Part shown: one piece after another, positions 1 to 64,000 of the stretch | Position numbering within the stretch: the first letter of the stretch is position 1 | Layout of the letters: each line of letters opens with the position of its first letter | Assembly (NCBI RefSeq): GCF_914271545.1 | Contig: NZ_CAJZAH010000003.1 | Span: forward strand, 372,001 to 436,000 | Reading direction: 5' to 3' | From: Cupriavidus respiraculi | GTDB lineage: Bacteria > Pseudomonadota > Gammaproteobacteria > Burkholderiales > Burkholderiaceae | DNA length: 64,000 nucleotides | Program-made: the position numbers and the translations under genes | Notes under the pieces: model-generated | Database searches by the model: none | What the model was told of the DNA's origin: nothing | Seen by the model: only the letters and a program-made list of their open reading frames with translations

Positions 1-531
1 CAGCCAGGCGTTCTTGTAGGGGGTGAAGACTGCGAACGGCTTGCCCTGGCCATTGAGGATCTCGTCCCGCTCGAAGACGACCTGGTCCTTGAAGGTGAAC
101 AGCAGGCGAGCCTCGCTGGCCAGCGCATCGCGGACTTCGGCGTCGCGCGCGACGGCGGCCGGCTCGTAGTCGTGGTTGGCGAAGACGGCCTGCACGTCCA
201 GGTCCCGGGCCAACGCGGGCACGGCGCGGCTGGCGCTGTCGTGCAACACGATGAGGCCACCGCCGGAGGCGCGCAGGGCAGCCTCCAGGGGTGCGAGCGA
301 ACGCAGGATGAACTCGACGCGGCGATCCTGTTGCAGGCCCCGTTCCAGCAAGGGGTCGAGAATGTCCCGGTCGAAGACGAACGCGCACCAGACCTGCCGG
401 CTGTGCTTGAGGGCATAATGCAGCGCCGCATGGTCGTCGATCCGCAGGTCTCGGCGGAACCAGACGAGTGCGCGCTCGAAGCGGCGATCGATCTGGTAGG
501 GGCGGCGTCCGGAATCGGAAAGCGGGGGCAA
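1..531 (-). CDS. phrB: Deoxyribodipyrimidine photolyase / cryptochrome family, N-terminal part (3' end outside window)
   Basis: This is the first 177 codons of a photolyase, which repairs cyclobutane pyrimidine dimers using light with an FAD cofactor. The N-terminal alpha/beta antenna domain is visible: it opens with ALVWFRRDLRIDDHAAL, typical of the family, followed by CAFVFDRDILDPLL, VEFILRSL and AVFANHDYEP. The C-terminal FAD domain lies beyond the left edge. Between an in-frame stop near 588 and the conserved domain there is no ATG or GTG. The only upstream initiation codon is TTG at 531, so that start is inferred. The gene is divergent from rsuA. Confidence 0.85.
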   Translation of the reverse strand, partial: MPPLSDSGRRPYQIDRRFERALVWFRRDLRIDDHAALHYALKHSRQVWCAFVFDRDILDPLLERGLQQDRRVEFILRSLAPLEAALRASGGGLIVLHDSASRAVPALARDLDVQAVFANHDYEPAAVARDAEVRDALASEARLLFTFKDQVVFERDEILNGQGKPFAVFTPYKNAWL

Positions 532-660
532 GGCGTTTCTCGTGGATATTGCGGCGTTGAAGGCCGGATTGACGTGGGCGCTACCCTAACATAGCGACAT
601 CGCCGCCTGCCCGGCCGCGATGGCGCCCTTACCATCAACTTCCGACGTACCAGCCACACC

Positions 661-1368
661 ATGACTCTCGATCGCATTCTCCAATCCCAGGGCTTCGGCA
701 CGCGCCGCTATTGCGGGGACCTCGTGGCGGCCGGCATGGTGGAAGTCAACGGCGAGGTGTGCGATGACCCTTCGGCCCAGTTCGAGGTGGAGGGCCTGCA
801 AATCGCCATCGACGGCGAGCCGTGGACGTGCCACGCCAAGGCGTACGTGATGCTGCACAAGCCCGCCGGCTACGAATGCTCGCAGCGGCCCATCCACCAT
901 CCGAGCGTCTATACGCTGCTGCCGGACCCGTTGCGCCTGCGCGGGGTGCAGGCGGTCGGACGGCTGGACCAGGACACCACCGGCCTGCTGCTGCTGTCCG
1001 ACGACGGCCAGTTCATCCACGCGCAGACCTCGCCCAAGCGCAAGATCCCCAAGATCTACGAAGTCACCACGGCCGAGCCGGTCACCGAGGCCCAGGTCCA
1101 GGCGCTGCGCAGCGGCGTGCAGCTGGACGACGAGCCGGCGCCACTGGCCGCGCTGGCCTGCGAGGCGACCGGCGAGCGTTCCCTGCGGCTGACCCTGTCC
1201 GAGGGTAAATACCATCAGGTCAAGCGCATGGTGGTCGCCGCCGGCAACCACGTGGTCGCCCTGCACCGCAGCCGCATCGGGGCACTGCCGCTGGATCCCG
1301 CGCTGGAGCCGGGCGAATGGCGCTGGCTGACGCCGGAAGACCTGGCCGCGCTGACCCGCAAGGAATAG
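661..1368 (+). CDS. rsuA: 16S rRNA pseudouridine(516) synthase RsuA
   Basis: Isomerises a single uridine in 16S rRNA to pseudouridine. The 235-residue protein has an S4-like RNA-binding N-terminus (about residues 1-60, with the early LDRILQSQGFGTR signature). The RsuA/RluB/E/F catalytic domain follows, with the motif GRLDQDTTGLLLLSDDG beginning at residue 100; Asp103 is the expected catalytic aspartate. The C-terminal EGKYHQVKRM motif is also typical. Length fits RsuA (about 230 residues) better than the longer RluB. RluE is a possible alternative assignment within the family. Confidence 0.88.
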   Translation: MTLDRILQSQGFGTRRYCGDLVAAGMVEVNGEVCDDPSAQFEVEGLQIAIDGEPWTCHAKAYVMLHKPAGYECSQRPIHHPSVYTLLPDPLRLRGVQAVGRLDQDTTGLLLLSDDGQFIHAQTSPKRKIPKIYEVTTAEPVTEAQVQALRSGVQLDDEPAPLAALACEATGERSLRLTLSEGKYHQVKRMVVAAGNHVVALHRSRIGALPLDPALEPGEWRWLTPEDLAALTRKE

Positions 1369-1467
1369 GCGCGGGTCCCGGGGGCGGTCGCCGCCCGGCG
1401 CGGAGCGCGATGGTGCACCGCGGCGACGGCGGAATCTTTTCCGGAATCTTGGCCATGATTTGATAAA

Positions 1468-2049
1468 ATGCAGCCCATGGCGAAGCCCGAAGCCCTCATC
1501 AATCTGACGAATCAGTTCCTGATCGCCATGCCAGGCATGGCAGATCCGACGTTTACGGGCGCAGTCGTCTATATCTGCGAACACAACGAGCGCGGCGCGC
1601 TGGGCCTGGTGATCAACCGGCCCATCGATATCGACATGGCCACGCTGTTCGACAAGATCGACCTCAAGCTGGAAATCCAGCCGGTGGCCCAGCAGCCGGT
1701 CTACTTCGGCGGCCCGGTGCAGACCGAGCGGGGCTTCGTGCTGCACGACCCGGTGGGCATCTACGTGTCGTCGCTGACCGTGCCCGGCGGGCTGGAAATG
1801 ACCACCTCCAAGGACGTCCTCGAAGCCGTCGCCAATGGCAGCGGTCCTCACCGCTTCCTGCTGACGCTCGGCTACGCCGGCTGGGGCGCCGGACAGCTGG
1901 AGGAAGAACTGAGCCGCAATGGCTGGCTGACCGTCCAGGCCGACCCCGAGATCATCTTCAGCGTCCCTCCCGAGGAACGCTTCGCCTCCGCCGTTCGCCT
2001 TCTGGGCATTGATTTCACCATGCTCTCCGGCGAGGCGGGGCATGCCTGA
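1468..2049 (+). CDS. yqgE: YqgE/AlgH family protein (DUF179)
   Basis: A 193-residue member of the DUF179 family, whose biochemical role is unsettled; AlgH has been linked to alginate regulation in Pseudomonas. Family hallmarks are the opening [14 protein letters not shown], then [30 protein letters not shown] and [15 protein letters not shown]. Either ATG at 1468 or 1477 could be the start; neither has a clear Shine-Dalgarno sequence. A TAAAAT box overlaps 1464-1469, so the 1477 start would be nearly leaderless if that box is a -10. The 3' end overlaps ruvX by 8 bases, a conserved yqgE-ruvX pairing. Confidence 0.88.
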
Positions 2050-2494
2050 CGCCGATGCGCCGCAAACCACCCCGCCCGCAAGCGCCCCCGTCCTGCCCGT
2101 GGACGGCACGGTGCTCGCCTTCGACTACGGCGAGAGGAAGATCGGCGTCGCGCTGGGCAACTTCATCACGCGCCAGGCCCGGGCGCTCACCATCGTCCCC
2201 AATCTCACCGTCGAGGGCCGGTTCGCCGCCGTGGCCGCGCTGATAGAGGAATGGGCGCCGGTGCACCTGGTCGTCGGCATGCCGGTGAACCCGGAAGGCG
2301 GCGAGCAGCCCTCGATGCGGCTGGCGCGCCGCTTCGGCAATCAATTGAACGGACGCTTCGGTCTTCCGGTGACCTGGATCGACGAACGCTATTCGTCCCG
2401 CCTTGCGGAGATGGGCGGGGCCCGTCCCGGGGCGCTCGATGCCGAAGCCGCGCGCATCATCCTGCAACAGTATTTCGACCAGCATCCGCTATGA
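2042..2494 (+). CDS. ruvX: RuvX/YqgF family Holliday junction resolvase (16S pre-rRNA nuclease)
   Basis: RNase H-fold nuclease, 150 residues, implicated in 16S rRNA 5' end maturation and described as a putative Holliday junction resolvase. The first catalytic aspartate is Asp28 in [16 protein letters not shown]. Further markers are [18 protein letters not shown] and the C-terminal [13 protein letters not shown]. An upstream in-frame ATG at 2009 exists, but the ATG at 2042 matches the family length and overlaps the yqgE end, implying translational coupling. Its stop overlaps the pyrR start (ATGA). Confidence 0.9.
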
Positions 2495-3048
2495 CCCAGA
2501 CATCCTCCCTTGACGCCGAGGCGCTCTACCGTACCCTGCGCGACCAGGTGCGGAACCTGCTTCCCGCGGAGTCCGGCCCGGCACGAGACAAATGGTCGAT
2601 CGCCGGCATCCATTCGGGCGGCGCCTGGATCGCCGAGCGGCTCGCCGCAGACCTGGGGCTGCCCAACCACGGCATGGTCAACGTGGCCTTCCACCGCGAC
2701 GACTACGCGAAGAAGGGCCTGCACAGCCAGGCGCAGTCGACCACGCTGCCGTTCGACGTGCAGGATCGCAACGTGCTGCTGATTGACGACGTGCTGGCCA
2801 CGGGCCGCACCATCCGCGCCGCGGTCAACGAACTGTTCGACTACGGCCGGCCCGCGCGCGTGGCGCTGGCCACGCTGGTCGACCGTGGCGGACGCGAATT
2901 GCCGATCGCCGCCGACTTCGTCGCCCAGCGCATCGAGCTGCCGCGCGGCACCACGCTGGTGCTGTCGCGCGAAGGCGAGGGCGCCGACACGCGCTTCGCC
3001 TTCTCCACCGAAACCTCCACCGAAGTCTTCCCCGGTGCCGGCAACTGA
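2491..3048 (+). CDS. pyrR: Bifunctional pyr operon regulator / uracil phosphoribosyltransferase PyrR
   Basis: Type I phosphoribosyltransferase of 185 residues. The PRPP-binding loop [13 protein letters not shown] spans about residues 95-107, and [16 protein letters not shown] precedes it. In Bacillus PyrR binds pyr mRNA; in proteobacteria RNA binding is less certain, so regulation of this operon by PyrR is inference. The start is fixed by the ATGA overlap with ruvX. It lies directly upstream of pyrB with a 114-base spacer that contains a strong hairpin (3073-3093). Confidence 0.88.
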
Positions 3049-3072
3049 CCGGCTCCGCGCGGGCGTCGGGCC

Positions 3073-3093
3073 GGCCGCGTCATCGACGCGGCC
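3073..3093 (+). promoter_or_regulatory. Perfect 9-bp hairpin in the pyrR-pyrB spacer
   Basis: GGCCGCGTC and GACGCGGCC are separated by ATC, giving a perfect 9-bp stem with a 3-base loop, 70 bases before the pyrB ATG. No T run follows, so it is not an intrinsic terminator. It may be an mRNA processing or regulatory element; function is unknown. Confidence 0.35.
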
Positions 3094-3162
3094 CGCGCGC
3101 GGCCCGCATCGCCACCACCAACGCCAGACCAGCCAATCGCCATTGCCCGGGCCTCACCTGCC

Positions 3163-4134
3163 ATGATCAAGACGTTCCGCAATCCGCAGCTCACCAAGAA
3201 CGGCGAGCTGAAGCATCTGCTGTCCATCGAAGGACTGTCGCGCGACATGGTCACGCACATTCTGGACACCGCCAGCCAGTTCGTCTCGCTGTCGGACTCG
3301 GACCGCGACGTCAAGAAGGTGCCGCTGCTGCGCGGCAAGAGCGTGTTCAACCTGTTCTTCGAGAACTCCACGCGCACGCGCACCACCTTCGAGATCGCCG
3401 CCAAGCGGCTGTCGGCGGACGTGCTGAACCTGAACATCAACGCCTCGTCGACCAGCAAGGGCGAGTCGCTGCTGGACACCATCAACAACCTGTCGGCGAT
3501 GTCCGCCGACATGTTCGTGGTGCGCCATGCCAGCTCGGGCGCGCCCTACCTGATCGCGCAGCACGTGGCCCCGCATGTGCATGTCATCAACGCCGGCGAT
3601 GGCCGGCACGCGCACCCCACGCAGGGGCTGCTCGACATGTACACCATCCGGCATTACAAAAAGGACTTCACCAACCTGACCGTCGCGATCGTTGGCGACA
3701 TCCTGCATTCGCGCGTGGCCCGCTCGGACATCCATGCGCTGACCACGCTGGGCGTGCCGGAAGTGCGCGCCATCGGGCCGCGCACGCTGCTGCCGTCCGG
3801 GCTGGAGCAGATGGGCGTGCGCGTCTTCCATAGCATGGAGGAAGGCCTGAAGGGCGTCGACGTGGTGATCATGCTGCGTCTGCAGAACGAACGCATGAGC
3901 GGCGCGCTGCTGCCCTCGGCGCAGGAATACTTCAAGGCCTACGGTCTGACGCCGGAGCGCATGGCGCTGGCCAAGCCCGACGCCATCGTCATGCACCCCG
4001 GACCGATGAACCGCGGCGTGGAGATCGACTCCGCCGTGGCCGACGGCCCGCAGTCGGTGATCCTGAACCAGGTGACGTTCGGCATTGCGGTGCGCATGGC
4101 CGTGATGGGCATCGTGGCCGGCAATCACGACTGA
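3163..4134 (+). CDS. pyrB: Aspartate carbamoyltransferase catalytic subunit
   Basis: Second step of de novo pyrimidine synthesis: carbamoyl phosphate plus aspartate gives N-carbamoyl-L-aspartate. The 323-residue protein carries the carbamoyl phosphate motif STRTRTTFE (residues 69-77), the ATCase signature HPTQGLLD (from residue 151) and HPGPMNRG (from about residue 278) near the C-terminus. No pyrI regulatory gene is present. Instead it is followed 35 bases later by a dihydroorotase-like gene lacking metal ligands, the arrangement of Pseudomonas-type ATCases, in which the pair forms a dodecamer. Confidence 0.95.
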
Positions 4135-4169
4135 AACAAGAACAACCGATACCAGCCAAGCGACACGAT

Positions 4170-5444
4170 ATGAAGATTCACATCAAGGGTGGCCGCCTGA
4201 TCGACCCGGCCGCGAACGTCGACGCGCAGCAGGACCTCTATATCGCCGCCGGCCGCGTCGTCGGCGTGGGCAACGCGCCCGCCGACTTCCAGGCCAACAA
4301 GACCATCGACGCCAGCGGACAGATCGTGTGCCCCGGACTGGTCGACCTGTGCGCGCGGCTGCGCGAGCCCGGCTACGAATACAAGGCCACGCTCGAATCC
4401 GAGGTGGCGGCGGCGTCGGCCGGCGGCGTGACCAGCCTGGTGTGCCCGCCCGATACCGACCCCGTGCTCGATGAGCCGGGCCTGGTAGAGATGCTCAAGT
4501 TCCGCGCCCGCTCGCTGAACCAGACGCACGTCTATCCGCTTGGCGCGCTGACCCTGGGCCTGAAGGGCGAGACCCTGACCGAGATGTCGCAGCTCACCGA
4601 GGCGGGCTGCGTCGGCTTCAGCCAGGCGGAGATGCCGATCCGCAATACCCAGGTGCTGCTGCGCGCGCTGCAATACGCGCAGACGTTCGGGTTCACCGTC
4701 TGGCTGCGCCCGGAAGATCCGTGGCTGGGCGGCGGTGTCGCAGCCAGTGGGGCGGTCGCCTCGCGGCTGGGCCTGTCGGGCGTCTCCGTGATCGCCGAGA
4801 CCGTGCGGCTGCATACCATCTTCGAGCTGATGCGGGCCACGGGTGCGCGCGTGCACCTGTGCCGGCTGTCGTCGGCCGCCGGCATCGAGCTGGTGCGCCA
4901 AGCCAAGCGCGAAGGGCTGCAGGTCAGCTGCGACGTCAATATCCACCACGTCGGGCTGACCGACGTCGATATCGGCTTCTTCAACTCGCAGATGCGCTTC
5001 TCGCCGCCGCTGCGCGGCGGGCGCGACCGCGATGCCATCGTCGCTGCGCTCGCCGACGGCACCATCGACGCGCTGTGTTCCGATCACACGCCGGTGGACG
5101 ACGATGAAAAGCTGCTGCCTTTCGGCGAAGCCACGCCGGGCGCCACCGGGCTCGAACTGCTGCTGCCGCTGACGCTGCGCTGGGCCGAGGAGCATGGCGT
5201 GCCCCTGGCCACGGCGCTGGGACGCATCACCGCAGAGCCGGCCCGCGTAATCGGTCTCGCGGCCGGCAAGCTCGCGCCGGGCTGCGCGGCCGACGTCTGC
5301 GTGTTCGATCCGAAGCAGACCTGGAAGGTCGAGCGCCGCTCGCTCAAGAGCCAGGGCAAGAATTCGCCGTGGCTGGGCTACGACATGCAGGGCCGGGTGC
5401 GCACCACCCTGGTGGGCGGCCAGATCGTCTACGAGGCCCGCTGA
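4170..5444 (+). CDS. pyrX: Dihydroorotase-like protein lacking the HxH metal motif (PyrC'/PyrX), probable non-catalytic ATCase partner
   Basis: A 424-residue amidohydrolase-fold protein of the dihydroorotase family. Active enzymes have a His-x-His pair in the DxHxHxREPG motif. Here the motif reads DLCARLREPG, with Cys61-Ala62-Arg63 replacing the ligand stretch. The usual downstream His is also altered (RPED at 180-183), whereas His259/His260 and Asp305 (SDHTP) remain. It is therefore very likely inactive as a dihydroorotase and acts as a structural subunit of aspartate carbamoyltransferase, as known for Pseudomonas PyrC'. A functional pyrC is expected elsewhere. Automatic annotation would call it dihydroorotase. 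Confidence 0.85.
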   Translation: MKIHIKGGRLIDPAANVDAQQDLYIAAGRVVGVGNAPADFQANKTIDASGQIVCPGLVDLCARLREPGYEYKATLESEVAAASAGGVTSLVCPPDTDPVLDEPGLVEMLKFRARSLNQTHVYPLGALTLGLKGETLTEMSQLTEAGCVGFSQAEMPIRNTQVLLRALQYAQTFGFTVWLRPEDPWLGGGVAASGAVASRLGLSGVSVIAETVRLHTIFELMRATGARVHLCRLSSAAGIELVRQAKREGLQVSCDVNIHHVGLTDVDIGFFNSQMRFSPPLRGGRDRDAIVAALADGTIDALCSDHTPVDDDEKLLPFGEATPGATGLELLLPLTLRWAEEHGVPLATALGRITAEPARVIGLAAGKLAPGCAADVCVFDPKQTWKVERRSLKSQGKNSPWLGYDMQGRVRTTLVGGQIVYEAR

Positions 5445-5457
5445 GCGGTAACGGCCG

Positions 5458-6285
5458 ATGATCTGGCTGCGCAAGATCGCCCTCGCGCTGCACCTGCTGC
5501 GCGGCGTCGTGACCTGCGCCGTGCTGTTCCCCTGGATCGGGGCCAGCGTGCGGCGCTGGCATATCCGGCGCTGGTCGCTGCGGCTGCTGCGGCTGTGCGG
5601 GGTGCGGCTCGAACTGGTCGGGACCGTGCCCGATCAGGCCGATGTGGCCGGCACCCATGGCGCGATGGTGGTCTGCAACCATATTTCGTGGCTGGATATC
5701 TTCGTCATCCACTGCTGGCATCCGGCACGCTTCGTCGCCAAGTCCGAGATCAGGGGCTGGCCGGTCATCGGCTGGCTGTGCGCGCAGACGGGCACGCTGT
5801 TCATCGAGCGCGGCCGCAAGCGCGACGCCCACCGCGTGCTGCACGACATCACCGACTGCATGCTGCAAGGCGACCGCGTCTGCGTCTTTCCGGAGGGCAC
5901 GACCAGCGATGGCGCACAGGTGCTGCCCTTCCATGCCAACCTGATGCAGGCGCCGATCTCCGGCGGTCTGCCGGTGTTGCCCGTGGGACTCGCCTATCTC
6001 GACGCCGCCACGCGGGAGCGCACCGTGGCGCCTGCCTATATCGGGGAACTCACGCTGATGCAGACGCTCAACGCGGTCCTTCATGCCCCGCCCATCGTGG
6101 CGCGCCTGAGCTTCGCGCCGCCACTGCGCGCCACCGAACCGAGCCGCCGGGCGCTGGCCGAAGCCTCGCGGGAAGCGGTGGCTCATCTGTGCGCCGGCGC
6201 CCACGACGCCGCGGCGGATGTGGTCGCGCGGGCCAATGCCGCGGTTCCCGCCATGGCCGTCCCCGCCGCCGCTGGCATGCCCTGA
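5458..6285 (+). CDS. plsC: 1-acyl-sn-glycerol-3-phosphate acyltransferase (PlsC family)
   Basis: Transfers an acyl chain to lysophosphatidic acid, giving phosphatidic acid at the inner membrane. The family NHxxxxD motif is Asn74-His75...Asp80 (CNHISWLDI), and the second motif FPEGTTS starts at residue 144. A hydrophobic N-terminal stretch (about residues 5-28) suggests membrane anchoring. It lies 13 bases after pyrX and is probably co-transcribed with the pyr genes. Acyl-donor and substrate specificity (for example ornithine-lipid OlsA-like) cannot be told from the sequence. The C-terminus is alanine/proline rich. Confidence 0.87.
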   Translation: MIWLRKIALALHLLRGVVTCAVLFPWIGASVRRWHIRRWSLRLLRLCGVRLELVGTVPDQADVAGTHGAMVVCNHISWLDIFVIHCWHPARFVAKSEIRGWPVIGWLCAQTGTLFIERGRKRDAHRVLHDITDCMLQGDRVCVFPEGTTSDGAQVLPFHANLMQAPISGGLPVLPVGLAYLDAATRERTVAPAYIGELTLMQTLNAVLHAPPIVARLSFAPPLRATEPSRRALAEASREAVAHLCAGAHDAAADVVARANAAVPAMAVPAAAGMP

Positions 6286-6329
6286 CCGCGGCTGTCATCC
6301 CTGCTCAAGTGGGGATCACATTGCGAGAC

Positions 6330-7169
6330 TCAAGAATCACAATTTCCGCCGCATTCCACCTGGACCACGGAGCGATCCGCCGGCTCGGGAGACAGCCGCG
6401 CCGCGGTCAGCTTGCCGCCCCAGACGCATCCGGTATCGAGCGCGATCAGGTCCGGACGCATTACCAGGCCGAGAGCTGACCAGTGACCGCAGACTACGGT
6501 CGCGTCCGCGCTGTGCCGCCCGGGCACGTCGAACCACGGCATGAAGCCTTCGGGCGCGTGGCCCAGGCCCTCCTTGGTCTTGAAGTCCATGACGCCTTCG
6601 GCGGTGCAAAAGCGCAGGCGAGTCAGCGCGTTGATCACGACCCGGTGACGCTCGATGCCGCGCAAGCCGTCATGCCAGCGGTCCGCCGCGTTGCCGAAGA
6701 TATCGGCAACGAAGTCCCGCCAGCCCGGCCCCTGCAGCCGCTGCTCGACCTCCCGGGCCAGTTCCAGAGTCTTGTCGACGGTCCACTGCGGCAGCACGCC
6801 GGCATGCACCAGCAGGAAGCCGTTCTCCTCGATGGCCAGCGGCCGGTGCCGCAGCCAGTGCAGCAGGTCGTCGCGGTCCGGCGACTCCAGGATGTCGTCC
6901 AGCGTGTCGCTGCGGCCCGACTTGCGCACGCCGGCGGCCACGGCCAGCAGATGGATGTCGTGGTTTCCGAGAACGGTGCGGACACGGTCGCCCCAGGCCA
7001 TCACGGTATGCAGCGTCCGGGCAGAGGAGGGGCCGCGGTTGATCAGGTCTCCGACGAAGCGCAGGGGGGCGTCGGTGGGCAGCGCGTCGACCAGTCGGTC
7101 GAGTGCGTCGGCACAGCCTTGGAGGTCGCCGATGGCGTAGGGGAGAAGACGGGGGTCGGGGGCGGGCAT
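6330..7169 (-). CDS. apaH: Symmetrical bis(5'-nucleosyl)-tetraphosphatase
   Basis: Hydrolyses Ap4A to two ADP. The metallophosphatase motifs are in order: GDLQGC (residues 14-19), GDLINRGP (40-47), GNHD (68-71), LLVHAGVLPQW and VCGHWSALG. Length is 279 residues, as for E. coli ApaH. A longer in-frame reading begins at 7415, but the start chosen at 7169 places the first motif at the usual distance. It is convergent with plsC and divergent from the rhamnose operon. Confidence 0.93.
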   Translation of the reverse strand: MPAPDPRLLPYAIGDLQGCADALDRLVDALPTDAPLRFVGDLINRGPSSARTLHTVMAWGDRVRTVLGNHDIHLLAVAAGVRKSGRSDTLDDILESPDRDDLLHWLRHRPLAIEENGFLLVHAGVLPQWTVDKTLELAREVEQRLQGPGWRDFVADIFGNAADRWHDGLRGIERHRVVINALTRLRFCTAEGVMDFKTKEGLGHAPEGFMPWFDVPGRHSADATVVCGHWSALGLVMRPDLIALDTGCVWGGKLTAARLSPEPADRSVVQVECGGNCDS

Positions 7170-7408
7170 CGAAACGGCGGAAAAGCCATATGGCAAAGGA
7201 TGGCTTGATTGTAAAGAGATGGGGGAGCGATCGTTACAACAGGCTACAAAAAGATGACGGGTCGGGGTAATCCCCATCCTTCGGTCGGATAGAATACGGC
7301 CACTTCTGCAGGTACTTATGATCCCGCTGTCCGTGCTCACGGGCCAAGGCGGGCGCCCGACTTTTCGTTGGGTATTCGAAACATATCGATAGGCAGGGAG
7401 CTCAGGGT
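7170..7408 (+). promoter_or_regulatory. Divergent intergenic region upstream of rfbB, likely promoter of the glycan locus
   Basis: 239 bases between apaH and rfbB, visibly richer in A/T than the flanks. A TAGAAT box at 7290-7295 could be a plus-strand -10, but no good -35 sits at the right distance. A small GC palindrome (CGGGCGCCCG, 7350-7359) followed by TTTT lies in the putative leader. No JUMPStart/ops element was found. The promoter assignment is inferred mainly from position. Confidence 0.35.
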
Positions 7409-8473
7409 TTGCCACAAATACTCGTTACCGGAGGCGCCGGATTCATCGGCGCCAACTTCGTTCTGGACTGGCTGCGCGATGGCGATGCCGACGGCATCGT
7501 CAATGTCGACAAGCTCACCTACGCTGGCAACCTCAAGACGCTTGCCTCACTGGAAGGCGACGCACGGCACACCTTCTCGCGGACGGATATCTGCGACCGC
7601 GCGGCGCTGGACCAGTTGTTCGCCATGCATCAGCCTCGCGCGGTGGTGCATTTCGCGGCGGAAAGCCATGTCGACCGGTCGATCCATGGTCCCGGCGACT
7701 TCATCCAGACCAATATCGTCGGCACCTTCACACTGCTGGAGGCGGTGCGGGCCTACTGGTCGGGCCTTGACGACACGCGCAAGACCAGCTTCCGCTTTCT
7801 GCATGTCTCCACCGACGAAGTGTTCGGCTCCCTGGGGCCGAACGATGCTCAGTTCTCGGAGACCACACCCTACGCGCCCAATAGCCCATATTCGGCGTCC
7901 AAGGCGGCCTCCGATCATCTGGTCCGCGCCTACCATCACACCTACGGGCTGCCGGTGGTCACTACGAACTGTTCAAACAACTACGGTCCGTACCATTTCC
8001 CCGAAAAGCTCATTCCGCTGGTCATCTCGAATGCCCTCGGCGGTAAGCCGCTGCCGGTCTATGGCGACGGCCTGAATGTCCGTGACTGGCTGTATGTGGG
8101 CGACCACTGCGCCGCCATCCGAGAGGTGCTCGCGCGCGGGCGGCTTGGGGAGACATACAACGTCGGTGGCTGGAACGAGAAGACCAACCTCGAGGTCGTC
8201 CACACCATCTGCGATCTGCTCGACGAACTGCGGCCGAAGGCGGCCGGTTCCTACCGGGACCAGATCACCTTCGTCAAGGACCGGCCCGGGCACGACCGCC
8301 GCTACGCCATCGACGCGCGCAAGCTGGAACGCGAGCTCGGATGGAAGCCGGCGGAGACCTTCGAAAGCGGTCTGCGCAAGACCGTTCAGTGGTATCTGGA
8401 CAATCAGGCGTGGGTGCAGGACGTTATGTCGGGGGAATACCGGAATTGGGTGGCGAAGCAATATGCCGCGTAA
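7409..8473 (+). CDS. rfbB: dTDP-glucose 4,6-dehydratase
   Basis: Second step of dTDP-L-rhamnose synthesis: dTDP-glucose to dTDP-4-keto-6-deoxyglucose. Extended SDR of 354 residues with the NAD-binding TGGAGFIG near residues 7-14, catalytic Thr135-Asp136-Glu137 (STDEVFG) and Tyr161-x3-Lys165. Translation appears to start at TTG (7409) preceded by AGGCAGGGAG; no ATG fits, since the Rossmann motif begins four residues later. First gene of the rfbBDAC set; its end overlaps rfbD by 11 bases. Confidence 0.95.
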
Positions 8474-9377
8474 GCTATCGCGTACTCCGACCATTCTTGT
8501 AACTGGAAGCAACGGGCAGGTCGGCTTCGAACTGCGCCGCAGCCTTGCTCCGCTGGGCCGGGTCATTGCGCTGGACAGAGGCAAATGCGATCTGTCCGAT
8601 GTCGACCAGCTTCGCCGGGTTGTGCGCGATGCGAAGCCGGACGTCATCGTCAATCCCGCGGCCTACACCGCCGTCGATAAGGCGGAGACGGAGCGCGATC
8701 TCGCGTTCGCGATCAACGCCACAAGTGTCGGTGTGTTGGCCGAAGAGGCGAAAGCACTGGGCAGCCTGCTGGTTCATTACTCGACCGACTACGTATACGA
8801 CGGCCGAAAGGACAGTCCCTACGTCGAGAGCGACGAGGTCAATCCGCAGTCGGTCTATGGCGCAAGCAAGCTGGCCGGGGAGCAGGCCATCGTGGCGAGC
8901 GGCGCGGCCGCGCTTGTATTGCGCACTTGCTGGGTGGCTGGCGCGCACGGCGGTAATTTCGCTAAGACGATGCTGCGCCTTGCGCGCGAGCGCGACACCC
9001 TTCGGGTCATCGATGATCAGCTCGGGGCGCCCACCACGGCCGCCTTGATCGCCGATGTTACGGCACAGATCGTGGGACGCCGGTGGCTCGAAGCAAAGGA
9101 CGAGTTCCCGGGAGGTGTGTACCACCTCGCAGCAGACGGCTTTACCTCCTGGCACGGCTATGCCGTCGAACTTCTCACGTACGCGCAGCAACATGGCGAA
9201 GCGTTCAAGGTCGATCCAGCTCAGGTCGAAGCGATCCCCACATCGGCTTACCCCCTGCCCGCACCGCGTCCCGCCAATTCGCGTCTGAACACGGAAAAGC
9301 TCCGGCAGACCTTCGACATTTACCTGCCGGACTGGCAGACGGGCGTGCATCACTTGCTCGACCAGATCCTGAGCTGA
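8463..9377 (+). CDS. rfbD: dTDP-4-dehydrorhamnose reductase
   Basis: Last step of dTDP-L-rhamnose synthesis: NAD(P)H-dependent reduction of dTDP-4-keto-L-rhamnose. The 304-residue SDR has [12 protein letters not shown] at the N-terminus, [10 protein letters not shown], and Tyr132-x3-Lys136 (YGASKLAGE). The ATG at 8463 lies inside the end of rfbB, and a longer in-frame reading from 8076 is only overlap with rfbB. The C-terminal substrate-binding part includes [12 protein letters not shown], typical of RmlD. Confidence 0.93.
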
Positions 9378-9388
9378 AAGGGTTTCCC

Positions 9389-10267
9389 ATGCGCAAAGGC
9401 ATTATCTTGGCCGGAGGTTCCGGCACCCGTCTCTATCCGATCACGCGCTCCGTATCCAAGCAATTGCTGCCTGTATACGACAAGCCGATGATTTATTACC
9501 CGCTGTCGACGCTGATGCTCGCGGGGATTCGGGACATTCTTATCATTTCGACGCCGGAAGACACCCCGCGCTTCTCCGCCATGTTGGGCGATGGCAATAA
9601 GTGGGGTATCAATCTGCAGTATGCCGTGCAGCCTTCGCCCGACGGCCTCGCCCAGGCATTCGTCATCGGCCGCGACTTCGTGGGCAACGATCCGTCCGCG
9701 CTCATCCTCGGTGACAACATTTTCCATGGCCACGACCTGGTGAGCCAGTTGCACCGGTCCGCCCGGAAGGAGAAGGGAGCGACCGTTTTTGCATATCACG
9801 TGCACGATCCGGAGCGCTACGGGGTGGTCGAATTCGACGACAGCTTCCGTGCTGTCTCGATCGAAGAGAAGCCGGCCAAGCCGCGTTCGCACTACGCCGT
9901 GACAGGCCTGTATTTCTACGACAACCAGGTTTGCGACATTGCAGCCGATATCAAGCCTTCGGCACGCGGGGAATTCGAGATCACCGACGTCAACAAGCGC
10001 TATCTTGAAATGGGGCAGCTTGACGTCGAAATCATGGGTCGCGGTTACGCATGGCTGGACACGGGCACCCATGATTCGCTGCTGGAGGCGGCGACCTTCA
10101 TCGCTACGCTGCAGAACAGGCAGGGTCTGATGGTGGCTTGCCCGGAAGAAATTGCCTATCGCAGCAAGTGGATTACGGCAGATCAAGTGGCTGAACTGGC
10201 GCGGCCCCTGGCGAAGAATGGATACGGCAAGTATCTGCAGCATATCGTCGGAGAAATCATCAAATGA
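9389..10267 (+). CDS. rfbA: Glucose-1-phosphate thymidylyltransferase
   Basis: First step of dTDP-rhamnose synthesis: glucose-1-phosphate plus dTTP gives dTDP-glucose. The 292-residue nucleotidyltransferase has the signature [11 protein letters not shown] (residues 9-19), KPMIYYPLS and LGDNIFHG. The RfbA C-terminal helix region [13 protein letters not shown] is present. The start at 9389 lies 11 bases after rfbD; AAAGGG at 9378-9383 can serve as ribosome binding site. The stop overlaps the rfbC start (ATGA). Confidence 0.96.
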
Positions 10268-10815
10268 GTCTCACCGTCATTCGTACGGCGCTGCCGGAAG
10301 TACTGATCCTGGAGCCAAAGGTATTTGGCGACGATCGTGGATTCTTCATGGAGAGCTTCAACGCCGCGGTCTTTGCCGAGGCAACAGGCGTAGAACGGGA
10401 GTTCGTGCAGGACAACCATTCCCGTTCCGCGCGCAACGTGTTGCGCGGTCTGCATTACCAGATCCAGAATCCCCAAGGCAAGCTGGTCCGCGTGGTGTCT
10501 GGGGAGGTACTTGACGTGGCCGTCGACATGCGGCGTTCGTCGTCCAACTTCGGCAAATGGGTCGGAGTGCGACTGTCGGGCGAAAACAAGCGCCAACTCT
10601 GGGTGCCGGAGGGCTTTGCCCACGGTTTCGTGGTGCTATCCGAATCGGCGGATTTCCTTTACAAGACGACCGACTACTACAACCCATCAGCGGAACGCAG
10701 CGTGCTGTGGTGCGATCCCGCGATCGGCATCGACTGGCAGATTACAGGTGAGCCGCTGCTCGCCCAAAAAGACCGGCAGGCAGTTACGCTCGACCAGGCT
10801 GAGTGCTTCGCGTAA
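10264..10815 (+). CDS. rfbC: dTDP-4-dehydrorhamnose 3,5-epimerase
   Basis: Third step of dTDP-L-rhamnose synthesis. Cupin-fold epimerase of 183 residues with the expected FMESFN, QDNHSRS (His52), GLHYQ (His64) and PEGFAHGF motifs. It completes a full rfbBDAC set, so the locus should supply dTDP-L-rhamnose to the rhamnosyltransferases downstream. Translational coupling to rfbA by a 4-base overlap. Confidence 0.96.
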
Positions 10816-10924
10816 GTCGGTCGCATGGCCAGTATTGGGCATGCCAGGCGCGACTCCGCTTTGATTTTGGGGGCTGGCCGCGGACATCGTGTCCGGGACA
10901 CGCGTCGAGTCACAAAGGTCTCTA

Positions 10925-11746
10925 ATGAAACACTTCAGTATTAGTCCGGCCGCCATGATTGGCTCGCTGGTACGCAACCGGAACCTGGTTTTAGAACTCG
11001 CTTGGCGGGAAACCGTGGGCCGTTACAAGGGATCCGTCATGGGCGTGTTGTGGTCGCTCATCATCCCGCTATTGATGCTGGGCATCTACACCTTCGTCTT
11101 CAGCGAAATCTTTGTATCGCGTTGGGGGGCTACTGTCGCGCCTTCCAAGGCCACATTCGCCGTCATCTTGTTCGCGGGCCTCATCATCTTCAACGTATTC
11201 AGCGAGTGTCTGGTGAAGGCGCCCAATGTGGTGCTGTCAAATGTCAACTTCGTGAAAAAGGTAATTTTTCCGCTCGAAATTTTGCCGTGCGTGACGGTGC
11301 TGTCCGCACTGTTCCATGCGGTGGTCAGCGTCGGCGTGCTGCTGGTCTTTGAATGGATCAGCATGGGCTCGGTGCCGGCGACTGCGCTCTTTGCACCGGT
11401 GGTGATGGTCCCCGTCGTGTTGCTGTTGCTCGGACTGACCTGGGGCCTTGCCGCGATCGGGGTGTACCTGCGAGACGTGGGGCAGACCGTCGGTATCGTC
11501 GTCACCGGCCTGATGTTCGTTTCGCCTATTTTCTTTCCGGTAAGCTCGTTTCCCGAGCGCTGGCGCATCCTGGCGGACCTCAACCCACTGACGTTCCCCA
11601 TCGAGCAGATGCGAAGTGTGCTGGTGATCGGCAGCCCGCTGGAGTGGGACGGATGGTTGCGTTATTTGGCCTTCACGGCCGCGGTGGCCTGGATCGGTTT
11701 CGCCGCGTTCCAGAAATCTCGGAGGGGGTTCGCCGATGTCGTCTGA
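10925..11746 (+). CDS. wzm: ABC-2 type polysaccharide export permease (Wzm)
   Basis: Membrane component of an O-antigen/capsule ABC exporter that moves undecaprenyl-linked glycan across the inner membrane. The 273-residue protein has the family opening LVLELAWRETVGRYKGSVMGVLWSL and about six hydrophobic segments, ending with the conserved NPLTFPIEQMRSVL. An in-frame GTG at 10889 would add 12 residues, but the ATG at 10925 fits the family better. It overlaps wzt by 11 bases. The 109-base spacer after rfbC holds a small inverted repeat (CGTGT...ACACG). Confidence 0.92.
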   Translation: MKHFSISPAAMIGSLVRNRNLVLELAWRETVGRYKGSVMGVLWSLIIPLLMLGIYTFVFSEIFVSRWGATVAPSKATFAVILFAGLIIFNVFSECLVKAPNVVLSNVNFVKKVIFPLEILPCVTVLSALFHAVVSVGVLLVFEWISMGSVPATALFAPVVMVPVVLLLLGLTWGLAAIGVYLRDVGQTVGIVVTGLMFVSPIFFPVSSFPERWRILADLNPLTFPIEQMRSVLVIGSPLEWDGWLRYLAFTAAVAWIGFAAFQKSRRGFADVV

Positions 11747-13169
11747 TCTGGCAATCCGAGTTTCCCACCTGAGCAAGGTATTCCGTACCTACGAACGTCC
11801 GAAGGACAGGCTGATGGAAGGTCTGTACGGCCTTGCCGCTCGGACTTGCCCCGTTCCAGCGCTGAAGGCAAAACTGCGCGGCCGCGCCGAGAAGTGCTCG
11901 CGCAAGTTCTGGGCGCTGAACGACGTGTCCTTCGAAATCCCTCGCGGTCAAACCGTTGGCATCGTCGGCCGAAACGGTTCAGGCAAGAGCACGTTGCTCC
12001 AGATCATCTGTGGCACGCTCGCGCCTACCGCCGGAGAGGCCGAATTCAGCGGCAGGGTGGCCGCGCTACTGGAACTGGGCTCCGGCTTCAATCCCGAGTT
12101 CACGGGCCGCGAGAACGTGTTCCTCAACGGCCAACTGTACGGTCTGACACGCAAGCAGATCGAGGAGCGATTCGACCAGATCGTTGCCTTCGCCGATATT
12201 GGTGACTTTGTCGGACAGCCAGTCAAGACGTATTCCAGCGGCATGCTGGTGCGGTTGGCTTTCGCTGTCATCGCGCACGTCGATGCGGACGTACTGATTG
12301 TCGATGAGGCGCTGGCTGTTGGGGATGCGTTCTTCACCCAGAAGTGCATGCGCTTCCTGCGCAAGTTCATGGAGACCGGCACCATTCTGTTCGTCAGTCA
12401 CGATACGGCGTCGGTCAAGAGCCTGTGTTCGCATGCGATCTGGCTCGAGCATGGCCAGGTGCTCATGGCGGGCGCTCCCAAGGACGTTTGCGACGCCTAC
12501 CTTGAAGCCTTCTACGAGGCCCAACAGGGCAAGAGTACGACCACACGGCTAAAGGTGCAGGCTAAGCCGCAGACGCCGGCGGAGGAAACGCGCGACCAGC
12601 GACTCAAGTTCGTCAACCAGACGACCTTGCGCAACGATCTGCAATTGTTCGAGTTTGATCCGAATGCCAGCTCGTTCGGCCTCGGCGATGCCCAAATCAC
12701 AGACGTGCGCTTCTTTGACGAGGACGGTGCACCTCTGTCATGGGTCGTCGGCGGCGAGACGGTTGTCATTTCTATTACCGCCGTTGCACACAAGCCGCTG
12801 CAATCGCCAATCATCGGCTTCTATGTGAAGGACCGGTTGGGCCAGACACTGTTCGGCGACAACACCTATTTCACTTATCACGACGCCGCGGTGCAATGCG
12901 CGGCGGGCGGCGAACTCGAGGCGCGCTTCCACTTCCAGATGCCAATCCTCCCGAAGGGGGATTACTCGATCTGCGTGGCGATCGCCCAAGGTACGCAGGA
13001 TGTCCATACGCAATTGCATTGGATTCACGATGCACTGCTCTTCACGTCGTCGTCGTCGAGCGTGTCCACCGGTCTGGTGGGCATCCCGATGCGCCATATA
13101 GAGATGGCCGCCAGGCCCGCGTGCCCCGACGTTCCCGCGGACGTGGAGCCGCTGCGCGTCCAGCGCTGA
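11736..13169 (+). CDS. wzt: ABC transporter ATP-binding protein with C-terminal glycan-recognition domain (Wzt)
   Basis: Nucleotide-binding half of the O-polysaccharide exporter, 477 residues. Walker A GRNGSGKST begins at residue 78, the signature YSSGM at about 166 and Walker B VLIVDEAL at about 186; VSHDT is the H-loop. Residues from about 310 onward form an extra beta-rich domain (DVRFFDEDGAP, GFYVKDRLGQTLFGDNT, DYSICVAIAQGTQ). This is typical of Wzt proteins that bind the modified non-reducing end of a finished chain. It implies the exported glycan carries a terminal cap, consistent with the methyltransferase domain in the next gene. Confidence 0.93.
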   Translation: MSSDLAIRVSHLSKVFRTYERPKDRLMEGLYGLAARTCPVPALKAKLRGRAEKCSRKFWALNDVSFEIPRGQTVGIVGRNGSGKSTLLQIICGTLAPTAGEAEFSGRVAALLELGSGFNPEFTGRENVFLNGQLYGLTRKQIEERFDQIVAFADIGDFVGQPVKTYSSGMLVRLAFAVIAHVDADVLIVDEALAVGDAFFTQKCMRFLRKFMETGTILFVSHDTASVKSLCSHAIWLEHGQVLMAGAPKDVCDAYLEAFYEAQQGKSTTTRLKVQAKPQTPAEETRDQRLKFVNQTTLRNDLQLFEFDPNASSFGLGDAQITDVRFFDEDGAPLSWVVGGETVVISITAVAHKPLQSPIIGFYVKDRLGQTLFGDNTYFTYHDAAVQCAAGGELEARFHFQMPILPKGDYSICVAIAQGTQDVHTQLHWIHDALLFTSSSSSVSTGLVGIPMRHIEMAARPACPDVPADVEPLRVQR

Positions 13170-13189
13170 CCGAACTTTCATACTGACAC

Positions 13190-16100
13190 ATGCATTCGTT
13201 CAACCCCCTGCAATTTCCTGGAAGCTTCGATCGGCCCATCTACCTGTCGGGAAAGAGCGCGTGGATCGAGCACATACCATTCGCGTTCGCGCTCATAGAA
13301 ATGCTGAAGCCACGCGTGCTGGTCGAGCTGGGCACGCACTATGGCGATTCGTACTGCGCGTTCTGTCAGGCCATCAAGCAGCAACGTTTGGAATCTCGCG
13401 CGTTCGCTGTCGATACGTGGCAGGGCGACGAACACGCCGGCTTTTATGGGAATCAGGTGCTTGGACAGGTGCGGCAGGCCCACGACGCTGAGTACAGCTA
13501 TTTCTCGCGTCTGGTGCAGGCCACGTTCGATGAGGCAGCTGCGAACTTCGGACCCGATAGCATCGACCTTTTGCATATCGATGGTCTGCACAGCTACGAA
13601 GCCGTCAAACATGACTTCCTGACGTGGAAAGACAAGCTGTCCGAAAGGGCGGTGGTCTTGTTCCATGACACGAATGTCCGCGAGCGCGACTTTGGCGTGT
13701 GGAAACTGTGGGAAGAACTGTCGGCTCAGTATCCGCACTTCGAGTTTGCGCACGGTCACGGGCTGGGTGTGCTGGCAGTAGGCCCGCAGGCCCGCACCCT
13801 GATTGCGCCATTGGTCGATGCCGACGCCGAAGGGCGGACCCGCATCGCCAAGTTTTTCGCTGAACTCGGCTATCGGCTTACCCGAGAGCAGCAGCTCGAG
13901 GCCGGCATGGCGGCGCAGCAAAGCCAGATCGGGGAAGTGCACAACGCGTTGAACGCCTCGGAGGCGCGCAATAGAGAGCTGGAGAACCGCATCAGGGAAC
14001 TGGATGCGAGCATTCACGACCTGGATGAAGCTTTGACCGGGCGTCAGCACGAGATCGAAGTCGTCGCGCAGCATGCGGAAGAGGTTATTGCGGAACAGCG
14101 TCGGGAAATGGACGAGCATGACCATGAACTTCACGATCAGGTCAACGCTCTGCAGGCTGAGTTGGACGGTGCGAATCGCCGGCTGCATGAAATCTATTCG
14201 TCGCGAATCTGGCGCTTGACGTTCCCCTGGCGGGCGTTGGGTCACTACTCGAGGACTTACCGCAACCGCGCGCGCAAGGTTCTTGCGGCGAAGGAGGCGA
14301 TGGGCGGCTGGGATAAGCTGGGTCATGCCGCCTATCGCGTGCTCCGCACCGAAGGTGCGGGGGGGCTTTTCAGGAAGGCCCGCAGCTTCGGCAATGCCGC
14401 ATACGCGACAGCCGCAGGTTTCGACCCGATTGCGCTGCGCACGAAAGCAGCGCTGGAAGAAATCGCGAGCCGCTTGGCGGGTCCCGCGGCCCAGACGACC
14501 GAGGTCGTTGCCGGCCCCCGGATCTCGATCTTGATGCCGGTGTACAAAGTGCCGGTGAAGCTGCTGAAGGCCGCTATCGACTCGGTGTTGGCGCAGAACT
14601 ATGCCGATTGGGAGTTGTGCATCGCGGATGACAAGTCGGATGACCACGAGATCGCGTCGGTGCTGCGAGCCTACGCCAACGCCGACCGGCGAATCAAGGT
14701 CGTGTTTTCAGAGGTCAACGGTGGCATTTCGCACGCCACCAATCTGGCGCTGCAACAGGCTACCGGCGAATTCGTCGGTCTGCTCGACAACGACGATGTG
14801 CTGACCAACGATGCGTTGTGGGCGGTCGCGCGCAAGCTGGCTGAGGATCCGGCCATTGACGTGGTCTATTCCGACGAGTGCAAGACCGACGAGGCTGGGC
14901 GGCCGGTGGAGATTTTCACCAAGCCAGACTGGGATCCGATGCTGTTGCTCAACTGCATGTACATCGGCCACTTCGGTGTTTATCGCAAATCGCTGGTTGA
15001 AGCTGTCGGTGGGTTCCGTTCGCAGTTCGATTTCTCGCAGGACTATGACCTGGCGCTGCGCGTGACGGAAAGGGCCAGACGCGTCGCCCACATCGAGCGC
15101 GTCTTGTACGGCTGGAGAATGATCGCCTCGTCCGCAGCAGCGGGTGGCAAACCGCACGCGCGCGTCACGAATCTCGCCGCACTGCAGGATGCCATCGATC
15201 GGAGGGGGTGGAACGGCAGAGCCGAGGCGCTGCCGACGGCAAACCGCGCGCACCGGGACCCCGCTCAATTTACCCAACTGGTCTCGGTGATCGTGCCCTC
15301 GGACAACCAGGCCAATATCGAAGCCACCATTGAATCTCTGGGAGAGTCGACCTACCGGAATTTCGAGACGATCATCGTCACGAATTCACGTATTGTCGAG
15401 GCGCTGCGGGGCAAGGTGGATCCCACGCGCGTGCGTTTCGCGCCGTACGACAAGCCGTACAATTTTTCCGACAAGTGCAATGCGGGCGCGAAGATCGCTA
15501 CCGGCGCATTCTTCGTCTTCTTCAACGACGATGTGCGGGTGATTTCGCCGGACTGGATTGAATCGACGCTCGAATATCTGACCCTTGACCGAGTAGGCGT
15601 CGTGGGTCCCAAGCTGTTGTACGAGAATGGAACGATCCAGCATGCCGGCATGGTAACCGGCGTCCGGCGCCTGGTCGGCACGGCATTCCACGCGCTGCCG
15701 GATGACACCGCGAAGCACTATCAATTCGCACAATCGGTACGGCAGGTTTCGCTGATCTGCGGCGCATGCCTCGCGATCCGCGCCGACGTATTCGGCGCCA
15801 TTGGAGGCTTCGATGCCGTTGACGCGCCTATCAACCATTCCGACGTAGACCTCTGCTTCAAGGTCCGCGAGGCCGGTTACGAGTGCGTCTACACGCCGCA
15901 CGCCAAGCTGCTTCACATCGGCCACATGTCCATCGGCGCCATGGAGAAGGCCCAGAAGAAGGCGGCGACCCGGCGCAAGGACAAGGCGGACATTTATCTG
16001 TTGCGTCGCTGGTCCGCCATGCTCGCGCGCGATCCGTACTTCACGAAGGCCATGCGGGAACTGCTGTTCCACGACTCGCCGGACCACTACGAGGTTTTCG

Positions 16101-17185
16101 CCGCCGAAAGGCCATACCAAGGCAACGGCAAGGACGTCCTGCTGGTGTCGCACGATCTCAGTGAAAGCGGCGCGCCTCGCGTGGTTCTCGAGGTTGCGCA
16201 GTCGTTGAAGGCGTCCGGTCATTTCGTCGTGGTTGTCTCGCCGGAGGACGGGCCGATGCGCCGCGCTTTCCAGCAGCTGGGGATCACGGTGATCGTCGAC
16301 GCGCTGGTGCTCCGCCAACATCCGTCCGTGCTGGATTTCGCGCGCAATTTCGATGCAGTGATCGCCAACACCGCGGTGTCCTTTCCACTGGTGGAGCAGG
16401 TGGCTCCCGTTACGGACGTTTACTGGTACATCCACGAGACCAGCCTGGTGGCCCAACTGTCCCGCGAGCATTCCGGTTTCGACGCCGCAATGAAAAGTGC
16501 GAAGGCGGTGTGGGCCGGTAGCCAGCGCGCCGCGGAGCCGCTGACCGCGCTGCGTCCGGACGTCAGAGTCATCGAGTACGGGCTGGATCCGCTGGCGCTT
16601 CCCCGGGCCAGCAATGGTGCAGGCGACGACCCGGTGGTGATCAGCGTGTTCGGTTCCTATGAACCGCGCAAGGGCCAGGATCTGATGGTGGAGGCGATCC
16701 GCCTGTTGAAACCCGAGCGCCGGGCCCAATGCTCGTTCCGCTTTTTTGGCCGTGTATTGCATGACTCGTTTTTCAAGGTCGTACATAGTCGCGCCAAGGA
16801 CATTCCTCAGATCACGCTTGGGAAGGAGTTGGGATTCGAAAGCTATGTGACCGAACTGGGCGAATCCGATCTCGTGGTCGTGCCGTCTCGCGATGACACG
16901 CTGCCGCTTGTGTCGCTGCACGCGCTGTCGGCGGGCAAGCCCCTGATGTGCACATTGTCGACCGGGACGTCCAAGTATATTGAAGATATGGAGTCGGGCT
17001 TCATCATTCCGGCCGACTCGGCTGAAGCCATTGCGAGGACGCTGGAGTCGTCGTTGGCACGGCGGGATAGCTGGAACGCCATCGGGCACCGCGGGCAGCA
17101 GGTCTTTCAGCAATGCTTCTCGCGCGAGACCTTTACCAATACGATCGTTGCGGCAACGGGCGAGTCGCTGACACCAGCGCCATGA
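13190..17185 (+). CDS. Fused SAM methyltransferase / coiled coil / tandem GT2 / GT4-like glycosyltransferase, 1331 residues
   Basis: Domains in order: a class I methyltransferase-like domain (about 25-220; VELGTHYGDSYCAF, IDLLHIDGLHSYEAV near residue 128, VLFHDT); a heptad-rich coiled coil (about 230-335) ending in SRIWRLTFPWRALG, a motif often found next to glycan-polymerising GT domains; a GT2 domain (about 443-660; ISILMPVYK, DNDD near 532); a second GT2 domain (about 696-960; VSVIVPS, FNDDVR near 777); and a GT4-like domain (about 980-1330; VLLVSHDLSESGAPRV, FGSYEPRKGQDLM). It starts 20 bases after wzt. It probably polymerises and caps the exported O chain. Precedents are WsaE (methyltransferase plus rhamnosyltransferases) and WbdD (methyltransferase with coiled-coil ruler). 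The sugar specificities and the cap are inferred. Confidence 0.82.
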   Translation: MHSFNPLQFPGSFDRPIYLSGKSAWIEHIPFAFALIEMLKPRVLVELGTHYGDSYCAFCQAIKQQRLESRAFAVDTWQGDEHAGFYGNQVLGQVRQAHDAEYSYFSRLVQATFDEAAANFGPDSIDLLHIDGLHSYEAVKHDFLTWKDKLSERAVVLFHDTNVRERDFGVWKLWEELSAQYPHFEFAHGHGLGVLAVGPQARTLIAPLVDADAEGRTRIAKFFAELGYRLTREQQLEAGMAAQQSQIGEVHNALNASEARNRELENRIRELDASIHDLDEALTGRQHEIEVVAQHAEEVIAEQRREMDEHDHELHDQVNALQAELDGANRRLHEIYSSRIWRLTFPWRALGHYSRTYRNRARKVLAAKEAMGGWDKLGHAAYRVLRTEGAGGLFRKARSFGNAAYATAAGFDPIALRTKAALEEIASRLAGPAAQTTEVVAGPRISILMPVYKVPVKLLKAAIDSVLAQNYADWELCIADDKSDDHEIASVLRAYANADRRIKVVFSEVNGGISHATNLALQQATGEFVGLLDNDDVLTNDALWAVARKLAEDPAIDVVYSDECKTDEAGRPVEIFTKPDWDPMLLLNCMYIGHFGVYRKSLVEAVGGFRSQFDFSQDYDLALRVTERARRVAHIERVLYGWRMIASSAAAGGKPHARVTNLAALQDAIDRRGWNGRAEALPTANRAHRDPAQFTQLVSVIVPSDNQANIEATIESLGESTYRNFETIIVTNSRIVEALRGKVDPTRVRFAPYDKPYNFSDKCNAGAKIATGAFFVFFNDDVRVISPDWIESTLEYLTLDRVGVVGPKLLYENGTIQHAGMVTGVRRLVGTAFHALPDDTAKHYQFAQSVRQVSLICGACLAIRADVFGAIGGFDAVDAPINHSDVDLCFKVREAGYECVYTPHAKLLHIGHMSIGAMEKAQKKAATRRKDKADIYLLRRWSAMLARDPYFTKAMRELLFHDSPDHYEVFAAERPYQGNGKDVLLVSHDLSESGAPRVVLEVAQSLKASGHFVVVVSPEDGPMRRAFQQLGITVIVDALVLRQHPSVLDFARNFDAVIANTAVSFPLVEQVAPVTDVYWYIHETSLVAQLSREHSGFDAAMKSAKAVWAGSQRAAEPLTALRPDVRVIEYGLDPLALPRASNGAGDDPVVISVFGSYEPRKGQDLMVEAIRLLKPERRAQCSFRFFGRVLHDSFFKVVHSRAKDIPQITLGKELGFESYVTELGESDLVVVPSRDDTLPLVSLHALSAGKPLMCTLSTGTSKYIEDMESGFIIPADSAEAIARTLESSLARRDSWNAIGHRGQQVFQQCFSRETFTNTIVAATGESLTPAP

Positions 17186-17199
17186 CGCGGAGGGGAACC

Positions 17200-18123
17200 A
17201 TGACCCAGGTTGCAGTCATCGGTGGTAGTGGCTTCATCGGCAAGCCTCTGGTGCGGCAGCTAGCGGAGGCCGGATGCCGGGTGCATGCGCTCGGCATTAC
17301 TCCGGCGGATTGCGCCGATGCCGATCAGCAGGGCGACGCCGTGCGATGGTTCTGCGGCGACTTCCAGGACGAGGCATTGGTGCGCTCCGTGATGGAAGGC
17401 GCTGACACCGTGTTTCACCTCGTTTCGACGACACTGCCGCGCTCCTCGAACGAGGATCCCGTCTATGACATCACCTCTAACGTCGGCGGCACACTGAAAC
17501 TGTTGCGCGTGGCAGTGGAATGCCGGGTCCGCAAGGTGGTCTTCCTGTCGTCAGGCGGGACGATCTACGGTCCGCCGCAGTTCCTTCCAATAACCGAAGA
17601 TCACCCGCTCGAGCCTAACTGCTCGTATGGCGTGGGCAAGATGGCGATCGAGAAGTATCTGCAGCTCTTTCATACCCAGCATGGGCTTGAGTATGCGGTG
17701 GTGCGTTTGTCCAATCCCTTCGGTGCCGGACAACCCCTAGATCGGGCGCAGGGCGCGGTCTCGGTCTTCCTGGACCGCATTCTGCGCAAGGTGCCGATCG
17801 AGATCTGGGGGGACGGCTCGGTCGTGCGCGACTACATCTATATCTCCGATGCGGTCGACGGTATCGTGGCCGCCGCCCGCTACGAGGGTGGACGCGGGAT
17901 TTACAACATCGGCTCCGGCGTGGGGCACTCGTTGAACGAAGTCATCGCCGAAATCGAACGGGTTTCGGGGGAGAAGGCAACGGTGGTGTACCAGCCGGCA
18001 CGCGTGTTCGACGTGCCGATCAACGTCTTGTCGATCGCCCGGGCGCAGCAGGAACTTGGGTTTGCGCCACGCGTGCCGTTTCGCGAGGGCATTCGCAAGA
18101 CCCTGGAGTGGTTGCGCGGATGA
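17200..18123 (+). CDS. NAD-dependent epimerase/dehydratase (UDP-glucose 4-epimerase-like)
   Basis: Extended SDR of 307 residues: VIGGSGFIGKPLV at the N-terminus, the active-site serine region LSSGGTIYG, the YGVGK catalytic pair, and VRDYIYISDAVDG near the C-terminus. GalE-like proteins of this type interconvert hexose epimers in glycan loci, but substrate cannot be assigned. The ATG at 17200 has a strong ribosome binding site (GGAGGGGAA). An in-frame reading from 17113 lies within the preceding gene. The stop overlaps the next start (ATGA). Confidence 0.85.
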   Translation: MTQVAVIGGSGFIGKPLVRQLAEAGCRVHALGITPADCADADQQGDAVRWFCGDFQDEALVRSVMEGADTVFHLVSTTLPRSSNEDPVYDITSNVGGTLKLLRVAVECRVRKVVFLSSGGTIYGPPQFLPITEDHPLEPNCSYGVGKMAIEKYLQLFHTQHGLEYAVVRLSNPFGAGQPLDRAQGAVSVFLDRILRKVPIEIWGDGSVVRDYIYISDAVDGIVAAARYEGGRGIYNIGSGVGHSLNEVIAEIERVSGEKATVVYQPARVFDVPINVLSIARAQQELGFAPRVPFREGIRKTLEWLRG

Positions 18124-19079
18124 CCGCTGATCCGCCAGGCATGATGGGCGTGACTTTCCCTTCTGCGATGCCGTCGGTATGCGCGGTCATCGTGAGCTAT
18201 CGCCCGCAGGTCGCGCATGTTGCCGCTTGCGTGGCGCGCCTGCGCGAGTCCGGCAACGGCGTCGTCATTGTCGACAATGGCAGTGACGCGACAACGCTGG
18301 CCGCGTTGGACGCTATCGCTGTAGGCCCGTATGAGCGCGTCTTGCCCATGGGGTCGAACGTCGGAATCGGCGCAGCGCAGAATGCCGGCATTCGCGATGC
18401 ATTGGCGACGGGGTTTCGCTTCGTGATGTTGTTGGACCAAGACAGTCTTCCGGACGAGAACATGGCCGAGCGTCTGCTTGCGGCCCGCCATAGCCTTGTT
18501 CAGGCGGGCCGGCGCGTTGCGGCGGTTGGCCCCGTCACTGTCGACTCGCGCACCGGGGTGCGCGGCGCCTTCGTATGCTTCGACGGCATTCGGATAGGGC
18601 GGCGCCAGTGCACATGTGGACAGCCGGCTGTCCAGGCGGATTTTCTGATTGCCTCCGGCATGTTGATATCCGCGGATGTGTTCGAGGCGGTAGGCGGCAT
18701 GAGTGAAGATATGTTCATCGATCATGTCGATACGGAATGGTGCCTGCGGGCGCGCAGCAAAGGCTATGCACTCTTCGGTGTCTGCGATGCATTGTTGCGG
18801 CATACGCTGGGAGACAGTGTAGTCCGCGTATGGATGGGCCGCTGGCGCGAAGTATCCGTGCATGCGCCGGCGCGTAATTACTATGTATTCCGAAATACCA
18901 TCCTGATGCTTCGCAGGACGCCGATGCCATTTGCCTGGAGAGTCGCGCATGTGTTGCGGCTGGCGCAGTTCTTTGTTTTCTTCGGAGTGATCGGGTCGAG
19001 CCGCTCGGCACGCCTGCGATACATGCTGCGAGGCATCGCGGACGGGCTCCGGAACAGGGGAGGCCCGATTCATGCATGA
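18120..19079 (+). CDS. GT2 family glycosyltransferase, rhamnosyltransferase-like
   Basis: Cytoplasmic GT-A fold enzyme of 319 residues: VIVSYRPQ at the N-terminus, IVDNGSD, the metal-binding MLLDQDSLP, and GGMSEDMFIDHVDTEWCLRA, the pattern of the rhamnosyltransferase group (RfbF/WbbL-like). Context (dTDP-rhamnose genes upstream) supports a rhamnose donor, but this is inference. The ATG at 18120 overlaps the epimerase stop; the 3' end overlaps the next GT by 8 bases. The C-terminus has a hydrophobic patch (LAQFFVFFGVIG). Confidence 0.85.
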   Translation: MTADPPGMMGVTFPSAMPSVCAVIVSYRPQVAHVAACVARLRESGNGVVIVDNGSDATTLAALDAIAVGPYERVLPMGSNVGIGAAQNAGIRDALATGFRFVMLLDQDSLPDENMAERLLAARHSLVQAGRRVAAVGPVTVDSRTGVRGAFVCFDGIRIGRRQCTCGQPAVQADFLIASGMLISADVFEAVGGMSEDMFIDHVDTEWCLRARSKGYALFGVCDALLRHTLGDSVVRVWMGRWREVSVHAPARNYYVFRNTILMLRRTPMPFAWRVAHVLRLAQFFVFFGVIGSSRSARLRYMLRGIADGLRNRGGPIHA

Positions 19080-19845
19080 GATCGGCGCGGCCCAGCCCCA
19101 ACTTTCCGTCTCCATCGTCAGCCACGGCCAGGGCGATCTGGTGATGCCTTTGCTGGAGCAGCTGATCACGCTGTCTAGCGAGACTCCGCTGGAGATTCTG
19201 CTCACGGACAACGTGCTTGCACGTCCCACCCATTTGCCAGCCACGTGGGCGGAGCACGTCCGCGTGTTGCGCAACGCTTCGCCTCTCGGTTTCGGCGCCA
19301 ACCACAACAAGGCCTTCGCGGAATCACGGGCGCCGTTTTTTTGCATTCTGAATCCCGATATCCGCCTTCACGATCACAGCCTGCTCGCCTTGCTGCAATG
19401 CCTTGAACGGAAGCCCGGAGTGGCGGGGCCCAAGGTGATTGCGTCGGACGGCTGCCTGGAGGACAGCGCGCGCAAGGTGCCTGGCGTGCTGCGCCTGGCT
19501 TGGCGGACGCTCTCCGGGCGGCGCCGCGCCGACTACAATGCATCTGTTTCCGAACAGTCCGTCGACTGGGTGGCCGGGATGTGCCTGATGTTCGATCGCG
19601 ACTCCTTCGTTGCGGTGGGCGGATTCACGGAAGACTACAGGCTGTATTGCGAAGACGTCGACGTATGCATACGCATGCATCTCTCCGGGCGTGCGGTGTC
19701 ATGGGTGCAATCCAGTACGGTAATCCACGACGCGCAAAGAGACAGCCATCGAAGCCTGCGCTATCTCGGATGGCATCTCAGCAGTCTTCTGCGGCTGTTC
19801 ACGTCGAAACCTTACTGGAAATATCGGCTCAGCATGCCACATTGA
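19072..19845 (+). CDS. GT2 family glycosyltransferase (WbbL-like)
   Basis: A 257-residue GT2 enzyme with SVSIVSHGQGDLV at the N-terminus, GFGANHNKAF, the DxD-like ILNPDIRL, GVAGPKVI, VDWVAGMCLMFDR and GGFTEDYRLYCEDVDVCIR. This set is characteristic of WbbL-type rhamnosyltransferases. It is translationally coupled to the upstream GT2 gene. Last gene before a 200-base spacer that precedes manC. Confidence 0.84.
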   Translation: MHEIGAAQPQLSVSIVSHGQGDLVMPLLEQLITLSSETPLEILLTDNVLARPTHLPATWAEHVRVLRNASPLGFGANHNKAFAESRAPFFCILNPDIRLHDHSLLALLQCLERKPGVAGPKVIASDGCLEDSARKVPGVLRLAWRTLSGRRRADYNASVSEQSVDWVAGMCLMFDRDSFVAVGGFTEDYRLYCEDVDVCIRMHLSGRAVSWVQSSTVIHDAQRDSHRSLRYLGWHLSSLLRLFTSKPYWKYRLSMPH

Positions 19846-20051
19846 GCCCACATTTTCGACGGACTTAAATGGCACCCGCGCGTAGAGGCAGCAGGCGCTG
19901 CCCTCGTTGCAAATTTTTGGGAAGGAGAGCGCTACTGGCGCCGCGATAACGATGAGACAAAGAAACGATCTGATGGCCGGGCGCCCCGGCGGCTGCCAGT
20001 TGCGGCGCCATGCTGCTCCCGATGTCGCTCCCTCATGCTTTGGGAACCACC
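19846..20051 (+). promoter_or_regulatory. Spacer before manC with a hairpin and T run, possible terminator/attenuator
   Basis: A GAGGCAGC/GCTGCCCTC hairpin (19885-19905, one bulged base) is followed 8 bases later by TTTTT (19914-19918). It could end part of the rfb-wzm-GT transcript. No convincing promoter was seen downstream, so manC expression may rely on read-through or an unrecognised promoter. Confidence 0.3.
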
Positions 20052-21455
20052 GTGTCTGATCACTACGCCATCATCCTCTGCGGCGGCTCAGGCACGCGTC
20101 TGTGGCCGTTGTCGCGCGCACAACGCCCGAAACATCTCCTGTGCCTGAACGGCGAGAAAAGCTTGCTTCAGCAGACGGCACGGCGGCTGCTGCAGCATGT
20201 TTCCGCCCGCAACATACTGACGGTCACGCACGAAGATCAGAAGTTCGAAGTCAAGGGGCAGTTGGGGGAAGTGTCGCCGGATCTGCCGGCCTCGGTCTTG
20301 TGTGAGCCGGCGGCATGCAATACGTTGCCGGCCATTGCCCGAGCTGTCGCACAGGTGCACGCCCGTGATCCCGAAGGGCTGATCGGCGTGTTTCCGTCCG
20401 ATCATGCCATTCAGGACGACGACAGCTTTCTTTCGTGCTGGAGAGCGGCCGAGGCAAGCGCCCGCCAAGGCTTCCTGACGCTGCTTGGGATCACCCCAAC
20501 CGAGCCGGCAACCGGCTACGGCTATATCCGTTGCGGCGAGGTGCTGCAGGTAGAGGGCGACCGTGACATCCGCAAGGTGCGGGAGTTCGTGGAGAAGCCC
20601 GACCGTTCCACCGCAGAACGTTTCGTCGCCGACGGGTACCTGTGGAATGGCGGTATCTTTGTATTCCGGGCGCGCGAATTCATGGCGCTTCTCGAGCGAC
20701 ACCAACCCGAGCTGCACTCGTTGATTGCCAGCCTCGACGACACCAATGTCGCCGACGTCTACGATCGCCTGCCGAAAGTGTCAATCGACTATGGGCTCGC
20801 GGAAAAGGCCGAGAACGTCGCAGTAGTGCCGGCCAACTTTGGCTGGAGCGACCTGGGTAGCTGGGACTCGATCTACCAGACGCACGAAAAGGATGCCGCA
20901 GGGAATACCGCTCGCGGCGACGTAATGCTGATGGATACGCGCGACAGCATCGTATGGAGTTCGCGCGGCGTGCTTGCGGCGGTGGGGCTGCGCGATGTCG
21001 CCGTGATCCAGACCGACGATGCCACGCTGGTCTGCGATCGGTCCCGGACGGAAGACGTCAAGCATCTGGTTGCGGATCTGAGTCGCAGTTTTCCTGCCGT
21101 GACCGAATGTCACCTGACGGTACACCGCCCGTGGGGAACTTATACCGTGCTGGAGGAAGGGCCGAACTTCAAGATCAAACGCATCGTTGTAAACCCTGGC
21201 GCTAAGCTTTCCATGCAGATGCACCGGCATCGTTCGGAACATTGGGTCGTAATTGCCGGAATTGCAGAAATTACGAATGGGGAAACGACGAGCTCATTGC
21301 GGGAAAATGAGTCGACCTATATCCCGAAAAACACGCGACATCGGCTGGAAAACCACCAGTCGGTAGCGCTGCAAATAATAGAAGTGCAGTGCGGCGATTA
21401 TGTTGGCGAGGATGATATTATCCGCTTCGAAGATACCTACGGAAGGACGAACTGA
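20052..21455 (+). CDS. manC: Mannose-1-phosphate guanylyltransferase / mannose-6-phosphate isomerase
   Basis: Bifunctional type II PMI/GMP enzyme giving GDP-mannose. The N-terminal nucleotidyltransferase domain has CGGSGTRLWPLSR and FPSDHAIQ. The C-terminal cupin (about the last 120 residues) has HRPWGTYTVLEEG and MHRHRSEHWVV. The start is uncertain: GTG at 20052 (with GGGA six bases upstream) begins VSDHYAIILCGG, the usual distance to the motif; ATGs at 20010 or 20022 would add 10-14 residues. With 467 residues it is near the family's usual 470-480. It feeds gmd and fcl directly downstream. Confidence 0.94.
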   Translation: MSDHYAIILCGGSGTRLWPLSRAQRPKHLLCLNGEKSLLQQTARRLLQHVSARNILTVTHEDQKFEVKGQLGEVSPDLPASVLCEPAACNTLPAIARAVAQVHARDPEGLIGVFPSDHAIQDDDSFLSCWRAAEASARQGFLTLLGITPTEPATGYGYIRCGEVLQVEGDRDIRKVREFVEKPDRSTAERFVADGYLWNGGIFVFRAREFMALLERHQPELHSLIASLDDTNVADVYDRLPKVSIDYGLAEKAENVAVVPANFGWSDLGSWDSIYQTHEKDAAGNTARGDVMLMDTRDSIVWSSRGVLAAVGLRDVAVIQTDDATLVCDRSRTEDVKHLVADLSRSFPAVTECHLTVHRPWGTYTVLEEGPNFKIKRIVVNPGAKLSMQMHRHRSEHWVVIAGIAEITNGETTSSLRENESTYIPKNTRHRLENHQSVALQIIEVQCGDYVGEDDIIRFEDTYGRTN

Positions 21456-21458
21456 GCG

Positions 21459-22544
21459 ATGACTAAAGTTGCACTCATTACCGGTGTCACGGGCCAGGAT
21501 GGCGCCTATCTCGCCGAATTTCTGCTCGGCAAGGGCTATGAGGTCCACGGCATCAAGCGGCGCGCGTCGTCGTTCAATACCGATCGCATCGACCATCTCT
21601 ATCAAGACCCGCATATGAGCGGGCGCAATTTCATCCTTCATTATGGCGACATGACGGATTCGTCGAGCCTGATCCGCATCATCCAGCAGGTCCAGCCCGA
21701 CGAAATCTACAACCTCGCGGCACAGAGCCATGTCGCCGTCTCGTTCGAAGAGCCCGAGTACACCGCCAATTCCGACGCACTTGGTGCACTGCGGGTGCTG
21801 GAAGCGATCCGCATTCTTGGGCTCGAAAAGAAGACGCGTTTTTATCAGGCTTCCACGTCGGAATTGTACGGACTGGTTCAGGAGATTCCGCAGAAAGAAA
21901 CCACGCCGTTCTATCCACGTTCGCCCTATGCGGTGGCTAAACTCTACGCGTACTGGATCACGGTGAATTACCGCGAAGCCTATGGCATGTACGCCTGTAA
22001 CGGCATCCTTTTCAATCACGAATCGCCGATCCGTGGCGAGACGTTCGTCACGCGCAAGATTACCCGGGCGCTCGCCCGCATCAATCTCGGGCTGCAGGAC
22101 TGCCTGTACCTCGGCAACCTCGATTCACGCCGTGACTGGGGACATGCCCGTGACTACGTCGAAATGCAGTGGCTGATGCTGCAGCAGGACAAGCCCGAGG
22201 ATTTCGTCATTGCCACTGGCGTGCAGTACAGCGTGCGGGATTTCGTCGACGCCGCGGCGGAGGAACTGGGCATGCAGATCCGCTGGGAGGGCGAAGGCGT
22301 GGACGAGAAAGGTTACGACACCGACAACAAGTGCATCGTCGCTGTCGACCCGCGCTACTTCCGGCCCACCGAGGTGGAAACGTTGCTTGGCGATCCGAGC
22401 AAGGCTCGGGAGAAGCTTGGCTGGACGCCGCGGACCAGCTTCAAGGAACTGGTCGCCGAGATGGTTCGTGAGGACTTGAGCGCAGCCCAGCGCGACGAGC
22501 TTGTCAAGAACCATGGTTTCCGCACGTTCGACCGCCACGAATGA
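21459..22544 (+). CDS. gmd: GDP-mannose 4,6-dehydratase
   Basis: Converts GDP-D-mannose to GDP-4-keto-6-deoxymannose. The 361-residue extended SDR has [15 protein letters not shown] at the N-terminus, [11 protein letters not shown], the catalytic ASTSELYG, Tyr157-x3-Lys161 (YAVAK) and [17 protein letters not shown], all typical of GMD. It starts three bases after manC and is followed 12 bases later by fcl, giving the manC-gmd-fcl route to GDP-L-fucose. Confidence 0.96.
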
Positions 22545-22556
22545 CACTGCCTCGCC

Positions 22557-23564
22557 ATGCATACCGATAGCAAAATCTACGTTGCGGGACATCGCGGTCT
22601 GGTGGGCTCGGCACTGATGCGCGGACTGAAGCGGCAGGGCTTCCGTAACCTGGTTACGCGGACTCATGCGGAACTCGATCTGACGGATCAGCGTGCCGTC
22701 GCGGCTTTTTTCGAGAGGGAGAAGCCGGAGTATGTTTTCCTGGCCGCCGCCAAAGTCGGCGGAATCCAGGCCAATAACGTTTATCCCGCAGACTTCATCG
22801 ATCAGAACCTCGCGATCCAGAATAACGTGATCCACCAGGCGTGGCGCAACGGCGTGCGGCGCCTGCTATTCCTCGGTTCGTCATGCATCTACCCCAAGGA
22901 ATGTCCCCAGCCGATTCGCGAGGACTATTTCCTTACCGGGGCGCTGGAACCGACGAACCGCCCCTATGCGCTGGCCAAGATCGCGGGTGTGGAAACGTGC
23001 TGGGCGTACAACCGCCAGTACGGCACTCAGTATCTGGCCGTCATGCCCACAAATCTGTTCGGGCCGGGCGACAACTACGACCTTGCCAACTCGCATGTCC
23101 TTCCAGCGCTGATCCGGAAGTTTCATGAAGCGAGGTCGTCCGGTGCGCCGTCGGTGATGGTCTGGGGTTCCGGCACGCCGCGCCGCGAGTTCCTCTACAG
23201 CGATGACATGGCGGATGCCTGTGTTTTCCTGATGCGACTGGACGACACCCGGTTCGTGCCGCTTCTCGCCGCCGATCGCAACGATGGCATGCCACCGATT
23301 ATCAATGTGGGAACCGGAAGCGATCTGAGCATCCTCGAGCTGGCCGAGATGGTCGCGTCCATCGTTGGATACCGCGGCACCATCGAACTGGATCGAACCA
23401 AGCCGGATGGCACCATGCGCAAGCTGTTGTCGGTTGATCGGCTGCATGAACTGGGCTGGCGGCATCAGATGGAGCTACGGGAAGGCATCGAAGCCGCGTA
23501 TCGGGACTATCAGGACTATCTGGCCGCCGATGGGCGCAGCCAACCGCATCAGGACCAACGTTGA
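22557..23564 (+). CDS. fcl: GDP-L-fucose synthase
   Basis: NADPH-dependent 3,5-epimerase/4-reductase forming GDP-L-fucose. The 335-residue protein has [38 protein letters not shown] and Tyr137-x3-Lys141, matching E. coli Fcl (Tyr136/Lys140). [13 protein letters not shown] near the C-terminus is also conserved. A colitose or other 6-deoxyhexose branch is not indicated. Its stop overlaps the TTG start of the next gene. Confidence 0.95.
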
Positions 23565-24781
23565 AACACTACCAGTACATTGTGCTCGGCGCAGGGCCGA
23601 GCGGACTTACCTACGCGCACTCGCTGATCGATAACGGCGTGCCACGCGACCAGATCCTGGTCATCGAGAAGGAAGCCATTGCCGGCGGCCTGTGCCGTTC
23701 CCAGGATGTCGATGGTGCGCCGCTGGATATCGGTGGCGGCCACTTCCTCGACGTGCGCCGCAAGGAAGTGCTCGAGTTTTTGTTCCGCTTCATGCCAGAG
23801 GAAGAGTGGAACCTGTTCCAGCGGGTGTCGCGCATCCGCTTGCGCGGTCAGGAAATCGACCATCCGCTCGAGGCGAACCTTTGGCAGTTCTCGAAGGAAG
23901 ACCAGGTTGACTATCTCGAGTCGATCGCGCAGGCCGGATGCGTACGCGGCGAGCCCATGCCGACCGCGTTTGCGGACTGGGTCGTCTGGAAATTCGGTAG
24001 CCGTATCGCCGAAGAATACATGCTGCCGTACAACCGCAAGATCTGGTCAATGGACCCGAACCGCCTCGGCACCTATTGGCTCTACAAGCTGCCCGACGTG
24101 TCGTTCCGCGAGACGTTGCGCAGCTGCCTGGAAGGGCGACCGTTCGGCGCGCTGCCCGCGCACGGCACCTTCCTATATCCGAAAGCCTACGGCTACGGAG
24201 AAGTGTGGCGCCGGATGGGTGAAGCGCTCGGCCAAAGCCTCGTGTCGTCGTGTCAGGTGGAGACCATCGATCTCGCCACCCGGTCGGTCAACGGTCAATG
24301 GAGTGCCGATACCATCGTCAATACCATTCCGTGGACGCTGTGGCCAAAATTCACCGCGGTCCCGATCGAGATTCAAAAGCATATCGAGCAGCTTCATAAC
24401 GTTGCTATCGATGTGGACTACGTGCCCGAGACGCTCGACAATCCATCGCACTGGATCTACGAGCCAGACGAGGCGATGCCGCATCACAGGTTGCTGCTTC
24501 GCTCCAATTTCACGGCGGGCGGAAAGGGCTACTGGACCGAAACCAATGCCGCGCGCTCTCCCGCACAAGCGGCAGGATTCCGTCATCGCAACGAGTTCGC
24601 CTATCCGGTCAACACGCTGGAGAAGCCGCAGGCCGTCGAAGCCATCACGGCATGGGCGCGAACCCAGGGCATCGTCGGGGCCGGCCGCTGGGGACGCTGG
24701 GAACATATGAACTCGGACGTGGCCGTGGCGGAAGCCTTGGCGGCGGTATCCCGGCATGCGGCCACGGGAGCGTGGGCATGA
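23561..24781 (+). CDS. FAD-dependent amine oxidase/UDP-galactopyranose mutase-like protein
   Basis: A 406-residue flavoprotein of the NAD(P)/FAD-binding superfamily. The dinucleotide-binding motif [15 protein letters not shown] is at residues 8-22, with the acidic strand end [28 protein letters not shown] and [21 protein letters not shown] recall UDP-galactopyranose mutase and related enzymes. It may convert a sugar nucleotide to its furanose form or oxidise a lipid/sugar; the reaction cannot be assigned. Initiation is at TTG overlapping the fcl stop (TTGA), an unusual start suggesting weak, coupled translation. Confidence 0.72.
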
Positions 24782-25464
24782 GGGTGTCGTTGTGTCTGAT
24801 CGTCTGGAATGAACTGGAAGGCTGCAAGATCGACGTACCGCAATTGCCCCGCGACCATTTCGACGAGGTCTATGCCGTCGACGGCGGTAGCACCGACGGT
24901 ACCGTGGAATACCTCGAGTCCCAGGGCATTCCGGTCTACAAACAGCCGAAGCGCGGGTTAAACGCGGCCTACGTGCACGCGAACGACGTATCGACGGCCG
25001 ATGCCGTGGTGGTGTTCTTTCCCAAGGCCACCACGCCAGTGGATCATGTATTGAAGTTTCGGCCCTTGTTCGAGCAGGGTTACGAGCTTGTCGTGGCCAG
25101 CCGCCAGATTCCTGGTTCGACCAATGAGGAAGACAGCCATTTGTTCCGTCCGCGCAAGTGGGCCGTGGGCGGTCTGGCAATGCTGGCGAGCCTCCTTTGG
25201 CGGCGCGAGGGGAACCGCGTCTGGGATGTGCTGCATGGATTCAAGGGGTGGACGCGTCCGGCATTCGCCCGCATGAAAGTCCTTGATACCGGTCTGTCGA
25301 TCGATATCGAGATGGTGGTGCGCTCGTACAAGCTACGTATTCCGCGAGTCGAATTCCCCACGCAGGAGACGGCACGGCAGTTTGGCGCGACGCATTTCAA
25401 GATCTGGCCGACGGGCAAGCGGTTGCTGGCGTATCTCTGGTTCGAGGCGCGACGCAATGGCTGA
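24778..25464 (+). CDS. GT2 glycosyltransferase resembling polyprenyl-phosphate sugar synthase (DPM1/GtrB-like)
   Basis: A 228-residue GT2 enzyme: LCLIVWNELEG, VYAVDGGSTDGTVEYL, then RGLNAAYVHA. The later motifs VLHGFKGWTRPAFARMKV and GLSIDIEMVVRSYKLRIPRVEFPT follow the layout of dolichol-phosphate mannose synthase-like enzymes (acidic acceptor-loop residues and a C-terminal basic segment). It has no C-terminal membrane helices, unlike GtrB. The ATG at 24778 overlaps the flavoprotein stop. Neighbouring flippase-like and polytopic genes support a role in making an undecaprenyl-phosphate-linked monosaccharide. Confidence 0.75.
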   Translation: MRVSLCLIVWNELEGCKIDVPQLPRDHFDEVYAVDGGSTDGTVEYLESQGIPVYKQPKRGLNAAYVHANDVSTADAVVVFFPKATTPVDHVLKFRPLFEQGYELVVASRQIPGSTNEEDSHLFRPRKWAVGGLAMLASLLWRREGNRVWDVLHGFKGWTRPAFARMKVLDTGLSIDIEMVVRSYKLRIPRVEFPTQETARQFGATHFKIWPTGKRLLAYLWFEARRNG

Positions 25465-26455
25465 GAAGGCAGTGCTGCCGGAAAGGCGGTCGCTGCCGAT
25501 GCGGCTGCTTGGGTCTCCGTTGTTGAAGATCGGTATCGCCGTTGCGGTGATCTGGGGCTTGGTCGCATTCAACCGGATCGACGTGCGCGTCTTCGTGCGG
25601 CTGACCGAAAACTGGCAATGGCTGTTGCTCGCCTTCCTGCTGATGCTGCCGCCGTATGTCATCGTTTCTTACCGATTCTGGACGTTGCTGCGCAATCAGC
25701 ATATCGATGTCGGTTTCGGTCTGGCAATGCGCTGGACGATGATTGGTTCGTTCTTCGATATCGTCATGCCCAGCAATTCGGGGGGCGATGTGGTGAAGGC
25801 GGGCTATATCGTCAAATATCTTGGCCCGGGCATGCGCACCAAGGGTATTGTCGCGGTGGTCTTCGATCGCGTTCTTGGGCTGCTTGGGCTCTTTTTGCTG
25901 GCTGGGCTCGCATGCCTGGGCGGTTGGGGCATTGTGCGCACCTTGCCCAACGGCGACGAGTTGGTGCTCTTCATCGGCTTGATTTGCGTAGGCTCGCTCG
26001 GGTTCTTCCGCATCATGGGCGCGCGGCGGCTGTATGGCAATGCGCGCATTCGATCAGCGCTTGTCGCGCTGCCCGGCGGGCAGAAGATCATCAGCATGAT
26101 TGGCTGCTTCAACCTGTTGCGGGAAAAGCCGTCTGACCTGTTCAGGGTGCTGGCGCTGTCGGTGCTCAATCATGTCTTCTGGTGTGCCGCGTTGCTGTGC
26201 ATTTGCATCGCTTTTGGTCAGGATATCGGTTTGCTCAAGGGCTTCGCCGTGTTTCCCATCGCGATCTTCAGCAATACGTTCGGCTTCGCCGGCGGTTTCG
26301 GCATAGGCACGGCCGCTTTCGACCTGCTGTTCGCGCGCTTGCTCGACGTCAATGTCGGCGCCAGCATCGGCCTTGCCTTCCAGATACTTAGTGTGATTTC
26401 GCGGCTGTCCGGCCTTCCGTTTTATCTGCTCTCCAAGCCGCAATCGGGCGACTGA
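25457..26455 (+). CDS. Lysylphosphatidylglycerol synthase transmembrane/UPF0104-family membrane protein (flippase-like)
   Basis: A 332-residue polytopic protein with about eight hydrophobic segments. Family features include MPSNSGGDVVKAGYIVKY (residues ~100-115), RTKGIVAVVFDRVLGLLGLFLLA and the C-terminal FGFAGGFGIGTAAFD loop. Members are found beside GT2 genes in glycan loci and are proposed lipid-linked-sugar transporters; the role here is inference. It overlaps the upstream GT2 by 8 bases. Confidence 0.75.
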   Translation: MAEKAVLPERRSLPMRLLGSPLLKIGIAVAVIWGLVAFNRIDVRVFVRLTENWQWLLLAFLLMLPPYVIVSYRFWTLLRNQHIDVGFGLAMRWTMIGSFFDIVMPSNSGGDVVKAGYIVKYLGPGMRTKGIVAVVFDRVLGLLGLFLLAGLACLGGWGIVRTLPNGDELVLFIGLICVGSLGFFRIMGARRLYGNARIRSALVALPGGQKIISMIGCFNLLREKPSDLFRVLALSVLNHVFWCAALLCICIAFGQDIGLLKGFAVFPIAIFSNTFGFAGGFGIGTAAFDLLFARLLDVNVGASIGLAFQILSVISRLSGLPFYLLSKPQSGD

Positions 26456-26482
26456 GATCGCCTCGACCGGCTCAATGTTCCC

Positions 26483-29400
26483 ATGAAAAGCCTGTTGTCC
26501 CGCGGCCCGTGGCCGTACACCGACGAGAGTGCCGGCGCTTTCCTGTGCCGGCGGGCTTCGCTTCTGCTCGCGTCGCTGGTGATTGCCGCGTGGTGCGCCT
26601 ATGGCGCCTACCAGCGGATGGACCGCCCGCAGGCTTATTCGGAACTGATCGTCGGCAATATCGCATGGTCGCTGTCCAACAAGTATCACGACTACGCGGC
26701 GCTGTTTGCCTTTGTCTTCGGAACCCTGGCGAGTTTCGTGCTGCTGTGTGCTCTGTCCGCGCGGGTGGCGCGCCAGATCGGATCTCTGGCGGAGGCACGG
26801 TTCCAGGACTTTCTGGCGATGACCGCCGCTCCGGCGGGGCTCTGGCTTGCCGGCCTGCTGACGACGCGGGACACCGACCTTCGAAACTTGGCGGTGGCCG
26901 GAGCGCTGGCAGGGATGGCCGCCGTGTTCGCCTTCGTATTGCAAATGCGCGGGCACGCCTTCTGGCAACAGGATGAAGCGAGGTTTGCGCGCATTCTGCA
27001 GAAGTCGGTGTTGGCGTTGGCAGTCATCGGATTTGGCGTAGCAGCCGTGGGCCTGCTGGTCAGCCGCGGCGGACTTGTCTTTCCCTTCCCCGAGGTGCGC
27101 GCGGACCGAGTGTACTTCCTCGCGGTGCGCGCCATGGTGGTTGGCGCAATCGCCGTGATTGCGCTGGTGCTGACCAGCCGAACGGCTGCCGCGCTGGAGA
27201 GTCGCCTGGATACGCTGATCCTTGGATCGCAGGTGGTATATCCGGCCTATTTCATGATGTTGATTCCGGTGCCCTGGCGTGTCGCTGGCAAGCTTGTGCT
27301 CGGATATCCGCTTAGCACGGCTGGGTTTGCCTTCATCGGCATTTGCGTGCTGTTGACGCTGGCTGCGGTGCTCGCCCGCTTCAGGACCGTGCGCCGCGCG
27401 GCGGTTCCCATGGCGCCATCCGGACTGCTGGTGCTGCCGGCGGCGATCGGGGTTCTGCTGTTCCTCAAGACTTTCCCGGTGGGTGTGGCGTCGATCAGCC
27501 CGGACGATTATCACTTCGGCGAGATGGTGGCGCCCTGGTGGAGTCTGGCGCAACACCATCTCATTCCGTTCTGGGACTACTCTCCCGCGCGCGGTCTGAT
27601 GAACTATCTGCCGGGGTTGACCGCGACGCTGTTCTTCGACGGCACGGCGGCGACCTACGATGCCGCGGCCCCTTTCCTCTATGTCGCGGTGCTGGCAGTT
27701 GCCATGCCCGCGGTCGCAGCCACGATCGGCAGGGGTCCGGCAATCCTTGCGCTGTTTCTTGCTCCGTATATCAACTGGATCAGCGAGATCGATATCGTTG
27801 TTACGGCCTTCCTGTGCGTGCTGTGCACCGGGTATCTGCGCTGGACCGCGGTACGCTGGCTGGCTACAGCATGGTGTGCCGCCCTGGCGTTGCTGCTGTA
27901 TGCGCCAGGCCAGGGCGCGCTGGCGATCGTGTCGGTGACCCCATTGGCGCTTGCCATGCTGTATCGCGCATTCCGCGACGATCGGACGGCGCTGATCCGT
28001 ATGCTGGTTGCGCTCCTTGCCGTTACCGCGTTGCTGGCATGGCTGACGCCATTCGGGCACATGCTGTTGGGCGCGATCCGATATGGCACCGAGCAATCCG
28101 GCGTCAATTCCATTGCCCATGGGGTCAACTGGAGTGCGACGTTCGGCAAGTCCGATGCCAATCCATGGTTGTATGAAGTGGCACGGTGCAGCTGGCTACT
28201 TGTCGCGATGCTCGCCGGGGTTCTGCTGTTGCGGCAGATCATGTTGAAGTCGACCGACGGGCGCGCTGCTGCCTTTGCCTTCCTGGTCCCGATCTTCATT
28301 CTGATGGTTGTCTTCGTGATCCGGGCCGCCGGACGCATCGACCCGAGCGCTGCCACCCGGCTAGGCATCGCAAGCGTTTGGGGATTGGCGCTGTTGCTAC
28401 CGATCCTGATTTTTGCCGTCATGCGGCCGCGTGCGCCTGGCGTGGCAGTACTGCTGTGGGTGTCCGCCGCTGGCCTTATCGTGCCGTATTTCGGCGGTTG
28501 GGACCGTCACTACTTGCGTGCCTTCGAGCCACTCAACGGTCCGGCGGGATTGCCCGGCTACGTGGAAGGGCGCTCCGTGGGCTTGCCGGAACTGGGCAAC
28601 GGCGTTGCCGACGGCGGACACCTGGACCGGCTGATCCGCATCCGGCAGACATTGGACAGGGTGCTGGAACCGCACGAGACCTATCTGGACATGACGGGCC
28701 GGCATGCCACCTATTTCTATTTCAACCGGCGTCCACCGATCGAAACGGGATCGGTCTATAACCTCGTGACCGAGCGCCAGCAGTTGCGCGCGATAGCCTC
28801 GCTGCGGCACGAGCGTCCGCCGGTCGTTCTCATCAGCGCTGACAATATCGTTCACGACGGGGGACCCGCCAGTCTGCGGGCGAACCTGCTGTATCGATTC
28901 CTGATGCTGGAGACGGGCTACAAGGTTGTGACGTTCCGTAACTTGGTATGGCTGATGCGTCCCGACCGCGTGGTACGGCTCGCGCCCGAGTGGCATGCGG
29001 AGATAAGCGAATTGTCCGATGCGCCGTCGAATCCCGTGAACGCTGTTTTCCGCGTTCCGAACCTGCAGTGGATTCCTGCATCGTGGGGTCGTTCCGCGGC
29101 CACGCTGGAGCCGAGAATGCGGACCGTACAGCGTTTGCCGGCAGACGCCACGGCGATATATACCGATGTCGTCCGGGAGCCGGACGGCGCCTATCGCGTA
29201 ACAGGAGCGGACCCGCACATTACCTTCGATATCTCTAGCTGGGGCCTTGCCGGCCGTCAGGCCGGTATCGTCGGCTTCGACTTCTCTTGCGAAGCTGCTG
29301 GTCCGCCACCGGTGATCGAGTTCTACTGGGCGACCGACCGCACAGACGAAAGCGAGGGTACGGTGCTTCGCTTCAACGGTCGGTCCGGGCGTATTCTGGT

Positions 29401-29548
29401 TCCGGTCGATTCTGCACCGGCATGGTTGCTCGCGAAGCAGATCCGTCGTATCCGTTTCGATGTCGGTTCACCCGAATCCTGTCGGTCGTTCCGGGTCGAC
29501 AACATTCGGCTGAATCAACGGCCGGGCATTGATGACAAGACCGACTAA
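26483..29548 (+). CDS. Large polytopic membrane protein with C-terminal soluble domain, GT-C-like (unassigned)
   Basis: A 1021-residue protein. Residues 1-690 contain many hydrophobic segments with loops such as VGVASISPDDYHFGEM (about residue 333), a Trp/Asp-rich loop and FWDYSPARGLMNYL, which resemble the extracytoplasmic loops of GT-C glycosyltransferases. Residues ~690-1021 are hydrophilic and beta-rich (YLDMTGRHATYFYFN; PPVIEFYWATDRTDE). No named family was recognised with confidence. Position after a DPM1-like GT2 and a flippase-like gene suggests a periplasmic glycosyltransferase that uses a lipid-linked sugar to decorate the glycan. A Wzy-like polymerase role is an alternative. Confidence 0.62.
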   Translation: MKSLLSRGPWPYTDESAGAFLCRRASLLLASLVIAAWCAYGAYQRMDRPQAYSELIVGNIAWSLSNKYHDYAALFAFVFGTLASFVLLCALSARVARQIGSLAEARFQDFLAMTAAPAGLWLAGLLTTRDTDLRNLAVAGALAGMAAVFAFVLQMRGHAFWQQDEARFARILQKSVLALAVIGFGVAAVGLLVSRGGLVFPFPEVRADRVYFLAVRAMVVGAIAVIALVLTSRTAAALESRLDTLILGSQVVYPAYFMMLIPVPWRVAGKLVLGYPLSTAGFAFIGICVLLTLAAVLARFRTVRRAAVPMAPSGLLVLPAAIGVLLFLKTFPVGVASISPDDYHFGEMVAPWWSLAQHHLIPFWDYSPARGLMNYLPGLTATLFFDGTAATYDAAAPFLYVAVLAVAMPAVAATIGRGPAILALFLAPYINWISEIDIVVTAFLCVLCTGYLRWTAVRWLATAWCAALALLLYAPGQGALAIVSVTPLALAMLYRAFRDDRTALIRMLVALLAVTALLAWLTPFGHMLLGAIRYGTEQSGVNSIAHGVNWSATFGKSDANPWLYEVARCSWLLVAMLAGVLLLRQIMLKSTDGRAAAFAFLVPIFILMVVFVIRAAGRIDPSAATRLGIASVWGLALLLPILIFAVMRPRAPGVAVLLWVSAAGLIVPYFGGWDRHYLRAFEPLNGPAGLPGYVEGRSVGLPELGNGVADGGHLDRLIRIRQTLDRVLEPHETYLDMTGRHATYFYFNRRPPIETGSVYNLVTERQQLRAIASLRHERPPVVLISADNIVHDGGPASLRANLLYRFLMLETGYKVVTFRNLVWLMRPDRVVRLAPEWHAEISELSDAPSNPVNAVFRVPNLQWIPASWGRSAATLEPRMRTVQRLPADATAIYTDVVREPDGAYRVTGADPHITFDISSWGLAGRQAGIVGFDFSCEAAGPPPVIEFYWATDRTDESEGTVLRFNGRSGRILVPVDSAPAWLLAKQIRRIRFDVGSPESCRSFRVDNIRLNQRPGIDDKTD

Positions 29549-29610
29549 GTCGATCCCGGTCGCTCGAACGTGATTGCGCGAATGATGCAATCAAGCAAAA
29601 CAGGGGCTGC

Positions 29611-30678
29611 ATGTTCAACTTCTTCTGGGTGCCGGCGCTGGCGTTTGTGGTCTGCCTGCTTGGTATTTTTGTGCTACGGCCACTCGCGTCGACGGTAGGC
29701 CTGGTCGACCGTCCAAATGCGCGCAAGCGCCACGATGGCGACGTACCGCTGGTGGGCGGCATTGCCATCACCGTGGCGATCTGGGTCGGGGCACTGTTGT
29801 TTATGCGTACGCAGGGATATTACGTAGCCCTGCTCGCCGGCCTGACGCTCTTGACCATCACTGGCGTCATGGACGATCTACGTGGCATGTCCCCCATCAC
29901 GAAGCTCGTTGTGCAGCTGTTCGCCGCCATTCTGATGACGTCCTGGGGCGGCATATATCTCGCTTCCCTTGGTGATCTCGTCGGGCGCCGGGAAATTGAA
30001 CTGTCCAACTGGGGCATTCCGCTGACGTTGTTCGCAGCCGTTTCCGTCATCAACGCCATGAACATGAGCGATGGGCTGGACGGACTCTGCGGCGGACTGT
30101 CCCTGGTGATTTTCGGCTGGTTCGCCTATCTGGCTGGCGAGATGGGAAATCTTCCTGCGCAACGCATGTGCATCATTCTGTGCGGCGCGTTGGTGGGCTT
30201 TCTGGTATTCAACATGAAGAACCCCTTCCGTGGGCGGATGCGGGTATTCCTCGGCGACGCCGGCAGCCTCATGCTGGGATTCTGCATCGTGTGGTTCGCG
30301 GTCGAGTTATCGCAACGTCAGTACAACAACGGCAATCATGTGCCGCCCGTGGTGATGTTGTGGATCCTGGGTTTCGTGCTGATCGACCTCCTGGCGGTCG
30401 TCATCCGGCGCACGATGAAGGGAAAAAACCCGCTGGCGGCGGACCGCATGCATTTGCATCATGTACTGCTACGTCTGGGACTGGGCCCCGACTCCATCGT
30501 TTGGCTGATGCTCGTTTGCAACGGACTGATGGGGTTGATTGGTGTGTGGGGGTGGAGGGCCGGCCTGTCCGAGCAGACTCTCTTCCTGCTGTTCCTTGCC
30601 ATCGCGGCTGTTCATCTGGTGGTCATGCGCAACGCCTGGCGCGTGATCCGGGTGGGCCGGAAGTTGCTGCGGCGCTGA
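29611..30678 (+). CDS. wecA: Undecaprenyl-phosphate sugar-1-phosphate transferase (WecA/MraY family)
   Basis: Polytopic PNPT-superfamily transferase of 355 residues that primes glycan synthesis by moving a HexNAc-1-phosphate to undecaprenyl phosphate. Motifs: RPNARKRHDGDVPLVGG; Asp88-Asp89 in GVMDDLRGM; NAMNMSDGLDG (Asp154 region); VFLGDAGSLMLGF; and the C-terminal ADRMHLHHVL histidine motif. Likely the initiating enzyme for the ABC-exported O chain. The donor could be GlcNAc, QuiNAc or FucNAc. Ends the plus-strand locus, convergent with the minus operon 33 bases away. Confidence 0.88.
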   Translation: MFNFFWVPALAFVVCLLGIFVLRPLASTVGLVDRPNARKRHDGDVPLVGGIAITVAIWVGALLFMRTQGYYVALLAGLTLLTITGVMDDLRGMSPITKLVVQLFAAILMTSWGGIYLASLGDLVGRREIELSNWGIPLTLFAAVSVINAMNMSDGLDGLCGGLSLVIFGWFAYLAGEMGNLPAQRMCIILCGALVGFLVFNMKNPFRGRMRVFLGDAGSLMLGFCIVWFAVELSQRQYNNGNHVPPVVMLWILGFVLIDLLAVVIRRTMKGKNPLAADRMHLHHVLLRLGLGPDSIVWLMLVCNGLMGLIGVWGWRAGLSEQTLFLLFLAIAAVHLVVMRNAWRVIRVGRKLLRR

Positions 30679-30711
30679 TAGGAGCGCAAGGAAAGCCTCA
30701 CGCCAGCGTTG

Positions 30712-31818
30712 TCAGGGCAAACGTGGCGGTCGCGGCGGCAGACTGTTGAGCAAATCGATCCATTGCCGACTGATGTTTCCGGTTGCCCATGCCTTGGAAT
30801 CTTCCCTTCCTTGTGCAGCGAGACGGCCGGCCACCGCCCCGTCATCCATCAACCTGGTCAGCCCTTCGGCCAGCGAAACCGGATCATCGGGCCGAACCAT
30901 ATAAGCGTTCTCGGCTTGCCGCAGAAGGGTAAGAGGGCCCGCTTCGCACGCTGTCGAGACGATTGGCAACCCATACGCCATCGCCTCGATCAGCACCAGC
31001 CCGAAGCCCTCATATCGGGAACTGAGGCAAAACAGACTGGCGTTGCGGTACTCGGAGGCGATAGCGAGCGTCTCGCCGGGAAGCGTCGTCGTCTGGGAGA
31101 CGCCAAGCCGTTGCCGCAATAGCTCCAGGTTCGCCCGTTCCTCGCCTTCGCCGACGATCCGCAGGCGCCAGTGCGGAAAGCGGTGTGCTACGAGAGCCCA
31201 TGCGTGCAGCAGCACGTCGAACCCCTTGGCAGCGGTGAGCCGTCCTACGGCCAACACTACGCCGGTGTTGCGTGGGGCGGCTTGTTCGGGATACTTGAAC
31301 GGCAACGCGTTCGGTATCGCGGCCACGGGGCAGACAGGCGCCAGCGCGCTTTGCCAGCTGACGCGATCCCTTTCCGTCAACACGACAACGGCCACATCCG
31401 TTCGGGCCGCCACCCATCGCGCCACCCGCCGAACCCGCCGCCCCAGATCCTGATGAAAATGACAGTGCTCCCACGCAATACGCTGCACCCCCAGACCCAG
31501 CGTGGCCGGTACGGTGAACAGCGTCAGCATGGGATCGACCTCGATCAGCGTGTCGATGCCGTGGTCTCTCACATATCGGCGTATGCCTGCAACCGTGGCC
31601 GCGTACTTGATCTTGAATGAAGGCCGATGGTCAAAGAGGGCGTCGTGGCGCACGGCCGGATGCAGGGCGAAGCTGCTGCGGCGGTCCCACAGGCTGAGCA
31701 CGTGAACGCGATAGCCGCGCTCGGCCAGTGCGCTGGCGATGACCGCGGTCATCCGCTCGGCGCCGGCCAGGGCGTGGAGCGTGCCGGTCAGGAAGCACAG
31801 CGTGCGCGGCGCGTTCAT
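30712..31818 (-). CDS. GT4 family glycosyltransferase
   Basis: Retaining GT-B enzyme of 368 residues. N-terminal LTGTLHALAGAERMTAVIASALAERG; C-terminal half with VVLAVGRLTAAKGFDVLLHAW, LRIVGEGEERANLELL and SSRYEGFGLVLIEAMAYGLP, which holds the EX7E sugar-donor motif. The ATG at 31818 overlaps the stop of the Wzx-like gene (ATGA), so a longer in-frame reading from 31989 is rejected. Last gene of the five-gene minus operon. Confidence 0.88.
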   Translation of the reverse strand: MNAPRTLCFLTGTLHALAGAERMTAVIASALAERGYRVHVLSLWDRRSSFALHPAVRHDALFDHRPSFKIKYAATVAGIRRYVRDHGIDTLIEVDPMLTLFTVPATLGLGVQRIAWEHCHFHQDLGRRVRRVARWVAARTDVAVVVLTERDRVSWQSALAPVCPVAAIPNALPFKYPEQAAPRNTGVVLAVGRLTAAKGFDVLLHAWALVAHRFPHWRLRIVGEGEERANLELLRQRLGVSQTTTLPGETLAIASEYRNASLFCLSSRYEGFGLVLIEAMAYGLPIVSTACEAGPLTLLRQAENAYMVRPDDPVSLAEGLTRLMDDGAVAGRLAAQGREDSKAWATGNISRQWIDLLNSLPPRPPRLP

Positions 31819-33065
31819 GCCGCAAGCGCCCGCGGCGCGGGGCGCACGCGCCAGCACAGTCCGATGCCGAACAGCACGGCGACGCCGTTTGCGAGCGCAT
31901 AGCCGCCGATGGCGCCCCATGCGCCATGGCGGGGCACCGCCCACAGGTCGAAGGCCAGCGTCGTGGCCAGTACCACGGCCCATTTGCACGCAATCCAGTC
32001 GGGACGGCGCAGATAGACCGGCAGCAGGGTCAGCCCCACGTCCGCGAAGACCAGCGCCGATGCGAGCGCGGCAATGCGCAGCAGGTCGATCGCCATGGCG
32101 AATTCAGCCCCGTACAGCAGGCGGACGATCCATGGCGAGGCCAGCGCGATGGTGGCGGCCCCCGCCACGCCGAGCGCCGTCATGCCCGTGGCGATGCGGA
32201 TCACGTTGGTGCGTGCCGCTGCCGGCTCCGTGCGGCTGTACACGTAGGCCGGCGCGATGCCGGCGGCGACGATGGCCGCCACCACGGTGAAGTTGTCCAG
32301 GATCTGCATGGTGGCCGCATAGGCGCTGAACTCGGTCAGCGATACGGCGGGCTGCAGGATCAGTTGGTCGACGCGGCGGGCGCCCATCATCATCATGAAG
32401 CTTGCCCAGAACAGCGCGCCGCCGCGCACCAGTTCGCTGGCCAGTGCGCGGTCGAAGGCGACGCGCCGGTGTTCGATGCGGGCGAAGTAGTACATCGCCA
32501 GCAGCGTGGCGAGGATCACCGGCTCCACCGCGATCGCGGCGGCAAAGGCCGGTACGCTGCTCAGGCCCAGCGCGAAGACCAGGCCGGCCAGACCGAGCTT
32601 GATGCTCAGCGCGATCAAGCTGAACACGGTACCCGGGCGATTGTGGGTATGCGCCTGCATCCATGCGTTGACCACGCCCGCGGGTTCGCGCAGCAGGATG
32701 GCGAGGCCGAGCAGCAGCGCCGCCTCCCAGGTCTGCGTCGCCGGCGCGGCGGCCAGCAGATAGCCACACATCAGCGCATAGCCGAGCATGGCGCCGGCCA
32801 ACCGCAGCACGAATGCATGCGCCAGCAAGCGGTGCTGTTCGAGCGAGGATGACAGGCCGACCAGCCGCGGCACGATGACCTCGCCGCCGCAGATCAGCGC
32901 CACCGAAGCGGCAATCGTGACGATGGCCTGCGCGTACTGGAAGTGCGCGAATCCCTCGGGGCCAAGTCCGCGCGCCAGCATCGCGACGATGCCGATGCCG
33001 GCGGCCACCTGCAGGCCGCGCTCGCTCAGCATCCACAGCAGGTTGCCGGCTACCTTGCGGCGCAT
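31815..33065 (-). CDS. wzx: Wzx-like polysaccharide/oligosaccharide flippase
   Basis: Polytopic MOP-superfamily protein of 416 residues, with about 12 hydrophobic segments. It opens MRRKVAGNLLWMLSERGLQVAAG, continues GPEGFAHFQYAQAIVTIAAS, and later has AAGIAPAYVYSRTEP. These proteins flip undecaprenyl-diphosphate-linked oligosaccharides to the periplasm. Both ends are coupled by ATGA overlaps to flanking glycosyltransferases. No Wzy polymerase is visible in this operon, so the cargo may be a single short unit. Confidence 0.83.
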   Translation of the reverse strand: MRRKVAGNLLWMLSERGLQVAAGIGIVAMLARGLGPEGFAHFQYAQAIVTIAASVALICGGEVIVPRLVGLSSSLEQHRLLAHAFVLRLAGAMLGYALMCGYLLAAAPATQTWEAALLLGLAILLREPAGVVNAWMQAHTHNRPGTVFSLIALSIKLGLAGLVFALGLSSVPAFAAAIAVEPVILATLLAMYYFARIEHRRVAFDRALASELVRGGALFWASFMMMMGARRVDQLILQPAVSLTEFSAYAATMQILDNFTVVAAIVAAGIAPAYVYSRTEPAAARTNVIRIATGMTALGVAGAATIALASPWIVRLLYGAEFAMAIDLLRIAALASALVFADVGLTLLPVYLRRPDWIACKWAVVLATTLAFDLWAVPRHGAWGAIGGYALANGVAVLFGIGLCWRVRPAPRALAA

Positions 33066-34207
33066 CAGGCGGTCTCCACGCGGGCCGTGGTGGCGGTGTC
33101 GGCGAGCCGGCCATAGCAGTCGAGCCATTGCCGCGCGACGGCCTCCAGGCTCAGGCGCGAGGCGATCCGCTGGTGCCGCGCGGCCTGCGCGGCGGCGTCG
33201 CCGCGCCCGTCGGCCAGGGCCGTCGCCATGGCGGCCGAGAGGGCGTCGGCGTCCGCGCGCGGGACCACGCCGGTCCGGTCGCCGATCAGTTCGACGACGC
33301 CCGGTGCATCCGTCGCTACCACGGGGCAGCCACACGCCAGCGCCTCGCCCAGCGCGATCGGCATGCCTTCGATGTCGGACGACAGCACGAACAGGTCGGC
33401 GGCATTCAGCAGCGCGGCGATGTCGTTGCGCGCGCCCAGCAGCGTGGCCTGCTGCTGCAGGCCCAGCTGCGCGATACGTTGCACGAGCTCGGTACGCTGC
33501 GGTCCCTCGCCGGCGATCAGCAGGCGGGCACCGTGGCCCGTGGGCAGGCCGGCGAATGCGCGCAGCAGCAGCCCCTGGGCTTTCTCCGGCACGAGGCGGC
33601 CGACGTTCAGGATCAGAGGCGTGTCCGCGCCGACACCGAGCGCGGCGCGGGCGGCATCGCGCGTGGTGGGGTCGGGCCGGAAGCGTGCCGTGTCGATACC
33701 GTTGGGCACCACGGCGATCCGCGCGGCGTGGACCGCGCGCAACGCGATCATGCGTTGGCGGCCCTGCTCGCCGACATGGGTGGTCAGCCGGCACCAGCGA
33801 TCCGTCAGCCGATACGCCAGCATCCTGGCCGCGCCACCCTCGTCATAGCTATGCGCCGTGCAAACCAGCGGCGGCATCCCGCCAAACCGCGTCAGCACAC
33901 GCGCGAACAGATTGGCATGGACCATATGCGCGTGCATCACGTCGGGCCGCCACTCGCGCACGAATCCGCGCACGCGCCACAGCGCCGCGGCCATCGACCA
34001 AGGGGTCTTGCGCATGTCCAGCCGCAGCACTTGTGCGGCGGCGGGCAGCGAGACTTCGCAGTCGGGCGTGAGGCTCACGATCGCAACCGCATGGCCAAGC
34101 GCGACGAAGCGCTGCGCGAGCGCGGCCACCTGCTGTTCGGCGCCACCGAGCCGCAGGCCGGTCGTCAGCAGCAGGATGCGCATCGGTGCCGCTTCAGCCG
34201 GCGCCAT
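33065..34207 (-). CDS. GT4 family glycosyltransferase
   Basis: GT-B enzyme of 380 residues: RILLLTTGLRLGGAEQQVAALAQRF, VVPNGIDTARFRP, LILNVGRLVPEKAQGLLLRAF, ADLFVLSSDIEGMPIALGEALACGCPVVATD. This last block carries the E-x7-E-type donor motif. Start at 34207 overlaps the stop of the sugar transferase gene (ATGA). A reading upstream to 34495 runs inside that gene and is discarded. The acceptor is unknown. Confidence 0.9.
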   Translation of the reverse strand: MAPAEAAPMRILLLTTGLRLGGAEQQVAALAQRFVALGHAVAIVSLTPDCEVSLPAAAQVLRLDMRKTPWSMAAALWRVRGFVREWRPDVMHAHMVHANLFARVLTRFGGMPPLVCTAHSYDEGGAARMLAYRLTDRWCRLTTHVGEQGRQRMIALRAVHAARIAVVPNGIDTARFRPDPTTRDAARAALGVGADTPLILNVGRLVPEKAQGLLLRAFAGLPTGHGARLLIAGEGPQRTELVQRIAQLGLQQQATLLGARNDIAALLNAADLFVLSSDIEGMPIALGEALACGCPVVATDAPGVVELIGDRTGVVPRADADALSAAMATALADGRGDAAAQAARHQRIASRLSLEAVARQWLDCYGRLADTATTARVETA

Positions 34208-35526
34208 CACCGCGCTCCATACCCGGTCAGCAGCGTGCGCACGGTCTTCACCGTGACCAGCAGGTCCAGCGCGAAGCTGCAGTGCTTGACGTAGTAGAGG
34301 TCGTAGCTGAGCTTGGTCACGGTCTCTTCGTGCGAGCCGGCATAGCCCTGCTGCACCTGCGCCCATCCGCTCAGTCCGGGGCGCACCAGATGCCGGTAGG
34401 GGTAGTAGGGAATGGTGTCGGCGAAGCGCTCGACCATCGGCGCCTGCTCGGGACGCGGGCCGATCAGGCTCATCTCGCCGGTCAGCACGTTCCACAGTTG
34501 CGGGATCTCGTCGAGGCGGTATTTGCGGATGACGCGGCCGACGCGGGTTACGCGCGGGTCGTGCGGCACGGCGAAGCGCGCGGCGGTCTCAGGCGCGGTG
34601 CTCATGCTGCGGAACTTGAGCATGGTGAACGGCTTGCCGAACAGGCCCACGCGCACCTGCCGGAACAGTGCGGGTCCCGGCGAATCGAGGCGGATGGCGA
34701 GCGCGACGAGCAGCGCAGTGGGTAGCGCTACGGGCGCGGCGCACAGCACGGTGGCCACGTCGATCAGCCGCTTCAGGTAACCGTACAGGTAGTGCGCGGC
34801 GTAGTCGTCCAGGAAGTTCTCGTCGATATGCGCGAGGCCGACGCGGCCGGTCAGCATCTCGCCGATGCGCTCGACGGAGTAGACGCGCACGTGGCTCAGC
34901 TTGAAGCGCGCCAGCACGCGCGTGCGCTCGGGGTCGGCGGTGGCATTGCGCTCGAGCATCAGGCCGTCGCAGTGCACGGCTTCGTCGAGCGAGCGGATGG
35001 GCTCGAAGCGCATGCGCGTGCCCGGCGGCGCGGCGCCCGGCATGGCGACGATGGCTTCGAGCTGCGCCAGCGCGCCGGGATCGGTGTAGCCGAACACGGG
35101 CACGTAGTTGCGCACGTAGCGGCGGTAGCCGAACCAGATCCACGCGAGCGTGGTCAGGTAGGCGACCAGCAGCGCGCCGCGCGAGTACTCCAGGTGGAAT
35201 GCGGCGAAGCCGAACAGCAGCGCGCAGAAGGGCACCGTCGCGGACAGCCCGACCAGGCTGTTGCCTTCCATGGCGGGCAGGTGCAGCGTGCGGTGCAGCA
35301 GCACGAAGGCCATCAGGTAGGGCGCAAGGGCCCACAGCAGGGTCTGCGAGAACACGTAGGTCACGTAGCCGGCGTGGTGCGCCAGTTCCGCCACGGCCAG
35401 ATGGGCGCCGAACAGCGGCAGGCCGAGCAGCGCCCACGTCAGCATGCGGCTGGCGCGGCGTATGGTCTCGGAGCCCCGGGCCCGGACGTAGAGCGGTGAG
35501 CGCTGCGCGCTCTGGGCTTTGGCCAT
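34207..35526 (-). CDS. Exopolysaccharide-type polyprenyl glycosylphosphotransferase (PglC/WcaJ family)
   Basis: A 439-residue initiating transferase with several N-terminal hydrophobic helices (about residues 25-140) and a C-terminal bacterial sugar transferase domain. That domain begins around YGYLKRLIDVATVL and has LFRQVRVGLFGKPFTMLKFRSM, RKYRLDEIPQLWNVLTGEM and SLIGPRPE. It transfers a sugar-1-phosphate to undecaprenyl phosphate, probably priming the glycan of this operon. A longer reading to 35778 belongs partly to the upstream gene; ATG 35526 is preceded by AGGGAA. Confidence 0.9.
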   Translation of the reverse strand: MAKAQSAQRSPLYVRARGSETIRRASRMLTWALLGLPLFGAHLAVAELAHHAGYVTYVFSQTLLWALAPYLMAFVLLHRTLHLPAMEGNSLVGLSATVPFCALLFGFAAFHLEYSRGALLVAYLTTLAWIWFGYRRYVRNYVPVFGYTDPGALAQLEAIVAMPGAAPPGTRMRFEPIRSLDEAVHCDGLMLERNATADPERTRVLARFKLSHVRVYSVERIGEMLTGRVGLAHIDENFLDDYAAHYLYGYLKRLIDVATVLCAAPVALPTALLVALAIRLDSPGPALFRQVRVGLFGKPFTMLKFRSMSTAPETAARFAVPHDPRVTRVGRVIRKYRLDEIPQLWNVLTGEMSLIGPRPEQAPMVERFADTIPYYPYRHLVRPGLSGWAQVQQGYAGSHEETVTKLSYDLYYVKHCSFALDLLVTVKTVRTLLTGYGAR

Positions 35527-35561
35527 GCGTTCCCTGGTGGTTCTGGTTGATCCCTGGTCGT

Positions 35562-36713
35562 TCACTGTCTTGTCGGGCGCGCCAGTGGGCGTGTCGCCCG
35601 GCCGGCGGTAGCGAGCGCCTGCTCGTAGACGGCCCACGTCGCCTCGGCCATCGGCTCCAGGCCATAGCAGCGTTCCCAGCGCTGGCGCGCGGCGTTGCCG
35701 AGCGCGCCACGCAGCGGGGCGTCGCCTGCCAGTCGCTGCAACGCGGCGGCGAGCGCGCCGGTATCGTCCGCCGGACACAGTATTCCGCAGCGGCCGCCAT
35801 CGAGTTGCTCGCGGATGCCGGGCAGGTCCGTGGCGACGACCGGCAGGCCCGCCCGCATCGCCTCGAGCACCGACAGCGGAAAGCCTTCATGGTCCGAGGC
35901 GAGCACAAAGGCCTGCACCGAGGCGAGCAGCCCGGCGATGTCCGCCACGTTGCCGGGCAGGGCCACGCGGCCGGGCGCGAGTTCGTCGGCCAGCGCGCGC
36001 ATCGCGGCGCGCTGCGGCCCGTCGCCGGCGATCACCAGTTCGCAGTCGGCAAGCGCGGTCGCGGCGAAGGCGCGGATCACCGCGTCTGGCCGCTTGGGCG
36101 CGGCAAAGCGCGCCACCATGGCGATCCGGCGCAGCGGCGCCGCCGGATCGGCCCGCCCGGCGGCGTCCGGGATGCCGTTGCGCACCACGCAGACCCTGGA
36201 CGCCGGAATCGGCAGCGCGCGCGCCATCTCGCGCTCGGCCTCGGATACGCAGACGAGCCGCGTGGTCAGCGGCGCCAGCGGCCATTCGATCAGCCGCGAG
36301 GCCAGGCGCTGCCGGGCCGGCGCGGCAGCCTTGAAAGCGAAGCCATGGACGGTATAGACCACCGGAATCCGGAGCACGGCGGCGGCGACGCGGGCCAGCG
36401 CGCCGGCCTTGCCGCTATGGGCATGGATCAGGTCGGGACGCACGCGCCGCAGGGCCTGCACGAGCTGGGACAAGGTGGCCGCGGCGCGAAAGGGCGACAG
36501 CGCGTTGTCCAGCAGCGGCAGCCGCACGGCCTCTGCGCCCAGCGCCGCCGCGGTGTCGAACAGGGGACCGTCTCCGCCGGCCATCACGACCGGCTCGATC
36601 CGGCCCCGCAGGCCCTGCAGCAGGCCGGCCACATGCGCCTGCGCCCCGCCGATCTCCGATTGGGTGATCACGTAGGCGATGCGCGGGCGGAGTGTGTGCG
36701 GAGGCAGGGGCAC
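35562..36713 (-). CDS. GT4 family glycosyltransferase
   Basis: GT-B enzyme of 383 residues, first gene of the minus operon. N-terminus RIAYVITQSEIGGAQAHVAGLL; then HAHSGKAGALARVAAA, YTVHGFAFK, RIAMVARFAAPKRPD and FVLASDHEGFPLSVLEAMRAGLPVVATD. The reading frame stays open to 38501, but upstream residues are non-homologous and lie opposite manB. No ATG is available in the right place; GTG at 36713 is the likely start. Product usually described as glycosyltransferase family 1/4 (WcaL/EpsD-like). Confidence 0.88.
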   Translation of the reverse strand: MPLPPHTLRPRIAYVITQSEIGGAQAHVAGLLQGLRGRIEPVVMAGGDGPLFDTAAALGAEAVRLPLLDNALSPFRAAATLSQLVQALRRVRPDLIHAHSGKAGALARVAAAVLRIPVVYTVHGFAFKAAAPARQRLASRLIEWPLAPLTTRLVCVSEAEREMARALPIPASRVCVVRNGIPDAAGRADPAAPLRRIAMVARFAAPKRPDAVIRAFAATALADCELVIAGDGPQRAAMRALADELAPGRVALPGNVADIAGLLASVQAFVLASDHEGFPLSVLEAMRAGLPVVATDLPGIREQLDGGRCGILCPADDTGALAAALQRLAGDAPLRGALGNAARQRWERCYGLEPMAEATWAVYEQALATAGRATRPLARPTRQ

Positions 36714-36989
36714 GAGATAGGGGCGGAATCGGTGCGGGCGGCGACGAAGCTGTCGGGGAAGGCGCGGTCTGGCCGTCGGATCGTGCGATGGGCCAATCGG
36801 CCCCGAAGGTGCGCCAGCGCTCAGATTCCGGCACCGGAGGGCGATTATAACTGGCGTGCTCCTCGCATTGCGGCAAAATACGGGTTTTGGCGCGCCCCTC
36901 TTGCCACTTGACTGCGGTCGACGACGGCGGGGCGCCGGACAACGTATCCGGCCGCGCGTTCCTCTCCCATTTACTTTCCAGGAAGCTGC
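36714..36989. promoter_or_regulatory. Divergent promoter region between the GT operon and manB
   Basis: 276 bases without a gene. An exact consensus -10 on the minus strand (TATAAT, 36844-36849) overlaps a plus-strand TATAAC (36846-36851), about 131 and 138 bases from the respective starts. No good -35 matched either at 16-18 bases, so the promoter calls are tentative. Confidence 0.35.
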
Positions 36990-38375
36990 ATGCAAATCGA
37001 TCCTTCCATTTTCAAGGCCTACGATATCCGCGGCATCGTTGGCAAGACGCTGACCCGCGACGTGGCACGCGCGATCGGCCTGTCCTTCGGCTCGGCCGCG
37101 GCGGAAGCCGGCGAGACCGCCGTGGTGGTCGGCCGCGACGGCCGCCTGTCCGGCCCCGATCTGCTGGGCGGCCTGGTGGAGGGCCTGCGCCAGGCGGGCA
37201 TGGACGTCATCGACCTGGGCATGGTCGCCACGCCGATGGTGTATTTCGGCACCAATGTCGAACTGGCCGGCCGCCGGGCCACCTCCGGCATCATGGTCAC
37301 GGGCAGCCACAACCCGCCCGACTACAACGGCTTCAAGATGGTGCTGGCCGGCAAGGCCATCTACGGCGAACAGATCCAGGCGCTGCGCCAGCGCATCGCC
37401 GAGGGCAAGTTCGCCAGCGGACAGGGCGCGTATCAGCAGGTCGACGTGCGCCAGCAATACCTGGACCGGATCATCGGCGACATCAAGCTGGCGCGTCCGA
37501 TGAAGATCGCGCTCGATGCCGGCAACGGCGTGGCCGGCGCCTTCGTCGGTGACCTGTTCCGCGGGCTGGGCTGCGAGGTCACCGAGCTGTTCTGCGACGT
37601 CGACGGCAACTTCCCCAACCACCATCCCGATCCCGCCCATGTGGAAAACCTGCAGGACCTGATGCGCTGCCTGCGCGAGACGGACTGCGAGCTCGGCCTG
37701 GCCTTCGATGGCGACGGCGACCGGCTGGGCGTGGTGACCAAGGACGGCCAGGTCATCTTCCCGGACCGGCAGCTGATGCTGTTCGCGCAGGAGATCCTGT
37801 CGCGCAATCCCGGCGAGAAGATCATCTACGACGTCAAATGCACCGGCAAGCTGGCGCCCTGGATCCGCGAGCACGGCGGCGAGCCGCTGATGTGGAAGAC
37901 CGGCCATTCGCTGGTCAAGGCCAAGCTGAAGGAAACCGGCGCGCCGATCGCGGGCGAGATGAGCGGCCACGTGTTTTTCAAGGACCGCTGGTACGGCTTC
38001 GACGACGGGCTGTACACCGGCGCGCGGCTGCTGGAAATCCTGTCGCGCCATGATGACGCGAGCGCCGTGCTCAACGCGCTGCCGAACTCGAACTGCACGC
38101 CCGAGCTGCAGCTCAAGTGCGCCGAGGGCGAGCCCTTCACGCTGCTCGACAAGATCCGCGCCAACGCGAAGTTCGAGGGCGCGCGCGAGGTGATCACCAT
38201 CGACGGCGTGCGCGTCGAGTACGCGGACGGCTTCGGCCTCGCCCGCCCGTCGAACACGACGCCCGTGGTGGTGATGCGCTTCGAGGCGGACAACGACGCC
38301 GCGCTCGCGCGCATCCAGGCGGAGTTCAAGCGCGTGATCCTGGCCGAGAAGCCGGATGCGCAGCTGCCGTTCTGA
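36990..38375 (+). CDS. manB: Phosphomannomutase/phosphoglucomutase
   Basis: AlgC-type hexose phosphomutase of 461 residues that interconverts mannose-6-P and mannose-1-P, or glucose-6-P and glucose-1-P. Motifs: FKAYDIRGIVGKTL, active-site phosphoserine loop TGSHNPPDYNGFKM, metal loop FDGDGDRLG and GEMSGHVFFKDRWYGFDDG. It supplies Man-1-P to manC 17 kb away and Glc-1-P to rfbA. Starts a plus-strand run with waaC and waaA and is divergent from the glycosyltransferase operon. Confidence 0.95.
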   Translation: MQIDPSIFKAYDIRGIVGKTLTRDVARAIGLSFGSAAAEAGETAVVVGRDGRLSGPDLLGGLVEGLRQAGMDVIDLGMVATPMVYFGTNVELAGRRATSGIMVTGSHNPPDYNGFKMVLAGKAIYGEQIQALRQRIAEGKFASGQGAYQQVDVRQQYLDRIIGDIKLARPMKIALDAGNGVAGAFVGDLFRGLGCEVTELFCDVDGNFPNHHPDPAHVENLQDLMRCLRETDCELGLAFDGDGDRLGVVTKDGQVIFPDRQLMLFAQEILSRNPGEKIIYDVKCTGKLAPWIREHGGEPLMWKTGHSLVKAKLKETGAPIAGEMSGHVFFKDRWYGFDDGLYTGARLLEILSRHDDASAVLNALPNSNCTPELQLKCAEGEPFTLLDKIRANAKFEGAREVITIDGVRVEYADGFGLARPSNTTPVVVMRFEADNDAALARIQAEFKRVILAEKPDAQLPF

Positions 38376-38379
38376 GCGG

Positions 38380-39453
38380 ATGCCGGTAACTTCCGGCGTT
38401 GCGGCCGCGGTGCCGCCGCAACGCCTGTCCGCTGTCCTTCCCGCCAATCCGCGCATTCTCGTCGTCAAGGTGTCGTCCCTGGGCGACGTGGTGCACAACA
38501 TGCCGCTGATCCACGACCTGCGCGCGCGCTGGCCGGGCTGCGAGATCGACTGGGTGGTCGAGGAGGGCTACGTCGATCTGGTCAGGCTTCTGCCCGAGGT
38601 GCGGCGGGTCATTCCGTTCGCGCTGCGCCGCTGGCGCAAGGGCTTCTACAAGGGCGCCGTGTGGCGCGAGATCGGCGCCTTCCGCGATGCCCTGCGCCGG
38701 GACGGCTACGACGCCGTGATCGAGACCCAGGGTCTGCTCAAGACCGCTGTGGTGGCGCGCGTGGCCAGCCGGCACGCGGGCGCGCCCATCGTCGGGCTGG
38801 GCAACGCCACGCAGGGCTCGGGCTATGAACCGGCCGCGCGGCTGTTCTACAGCGATCCGGTGCGGGTGCCACGGCAGACCCATGCCGTGCGGCGCTCGCG
38901 CCTGCTCGGCGCCGCGCTGACCGGGCTGGAGCCAGCCGAGCCGCCGCGCTTCTTCGGCCCCGCCGCGGCCAGCCTGCATGTCGACGATCCGTTGTGGGCC
39001 GATTTGCCGGCGCGCTATGCGGTGTGTTTCCACGCCACCGCGGGCGCGAAGAAGAAATGGCCGCTGGAAAGCTGGCACGCGGTGGGAAGGCGCCTGCGTG
39101 ACGAGGGGCTTGGCGTGCTGCTGCCCTGGGGTAACGCGGCGGAACGCACGGCGGCGGAAGAGATAGCCGCCGGCATACCTGGTGCGCGCGTGCTGCCGCG
39201 CTTCTCGGTGATGCAGGGCTTCGGCCTGATCAACCGCGCCGAGGTCGTGGTGGGCGTCGATACCGGGCTGGTCCATATCGCGGCGGCGCTGTGCCGCCCG
39301 ACCGTCGAGATCTATACCGCCACGTGGCGCTGGAAGACCGAGGGCTACTGGTCCGAACGCATTGCCAACGTGGGCGACGACGGCGTGGTGCCGGGTGCCG
39401 AGGAGGTCTACGCGGCGGCGTGCCGCGTGCGCGGCCTCGGGCAGGAGCGCTGA
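38380..39453 (+). CDS. waaC: Lipopolysaccharide heptosyltransferase I
   Basis: Adds the first L-glycero-D-manno-heptose to Kdo in the inner core. GT9 enzyme of 357 residues with ILVVKVSSLGDVVHNMPLI at residues ~25-45, DAVIETQGLLKTAV, CFHATAGAKKKWPLESW and VGVDTGLVHIAAAL. The start (ATG 38380) lies 4 bases after the manB stop and gives a roughly 25-residue N-terminal extension relative to E. coli. The stop overlaps the waaA start. Confidence 0.93.
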   Translation: MPVTSGVAAAVPPQRLSAVLPANPRILVVKVSSLGDVVHNMPLIHDLRARWPGCEIDWVVEEGYVDLVRLLPEVRRVIPFALRRWRKGFYKGAVWREIGAFRDALRRDGYDAVIETQGLLKTAVVARVASRHAGAPIVGLGNATQGSGYEPAARLFYSDPVRVPRQTHAVRRSRLLGAALTGLEPAEPPRFFGPAAASLHVDDPLWADLPARYAVCFHATAGAKKKWPLESWHAVGRRLRDEGLGVLLPWGNAAERTAAEEIAAGIPGARVLPRFSVMQGFGLINRAEVVVGVDTGLVHIAAALCRPTVEIYTATWRWKTEGYWSERIANVGDDGVVPGAEEVYAAACRVRGLGQER

Positions 39454-40772
39454 TGTTGCTGCGTTTGCTGTACAACCTGCTGTGGCTGCTGATCCTGCCG
39501 GCCGCGCTGCTGCGCCTGGTGTGGCGCGCGCGCAAGGAACCGGGCTATATCCGGCATGTGGGCGAGCGGCTCGGCCGCTATCGCGACCTGCCCGCGACGG
39601 GCCCCTGGCTGTGGGTGCACGCGGTCTCGGTCGGCGAAACCCGCGCGGCGCAGCCGCTGATCGCCGCGCTGCTGGCGCGCTATCCCGGCGAGCGCATCCT
39701 GCTCACGCACATGACCCCCACGGGGCGCCAGACCGGCGCGCAGCTGTTCGGCAACGAACCCCGGGTGGTGCAGTGCTATCTGCCCTACGACATTCCCTGG
39801 CTGGTGCGGCGTTTCCTGCGGTATTTCCGCCCTCGGGCCGGCATGCTGATGGAAACGGAGGTCTGGCCGAACCTCGTCAGGGGCGCCCGCCGCGAGGGCG
39901 TGCCGCTGCTGCTGGTCAACGCGCGGTTGTCGCCGCGCAGCTATGCGCGGACGGCGAAATTCGGGGAGGCGGCTTCGGCCATGTATCTGGATTTCACCGG
40001 CGTGCTGGCGCAGACCGCCGGCGACGCGGAGCGCTTCGAGGCGCTGGGCGTGCCGGCCGTGCAGATCACCGGCAACCTGAAGTTCGACATGCAGCCGTCC
40101 GAGCCGCAGATCGCGCTCGGCCAGGCCCTGCGCGATGCGTTGGGCCAGCAGGGGCGGCGGCCGGTGCTGGCGGCGGCCAGCACGCGCGAGGGCGAGGAGG
40201 CGATGCTGCTCGATGCGCTGTCGCGCTGGCGCACGCTGGCCGGCGAAGGGTGGGGCGACCGTGCGCCTCCGGCGCTGCTGCTGATTCCCCGCCATCCTCA
40301 ACGCTTCGACGAGGTCGCCGCGATGGCCGCGCAGTCCGGCTTTCGCGTGTCGCGGCGCAGTGCGCTTGGCAACGGGCCGGACTTCGCGCCCGTCGATGCC
40401 GATGTGCTGCTGGGCGACTCCATGGGCGAGATGGCCATGTATTTCGCCGCCGCGGATATCGCCTTCATCGGCGGCAGCCTGTTGCCCCTCGGCGGGCAGA
40501 ACCTGATCGAGGCCTGCGCGGTGGGCACGCCGGTGCTGATCGGCCCGCATACCTTCAACTTCGCGCAGGCTACCGACGACGCCATCGCGGCCGGCGCCTG
40601 CCTGCGGGTCGCCAATGCCGACGAGCTGATCGGCACGGCGGCCGCGGTGCTGGCCGATCCGGCGCGGCTGCAGGACATGGGCGCGAAGGCCCGGGCCTTC
40701 GCGGGGCAGCATCGCGGGGCGACCGAACGGACCCTGGTTGCGCTGGAGCGGCTGATCGGCGAGGCCGGCTAG
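39453..40772 (+). CDS. waaA: 3-deoxy-D-manno-octulosonic-acid transferase (Kdo transferase)
   Basis: Attaches Kdo to lipid A precursor at the inner membrane. The 439-residue protein has an N-terminal hydrophobic anchor (LLYNLLWLLILPAALL), then WLWVHAVSVGETRAAQPLI, METEVWPNLV (catalytic Glu region), TGNLKFD and FIGGSLLPLGGQNLIEACA. The start ATG overlaps the waaC stop by one base (TGATG). A longer reading from 39291 is inside waaC and is not used. Adjacent waaC and manB place lipid A-core assembly beside O-antigen synthesis. Confidence 0.95.
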   Translation: MLLRLLYNLLWLLILPAALLRLVWRARKEPGYIRHVGERLGRYRDLPATGPWLWVHAVSVGETRAAQPLIAALLARYPGERILLTHMTPTGRQTGAQLFGNEPRVVQCYLPYDIPWLVRRFLRYFRPRAGMLMETEVWPNLVRGARREGVPLLLVNARLSPRSYARTAKFGEAASAMYLDFTGVLAQTAGDAERFEALGVPAVQITGNLKFDMQPSEPQIALGQALRDALGQQGRRPVLAAASTREGEEAMLLDALSRWRTLAGEGWGDRAPPALLLIPRHPQRFDEVAAMAAQSGFRVSRRSALGNGPDFAPVDADVLLGDSMGEMAMYFAAADIAFIGGSLLPLGGQNLIEACAVGTPVLIGPHTFNFAQATDDAIAAGACLRVANADELIGTAAAVLADPARLQDMGAKARAFAGQHRGATERTLVALERLIGEAG

Positions 40773-40958
40773 GCGTCGCGTGGTTCCCCGCCCGGTGACA
40801 AAAAGCGCACCTGGCAGGAACTGCGGGGCCGCTACCGGCGTCCCATCCTCAGATGCCACCCAGAACCGGCCTCGCCGCGTCCGCGGCGGCCGGCAAATCG
40901 CTTGGACGCGTGGCCCGCCATGGCGTCGCGTTCCGCAACGGTAACAGGAGCTCCATCC

Positions 40959-41774
40959 ATGCCCATGCTTACACGTGTTTCGGCCGGCTCGGCGGCCGTG
41001 CTGCTCGCCGCCGCGCTCGGTGGCTGCGCCATGAGCCCGGCGCCTGGATCGCCCGGGGCCGCCGCCAGCCTCAACGAGACCCGCTCCACCGGCCCGAGCC
41101 GCTGGGAACTGGTGCGCTGGCAGCAGCCGGACGGCAGCCTGAAGACCATCCCGCATGGCGACAACGGCGAGCCGATCATCTTCGAATTCAACGACGGCAT
41201 TGACGCTGCCCAGGGCACCGTCAAGGGCCACAGCGGCTGCAACCGCTTCAGCGGCAGCTACAGCAAGACCGACGCCGGCATGCGCTTCGGCCGCATCGCG
41301 GGCACCCGCATGGCCTGCCCGCCGCCGCGGATGGAGGTGGAGACCGCGCTGCTCAAGGCCATGGAGCAGCCATTCACCACCGTGGGCACGCAGCCGTCCG
41401 CGGGCAGCGGCGGCCGCCAGATCGTATGGAAGACCGCCGGCGGCGATCTGCTCCAGTTTGCCGAGCGCGAAGGGGTGGGGCGGCGCGGCGACAAGATGGA
41501 TGCGCAGCAGGCCGGTGGCGTGGAAAAGACCGTCTACGTGGATTCGCAGCGCGTCGACTGCACCGGGGTCGCCAAACAGACCTGCTACCGGGTGCGGGAC
41601 AATCCCTCGGCGCCGTGGCAGCTGTGGTACGGGCCGATCGAGGGACTGGACTTCGAGCCTGGCGTGGCCTACACGCTCAGGGTGCGCGAGTACCGCGTGC
41701 CGAACCCGCCGGCGGATGCTTCGGCGATCCGGTGGGAGTTGCTGAAGGTGGAGGCGCGGACGCGCGCGAATTGA
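40959..41774 (+). CDS. META and DUF4377 domain lipoprotein
   Basis: Secreted lipoprotein of 271 residues: a signal peptide ends in the lipobox LGGC (Cys about residue 22). A META domain follows (about 35-150; SRWELVRWQQ, GHSGCNRFSGSY, TRMACPPPRMEVETALLKAM). The DUF4377 region covers about 180-265 (KTVYVDSQRVDCTG, CYRVRDNPSAPWQLWYGPIEGLDFEPG). META domains (HslJ-like) are linked to outer-membrane stress or novobiocin resistance; this protein's job is unknown. ATG 40959 has ribosome binding site AACAGGAG. Convergent with tolC. Confidence 0.82.
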   Translation: MPMLTRVSAGSAAVLLAAALGGCAMSPAPGSPGAAASLNETRSTGPSRWELVRWQQPDGSLKTIPHGDNGEPIIFEFNDGIDAAQGTVKGHSGCNRFSGSYSKTDAGMRFGRIAGTRMACPPPRMEVETALLKAMEQPFTTVGTQPSAGSGGRQIVWKTAGGDLLQFAEREGVGRRGDKMDAQQAGGVEKTVYVDSQRVDCTGVAKQTCYRVRDNPSAPWQLWYGPIEGLDFEPGVAYTLRVREYRVPNPPADASAIRWELLKVEARTRAN

Positions 41775-41807
41775 TACCGGGGTGTGCGGGCGTTTGTCGC
41801 CGTCAGC

Positions 41808-43307
41808 CTAAGACCGCCGCCCGCCCACCGCCTCGCGGCGCGTTCCCGCCGAAGGCGAAGGCCCCTTCGGCACCGCGGTCCCGGCTCTGGGCTTCTCCGG
41901 CAGCTTGTACATCGCTCCTGGCTCGAGCGTCAGCAGCGTGTTGATCTGCACCACATCGTCCTCGCGCAGCGCGCCGGTGGCGGACTTCAGCCGCAGGCCG
42001 TTCATGATGGTGTCGTAGCGCGCTCGCGCCAGGTCGCGCCGGGTCGAGAACAGCTGCGCCTCGGCGTTCAGCACGTCGATATTGATCCGCACGCCCACTT
42101 CGTAGCCCAGCATGTTGGACTCCACCGCGGTCTGCGCCGAGCGTTCCGCGGCCTCCAGCGCGCGCACCTGGGCCAGGCCGTTGGAGACGCCCGAGAACGT
42201 CTGCCGCGCCGTCTGCGCCGCGGTGCGGCGGGCGAATTCCAGGTCGCTCGCGGCGCGGTCGGCCAGCGCGAGCGTCTCGCGGGCGCGCGACTGGATCTGT
42301 CCGCCGCTGTAGATCGGCACGCTCAGTTGCACGCCGATCTGCGCGCTGTTGTAGCGGCTGGCGATATTGACCTGCTGCTGCGCGTTGCCGGTGGAATTGA
42401 CGTAGCCATACGAGGCCACCAGATCGACCGAGGGCAGATGCCCGGAGCGCGCCTTGTTGTACTCGCGCTCCGCGGTTTCGAGGTTGTAGCGCGCCAGCGC
42501 GACCTGCGGGCTCGTGTCCTCGGCCTGCGCGGCCCAGGCGTTCACGTCCGCCGGCATCGGGCCCGGAATGTCTGCGCCGCTGCGCAGGCCCATCAGCTCG
42601 TCCACCGGCTTGCCGGTGATCTGCTGCAGCGTGGCACGGCGCACTTCCAGATCGTTGCGCGCCGCGATCTCCGTCGACACGGCAAGGTCGTAGCGCGCCT
42701 GCGCGTCGTTGGCGTCGGTGATGGTGGCCGTGCCCACCTCGAAGTTGCGCCGGGCCTGCGCCAGCTGCTCCTCGATCGCGCGCTTCTGCGCGCCGGCCAG
42801 ATACAGGTTGTCCTGCGCGGCCAGCACGTCGAAATAGGCCTGGGCCGTGCGGGTGATCAGGTCCAGCTGCGCCTGGCTGAAGGTGACCTCGCCGGCCAGC
42901 GCGGCCAGCTCGCCCTGCTTGTAGGTTTCCCAGCGGTCCCAGCGGAACAGGGGCTGCACCAGCTGCAGGGCCCAGTTGTTGTTGTTCAGGTAGCGGTCCA
43001 TCGCGATCGGCGCCGACTGGTCGACGATGGTCCGCGTGGCCGCGGCGGTGCCGTTCAGCTGCGGCAGCAGGCCGGCGCGGCCCTGCGGCAGGCGCTCGAG
43101 GCTCGCCTGCAGCTGTGCCCGGGCGCTGGCGAACTGCGCATCGTTCGACTGGGCATCGCGATAGACCTGCAGCAGGTCGGCACCGTGGGCCGCCGATGCG
43201 AACAGCACCGGGGCCAACGCCAGCAGCGAGGCCGCCAGCGTCGGGGCGAGGCGCTTCCCGTGGACGCCCCGTGCAGTGGAAATCGCAAAACTCAGCGCAA
43301 ACGTCAT
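41808..43307 (-). CDS. tolC: TolC family outer membrane channel protein
   Basis: Outer-membrane efflux/secretion duct of 499 residues. An N-terminal signal peptide ends near ASAAHGAD. Two repeats of the TolC fold are visible, with ALQLVQPLFRWDRWETYKQ, FEVGTATITDANDAQARYD and GIN-like repeats IGVQLSVPIYSGG and VGVRINIDVLNAEAQLF. A strong ribosome binding site (CTGGAGAAG) precedes ATG 43307. It is probably the outer partner for the RND operon nearby and for other exporters. Runs in the order pcm-like, rhodanese, tolC. Confidence 0.93.
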   Translation of the reverse strand: MTFALSFAISTARGVHGKRLAPTLAASLLALAPVLFASAAHGADLLQVYRDAQSNDAQFASARAQLQASLERLPQGRAGLLPQLNGTAAATRTIVDQSAPIAMDRYLNNNNWALQLVQPLFRWDRWETYKQGELAALAGEVTFSQAQLDLITRTAQAYFDVLAAQDNLYLAGAQKRAIEEQLAQARRNFEVGTATITDANDAQARYDLAVSTEIAARNDLEVRRATLQQITGKPVDELMGLRSGADIPGPMPADVNAWAAQAEDTSPQVALARYNLETAEREYNKARSGHLPSVDLVASYGYVNSTGNAQQQVNIASRYNSAQIGVQLSVPIYSGGQIQSRARETLALADRAASDLEFARRTAAQTARQTFSGVSNGLAQVRALEAAERSAQTAVESNMLGYEVGVRINIDVLNAEAQLFSTRRDLARARYDTIMNGLRLKSATGALREDDVVQINTLLTLEPGAMYKLPEKPRAGTAVPKGPSPSAGTRREAVGGRRS

Positions 43308-43455
43308 GACTTCTCCAGGTTGCCCGGGCCACGCGCGGTCAACGGTTACCGTTCTTGATTTTCTACAGCGCCAGGGACTCCGCGGGAAAGCCCGCCTGGA
43401 GTCGTTCGTCGACCTGCGCGCCGCGACCCGGGCGGCGCGCGTCGTCCCGTTCTGC

Positions 43456-43782
43456 TCAGTACCGCGGCATGGCGGGGTCGACCTGCTCCGCCCAGGCATG
43501 CACGCCGCCGGTCAGGTTGTAGACCTTGCCGAAGCCGTGCTGGCGTTCCAGGAAGCTGGCGACCTGCATGCTGCGCGCGCCGTGGTGGCACACACAGACG
43601 ATGTCGGCGTCCTCGTCCAGCTCCGCGGCGCGCGCCACGATCTGTCCCATGGGGATATGGGTGATGCCGGGCATGGCGCAGGTCTGCACTTCCCAGTCTT
43701 CGCGGACGTCGAGCAGCACCGGGCGGGGCCGGCTCTCGTCGGCAAGCCACTGGGCGAGCTCGGGGGCGGAAATCAGTTGCAT
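43456..43782 (-). CDS. Single-domain rhodanese-like protein
   Basis: A 108-residue rhodanese (sulfurtransferase fold). The structure runs ELAQWL, PVLLDVREDWEVQTC, GITHIPMGQIVA, then the active-site loop CVCHHGARSMQ, with Cys at the expected position, and GFGKVYNLTGGVHAW. Homologues such as GlpE/PspE move sulfane sulfur to cyanide or thiols; the physiological acceptor is unknown. Sits 22 bases after the pcm-like gene and before tolC, a grouping seen in Burkholderiales. Confidence 0.9.
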   Translation of the reverse strand: MQLISAPELAQWLADESRPRPVLLDVREDWEVQTCAMPGITHIPMGQIVARAAELDEDADIVCVCHHGARSMQVASFLERQHGFGKVYNLTGGVHAWAEQVDPAMPRY

Positions 43783-43804
43783 GGGTGAGGACTCGACTGT
43801 CGGC

Positions 43805-44458
43805 TCAGAAGCGGAAGCGCGAGGGCTGCGGCACGCCGGTCAGCGGCGCCACGGCGGTCTCGAACAGGTTGACGGTCTGGTATTCGGTCTCGGACATGCG
43901 GGTGATCAGCTGCGCCTCCATCACCGGCAGCATGCCGACGAAGGCGGCGATGCGCCCGCCCACCTTGACCTGTTCGAGGATGGCCTGCGGCACGGCCGGC
44001 ACCGAGCCGGACAGGCAGATCACGTCGTACGGCGCGCCCGCGGGCCAGCCCTCGGCGCCATTGCCCTCTGCCACCTCGACGTTGAGGATGCCGGCGTCGG
44101 CCAGGTTCTGGCGCGCCAGCGCAGCCAGCTCGGGGAGGATTTCCACGGTCAGGACCTGGCGTGCGCGGTGGGCGAGCAGGGCGGCCATGTAGCCGGAGCC
44201 GGCGCCGACTTCGAGCACGGTTTCGTGCTTGCGCACGTTCAGTTCCTGCAGCACGCGGGCCTCGACGCGCGGGGCCAGCATGTTCTGGCCGCCGGGCAGC
44301 GGAATTTCCGTGTCGACGAAGGCCAGCGACGCATAGGCCTTCGGTACGAACTGTTCGCGCTTGACCACGGCGAGCAGGTCGAGGATTTCCTGATCCAGCA
44401 CGTCCCACGGCCGGATCTGCTGTTCGATCATATTGAATCGGGCTTTTTCGAGGTCCAT
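43805..44458 (-). CDS. pcm: Protein-L-isoaspartate O-methyltransferase-like protein
   Basis: A 217-residue class I SAM methyltransferase: FNMIEQQIRPWDVLD, VLEVGAGSGYMAALLAH (SAM motif I, from about residue 79), LTVEILPELAALARQNL, VICLSGSVPAVPQAIL. PIMT enzymes have a QTIS-x-P substrate motif; here the same place reads GQNMLAP, so the usual threonine/serine is missing. It may be a divergent paralogue with another substrate. ATG 44458 is preceded by AAGGAA. Upstream of the rhodanese and tolC. Confidence 0.8.
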   Translation of the reverse strand: MDLEKARFNMIEQQIRPWDVLDQEILDLLAVVKREQFVPKAYASLAFVDTEIPLPGGQNMLAPRVEARVLQELNVRKHETVLEVGAGSGYMAALLAHRARQVLTVEILPELAALARQNLADAGILNVEVAEGNGAEGWPAGAPYDVICLSGSVPAVPQAILEQVKVGGRIAAFVGMLPVMEAQLITRMSETEYQTVNLFETAVAPLTGVPQPSRFRF

Positions 44459-44661
44459 CTTGCCATTCCTTGCTTTGCCAACTGCTGATGCGCTGACGCC
44501 CTGAGGCGCGCGAAGTGTTCTGTTGCCGGCCCTGCGAGTGCCACAGGCCGGGAAATTCGTCAAACCCGTCATTTTAACCCCGCCGGTGACAGGGTGGCGT
44601 GCGCGGCGTATTACGAAGTATTGCGGCCCAGGCCGCGCCTCTTTCGTGCGGCCGCACTCGC

Positions 44662-47600
44662 TCACTCCGCGCTCGCCGGCCGCACCGGCTCGGCGCCGGG
44701 CGTCGCCGTGTCGTTCGCCGTGTCTTTCCCGGGTTCCTGCGCCCGGGCGGGCTTGCCGCGCCACAGCCGCGCCAGCCATGCCCCGAAATCGTCCAGATAG
44801 GTGTAGATCACCGGCACCACCACCAGGGTCAGGATCGACGAGGTGATGATGCCGCCGATGACGGTCTGTCCCATCGGCGCGCGCTGCTCGGCGCCTTCGC
44901 CCAGGCTGAAGGCGAGCGGCACCATGCCGAAGATCATCGCGAGCGTGGTCATCAGGATGGGCCGCAGCCGCACCCGCGCGGCCTCCACCAGCGCCGCCTC
45001 GCGGCCGAGCGGGGCCTTGCCGTGCTCGCCGCGGCGGGCCTGGTTGGCGAAGTCGATCAGCAGGATGGCGTTCTTGGTGACCAGCCCCATCAGCATGATG
45101 AAGCCGATGATGGAGAACATGTTGAGCGTCGAGCGGAACAGCAGCAGCGCGGCGAACACGCCGATCAGCGTCAGCGGCAGCGACGTCATGATGGCGATGG
45201 GCTGGAAGAAGCTGCCGAACTGCGAGGCGAGAATCATGTAGATGAAGATCACCGCCAGCGCCAGCGCGGACACCGCGTAGCCGAACGACTCGTTCATCGA
45301 CTTGGTGGAACCACCGAAGCGGTACTTGTAGCCGGCCGGCCACGTCATGCCGTCCAGCGCCTGGCGGATATCGCGCGCCACCTCGCCCTGCGAGCGGCCG
45401 GCGGTATTGGCGGTGAGCTCGACCTCGCGGTTCAGGTCACGCCGGCTGATCTGGTTGGCGCCGGTGGTGGGCACCAGCTCGGCGATCTGGCGCAGCGGCA
45501 CCATGCGCGGCGAGCCGTCCGCATTGGTCTGCGTACTGGCGATCATCAGCGCGCTGAGGTCCGCCATGCCGGTGCGCGCGTCCTTGGGCAGGCGCACGCG
45601 CACGTCGTAGTTCTCGTCGTCCGGCGCGCGCCACGAACTGATCGCGTCGCCCGCCAGCAGCGGCCGCAGCGCGTTGCCGATCTGCACGATGCCCACGCCG
45701 AGGTCCGACGCCAGCTCGCGGCGGATGCGCACCTCCACGGTGGGACGGTCGTCCTTCATGCTCGAATCGAGATCGACCAGCCCGGGCACGGCATTCATGC
45801 GCCGTGACGCCTCCTGCGACAGCCGCTTGAGCTCGCCCAGGTCGTCGCCCTGGATGGAAATCTGGATCGCCTTCTGCCCGCCCGCGCCGTCCGGCATGCC
45901 GACCATGGTCAGCGTGATGCCGGCGATCTGCTCCAGCCGCTTGCGGATCATCGGGTTCAGTTCCGCGGTCGACCGCTCGCGCTCGCGCCGGTCGGTCAGC
46001 CGCACCGATACCAGCGCGTTGTTGCGTCCGGAGGTATTGCCGGCATTGATGGTGGCGTAGGTGTAGGCCACCTCGGGGAACGACTTCAGCGCGGCCTCGA
46101 CCTGCCGGACCTTGGCTTCGGTGACCTCCAGCGCGGTACCCACCGGGGTGGTGAAGCCCACCTGCGTCTCGCCCAGGTCGGCGTTGGGCACGAACTCGGT
46201 GCCGATGAGCGGCACCAGCGCGAAGCTGCCGAAGAAGGTGGCCGCCGCGATCACCGCGGTGGCCAGGCGATGCTTCAGCGCCCAGCCGAGCATGCTGCCG
46301 TAGCCATGGCCGAGCCGGTCCATGCGCGCGGAGAACCAGTCGAGCATGCGGCCCACGCTGCGGCCGTACCAGCTGCGCTTGTTGCCGGTGCCGTGCAGGT
46401 CGGGGTCGTGCCAGACCGACGACAGCATGGGGTCCAGCGTGAACGACACGAACATCGAGATCAGCACCGCGGCCACCACCGTCACGCCGAACTGGTGGAA
46501 GAAGCGGCCGATGATGCCGCCCATGAAGCCCACCGGCAGGAAGACGGCGACGATGGAGAAGGTGGTGGCGAGCACCGCCAGGCCGATCTCGTCGGTGCCG
46601 TCCAGCGCCGCGTCGCGATGGTTCTTGCCCATCAGGTTGTGGCGCACGATGTTCTCGCGCACCACGATGGCATCGTCGATCAAGAGGCCCACGCACAGCG
46701 ACAGCGCCATCAGGGTGATCACGTTCAGCGTGAAGCCGAACATGTACATCACGCCGAAGGTCCCGATCAACGCGATCGGCAGCGTCAGGCCGGTGATGAC
46801 CGTGCTGCGCCACGAACCCAGGAACAGGAACACGATGGCCACGGTCAGAAAGGCGCCTTCGAGCAGCGTGGAGCGGACCTCCTTGACGCTGTTGCGGATG
46901 CCGCGCGCGCTGTCGTTGACCACGTTCAGCTGCACGCCGGCGGGCACCAGCGCGCGGATCTCGTCGGTCATGGCGACCAGCCCGTCCACCGTGTCGACGG
47001 TGTTCTGGCCCTGTTCCTTGACCACGGACAGGAACAGCGCGCGCTGGCCGTTGAGCATCGCGAGGCTTTCCTGTTCCTCCTCGCCGTCGCGCACGTCGGC
47101 GATCTGCGCCAGCGTCACCGGCTGGCCGGCCCGGCGCGCGACGATGATCTGCCGGAACGACTCGGGCGTCGGCACGCGGCCCTTGATCTGCACGACCGTC
47201 TCGCTGACCGACGAACGCAGCTCGCCCGCGGGCAGCTCCTGGTTCTCGTTGCGGATGGCGGTCATGACCTGGTCGACGCCGATGCCCAGCGCTTCCAGCT
47301 GGGCGGGGCGGATGCGGATCTCGATCTCGCGCTTGGTGCCGCCGACGATGCTGATCGCGCCCACGCCGCGCACCGTCTCCAGCCGCTTGCGCACGATCTG
47401 GTCGGCGATGGTGGTCAGCTCACGCTGGCTGCGGTTGGCGCCCGGCGCATTGGACACGGACAGGTGGAAGATCGGCGCCTCTGACGGGTCGTAGCGCAGC
47501 ACGCGCGGCTCTTCCACCTCGTCGCGGAACTGCGGGCGGATCAGCGCGATCTTGTCGCGCACGTCCTGCGCGGCGCGGCCCACGTCCACGGTCAGATCGA

Positions 47601-47883
47601 ACTTGATCACCACCACCGAGGTGCCCTGGTACGAGTGCGAGAAGATCTCGTCGATGCCCGAGATGGTATTGACGATTTCCTCGACCTTGCGGGTCACGTC
47701 CGATTCCACCGACTCCGGCGCCGCGCCGGGATACTCGGTTTGCACCACGACGATGGGAAAGGTGATGTCGGGAAACTGGTCCACCGGCAGGCGCTGGTAC
47801 GAGAACAGCCCCACGACGATGAAGGCCATCATCATCATGGTGGCCAGCACGGGGTTGCGGATGGACAGGCGGGTGAACCACAT
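44662..47883 (-). CDS. RND efflux transporter permease (AcrB/MdtB-type)
   Basis: Inner-membrane proton/drug antiporter, 1073 residues, HAE-1 type. Visible features include MWFTRLSIRNPVLATMMMM, RLPVDQFPDITFP, GLLIDDAIVVRENIVRHN (paired aspartates of TM4 proton relay), GGIIGRFFHQFGVT, and duplicated halves with GLVTKNAILLIDFA in the second half. The C-terminus is Pro/Ala-rich. It follows the membrane fusion gene by 27 bases; expected partner TolC is encoded downstream. Multidrug substrate range is unknown. Confidence 0.94.
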   Translation of the reverse strand: MWFTRLSIRNPVLATMMMMAFIVVGLFSYQRLPVDQFPDITFPIVVVQTEYPGAAPESVESDVTRKVEEIVNTISGIDEIFSHSYQGTSVVVIKFDLTVDVGRAAQDVRDKIALIRPQFRDEVEEPRVLRYDPSEAPIFHLSVSNAPGANRSQRELTTIADQIVRKRLETVRGVGAISIVGGTKREIEIRIRPAQLEALGIGVDQVMTAIRNENQELPAGELRSSVSETVVQIKGRVPTPESFRQIIVARRAGQPVTLAQIADVRDGEEEQESLAMLNGQRALFLSVVKEQGQNTVDTVDGLVAMTDEIRALVPAGVQLNVVNDSARGIRNSVKEVRSTLLEGAFLTVAIVFLFLGSWRSTVITGLTLPIALIGTFGVMYMFGFTLNVITLMALSLCVGLLIDDAIVVRENIVRHNLMGKNHRDAALDGTDEIGLAVLATTFSIVAVFLPVGFMGGIIGRFFHQFGVTVVAAVLISMFVSFTLDPMLSSVWHDPDLHGTGNKRSWYGRSVGRMLDWFSARMDRLGHGYGSMLGWALKHRLATAVIAAATFFGSFALVPLIGTEFVPNADLGETQVGFTTPVGTALEVTEAKVRQVEAALKSFPEVAYTYATINAGNTSGRNNALVSVRLTDRRERERSTAELNPMIRKRLEQIAGITLTMVGMPDGAGGQKAIQISIQGDDLGELKRLSQEASRRMNAVPGLVDLDSSMKDDRPTVEVRIRRELASDLGVGIVQIGNALRPLLAGDAISSWRAPDDENYDVRVRLPKDARTGMADLSALMIASTQTNADGSPRMVPLRQIAELVPTTGANQISRRDLNREVELTANTAGRSQGEVARDIRQALDGMTWPAGYKYRFGGSTKSMNESFGYAVSALALAVIFIYMILASQFGSFFQPIAIMTSLPLTLIGVFAALLLFRSTLNMFSIIGFIMLMGLVTKNAILLIDFANQARRGEHGKAPLGREAALVEAARVRLRPILMTTLAMIFGMVPLAFSLGEGAEQRAPMGQTVIGGIITSSILTLVVVPVIYTYLDDFGAWLARLWRGKPARAQEPGKDTANDTATPGAEPVRPASAE

Positions 47884-47910
47884 GGGGAAGCGCTCCTGAG
47901 CGGTCGGGCC

Positions 47911-49041
47911 TTAGCCGAGCTTGACCAGCCGGACCTGGCTGCCCACGCGCAGGGTGCCAAGGTTGTTGCGGACCACCTGGGCCCCGTCGGCGAGACCGGA
48001 GACGATCGCGACCATGCCGCTTTCCTCGTCGCGCACGCCGGTTTGCACGGCTTTCTCCGCCAGCACGCCGTTCTCCACCACATAGACGAAGCTGCGCTCG
48101 CCCTCGGTGCGCACCGCGGTGACCGGCACCGCGATCGCGTCGGCCTGTTCGCCGAGCACCAGCGCGCCCTTGGCGAACATGCCGGCGCGCAGCCGGCCCT
48201 CGGGGTTGTCCACGCGGACATAGACCAGGATGCTGCGCGTGCCTTCGCTGACCGCGGGGTTGATGCGCACCAGCTTGCCCTCGAAGTGGCCGCTGCCCTC
48301 GACGTCGAGCTGCACGGCCTGGCCGATGCGGGCGCGGCCCACGTCGGCCGTGGGCACGGGGGCCTCGAGCTCGAGCGTGCGCAGGTCGACCACGTCGAGC
48401 AGACGGGTGTCCGGCGATACCTTCTCGCCCGGCTGCACGGCGCGGATGGCGACGGTGCCATCGAGCGGCGCCTTGACCACGGTATCGCTCAGCGCCTTCT
48501 GCGCGACGGCGAGCCCGCCCTCGGCCGCGTCGAGATTGGCCTTGGCCACGTCGAGATTGGACTGGTAGTTGTCGAAGGCCGTCTTCGAGATAAAGCCCTT
48601 GTCGACCAGCGTGCGATTGCGCTCGTAGGTCTGCCGCGAATTCTCGTACTGTCCGCGCATCGCCAGCATCTGGCCGCGCGCCTGCGCGACCTTGGCCTCG
48701 TACTCGGACGGATCGATGCGCACGATGACCTGGCCGGCGCGCACTGCCTCGCCCTCGCGCACCAGTACCTGCTGCACCTCGCCGGACACCTTGGCCTTGA
48801 CGGACGCCTGGTTCAGGGCCCGCAGCCCGCCCGAGAGCGGCAGCGACGTGCGCAGCGTGCGCTGGCTGGCCGTGACCACATCGGTCTGCAGCAGTTCGAT
48901 GAGTCCGGCCGGCGCGGCGGCGGACACCGGCGGCTTGGCTTCCTTGTTGCCGCGCGCCGAGCGCACGGCGGCGGTGGCGCCGAGCAGCACCAGCACCGCC
49001 AGCACGGCCAACAGGATGGTCTTGCGTCGGGTCTTCGTCAT
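47911..49041 (-). CDS. Efflux RND transporter periplasmic adaptor subunit (membrane fusion protein)
   Basis: HlyD/AcrA-type adaptor of 376 residues. An N-terminal membrane helix (TILLAVLAVLVLLG, residues 8-21) anchors it. Lipoyl halves VKAKVSGEVQQVLVREGEAV and DTVVKAPLDGTVAIRAVQPGE flank a coiled-coil hairpin of the type ARGQMLAMRGQYENSRQTYERN; the beta-barrel and GMFAKGALVL follow. The ATG at 49041 overlaps the TetR gene stop. A longer reading from 49935 runs antisense-free through the TetR frame and is not used. Links the RND permease to the TolC channel. Confidence 0.92.
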   Translation of the reverse strand: MTKTRRKTILLAVLAVLVLLGATAAVRSARGNKEAKPPVSAAAPAGLIELLQTDVVTASQRTLRTSLPLSGGLRALNQASVKAKVSGEVQQVLVREGEAVRAGQVIVRIDPSEYEAKVAQARGQMLAMRGQYENSRQTYERNRTLVDKGFISKTAFDNYQSNLDVAKANLDAAEGGLAVAQKALSDTVVKAPLDGTVAIRAVQPGEKVSPDTRLLDVVDLRTLELEAPVPTADVGRARIGQAVQLDVEGSGHFEGKLVRINPAVSEGTRSILVYVRVDNPEGRLRAGMFAKGALVLGEQADAIAVPVTAVRTEGERSFVYVVENGVLAEKAVQTGVRDEESGMVAIVSGLADGAQVVRNNLGTLRVGSQVRLVKLG

Positions 49042-49865
49042 GGTCGGGCCTGGCCCTCGTCCGGATCGGCCGCCAGCGCGGCCGGTTGTTGTGGCGGTTG
49101 TGGCGATGGTTGCTGCGCCTGCTGCTGGGCCTGCTGTTGCGCCATCTGTTCTGCCAGGATCTGCTCCCACACGTAGGGGCCGTTCTGCGGCGGCAGCGGC
49201 GTATCGCGTGCCGCCCCGGCGGTCAGGCCGAACAGCAGCACCTGCAGCAGGTTGTCCAGATACGCCTCGGGGTCGATGTCCTTGTGGCTGCCCACATGGA
49301 ACGCGTGCTGCCACAGCATCAGGAACACCAGCGGGGCGCAGATCAGCGTGGTGACGGGATTGGCGGGAAGCGCGTGGAACTCGCCCCGCGCCGCGCCGCG
49401 CGCCAGTACCCGGGCGAACAGTTCGTCGCCGGGCACCATCACTTCCTCGTGGTAGAAGCGCGCGATATCGGGGAAATTGCCGGACTCGGCCATGATCAGC
49501 TTGGTCAGGCCGGCCACGGGCGTCGCCCCGATCAGCCCCCACCAGCCGCGCATCAGTTCGCGCAGCAGCTCGGGCGTCGTCCCCTCGTAGGTGTCGACCA
49601 GGTCCGTGCCCTTGGCCAGCGCCGGCACGAGGTTTTCGCGCACGACGGTCTTGAACAGCTCTTCCTTGTTGGCGAAGTACAGGTAGACGGTACCCTTGGA
49701 CACGCCGGCGGCGGCAGCGACATCCTCCAACCGCGTCGCGGCATAGCCACGCTCGACGAACAGGTTCAGTGCGGCCGCGACCAGTTCCTGCGGGCGCGCG
49801 GCCTTGCGGCGCGACCACTTGCGGGCATCCTGGGGCTCGGAGGGGCGTTCCGGTGGCTTGGTCAC
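49038..49865 (-). CDS. TetR/AcrR family transcriptional regulator
   Basis: Probable local repressor of the efflux operon, 275 residues. The HTH is at about residues 25-70 (AALNLFVERGYAATRLEDVAAAAGVSKGTVYLYFANKEELF). A ligand-binding domain follows, with GDELFARVLARGAARGEF and HALPANPVTTLI. The C-terminus is glutamine rich (QMAQQQAQQQAQQPSPQPPQ), unusual for the family and probably a disordered tail. First gene of tetR-MFP-RND, expressed toward them. Confidence 0.93.
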   Translation of the reverse strand: MTKPPERPSEPQDARKWSRRKAARPQELVAAALNLFVERGYAATRLEDVAAAAGVSKGTVYLYFANKEELFKTVVRENLVPALAKGTDLVDTYEGTTPELLRELMRGWWGLIGATPVAGLTKLIMAESGNFPDIARFYHEEVMVPGDELFARVLARGAARGEFHALPANPVTTLICAPLVFLMLWQHAFHVGSHKDIDPEAYLDNLLQVLLFGLTAGAARDTPLPPQNGPYVWEQILAEQMAQQQAQQQAQQPSPQPPQQPAALAADPDEGQARP

Positions 49866-50181
49866 AAGAAAAGCGGGTACGGGGTAGAAGCGAACGGTGG
49901 TAAATCCCGGGCGGCTTGGCTCGCCCCTTGCGCAAGCGCGGGCGGGGCGAGACGGGCCGGATCGGCGCGGTCAGAAATAAATAACCGATGGGTCAGTAAT
50001 GTAGTGTGGAGTGCGGCATAGGGTCAAGACACGTCTTGTGCGCCAGCGATCGGTGGCTACCCGCCGCCGGCCTGCGGCACAATGGCGCCTTCGCCGGCAG
50101 GCGCCCGCAAGGCCCACGCCGCAGCCGGCCGCCTCGCATGTAAGAGGGTGTAAGCCTTGCGCTTCACCCAGAACCATCCCC
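49866..50181. promoter_or_regulatory. Divergent region with candidate TetR operator
   Basis: 316 bases without a gene between tetR and the YkgJ-type gene. An imperfect palindrome ATAACCGA-TGGG-TCAGTAAT (49981-50000; six of eight positions symmetric) lies in the only A/T-rich part and is a plausible site for the TetR regulator. No further feature was identified in the rest of the gap. Confidence 0.4.
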
Positions 50182-50472
50182 ATGAACCGCCAGTCTGACG
50201 TTTCCTGCCGCCCCGGTTGTGGCGCTTGCTGCATTGCCCCGTCGATCGCCTCGCCCTTGCCGGGCATGCCGGGCGGCAAGCCGGCCGGGGTCCCTTGCGC
50301 GCAATTGCTGCCCGACATGCGCTGCGCCGTCTTCGGCCGGCCGGAGCGCCCGGCCTTTTGCGCGAGCCTGCGGCCATCCGCGGAGATGTGTGGCGAATCG
50401 CGCGGAGCCGCGCTGCTCTGGCTTGCACAATTGGAAGTGGCGACCACGCCGGACGCGCTGGCCACCGTCTGA
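50182..50472 (+). CDS. YkgJ-type cysteine cluster protein
   Basis: A 96-residue small protein with [14 protein letters not shown] near the N-terminus (about residues 9-22), then [26 protein letters not shown]. The spaced cysteines match the zinc/iron chelatase YkgJ family, of uncertain function. Start at MNRQSD (50182), although an in-frame reading opens at 50011. It has no clear partner; 50 bases before the DUF1439 gene. Confidence 0.82.
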
Positions 50473-50522
50473 TCCGGGCCGCGGCGAACGCGCCCGGACC
50501 GGCATTGACCTGGAGATGTTAG

Positions 50523-51083
50523 ATGGCTTTGATGACACGCCGACGATGGCTCACCGCCACGGGCGCGACCCTGCTCACCGCGGTGCTGGCCGCCTGCGGC
50601 TCGTTCGGCAACGAATACACCTTCTCGCAAGGGCAGCTGCAATCCGCGCTGGAGCGCAAGTTTCCGTTCAGCAAGCGCTATATGGAGCTGTTCGATATCC
50701 AGCTGGCCAACCCGAAGCTGACGCTGGATCCCAACCGCAACCGTGTCAACGTGCAGTTCGACGCCACGCTGGACAATCGCCTGTTCTTCACCCGCGCCTT
50801 TACCGGCCGTTTCGCGCTGGACAGCGCGCTGCGCTACGAGCCATCGACCCGTTCGGTGGTGCTGCAGGACCCGGTGGTCCAGCAGTTCGACGTGGCCGGG
50901 CTGCCGCCGCAGTATTCGCGCCAGTTGAATGCCCTCGGCGGCATCCTGGCCGAGCAGCTGCTGCAAGACTATCCGCTCTACACGTTCCGTCCGGAGGAGC
51001 TGCAGTTCGGCGGCTCAAGTGTCGAGCCCGGTACAATCACCGTCCTGCCGAACGGCATCAACGTCAAGATCAACCGGCGGTAG
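50523..51083 (+). CDS. DUF1439 family lipoprotein
   Basis: Secreted protein of 186 residues with a twin-arginine-like signal ([14 protein letters not shown]) and lipobox VLAAC (Cys about residue 25). The mature part reads [35 protein letters not shown] and ends with a DUF1439-like beta region ([26 protein letters not shown]). Function is unknown; E. coli YceB is a relative. The start is ATG 50523 (or 50535). It ends 131 bases before uppP. Confidence 0.85.
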
Positions 51084-51214
51084 GGCCGGCGCTGCGCCCG
51101 CGAGCGGCGCCGCCATCTCTGCCGCCGTGCCGTTCGCGCCGTCCCGGTTTCGTTTCGTTTTCGTCCCGTTCCGTCGTTCCCCAAAACCTGATTCAGTCTG
51201 CCTGCCCGTACCGC

Positions 51215-52096
51215 ATGGATATCGCACTCGCCCTGAAAGCCCTGATCCTCGGCATCGTCGAAGGCCTGACCGAGTTTCTGCCCATCTCCAGTACGGGCCA
51301 CCTGATCCTGGTGGCCGACCTGCTGAGCTTCAACGACGAGAAGGGCAAGATCTTCGAAGTCGTGATCCAGCTGGGCGCCATCCTGGCGGTGTGCTGGGAG
51401 TTCCGCCAGCGGATCATCGACGTGGTGAGCGGGCTGGCCACCGAGCCGCGCGCACAGCGCTTTGCCGCCAACGTGATCATTGCCACCGCGCCGGCCATCG
51501 TGCTCGCATTCATTTTCGGCCCCTGGATCAAGGCCTATCTGTTCAATCCCATCACCGTGGCGTCCGCCTTTATCGTCGGCGGCCTGGTGATCCTGTGGGC
51601 GGAACGGCGCGAGAGCCGGCGCGGGCAGGTCTCCCATCCGCAGGGCAATGCCCTGCTGGAAGCGGCCAAGGCGGGCGCCCCGCGCATCGAGTCGGTGGAC
51701 GACATGACGTGGCGCGATGCGCTCAAGGTCGGGCTGGCGCAGTGCTTCGCGCTGGTGCCGGGCACCTCGCGCTCGGGCGCGACGATCATCGGCGGCCTGA
51801 TCTTCGGGCTGTCGCGCAAGGTGGCCACCGAGTTTTCGTTCTTCCTGGCCATTCCGGTGATCACGGGCGCCACCGTCTACGAGCTGTACAAGGCGCGCAC
51901 GCTGCTGTCGGTGGACGACCTGGGCATCTTCGCCGTGGGCTTCGTCTTCGCCTTCCTGTCGGCCTTCCTGTGCGTGCGCTGGCTGCTGCGTTTCGTGGCG
52001 ACGCACGACTTCCGCCCGTTCGCGTGGTACCGCATCGCCTTCGGCATCATCGTGCTGGCCACCGCGCAGTTCGGCTGGGTGGCCTGGCACGCCTGA
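51215..52096 (+). CDS. uppP: Undecaprenyl-diphosphate phosphatase
   Basis: Polytopic BacA/UppP enzyme of 293 residues that recycles undecaprenyl diphosphate to the monophosphate carrier used for peptidoglycan and O antigen. Motifs: [21 protein letters not shown] at the N-terminus (glutamate-rich motif I) and [18 protein letters not shown] (motif II). About eight hydrophobic segments follow. ATG 51215 is the start. Metabolically linked to the glycan genes at 7-37 kb, although separate. Confidence 0.95.
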
Positions 52097-52100
52097 GGCC

Positions 52101-53372
52101 TCAGTCCTCGGGCATCGGGTCGCTGCCCAGCAGGCTGCGCAGGTCGATGGCCTGCGCCATCGCCTCGTAGCCCGCGTCGCCGGGATGCAGGTGGTCGCCG
52201 GAATCGTAGGCGGACAGCAGCCGCGTCGGGCGTGAGGGATCGCGCAGCAGCGCGTCGAAGTCCGCCACGCTGTCGAAGGCGCCGCCGTTCCGTATCCACG
52301 CATTGACCGCCTGCCGGACGCGTTCCTTGTCCGCGCTGTAGTGCCCCTCTAGCGGCGTGCCCCGCAGCGCGCCCTCGAACGGCGGCAGCGTCCCGCCGAC
52401 AATGCGCACCCCTCGGGCCCGCGCCCGTTCGCTCAGTTGACGGTAGCCGGCGATCAGGGCCTCGGCCCGCATTGACCGGGCGCGCGGCGCGAAGGGGCTG
52501 CCGGGCCAGCCGATATCGTTGATGCCCATCATCACGATCACTGCCTTCACGCCCGGTTCGCTCAGCACGTCGCGATCGAAACGCGCCAGCGCGTTGTCTC
52601 CCATCAGGCTGTCCAGCACTCTCGCCCCCGAAATGCCGGCATTGAGGACCGACACCTGGCGCGGCGCGAGCCGCCGCGCCAGGAAGTCGGGCCAGCGGCG
52701 GTCGGTGCCGGGGGTGGAGCCGTTGCCGTCGGTCAGCGAGTCGCCGAAGGCCACCACCACCGGCCGGGTGCCGCCAGCTTCGACCTGCACGCCGCTGAGG
52801 AACAGCCGGGAAGCGAGGGTCGCATCCGCGTCCAGGGAGCCGGCGTGTGCGACGTTGCCGGCCGCGAGGTAGGCGGTGCGGCGGCCATCCCAGTGAAAGG
52901 TCGTGAGCGGCGTCGGCTCGGGCAGATAAAGGCTGACGGCCAGTTCGGAAAGCGGGGGAACATCGATATCGACCGGATCGCTGATTGCCGGCGCGCCGGG
53001 CGGAATGGTCACCGAGGGGCTGCCGCCGAAGCTCAGCCTGCGATCGGTTCCCGCCACGATGGCGGCGCCCCCGGCGGGGATGGCCAGACGGGCGGCCCCG
53101 ATGACCAGCGCCTGCTTCCCGTAGGCGTTCGACAACACGACGCGTGCGCGCCGGCCGCCCACGCTGACCCTGACGACTTGCCGGATGGTCTGGTCCGACA
53201 ACTGCCGCGGAATGCCGGTGGGCAGCGCGAAGTCCGGCTCCCACGGCGGTTGCGGGCTGGCGGCCCAGGTGCCGACCCAGCGCAACGGCGGCGCGGGCTG
53301 CGCGGCCACCGCGGCGGCCGACATCAGGCTGGCCACGCCGAACGTGGCGCTCAGCAGGGCGGATCGTGACAT
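52101..53372 (-). CDS. SGNH/GDSL hydrolase family protein (secreted)
   Basis: A 423-residue secreted esterase. Signal peptide about residues 1-24 (VASLMSAAAVAAQ). The hydrolase region has VVAFGDSLTDGNG (nucleophile Ser), AGISGARVLDSLMGDNALARF, VIVMMGINDIGWPG (Asn) and DHLHPGDAGYEAM (Asp-x-x-His). The N-terminal 150 residues form a second, beta-rich part (WVGTWAASPQPPW). Substrate is unknown. Divergent from a LysR gene 101 bases away, which may regulate it. Convergent with uppP. Confidence 0.9.
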   Translation of the reverse strand: MSRSALLSATFGVASLMSAAAVAAQPAPPLRWVGTWAASPQPPWEPDFALPTGIPRQLSDQTIRQVVRVSVGGRRARVVLSNAYGKQALVIGAARLAIPAGGAAIVAGTDRRLSFGGSPSVTIPPGAPAISDPVDIDVPPLSELAVSLYLPEPTPLTTFHWDGRRTAYLAAGNVAHAGSLDADATLASRLFLSGVQVEAGGTRPVVVAFGDSLTDGNGSTPGTDRRWPDFLARRLAPRQVSVLNAGISGARVLDSLMGDNALARFDRDVLSEPGVKAVIVMMGINDIGWPGSPFAPRARSMRAEALIAGYRQLSERARARGVRIVGGTLPPFEGALRGTPLEGHYSADKERVRQAVNAWIRNGGAFDSVADFDALLRDPSRPTRLLSAYDSGDHLHPGDAGYEAMAQAIDLRSLLGSDPMPED

Positions 53373-53473
53373 GGCGGTACTCCGTGCTTGTTTCGATGCC
53401 GCGACATTAAGTTCTTCCTTGTCGCCGGGGTAGCGGGCAAAATCGCATGGGACATATTCCAGCAAGGAATGAG

Positions 53474-54400
53474 ATGGACAACCTTCGGGCGATGCGGATC
53501 TTCGTGCGGGCGGTAGAACTGGGCAGCCTTTCGGCGGTGGCGCGCGAGATGGGCACCACGCAGCCCACCATCAGCAAGGCCGTGGCGGCGCTGGAGCGGG
53601 ATCTGGGCGTGCGCCTGCTGGAACGCACCACCACGAGCCTTACCCCGACGCCGCAGGGCCGGCGGTTCCACGTCCGCGCCAAGGGCGTGCTGGAGGAATA
53701 TGGCGAGGCCGTGGCGGATGCCCGTGGGCAGACCGGGATGCCGACTGGATTGCTGCGCGTCAACGCGCCGGTCGCGCTGGGCCAGTTCCGCCTCAACGCG
53801 CTGATGCTGGAGTTCCTCGCGCGCTACCCGGACATCGAGGTCGAGCTGATCCTGAACGACCGCTTCGTCGACCTGGTGGAGGAGGGTGTCGATGTGGCCT
53901 TGCGGCTCGGCGGCACGCTGCCGCCCGATGGCATTGCGCGCGGCATCGCCGTGTCGCCGCGCCTGCTGGTGGCCTCGCCCGGCTATCTGCGCGGCCGTCC
54001 GGCGATTCGCCGGCCCGATGACCTGCACCGGCACGAAACGATCCGCTTCGCCTGGCTGGCAAGCGGCGATGCCATGACGCTGGAGGGGCCGGGCGGCAGC
54101 GTCACGGTGACGACGCATGGCCGCTACCGTGTCAATAACGCGCTGGCGATACGGGAGAGCCTGGCAAGCGGGGCAGGCGTCGGACTGGCGCCGGCCTGGC
54201 TGGTCGACGACCTGATGGCGTCAGGCGACCTGGTCGCCGTGCTGCCGAAGTGGCGGGCGCCGATGCAGCAGGCCCACCTGCTCTATCCGTCGCGACGGTA
54301 TCAGTCGCTGCGGGCGCGGCTGCTGATTCAGTTCCTGGCGGAGCGGATACCGGCGTTGGCCGGCTTCCAGCCATGGCCGCCGGAACGGGCCGGCGCTTGA
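53474..54400 (+). CDS. LysR family transcriptional regulator
   Basis: LTTR of 308 residues. HTH at residues 1-60 (MDNLRAMRIFVRAVELGSLSAVAREMGTTQPTISKAVAALE). Effector domain follows (TGLLRVNAPVALGQ, LLVASPGYLRGRPAI, GAGVGLAPAWLVDDLMASG). The start is ATG 53474, preceded by AAGGAATGAG. Divergence from the esterase gene makes it a candidate regulator of that gene; effector unknown. Confidence 0.93.
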   Translation: MDNLRAMRIFVRAVELGSLSAVAREMGTTQPTISKAVAALERDLGVRLLERTTTSLTPTPQGRRFHVRAKGVLEEYGEAVADARGQTGMPTGLLRVNAPVALGQFRLNALMLEFLARYPDIEVELILNDRFVDLVEEGVDVALRLGGTLPPDGIARGIAVSPRLLVASPGYLRGRPAIRRPDDLHRHETIRFAWLASGDAMTLEGPGGSVTVTTHGRYRVNNALAIRESLASGAGVGLAPAWLVDDLMASGDLVAVLPKWRAPMQQAHLLYPSRRYQSLRARLLIQFLAERIPALAGFQPWPPERAGA

Positions 54401-54410
54401 CGCAGGCCCG

Positions 54411-55157
54411 TCAGGCGCGCTTGCGGAACACCACGTCCCAGACGCCGTGGCCAAGACGCAGGCCGCGCTTCTCGAACTTCGTGACGGGCCGGTACTCGGG
54501 GCGCTCGGCGAAGCCGCCGGCGGCGGTGGAGGTGTTTTCCAGCGTCGGCTCGCCCGCCAGCACTTCGACCATCTGGTGCGCGTACTCTTCCCAGTCCGTC
54601 GCGCAGTGGATATAGCCGCCGGGCTTGAGGCGGCTCGCCAGCAGCTTCACCAGCGGCGGCTGGACCAGGCGCCGCTTGTTGTGGCGCTTCTTGTGCCAGG
54701 GGTCGGGGAAGAAGATATGCACGCCGTCGAGCGTCTGCTCGGCCAGCATGTGCGCGGCCACCTCGACCGCGTCGTGTTGCACGATGCGGATATTGTCCAG
54801 GCCGCGCTCGCCGGCCAGCTTCAGCAACGCGCCCACACCCGGCTCGTGCACCTCGCAGCCGAGGAAATTGTCCTGCGGACGCAGTGCAGCGATATGCGCC
54901 GTGGTCTCCCCCATGCCGAAGCCGATCTCCAGGATCGCCGGGCCCTGGCGGCCGAACGCCGCCTGCCAGTCGAGCACGGCCGGCGCATACGGAATCATCA
55001 GCTTCGGGCCGATCTCGTCGATGGCGCGCTGCTGGCCGGTCGACGTCCGACCCGCCCGGCGCACGAAGGAGCGGATGCGGCGCGGATGCGCCACGCCGGC
55101 GATTGGATCGGCATCGTCCGCGGCAGTCGGTTCGGTATTCGGTTCGTCGGGAAGCAT
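54411..55157 (-). CDS. trmB: tRNA (guanine-N7-)-methyltransferase
   Basis: Makes m7G46 in tRNA. The 248-residue class I SAM methyltransferase has [48 protein letters not shown] and [17 protein letters not shown], all diagnostic of TrmB. The N-terminal 45 residues are an extension. ATG 55157 lies just 6 bases from the T run of the tRNA-Gly terminator and has no Shine-Dalgarno sequence, so the true start may be downstream. Confidence 0.95.
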
Positions 55158-55163
55158 GGCAAC

Positions 55164-55220
55164 AAAAAAGCCGCCGGGCGGATCACCGGTCGGCGGGCGA
55201 CCAGGCGGCTGAGGCGGCTT
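55164..55220 (-). terminator. Intrinsic terminator of the tRNA-Gly transcript
   Basis: On the minus strand AAGCCGCC (55220-55213) pairs perfectly with GGCGGCTT (55175-55168), followed by a six-T run (55169-55164). The long loop contains further GC-rich inverted repeats. It lies 15 bases after the tRNA CCA end and ends next to the trmB start codon. Confidence 0.6.
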
Positions 55221-55234
55221 GTATCAGCGAGGAG

Positions 55235-55309
55235 TGGAGCGGGCGATGGGAATCGAACCCACGTCTTTAGCTTGGGAAGCTAAGGTAATGGCCATTATAC
55301 GACGCCCGC
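55235..55309 (-). tRNA. glyU: tRNA-Gly (anticodon CCC)
   Basis: 75 nt including an encoded CCA. The acceptor stem is GCGGGCG/CGCCCGC with discriminator U; the anticodon stem is TTAGC/GCTAA with loop TTCCCAA, so the anticodon is CCC (positions 55274-55276 on the plus strand read GGG). The T arm is GTGGG/CCCAT with loop TTCGATT. It resembles E. coli glyU tRNA. Confidence 0.95.
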
Positions 55310-55367
55310 TATGGCTTACTGGGCGCGGATTGTAGCATGAGTCGATGCCGCTCCGGCGGCCTCTCGA

Positions 55368-55655
55368 TCACGGTCGGTGGGTCCGGAGCCAGTCCTTCAG
55401 GGCGTCGTTCATCCGGGTCTGCCAGCCTTCACCGCTGGCGCGGAATGCGCGGATCACCTCCGCGTCGTAGCGGATACTGACAAGCTCCTTTGTACTTGCC
55501 AGCTTCGGACGGCCCCTTCCTCGCTTGCCAAGGGGTTGCATAGCCTTCATCTGTTCGGCCGATACCTCGTAGGTGTCCGGATCCGACGCAATGCCGCGGT
55601 TGATTGCCGCGTCCTCTTCGTCGCTCGGCATGATCAGCTTAGGTTTGCCCGACAT
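55368..55655 (-). CDS. brnA: BrnA family antitoxin
   Basis: A 95-residue antitoxin: MSGKPKLIMPSDEEDAAINRGIASDPDTYE and then the DNA-binding ribbon-helix-helix-like part (VSIRYDAEVIRAFRASGEGWQTRMNDALKDWL). The start at 55655 gives a 17-base overlap with brnT, the usual toxin-before-antitoxin order of BrnTA. An in-frame reading to 55781 only extends into brnT. The antitoxin likely represses the operon through the inverted repeat at 55919-55963. Confidence 0.9.
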   Translation of the reverse strand: MSGKPKLIMPSDEEDAAINRGIASDPDTYEVSAEQMKAMQPLGKRGRGRPKLASTKELVSIRYDAEVIRAFRASGEGWQTRMNDALKDWLRTHRP

Positions 55656-55908
55656 AGTTTCTCGCTTCCCGTTTGTTCGCCTTCCGCAAGCTGATGATGT
55701 GCATGGTCTCGCCACGCTGGGTGAACACGACGCAGTAGAGGCGCGCACCGATAATGCCGAACCCGATTTCGCGCAGTTCACGGTAGTCGCGACGGGTATC
55801 GACGCCTGCCAAGACGGCCGACCAGTCCAGCATCGCGGCGAGTGCCAGCGAGACGCCGTGCTTGGACTGATTGCTGGCGTCTTTGGCAGGATCGAACGCG
55901 ATGTCCAT
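55639..55908 (-). CDS. brnT: BrnT family toxin (ribonuclease-type)
   Basis: An 89-residue toxin of the type II BrnTA module. MDIAFDPAKDASNQSKHGVSL (the FDpxKxxxNxxKHGVS start), DTRRDYRELREIGFGIIGARLYCVVFT and the C-terminal MHIISLRKANKREARNY match the BrnT/DUF497 family, which has a RelE-like fold and cleaves RNA. It is cotranscribed with brnA. Toxin activity is inferred from the family. Confidence 0.92.
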   Translation of the reverse strand: MDIAFDPAKDASNQSKHGVSLALAAMLDWSAVLAGVDTRRDYRELREIGFGIIGARLYCVVFTQRGETMHIISLRKANKREARNYVGQT

Positions 55909-55918
55909 GCGGAATAAT

Positions 55919-55963
55919 CGTAGCTATAAATAATCCGGGGATCAAGGATTATTTATAGCTGCG
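55919..55963. promoter_or_regulatory. 18-bp inverted repeat upstream of brnT, probable BrnA operator
   Basis: Arms at 55919-55936 and 55946-55963 (CGTAGCTATAAATAATCC and its near-exact complement) differ at one position and flank a 9-base spacer. The element lies 10 bases before the brnT start. The A/T-rich arms would overlap the -10 region. Autoregulation by BrnTA is known for this family; binding here is inferred. Confidence 0.7.
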
Positions 55964-56016
55964 ATTGGTTTGTCCACGCCCGTCCGGTGCCGGCGTGATC
56001 CCTCGCGACCGAAGGA

Positions 56017-56241
56017 CTACAGCTTGCTCCCATACCGGTCCTTCACATACCGGCTGATATAGGTGCTCAGTCCCCGCCCGGCGCGGGCGAGCAGCTTCAT
56101 GTTCTCGATATGTTCCGCGCCCGCGCTCGGGTAGTCGTAGCGATAGGCGTCGCCATGCCGGAACTGGACGTCGATGTGCTCCTTGCCGATGTCGTACGCC
56201 ACGACACCGGAGTCGCCGGACAGGTTCTTGTAGGGCTTCAT
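56017..56241 (-). CDS. KTSC-domain-like small protein
   Basis: A 74-residue protein: MKPYKNLSGDSGVVAYDIGKEHIDVQFRHG, AYRYDYPSAGAEHI and a C-terminal helix (MKLLARAGRGLSTYISRYVKDRYG). Spacing resembles the KTSC domain (named for a C-terminal part of a lysyl-tRNA synthetase-related protein), of unclear function. Short gap (24 bases) to the aldose epimerase gene upstream, so it may be co-transcribed. Confidence 0.7.
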   Translation of the reverse strand: MKPYKNLSGDSGVVAYDIGKEHIDVQFRHGDAYRYDYPSAGAEHIENMKLLARAGRGLSTYISRYVKDRYGSKL

Positions 56242-56265
56242 ACCGGTGAGTCCGATTCCGGCGTC

Positions 56266-57249
56266 CTATGTTCCCTCGGCAGCCGACTCGACGAGGATCC
56301 GGCACACCGCCGTCTCCCGATGTCCCGGCTGCAGCCAGCGCAGGCCGCGCCCGTGGTGGATGGCGTTGGGCAGGCCGAGCCACGGCTCCACGCAGTAGAA
56401 GTCGGAGGTTTCCTTCTCCGACCACGTGGTGATGGCGTGCCATGGCGCGCCGTCGTCGCGCCGGTCGAGCGCGATGCGCAGGCGCCGGCCTGCGGGGGCC
56501 GCGGGATTGGGCGGCATCGTGAGCGTGCAGCCGTCGGGGGCCGGTTCCTGCAGCACATGGAAGGTGTCCTGCAGGCGGGCATCGTCCAGCGTGTAGGCCG
56601 GCTCGCCCGGCGCCATGTCTTGGATGCTGCCGTCCGGCCGTTGCCGCGCCAGCGACGATGGCGGCATGGCCAGCGACGTGCCGGCCCGCGCCCCGTGGGC
56701 CAGGGCGAAATAGAAGTGGTGCCCGGCGTAGTACGGCAGGGCGTTGGACTTGGCCTCGGGCAGCAGGTCCTGCTCCGATTCCGCCGCGCCGTTCGTCACG
56801 GCCAGCGCCGCTTCGAGCCCGTTTTCCAGCAGGCGGTAGGTGACCTCGAACTCGAACTCGTAGGGGTAGGGCACGCGCGTGGCGGCGCCCGCCTGCAAGC
56901 GCATGGTGATGGCGTTGTCCTCGGTCTGCGCCACCACTTCGAACGGCAGGTCGCGGGCAAAGCCATGTACCGGCATCGCGCGGACGGTGCCCTCGGCGTC
57001 GCGCCATTTGCCGATGTCGCCGTCGACGAAATGCCGGGCGATAAAGGGAAACAGCAGCGGGTTGCCGCCGCGTATACGGGCGGGCTGGGACCAGTCCGCG
57101 TCGGCGGGCCAGTACAGGATGTCCTCGCCGCGATGGACCCAGCGCACAAGCCGGCCGCCGTACTGCGGGGCCAGAAGCAAGTAATCGTTTTCGTCGCCGA
57201 CGCGGATCAGTTCCTGGTCCTGGAAGCGGAGGGTGGTGTGAGCGGGCAT
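56266..57249 (-). CDS. Aldose 1-epimerase family protein (galactose mutarotase-like)
   Basis: A 327-residue beta-sandwich (galactose mutarotase-like) protein. Motifs include LAPQYGGRLVRWVHRGEDILYWP, ARIRGGNPLLFPFIARHF, MPVHGFARDLPFEVV, KSNALPYYAGHHFYFAL, and the C-terminal FYCVEPWLGLPNAIHHGRGLRWLQPG. The His and Glu of the last blocks match the catalytic pair expected for aldose mutarotases. Sugar specificity unknown. A start 11 codons earlier (57282) is possible; 57249 gives the conserved N-terminus. Confidence 0.88.
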   Translation of the reverse strand: MPAHTTLRFQDQELIRVGDENDYLLLAPQYGGRLVRWVHRGEDILYWPADADWSQPARIRGGNPLLFPFIARHFVDGDIGKWRDAEGTVRAMPVHGFARDLPFEVVAQTEDNAITMRLQAGAATRVPYPYEFEFEVTYRLLENGLEAALAVTNGAAESEQDLLPEAKSNALPYYAGHHFYFALAHGARAGTSLAMPPSSLARQRPDGSIQDMAPGEPAYTLDDARLQDTFHVLQEPAPDGCTLTMPPNPAAPAGRRLRIALDRRDDGAPWHAITTWSEKETSDFYCVEPWLGLPNAIHHGRGLRWLQPGHRETAVCRILVESAAEGT

Positions 57250-57570
57250 GGGCTGGGTGTTAGGGGCTGTCGATACCGGCAAGGGGGGACGTCGGGCGCG
57301 ACTGGAGGGATGGCGGCGGCGCGCGCCGCCTGGGCATCATAACCGCAGTGCCCCGTGCTGGTGCCGGCGATGCGGCGCGATGGTGCGCGATGGTGCGCGG
57401 TCGCCGGTTCACCGGGCGCAAAGGCAGCGCCGCGGAAGAAATCACATAGCTGTCACCGGATAGGAGTACAGTGGCTGGATTCGTCATCATCAGTGGGACA
57501 TGCACATGCCGTGCGTGCCGGCGCCGCGAGGCGCCGTCCAGGTGACTTACCCCCTCACCCTGGAGTTCGC
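57250..57570. promoter_or_regulatory. 321-base gap, no gene recognised
   Basis: The gap lies between the divergent aldose-epimerase and small-protein genes. Open reading frames crossing it are antisense or extensions without homology. Nothing beyond the expected divergent promoters is identified, and no promoter boxes stood out. Confidence 0.3.
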
Positions 57571-57855
57571 ATGGACAACGCCCCCACCGCCAAATACAAG
57601 GGTTTCGACCTTTATCCCCTGGTCTACAAGATCGAACCGGCGCAATCCTGGCCGCGGGTCAAGTCTGATCGTACATTCAGCGCCTCGGTGCTGATCTGCC
57701 GCGACGGCGAAGCGCCCGGCGGCGAGCGTTCGAAGGTGTTCCGTCTCGAAGCGGCGCCTTGGGAAAACGTCGGCACCGCAAGGCGCGGCGCCGTGCGTTT
57801 CGGCGAGGACATCATCAACGGGTTGGTAGAGGGCGAGTCCGTGGCGGCGCTGTAG
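57571..57855 (+). CDS. Small hypothetical protein (94 residues, YKGF-type)
   Basis: A short soluble protein: MDNAPTAKYKGFDLYPLVYKIEP, FSASVLICRDGE, RLEAAPWENVGTARRGAVRFGEDIINGLVEG. No family recognised. It shares YKGF, an F-A-V-I-R-G pattern and a C-terminal A..AV....I..G pattern with the 90-residue protein at 58197, so they may be distant paralogues. A TGGAG ribosome binding site precedes ATG 57571. Confidence 0.6.
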   Translation: MDNAPTAKYKGFDLYPLVYKIEPAQSWPRVKSDRTFSASVLICRDGEAPGGERSKVFRLEAAPWENVGTARRGAVRFGEDIINGLVEGESVAAL

Positions 57856-57872
57856 GCCGCCCTCGCATCGGA

Positions 57873-58007
57873 TTATTTCTTCTTGTCGTCCGTGCGCGCG
57901 CTGCCGCGCACGGCGATACCGGAAAAGGGCGCCGCCGGGGCGGCGGGCTTCTTCGGCTGTTTGGGTTTCTTGGCTTCGCGGTTGCCGCGTAATTGACCTT
58001 TTGCCAT
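57873..58007 (-). CDS. Very small basic protein (44 residues), conserved MAKGQLR family
   Basis: A short ORF preceded by a strong ribosome binding site (AAGGAG at 8-13 bases before ATG 58007). The product begins MAKGQLRGNREAKKPKQPKK and ends ARTDDKKK, very Lys/Pro rich. The opening resembles a small proteobacterial family known from many genomes, of unknown function. It lies between the two YKGF-type small proteins and in opposite orientation. Confidence 0.65.
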   Translation of the reverse strand: MAKGQLRGNREAKKPKQPKKPAAPAAPFSGIAVRGSARTDDKKK

Positions 58008-58196
58008 GGGGTGCTCCTTGAATGGCGCTCGTTATCCGGACTGGTTGCCGGCCGGTGTGGCGAGCATACGCGCTATTGGCGTTGCCGAGTGAGCTTTCAC
58101 GGGTCCAGTCACACACATTCCCGGCCCGGCCATCGCGGTGGGCTTCGTCGGAAAGCCAGGGGCACAGCCCCTCCATGCAAATATCAGGAGACCGTC

Positions 58197-58469
58197 ATGG
58201 TCGAGAACAATGCGGTGTACAAGGGGTTCCGGGTGTCGGCCCACGTCCAGCGGTCATTGCCGCAGGTAGCCGGCGCGCAGACGGCCCGTCTGGACTTCCA
58301 CGCCACGGTGAGCATCACGCGCGTCAACGGGGGCAACGAGTCCCTGCAGATGCCGTCGCCCCTGCCGGACCACAGCGGCCATACGCCGCGCGCCGCCATC
58401 GAGGCGGCCGTCGTCTACGCGCGGACCGTGATCGACGGGATGTCGACCTTCACCAAGGCAAAGAAGTAG
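58197..58469 (+). CDS. Small hypothetical protein (90 residues, YKGF-type)
   Basis: A short protein: MVENNAVYKGFRVSAHVQRS, then LDFHATVSITRVNGGNESLQM, and AAIEAAVVYARTVIDGMSTF. It has no recognised domain. ATG 58197 has AGGAG upstream, and a small hairpin (AGGGGC-ACA-GCCCCT, 58158-58172) lies 25 bases ahead. It resembles the protein at 57571; both have a YKGF start and an A-rich helix C-terminus. Confidence 0.6.
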   Translation: MVENNAVYKGFRVSAHVQRSLPQVAGAQTARLDFHATVSITRVNGGNESLQMPSPLPDHSGHTPRAAIEAAVVYARTVIDGMSTFTKAKK

Positions 58470-58485
58470 CGGTTGCGCGAGCCGC

Positions 58486-59025
58486 TCAGCGCCCCGCCCA
58501 GAAGGCGCGCTGCACGGCGAGAATGGCCTCTTCCACCTCGGGCACCGGCCCGATCAGTTCGACCGGCTTCTGGCAATGGTCGAACACATAGCGTGACGAC
58601 ACGCTCATCGTCGGATTCTCCGCATGGCTGCCCGTGGCTTCGAGCAGCCGCGCCTCGGTGAGTCCGAATACCACGCGCCCGATATTGGCCCAGTACGCGG
58701 TGCCCGCGCACATGCAGCACGGCTCCACCGTCGTGTACAGCGTGCAGCCCCACAGATACTCCGGCCGAAAGTTCATGGCCGCCACGCGAGCCAGCACGGC
58801 CTCGGCGTGGTTGACGGTATCGACGTTCCCCTGCTCCATCAGCACGGTCTCCTGGTCGGGACCGACCAGGATCGCCCCGAAGGGATGGTGCCCCAGCAGC
58901 GTCGCGCGTTCGGCCACGGCACTGGCGCGCTGAAGATGGCGCAGCACTTGTTCGCGCGTGGGGGCAAGGCCCTGGGGCGGGAAGGAGAGAGTCGTCGAGG
59001 CGGGGGTGGCGTCGCGGTCTTGCAT
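58486..59025 (-). CDS. Nucleoside deaminase (CMP/dCMP deaminase family)
   Basis: A 179-residue zinc deaminase. HAE motif within DTVNHAEAVLARVAA (His, catalytic Glu) and PCCMC within TTVEPCCMCAGTAYWAN supply the zinc ligands. HPFGAILVGPD precedes them. TadA/guanine deaminase-like family; the substrate cannot be assigned. AGGAACC upstream favours ATG 59025 over the longer start at 59058. Confidence 0.87.
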   Translation of the reverse strand: MQDRDATPASTTLSFPPQGLAPTREQVLRHLQRASAVAERATLLGHHPFGAILVGPDQETVLMEQGNVDTVNHAEAVLARVAAMNFRPEYLWGCTLYTTVEPCCMCAGTAYWANIGRVVFGLTEARLLEATGSHAENPTMSVSSRYVFDHCQKPVELIGPVPEVEEAILAVQRAFWAGR

Positions 59026-59151
59026 ACGGGCGGATCGGTTCCTGTTGACAAGGGGCATGCCGCGCCAGGCGCGGCGCTGGGCAGGAGCACGTAACGTGCC
59101 CGCCCTTGCCGCGATGCCCGCGTGCTCAGGCGGTGTCGTCCGGCGGCGTCG

Positions 59152-61164
59152 TTAGGCCGCATCCTCGCGGGGCCTGCTCGCGATGAACCGGCGCGCGTAG
59201 TCGAAGTACCAGTCCAGCGTGTCCGGGTTGGCCATGGCATCGCGGTTGGCGATCTTCTCCGGGGCGTGGCCGAGCAGCAGCTTCTTGATCGGGACTTCCA
59301 TCTTCTTGCCCGACAGCGTGCGCGGCACGCCCGGCGCCTGCAGGATCTCGTTCGGGACGTGCCGCGAGGACAGCGCGTCGCGAATGCGTGCGCGCAGGGT
59401 GTCGCGCAGCGCGTCGTCGAGCGTCATGCCTTCGCGCAGCACCACGAACAGCGGCATGTACGACTCGCGCCCAAGGTATTCGAGATCGACCACCAGGCTG
59501 TCCAGCACCTGCGGCAGTTCCTCCACCACGCGATACAGCTCGCTGGTGCCCATGCGGATGCCGTGGCGGTTGATCGTGGCGTCCGAGCGGCCGTAGATGA
59601 TGGCGCCGCCGCGCGAGGTGATCTTGATCCAGTCCCCATGGCGCCAGACGCCGGGATAGGTGTCAAAGTAGCTGTCGCGATAGCGCCGGCCATCGCGGTC
59701 GCCCCACAGGTATAGCGGCATCGACGGCATCGGCTCGGTGCAGACCAGTTCCCCCACCTGGTCGATCAGCGCCGCCCCGTTCTCGTCGAACGCCTGGACG
59801 TTGGCGCCCAGGCAGCGGCATTGCATCTCGCCGGCGTGGACCGGCAGCAGCGGGCATCCCGCCACGAACGAGCCGGCAAAATCGGTGCCGCCGCTCATCG
59901 GCGCGAGCCAGACATCGGCGCGCACGTTGCGGTAGATCCAGTCATAGGCTTCGGCCGGCAGCGGGGAGCCGGTCGAGCCCACCGCGCGCAGCCGGCTCAG
60001 GTCGACGCTTTGCGACGGCGTGACGCCGGCCTTCATGCCATTGGTGAAGAACGCCGCCCCAGCGCCGAACACGGTGATGCCGGCGCTTTCGACGAATCGC
60101 CACAACACGCCCGCGTCCGGCCACGCCGGATTGCCGTCGTAGATGGCGATGGTGGTGCCCAGCAGCAGTCCCGCCACTTGCGCATTCCACATGATCCAGC
60201 CGCTGCTGCTGTACCAGTGGAAGACATCGTCCGGTCCCAGGTCGTTGTGGAAGGCCATCAGCTTGAGCTGCTCGATGACCACGCCGCCATGGCCGTGCAC
60301 GATCGGCTTGGGCATGCCGGTGGTGCCCGAGGAATAGACGATCCACAGTGGATGGTCGAAGGGCACCGACTCGATGGCGAGCGGCACCTGGTGCGCCAGC
60401 ACGTCGTCCCAGCGATGCAGCCGCGGGCCGGCGCCGACGTCGAACGTGGCGCCCAGGCGCGGCACCAGCACCACGTCGGTCAGCGAGGGCAGGGCCTGCA
60501 CCAGCTGCGCCAGCACCGGCGTGCGGTCGAACGCCTTGCCGCCGTAGCGGTAGCCGTCCACCGCGATCAGCACCTTGGGCTCGATCTGGCGGAAGCGGTC
60601 GATCACCGCCACCTGTCCCATGTCCGGCGCGCAGCCCGACCAGATCGCGCCGAGGCTGGCGGTGGCGAGGAATGCCACCACGGTGGCCGGGATATTGGGC
60701 AGATAGCCGGCCACGCGATCGCCGCGGCCCACGCCCATGCCGCGCAGCGCATGGGCCAGCGAGGCGACCTGGCGCTCCAGCGTGTCCCAGTCCAGGTCCG
60801 CCAGCGCCTCGCTTTCCGCGGCATGGCGGATCGCGGGACGCGCGCGCGCCGCGCCGGTGCCGGCATGGCGGAAGACCTGCTGTACGTAGTTCAGGCTGGC
60901 GCCCTCGAACCAGCGCGCGCCGGGCATCTCGCGGCTGGCCAGCACGCTCGCGGCCGGCGTGTCGAAGCGCAGGTCGAAGTAGGCCCGCACCGCATCCCAG
61001 AATGCCTCGATGTCGGTGACCGACCATTGCCACAGGCTGTCGTAGTCGTCGAAACGCAGGCCGCGTTCGGTGGCCAGCCAGCGCATGAAGCGGGTGAGTT
61101 GCGCCGCTTCGCGGCGGGCCGGCGATGGCGTCCAGACCAGTTGCCCTTCCTCGATGGTGCTCAT
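59152..61164 (-). CDS. Acetoacetyl-CoA synthetase
   Basis: Adenylate-forming enzyme of 670 residues that activates acetoacetate to acetoacetyl-CoA. The AMP-binding motif YSSGTTGMPKPIVHG is present, and WTPSPARREAAQLTRFM plus the N-terminal cap match acetoacetyl-CoA synthetases. GSTGSPLPAEAYDWIYRNV and SGRNG-like SGGTDFAGSF follow; the C-terminal lysine lies in LSGKKMEVPIKKLLLG. It is related to ketone-body/polyhydroxybutyrate metabolism in Burkholderiales. Transcribed with or after the succinate semialdehyde dehydrogenase gene. Confidence 0.92.
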   Translation of the reverse strand: MSTIEEGQLVWTPSPARREAAQLTRFMRWLATERGLRFDDYDSLWQWSVTDIEAFWDAVRAYFDLRFDTPAASVLASREMPGARWFEGASLNYVQQVFRHAGTGAARARPAIRHAAESEALADLDWDTLERQVASLAHALRGMGVGRGDRVAGYLPNIPATVVAFLATASLGAIWSGCAPDMGQVAVIDRFRQIEPKVLIAVDGYRYGGKAFDRTPVLAQLVQALPSLTDVVLVPRLGATFDVGAGPRLHRWDDVLAHQVPLAIESVPFDHPLWIVYSSGTTGMPKPIVHGHGGVVIEQLKLMAFHNDLGPDDVFHWYSSSGWIMWNAQVAGLLLGTTIAIYDGNPAWPDAGVLWRFVESAGITVFGAGAAFFTNGMKAGVTPSQSVDLSRLRAVGSTGSPLPAEAYDWIYRNVRADVWLAPMSGGTDFAGSFVAGCPLLPVHAGEMQCRCLGANVQAFDENGAALIDQVGELVCTEPMPSMPLYLWGDRDGRRYRDSYFDTYPGVWRHGDWIKITSRGGAIIYGRSDATINRHGIRMGTSELYRVVEELPQVLDSLVVDLEYLGRESYMPLFVVLREGMTLDDALRDTLRARIRDALSSRHVPNEILQAPGVPRTLSGKKMEVPIKKLLLGHAPEKIANRDAMANPDTLDWYFDYARRFIASRPREDAA

Positions 61165-61230
61165 GTCTCCTCCGGTTGCCCGTCTATGCGGGGTTGTGGG
61201 GATGCCGGCTCGGATGCCGGCCTGGGTGTC

Positions 61231-62712
61231 TCAGATGCCGCCCATGCACAGATACTTGATCTCGAGGTATTCGTCGATGCCGTATTTCGAGCCCTCGCGT
61301 CCAAGGCCCGATTGCTTGACGCCGCCGAAGGGCGCCACCTCGTTGGAGATCAGGCCCGTGTTGATGCCCACCATGCCGTATTCGAGCCGCTCGGCCACGC
61401 GCCAGATGCGGCCGATGTCGCGGCTGTAGAAGTAGGACGCCAGGCCGAACTCGCTGTCGTTGGCCATGGCGACCACTTCGTCCTCGTCGCGGAACCTGAA
61501 CACGGCGGCGACCGGGCCGAAGGTTTCCTCTCGGGCGATCAGCATCTCGGGCGTGGCGTCGGCCAGCACGGTCGGCGCGATAAAGCGGTCCGTGCCCAGA
61601 CCCGGCACGCGCTTGCCGCCGGTGACCAGCCGCGCGCCGCGGGTGACCGCGTCGTCGATATGCCGCTGCACCTTGTCGACGGCCTGGTCGTCGATCAGGG
61701 GGCCCTGCGCCACGCCGGCGTCGAAGCCGTTGCCCACCGGCAGGTCGGCGGCCTTGCGAGCCAGCTTCTCGACGAAGGCGTCGTAGACCGACTCGTGCGC
61801 GTAGAAGCGGTTGGTGCAGACGCAGGTCTGGCCGGCATTGCGGTACTTGGAGGCGATGGCGCCTTCCACCGCCGCGTCCACGTCGGCATCGTCGAACACG
61901 ATGAAGGGCGCATGGCCGCCCAGCTCCAGCGCGACCTTCTTGACCGTGGGCGCGCATTGCTCCATCAGGATGCGGCCGACCGGCGTGGAGCCGGTGAAGG
62001 ACAGATGGCGCACCACCGGCGAGGCGCACAGCGCGCGGCCGATGGCGATGGAGTTGTCGGCGTCGCCGGTGACCACATTGATGACGCCGGGCGGAATGCC
62101 GGCGCGATGCGCCAGCTCGGCCATCGCCAGCGCGCACAGCGGCGTCTGCTCGGCCGGCTTGATCACCATGGTGCAGCCCGCGGCCAGCGCCGGCGCGCAC
62201 TTGCGGGTGATCATCGCGATCGGGAAATTCCACGGCGTGATGGAGGCGCACACGCCGATCGGCTGCTTCAGCACCACCATGCGCTTGTCGGCCCAGGTGG
62301 AAGCCAGCACGTCGCCAGCCACGCGCTTGGCCTCCTCGGCGAACCATTCGATGAACGAGGCGCCATAGCCGACTTCGCCCTTCGCCTCGGCCAGCGGCTT
62401 GCCCTGCTCGGCGGTCATTAGCGTGGCGAGATCCTCCGTGTTGGCGATCAGCAGGTCGAACCAGCGGCGCATCAGCGCGGCGCGCTCCTTGCCGGTCTTG
62501 TCCCGCCACGCGGGCAGTGCCGCATCGGCCGCGGCGATGGCGCGTTCGGTCTCCGTGGCGCCGAGATTGGCGACGCGCACCAGTTCGTCGCCGGTGGCGG
62601 GGTCGATGACGGCGAAACTGGCGCCGCCCGTGGCGCCGACCCACTCGCCGTTGATATAGGACTCGCCGCGAATCAGCGAGCGATCTTGCATCCGGTCCAG
62701 CGCATTGGCCAT
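61231..62712 (-). CDS. gabD: NAD(P)-dependent succinate-semialdehyde dehydrogenase
   Basis: ALDH family enzyme of 493 residues. Motifs: SITPWNFPIAMITRK (cofactor region), FTGSTPVGRIL, ALELGGHAPFIVFDDAD (catalytic Glu) and YRNAGQTCVCTNR (catalytic Cys). The C-terminal FGGVKQSGLGREGSKYGIDEYLEIKYLCMG is typical of GabD-type enzymes. Product is succinate from succinate semialdehyde in GABA breakdown; glutarate semialdehyde is an alternative substrate. GGAGACC upstream supports ATG 62712. Confidence 0.93.
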   Translation of the reverse strand: MANALDRMQDRSLIRGESYINGEWVGATGGASFAVIDPATGDELVRVANLGATETERAIAAADAALPAWRDKTGKERAALMRRWFDLLIANTEDLATLMTAEQGKPLAEAKGEVGYGASFIEWFAEEAKRVAGDVLASTWADKRMVVLKQPIGVCASITPWNFPIAMITRKCAPALAAGCTMVIKPAEQTPLCALAMAELAHRAGIPPGVINVVTGDADNSIAIGRALCASPVVRHLSFTGSTPVGRILMEQCAPTVKKVALELGGHAPFIVFDDADVDAAVEGAIASKYRNAGQTCVCTNRFYAHESVYDAFVEKLARKAADLPVGNGFDAGVAQGPLIDDQAVDKVQRHIDDAVTRGARLVTGGKRVPGLGTDRFIAPTVLADATPEMLIAREETFGPVAAVFRFRDEDEVVAMANDSEFGLASYFYSRDIGRIWRVAERLEYGMVGINTGLISNEVAPFGGVKQSGLGREGSKYGIDEYLEIKYLCMGGI

Positions 62713-62868
62713 CCTGGTCTCCATATCGGGTTTGCGCGAGGGCATCTCCCGCTGGCGCCAGCGTGTGCGTGAAACGTGCCGGGGCGGGGTGCCGCGTTCC
62801 TTGTCAGACCGCCATGATAGCGGCGCCCGCGCTTCGCCGCCGCGCCCGGGGCGCCTTTGCCTTGCTCC

Positions 62869-64000
62869 TCAGCCGGCGGGGCGGTCGAACAGCCGCTCCC
62901 ACATCGCGTCGACCCGCTTCTTCACCGCGGCGTCCATCTCGATGGTGCGGCCCCATTCGCGGTTGGTCTCGCCGGGCCACTTGTCGGTGGCGTCGATGCC
63001 CATCTTGGAGCCCAGGCCGGACACCGGCGAGGCAAAGTCCAGGTAGTCGATGGGCGTGTTGTCGACCAGCACGGTATCGCGCGACGGATCGACCCGGGTG
63101 GTGATGGCCCAGATGACTTCCTTCCAGTCCCGCGCGTCGATGTCGTCGTCCACCACCACGATGAACTTCGTATACATGAACTGGCGCAGAAAGCTCCAGA
63201 CGCCGAACATCACCCGCTTGGCGTGGCCGGCGTACTGCTTCTTCATCCTGACCACGGCCATGCGGTAGCTGCACCCCTCGGGCGGCAGATAGAAATCGGT
63301 GATCTCGGGAAACTGCTTCTGCAGCAGCGGCACGAACACTTCATTCAGGGCCACGCCCAGCACGGCGGGCTCGTCGGGCGGCTTGCCGGTGTAGGTGGAG
63401 TGATAGATCGGGTCACGCCGCATCGTGATGCGGTCGATGGTGAAGACCGGGAACCAGTCCTGCTCGTTGTAATAGCCGGTGTGGTCGCCGAACGGGCCTT
63501 CGAGCGCATGCTGGTAGCCGCTCGGGTGAGCGGGGTCCGGCTGGATATGGCCTTCCAGCACGATCTCGGCCGAGGCCGGCACGCTGAGCGCCGACAGCGT
63601 CGGCGTCACGCAGGAGGCCAGCGCGGTGCGGCTGCCGCGCAGCAGCCCGGCGAACTGGTATTCGGACAGGGTGTCGGGCACCGGCGTGACGGCGCCCAGG
63701 ATCGTGGCCGGATCGGCGCCCAGCGCCACGGCGATGGGGAAGGGCTGGCCGGGGTTGGCGCGGGCGTGCTCGCGGAAGTCCAGCGCGCCGCCGCGGTGCG
63801 CGAGCCAGCGCATGATGACCTGGTTGCGCGAGATCACCTGCTGGCGATAGATGCCCAGGTTCTGCCGCTTCTTGTGCGGGCCCTTGGTCACGACCAGGCC
63901 CCACGTGATCAGCGGCGCGGCATCGCCCGGCCAGCACAGCTGGATGGGCAGGCGCCCGAGGTCCACGTCGTTGCCTTCCCAGACGATCTCCTGGCAGGCG
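62869..64000 (-). CDS. ubiD: UbiD family decarboxylase (3-octaprenyl-4-hydroxybenzoate carboxy-lyase), 5' part outside window
   Basis: The C-terminal 377 codons of a UbiD decarboxylase that needs the prenylated flavin made by UbiX. The first visible residues ([27 protein letters not shown]) continue into the catalytic region with [36 protein letters not shown] and [38 protein letters not shown] is also family typical. Acts in ubiquinone synthesis. The N-terminus lies beyond 64000. Confidence 0.93.

What the first reader, a model, noticed from the sequence alone, without database searches (positions are those of the whole stretch)
11736..17185. Possible one-polypeptide polymerase-terminator-ruler for an ABC-exported O chain
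The 1331-residue protein fuses a methyltransferase-like domain, a long coiled coil and three glycosyltransferase domains, and lies 20 bases after a wzt that has a C-terminal glycan-recognition domain. In the E. coli O9a system WbdD (methyltransferase, kinase, coiled-coil ruler) stops the WbdA polymerase and Wzt reads the cap; in Geobacillus WsaE fuses methyltransferase with rhamnosyltransferases. Here methyl capping, chain-length measuring and polymerisation appear to be joined in a single chain, with the ruler between cap and polymerase. I infer that the coiled-coil length sets chain length.
Basis: partly seen in the sequence, partly recalled or inferred. Interest (0 to 1): 0.78.

Follow-up and report, generated by a model that had tools for sequence, protein, structure and literature searches.

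The report
Fused sugar-chain builder, ruler and cap
A soil-type bacterium (probably Cupriavidus) carries one large protein that appears to build a surface sugar chain, measure it with a coiled-coil arm and cap it with a methyl group so that the neighbouring exporter accepts it; the design is a variant of systems already known from Klebsiella and E. coli.

Summary
Window 13190-17185 encodes 1331 aa: a Methyltransf_24 domain with an intact SAM motif, a heptad coiled coil (227-337), a basic segment, then GT2, GT2 and GT4 modules, 20 bases after a wzt with a Wzt_C domain, in an rml-wzm-wzt O-antigen-type cluster. Best reading: polymerase, coiled-coil ruler and methyl terminator in one chain, its cap read by Wzt_C. 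Function is inferred, not shown.

The idea is not new: K. pneumoniae O12 WbbB is a published one-chain version, and O7 ORF6 fuses terminator, coil and two polymerase modules. This is a variant: a kinase-free methyl cap plus three fused GT modules.

New support: the same gene order in Polynucleobacter, Phyllobacterium and a Herpetosiphon MAG; split forms; and a second Polynucleobacter with the same polymerase but a very different methyltransferase and Wzt. Loci with that second Wzt type all have that cap type (8 of 8; 5 new, 2 defined the type, 1 near-copy); none of 31 window-type loci do. This is one evolutionary split, not eight. Coil lengths differ between orthologs; DNA repeats found inside coils of relatives have periods of 21 or 42 bp (10 of 10 arrays).

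The parts
7409..8473 (+). rmlB, dTDP-glucose 4,6-dehydratase
   Evidence: TIGR01181 510 bits, above cut-off
8490..9377 (+). rmlD, dTDP-4-dehydrorhamnose reductase (start approximate)
   Evidence: TIGR01214 335 bits, above cut-off
9395..10267 (+). rmlA (start approximate)
   Evidence: TIGR01207 520 bits, above cut-off
10264..10815 (+). rmlC
   Evidence: Pfam dTDP_sugar_isom 3e-72
10889..11746 (+). wzm, ABC exporter permease
   Evidence: ABC2_membrane 1e-21
11736..13169 (+). wzt, ABC exporter ATPase with C-terminal Wzt_C domain (12666-13082)
   Evidence: ABC_tran 3e-23, Wzt_C 1e-39
13190..17185 (+). 1331-aa fusion protein: methyltransferase, coiled coil, GT2, GT2, GT4
13190..13855 (+). Methyltransf_24 domain (aa 1-222), proposed methyl cap enzyme
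   Evidence: Pfam 4e-25; E46, L47, G48, H50, G52, S54, D75, D142, H159 invariant in the 18 aligned sequences, window included; nearest solved relative 6g7d
13868..14200 (+). coiled coil (aa 227-337), proposed ruler
   Evidence: heptad periodicity reached by 13 of 20000 shuffles (aa 227-335); register scan
14201..14509 (+). basic post-coil segment (aa 338-440) beginning with S-R-I-W-R-L-T; proposed membrane association
   Evidence: net charge +11 over aa 338-425, amphipathic windows; role inferred
14510..15259 (+). first GT2 module (aa 441-690)
15260..16114 (+). second GT2 module (aa 691-975)
16115..17182 (+). GT4 module (aa 976-1331)
   Evidence: Glyco_trans_4_5 and Glycos_transf_1; PSRDDTLPLV conserved in four orthologs, window included
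18108..19079 (+). stand-alone rhamnosyltransferase, likely adaptor GT
   Evidence: TIGR01556 267 bits, above cut-off
19072..19845 (+). stand-alone GT2, likely adaptor GT
   Evidence: Pfam GT2 27 bits, cut-off 23.3
29611..30678 (+). WecA-like initiating phosphoglycosyltransferase
   Evidence: Glycos_transf_4 2e-37; ECA_wecA 285 bits, below cut-off 326

Best explanation
The protein is a one-chain polymerase-terminator for an ABC-exported, rhamnose-containing O chain. A WecA-like enzyme and the separate GTs start the chain on undecaprenyl phosphate. The C-terminal GT2, GT2 and GT4 modules, held at the membrane by the basic segment after the coil, extend it. [quoted passage not shown] The Wzt C domain binds the methylated end and Wzm/Wzt exports the chain. 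Shown here: domains, SAM motif, heptad pattern, operon, the same gene order with Wzt_C in three other taxa. Inferred: methyl capping, ruler action, membrane anchoring, sugar and linkage specificity.
For: Domains and operon. Same order wzm, wzt+Wzt_C, MT-coil-GT2-GT2-GT4 in Polynucleobacter, Phyllobacterium and a Herpetosiphon MAG. Methyltransf_24 as a separate gene just upstream of the same GT core in two MAGs, in L056 with a short coil-like tail and the W motif. Cap exchange: Polynucleobacter L068 has the same GT core (51-62% identity in the GT2 modules to the four others) but a very different methyltransferase (15-21%), and its Wzt_C is 35-38% identical to the other four against 54-65% among them (NBD 58-66% against 66-76%). 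That Wzt type sits beside that methyltransferase type at 8 of 8 loci and at 0 of 31 window-type loci. Nearest solved methyltransferase by profile is 6g7d, recalled to be MeT1, which methylates the 1-OH of a mycobacterial polysaccharide precursor. Published analogues: WbdD, WbbB, ORF6-O7, WsaE.
Against: The methyltransferase could modify internal sugars. Relatives of the MT-coil protein occur in loci whose exporter ATPase has no Wzt_C (e.g. L029, L034-L037, L043, L044, L069). Among 31 window-type Wzt_C loci 17 have this cap family, 9 another class-I methyltransferase next door and 5 none next door in what was examined, so the C domain does not dictate one enzyme family. Of the 8 loci of the other type, two (L068, L081) defined it and L125 is a near-copy of L081; the nucleotide-binding domain also separates the two Wzt types (support 87), so this is one split, not eight. 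The coil register changes in its last third. [quoted passage not shown]
Confidence: 0.7

Rival explanations
1. The methyltransferase decorates sugars inside the repeat unit; the coil only oligomerises or scaffolds the enzymes, and chain length is set otherwise.
For: Homologous MT-coil proteins occur in loci whose exporter ATPase has no Wzt_C and in a capsule-like E. coli plasmid locus.
Against: All 5 loci found with this GT core next to a Wzt_C-bearing wzt (window, L047, L048, L049, L068) carry a methyltransferase and a coil-like stretch; the cap type changes together with the Wzt type.
Confidence: 0.17
2. The protein caps and polymerises, but the coil is a tether and length is set kinetically by polymerase-to-terminator and export rates.
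For: WsaE methylates independently of chain length in vitro (PMC2943079); the coil has a register break; its length varies widely among orthologs (64 to 123 residues between anchors).
Against: In WbdD, coil insertions and truncations shift modal length (PMC5082667); coil repeats in relatives keep the heptad period.
Confidence: 0.1
3. One of the three GT modules, most likely the GT4 one, makes a side branch or an adaptor linkage, so the polymerase proper is smaller than the fusion (compatible with the best explanation otherwise).
For: The second Glu of the usual EX7E motif is His, Gln, Asn or Asp in the four aligned MT_24-type core proteins (motif recalled). Separate GTs lie downstream. Other relatives have the methyltransferase and two GT2 modules without a GT4 match (L037, L064, L076, L077, L092).
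Against: PSRDDTLPLV is invariant in those four proteins, and a GT4 match follows the two GT2 modules in all 12 core-bearing loci (in L058 partly in a second frame), though that scan used the full-length query.
Confidence: 0.3

Closest known systems
K. pneumoniae / Raoultella O12 WbbB
   Same: terminator, coiled-coil ruler and polymerase in one polypeptide, C-terminal polymerase modules, ABC transporter with a CBM on its nucleotide-binding subunit (PMC11231755)
   Different: cap is beta-Kdo added by a glycosyltransferase; its three GT modules founded other CAZy families (GT99, GT102, GT103; PMC11231755)
K. pneumoniae O7 ORF6
   Same: N-terminal methyltransferase, central coil, C-terminal GT2 modules in one chain; rhamnose-containing chain (PMC11231755)
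   Different: O7 adds a kinase and a CBM-like domain and makes a methyl-phosphate cap; two GT2 modules are fused and a third transferase is separate; no kinase domain found here
E. coli O9a WbdD/WbdA
   Same: methyl-type cap enzyme at the far end of a coil with a membrane-associated region at the other end, cap read by Wzt (PMC5082667, PMC11231755)
   Different: polymerase WbdA is a separate protein; WbdD has a kinase
Geobacillus WsaE
   Same: methyltransferase fused to two rhamnosyltransferases next to wzm-wzt (PMC2943079)
   Different: a further GT (WsaF) is separate; methylation independent of length in vitro; no coil mentioned in the passages read
S. fredii NGR234 protein NGR_RS31785 next to rfbA (taken to be WbgA from recall)
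   Same: same methyltransferase family followed by two related GT2 modules; wbgA is reported as needed for the flavonoid-induced LPS (title cited in PMC3732241)
   Different: no GT4 match; no Wzt_C-bearing wzt in the fetched stretch
PDB 6g7d (recalled: M. hassiacum MeT1)
   Same: nearest solved relative of the methyltransferase domain by profile; MeT1 acts on a polysaccharide end (PMC9883506)
   Different: MeT1 methylates the 1-OH; weak match (7e-4), mainly over 37 residues

Membership tests
coiled-coil chain-terminator/ruler proteins of ABC-dependent glycan export | terminating-type enzyme at one end of an extended coiled coil, polymerase-type modules at the other | tested here: met
   domains; coil (sequence only)
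coiled-coil chain-terminator/ruler proteins of ABC-dependent glycan export | transporter ATPase with a glycan-binding-type C domain | tested here: met
   Wzt_C 1e-39
coiled-coil chain-terminator/ruler proteins of ABC-dependent glycan export | terminal cap on the non-reducing end and coil length setting chain length | not testable with these tools
   needs glycan chemistry
WbdD | methyltransferase plus kinase | tested here: not met
   no kinase family in Pfam (E up to 0.01) or among the 25 best of 42 NCBIfam matches
WbbB (O12) | N-terminal beta-Kdo transferase | tested here: not met
   N-terminus is Methyltransf_24
Methyltransf_24 SAM-dependent methyltransferases | profile match and intact SAM motif | tested here: met
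   89 bits against cut-off 26.3; E-L-G-x-H-x-G-x-S invariant in 18 aligned sequences
ABC-dependent O-antigen cluster | wzm, wzt, nucleotide-sugar genes, WecA-like initiator, GTs | tested here: met

The most novel reading that the evidence does not exclude
The cap enzyme and Wzt form a linked module that can be exchanged on a fixed polymerase chassis, and the coil between cap and polymerase is an evolvable ruler whose length changes by register-keeping DNA repeats (7 or 14 residues per step), so that bacteria tune surface-chain length by repeat gain and loss.
Probability: 0.3. Interest if true: 0.7.

Novelty: new variant of a known kind. Interest (0 to 1): 0.45.

Why it matters
It gives a compact natural test of the molecular-ruler model: orthologs with the same cap and polymerase type but coil spans of 64, 103, 114 and 123 residues, plus a same-genus pair (L049, L068) in which the cap and the Wzt type differ on one polymerase type. 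If the reading is right, chain length and cap chemistry could be predicted from sequence for many ABC-exported glycans.

Tried and rejected
The idea that the fusion is unique was rejected after and PMC11231755. The idea that Wzt_C was exchanged many times independently was rejected: both the NBD tree and the C-domain tree put the 8 loci on one side of a single branch. A strict match between Wzt_C and methyltransferase family was rejected: of 31 window-type Wzt_C loci 17 have the window's methyltransferase family, 9 another class-I methyltransferase next door (L079, L087, L091, L093, L094, L095, L119, L121, L122) and 5 none next door in what was examined (L073, L074, L090, L097, L123); L073 and L074 have methyltransferase genes 3 to 7 kb away, L123 lies at a contig end.

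Permutation test on 23 loci (those with a cap type assigned at that stage; the rest left out): the same-cap minus different-cap difference in C-domain identity was reached by 1 of 5000 label shuffles, after correction for the NBD by 30 of 5000, and NBD identity alone by 9 of 5000; after thinning to 17 loci, 39 and 145 of 5000 for the first two. The Fisher value for 8 of 8 against 0 of 31 (1.6e-8) ignores common descent and is not used as a probability; L068 and L081 were used to build the profiles of that type, and L125 is a near-copy of L081. Four of the 31 (window, L047, L048, L049) built the window-type profile. L123 was left out of the trees but kept in the 31. Twelve loci with distant Wzt_C were not used in the contrast; none had a hit above 100 bits to the methyltransferase profiles searched (Methyltransf_24 and L068 type for all 12, Methyltransf_11 type only for L124). 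No tandem DNA repeat was found in the window's own gene. 16S was not found in the genome, so the genus rests. No held paper was found that ties 6g7d to MeT1.

They moved L122 from none to another methyltransferase. Recounting also corrected the motif count to 11 of 17 and replaced the word unrelated for the L068 methyltransferase, which reaches Pfam's Methyltransf_24 cut-off (28.7 against 26.3 bits).
Full report
What is there. The window holds an O-antigen-type cluster: rmlB, rmlD, rmlA and rmlC (7409-10815), wzm (10889-11746), wzt (11736-13169), the 1331-aa protein (13190-17185), an epimerase-family gene, a rhamnosyltransferase, another GT2, manC, gmd, an fcl-like gene (below its family cut-off) and a WecA-like initiator (29611-30678). 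GC is 59-64% in the 2-kb bins from 8 to 32 kb and 66-71% in the bins on either side (1-8 kb and 32-36 kb), as in an acquired island. The genus is most likely Cupriavidus: a 3.2-kb stretch of the window is 87-88% identical to two C. taiwanensis plasmids of 507 and 578 kb. The 16S gene was not found in the assembly.

The protein. Pfam finds Methyltransf_24, two GT2 modules and a GT4 module in order. The SAM motif and most acidic/His positions are invariant in the 18 aligned sequences. The nearest solved protein to the methyltransferase profile is 6g7d (E 7e-4). I recall it as MeT1 of M. hassiacum; no held paper found here confirms that. MeT1 blocks the 1-OH of a methylmannose polysaccharide precursor (PMC9883506, passages). 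The region 227-335 has a strong heptad pattern: 13 of 20000 shuffles reach it, while each of 11 control windows is reached by at least 116 of 2000. The a/d register is constant over 227-310 and then changes. A basic stretch follows (net +11 over 88 residues) beginning S-R-I-W-R-L-T. A similar W motif was found by pattern after the methyltransferase in 11 of 17 proteins scored; an 18th, L092, could not be scored. Coil periodicity in the 11 was reached by 0 to 131 of 2000 shuffles, weakest in the Phyllobacterium ortholog (131).

Relatives. Of 249 genomes of the same family 17 (own included) have a relative of the N-terminal 447 aa at E up to 1e-20. Of 60 of the same genus only one other matches the N-terminal part, and four match the GT2-GT2 part, at E up to 1e-30. 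One scan of the 84,980-species collection, with two short peptide patterns from the two-sequence alignment, gave 15 loci, 12 of them with the GT2-GT2-GT4 core. Three are full-length fusions directly after wzm and a wzt with Wzt_C: Phyllobacterium myrsinacearum (55%), a Herpetosiphon MAG and Polynucleobacter parvulilacunae. In two MAGs (L051, L056) a Methyltransf_24 protein is the gene just upstream of the core, in L056 ending with a short coil-like stretch and the W motif. L054 has another methyltransferase type in front of the core, and L055 and L057 a CmcI/Methyltransf_24-like one. L050, L052, L053 and L058 show no methyltransferase in what was looked at (only L050 was scanned with Pfam). 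Outside the three fusions none of these 12 loci has a Wzt_C-bearing wzt in the stretch fetched; L051, L052 and L054 have short ATPases a few kb downstream.

A cap exchange. In a second Polynucleobacter (L068) the same core follows wzm-wzt, but the cap is a very different methyltransferase (15-21% identity to the other four; it still reaches Pfam's Methyltransf_24 cut-off, 28.7 against 26.3 bits). GT2 modules stay at 51-62% identity. The Wzt NBD is at 58-66% against 66-76% among the four others, and Wzt_C at 35-38% against 54-65%. I then sampled Wzt_C in both directions. Window-type query: 33 plasmid records (12 fetched, chosen to avoid copies) and 22 of 398 phylum genomes (21 further places fetched). 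L068-type query: 29 plasmid records (3 fetched, one more, L081, already held) and 13 of 369 class genomes (10 places fetched). With the L068-type Wzt_C, 8 of 8 loci have the L068-type methyltransferase next door, fused or free. Two of the 8 defined the type, one is a near-copy, five are new; only L068 has the full window-type GT core, though L115 has related GT2 modules. With the window-type Wzt_C (31 loci, window included) 0 have it; 17 have the window-type methyltransferase, 9 a different class-I methyltransferase next door, 5 none next door in what was examined. Caution: the NBD tree also separates the two Wzt types (support 87; C tree 100), so this is one old split with linkage kept, and the window-type Wzt_C tolerates at least two methyltransferase families. 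The rule therefore is that wzt and cap enzyme stay together while polymerases change; it is not proof that the C domain reads the methyl group.

Coil length. Anchor-to-anchor spans are 114 (window), 103, 123 and 64 residues in the four fusions and 32 in the split L056. Of 45 methyltransferase proteins with a further 40 residues or more in the loci examined, 10 have DNA tandem arrays in the 260 aa after the methyltransferase; 10 of 10 periods are 21 or 42 bp, against 7 of 35 other arrays (period 15 or more) in the same loci (Fisher 6e-6). Against the simple picture, some of the other arrays lie in coil-like proteins and have 33-bp periods (L074, L080), which is 11 residues. In L068 3.4 copies of 42 bp are identical; L048 has 6.3 copies at 86%. 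The window's gene has none. In six closely similar enterobacterial plasmid proteins (94-100% identical where aligned) the only length differences, 96, 43 and 32 residues, in frame, all lie inside the coil. That locus, seen whole in L069, looks like a capsule locus with an ATPase lacking Wzt_C, and those steps are not multiples of seven. Of 5426 E. coli genomes 17 hold a match to the gene (14 over at least 80% of it); the matched spans in 16 of them give six different lengths. This shows natural coil-length variation; an effect on chain length is not shown.

Known systems. [quoted passage not shown] it calls the coil a characteristic marker of the strategy and says the strategy is widespread. 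PMC5082667 (passages) gives the WbdD coil as holding the cap site about 20 nm from the membrane, with insertions and truncations changing modal length. PMC2943079 (passages) gives WsaE. PMC13168486 (passages) reports that an intact methyltransferase with a C-terminal coil is needed for O-methylation in E. coli O101. PMC3732241 (passages) and PMC9883506 (passages) were used as cited above; PMC3482155 (WbdD structure) was seen only in listings. The primary WbdD ruler and WbbB papers and the 2019 survey were not held; the first is known here only as cited, the other two by citation number and recall. Searches listed no paper whose title or abstract is about tandem repeats in such coils (one search listed 10 of 24); that library is only part of the literature.

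Verdict. A well-conserved one-chain polymerase-ruler-terminator candidate; a variant of a known kind, because a kinase-free methyl cap and three GT modules are all in one chain.

Noticed in passing
L108-L112, L069: Closely similar E. coli and Enterobacter plasmid methyltransferase-coil proteins differ in length only by in-frame deletions inside the coil (816, 869, 880, 912 aa); 17 of 5426 E. coli genomes hold a match to the gene.
   Followed up: partly
L068:7044-7187: 3.4 perfect copies of a 42-bp repeat inside a terminator coil, likely unstable in length.
   Followed up: partly
L070, L081, L125, L126: rml-wzm-wzt-terminator O-antigen-like clusters on enterobacterial plasmids, with IS elements nearby; L126 shows only rfbC of the rml genes in the stretch fetched.
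   Followed up: no
window 26483-29548: 1021-aa membrane protein (16 hydrophobic stretches) with no Pfam match up to 1e-5 or NCBIfam match up to 1e-10, between an LPG_synthase_TM-like gene and the wecA-like gene.
   Followed up: no
L054:5048-9916: 1622-aa protein with a different N-terminal methyltransferase, a further region with kinase-like motifs by eye, and the same GT core.
   Followed up: no
L075:10885-11764: 114-bp repeats coding a 38-residue repeat in the protein downstream of wzt, after its coil.
   Followed up: no
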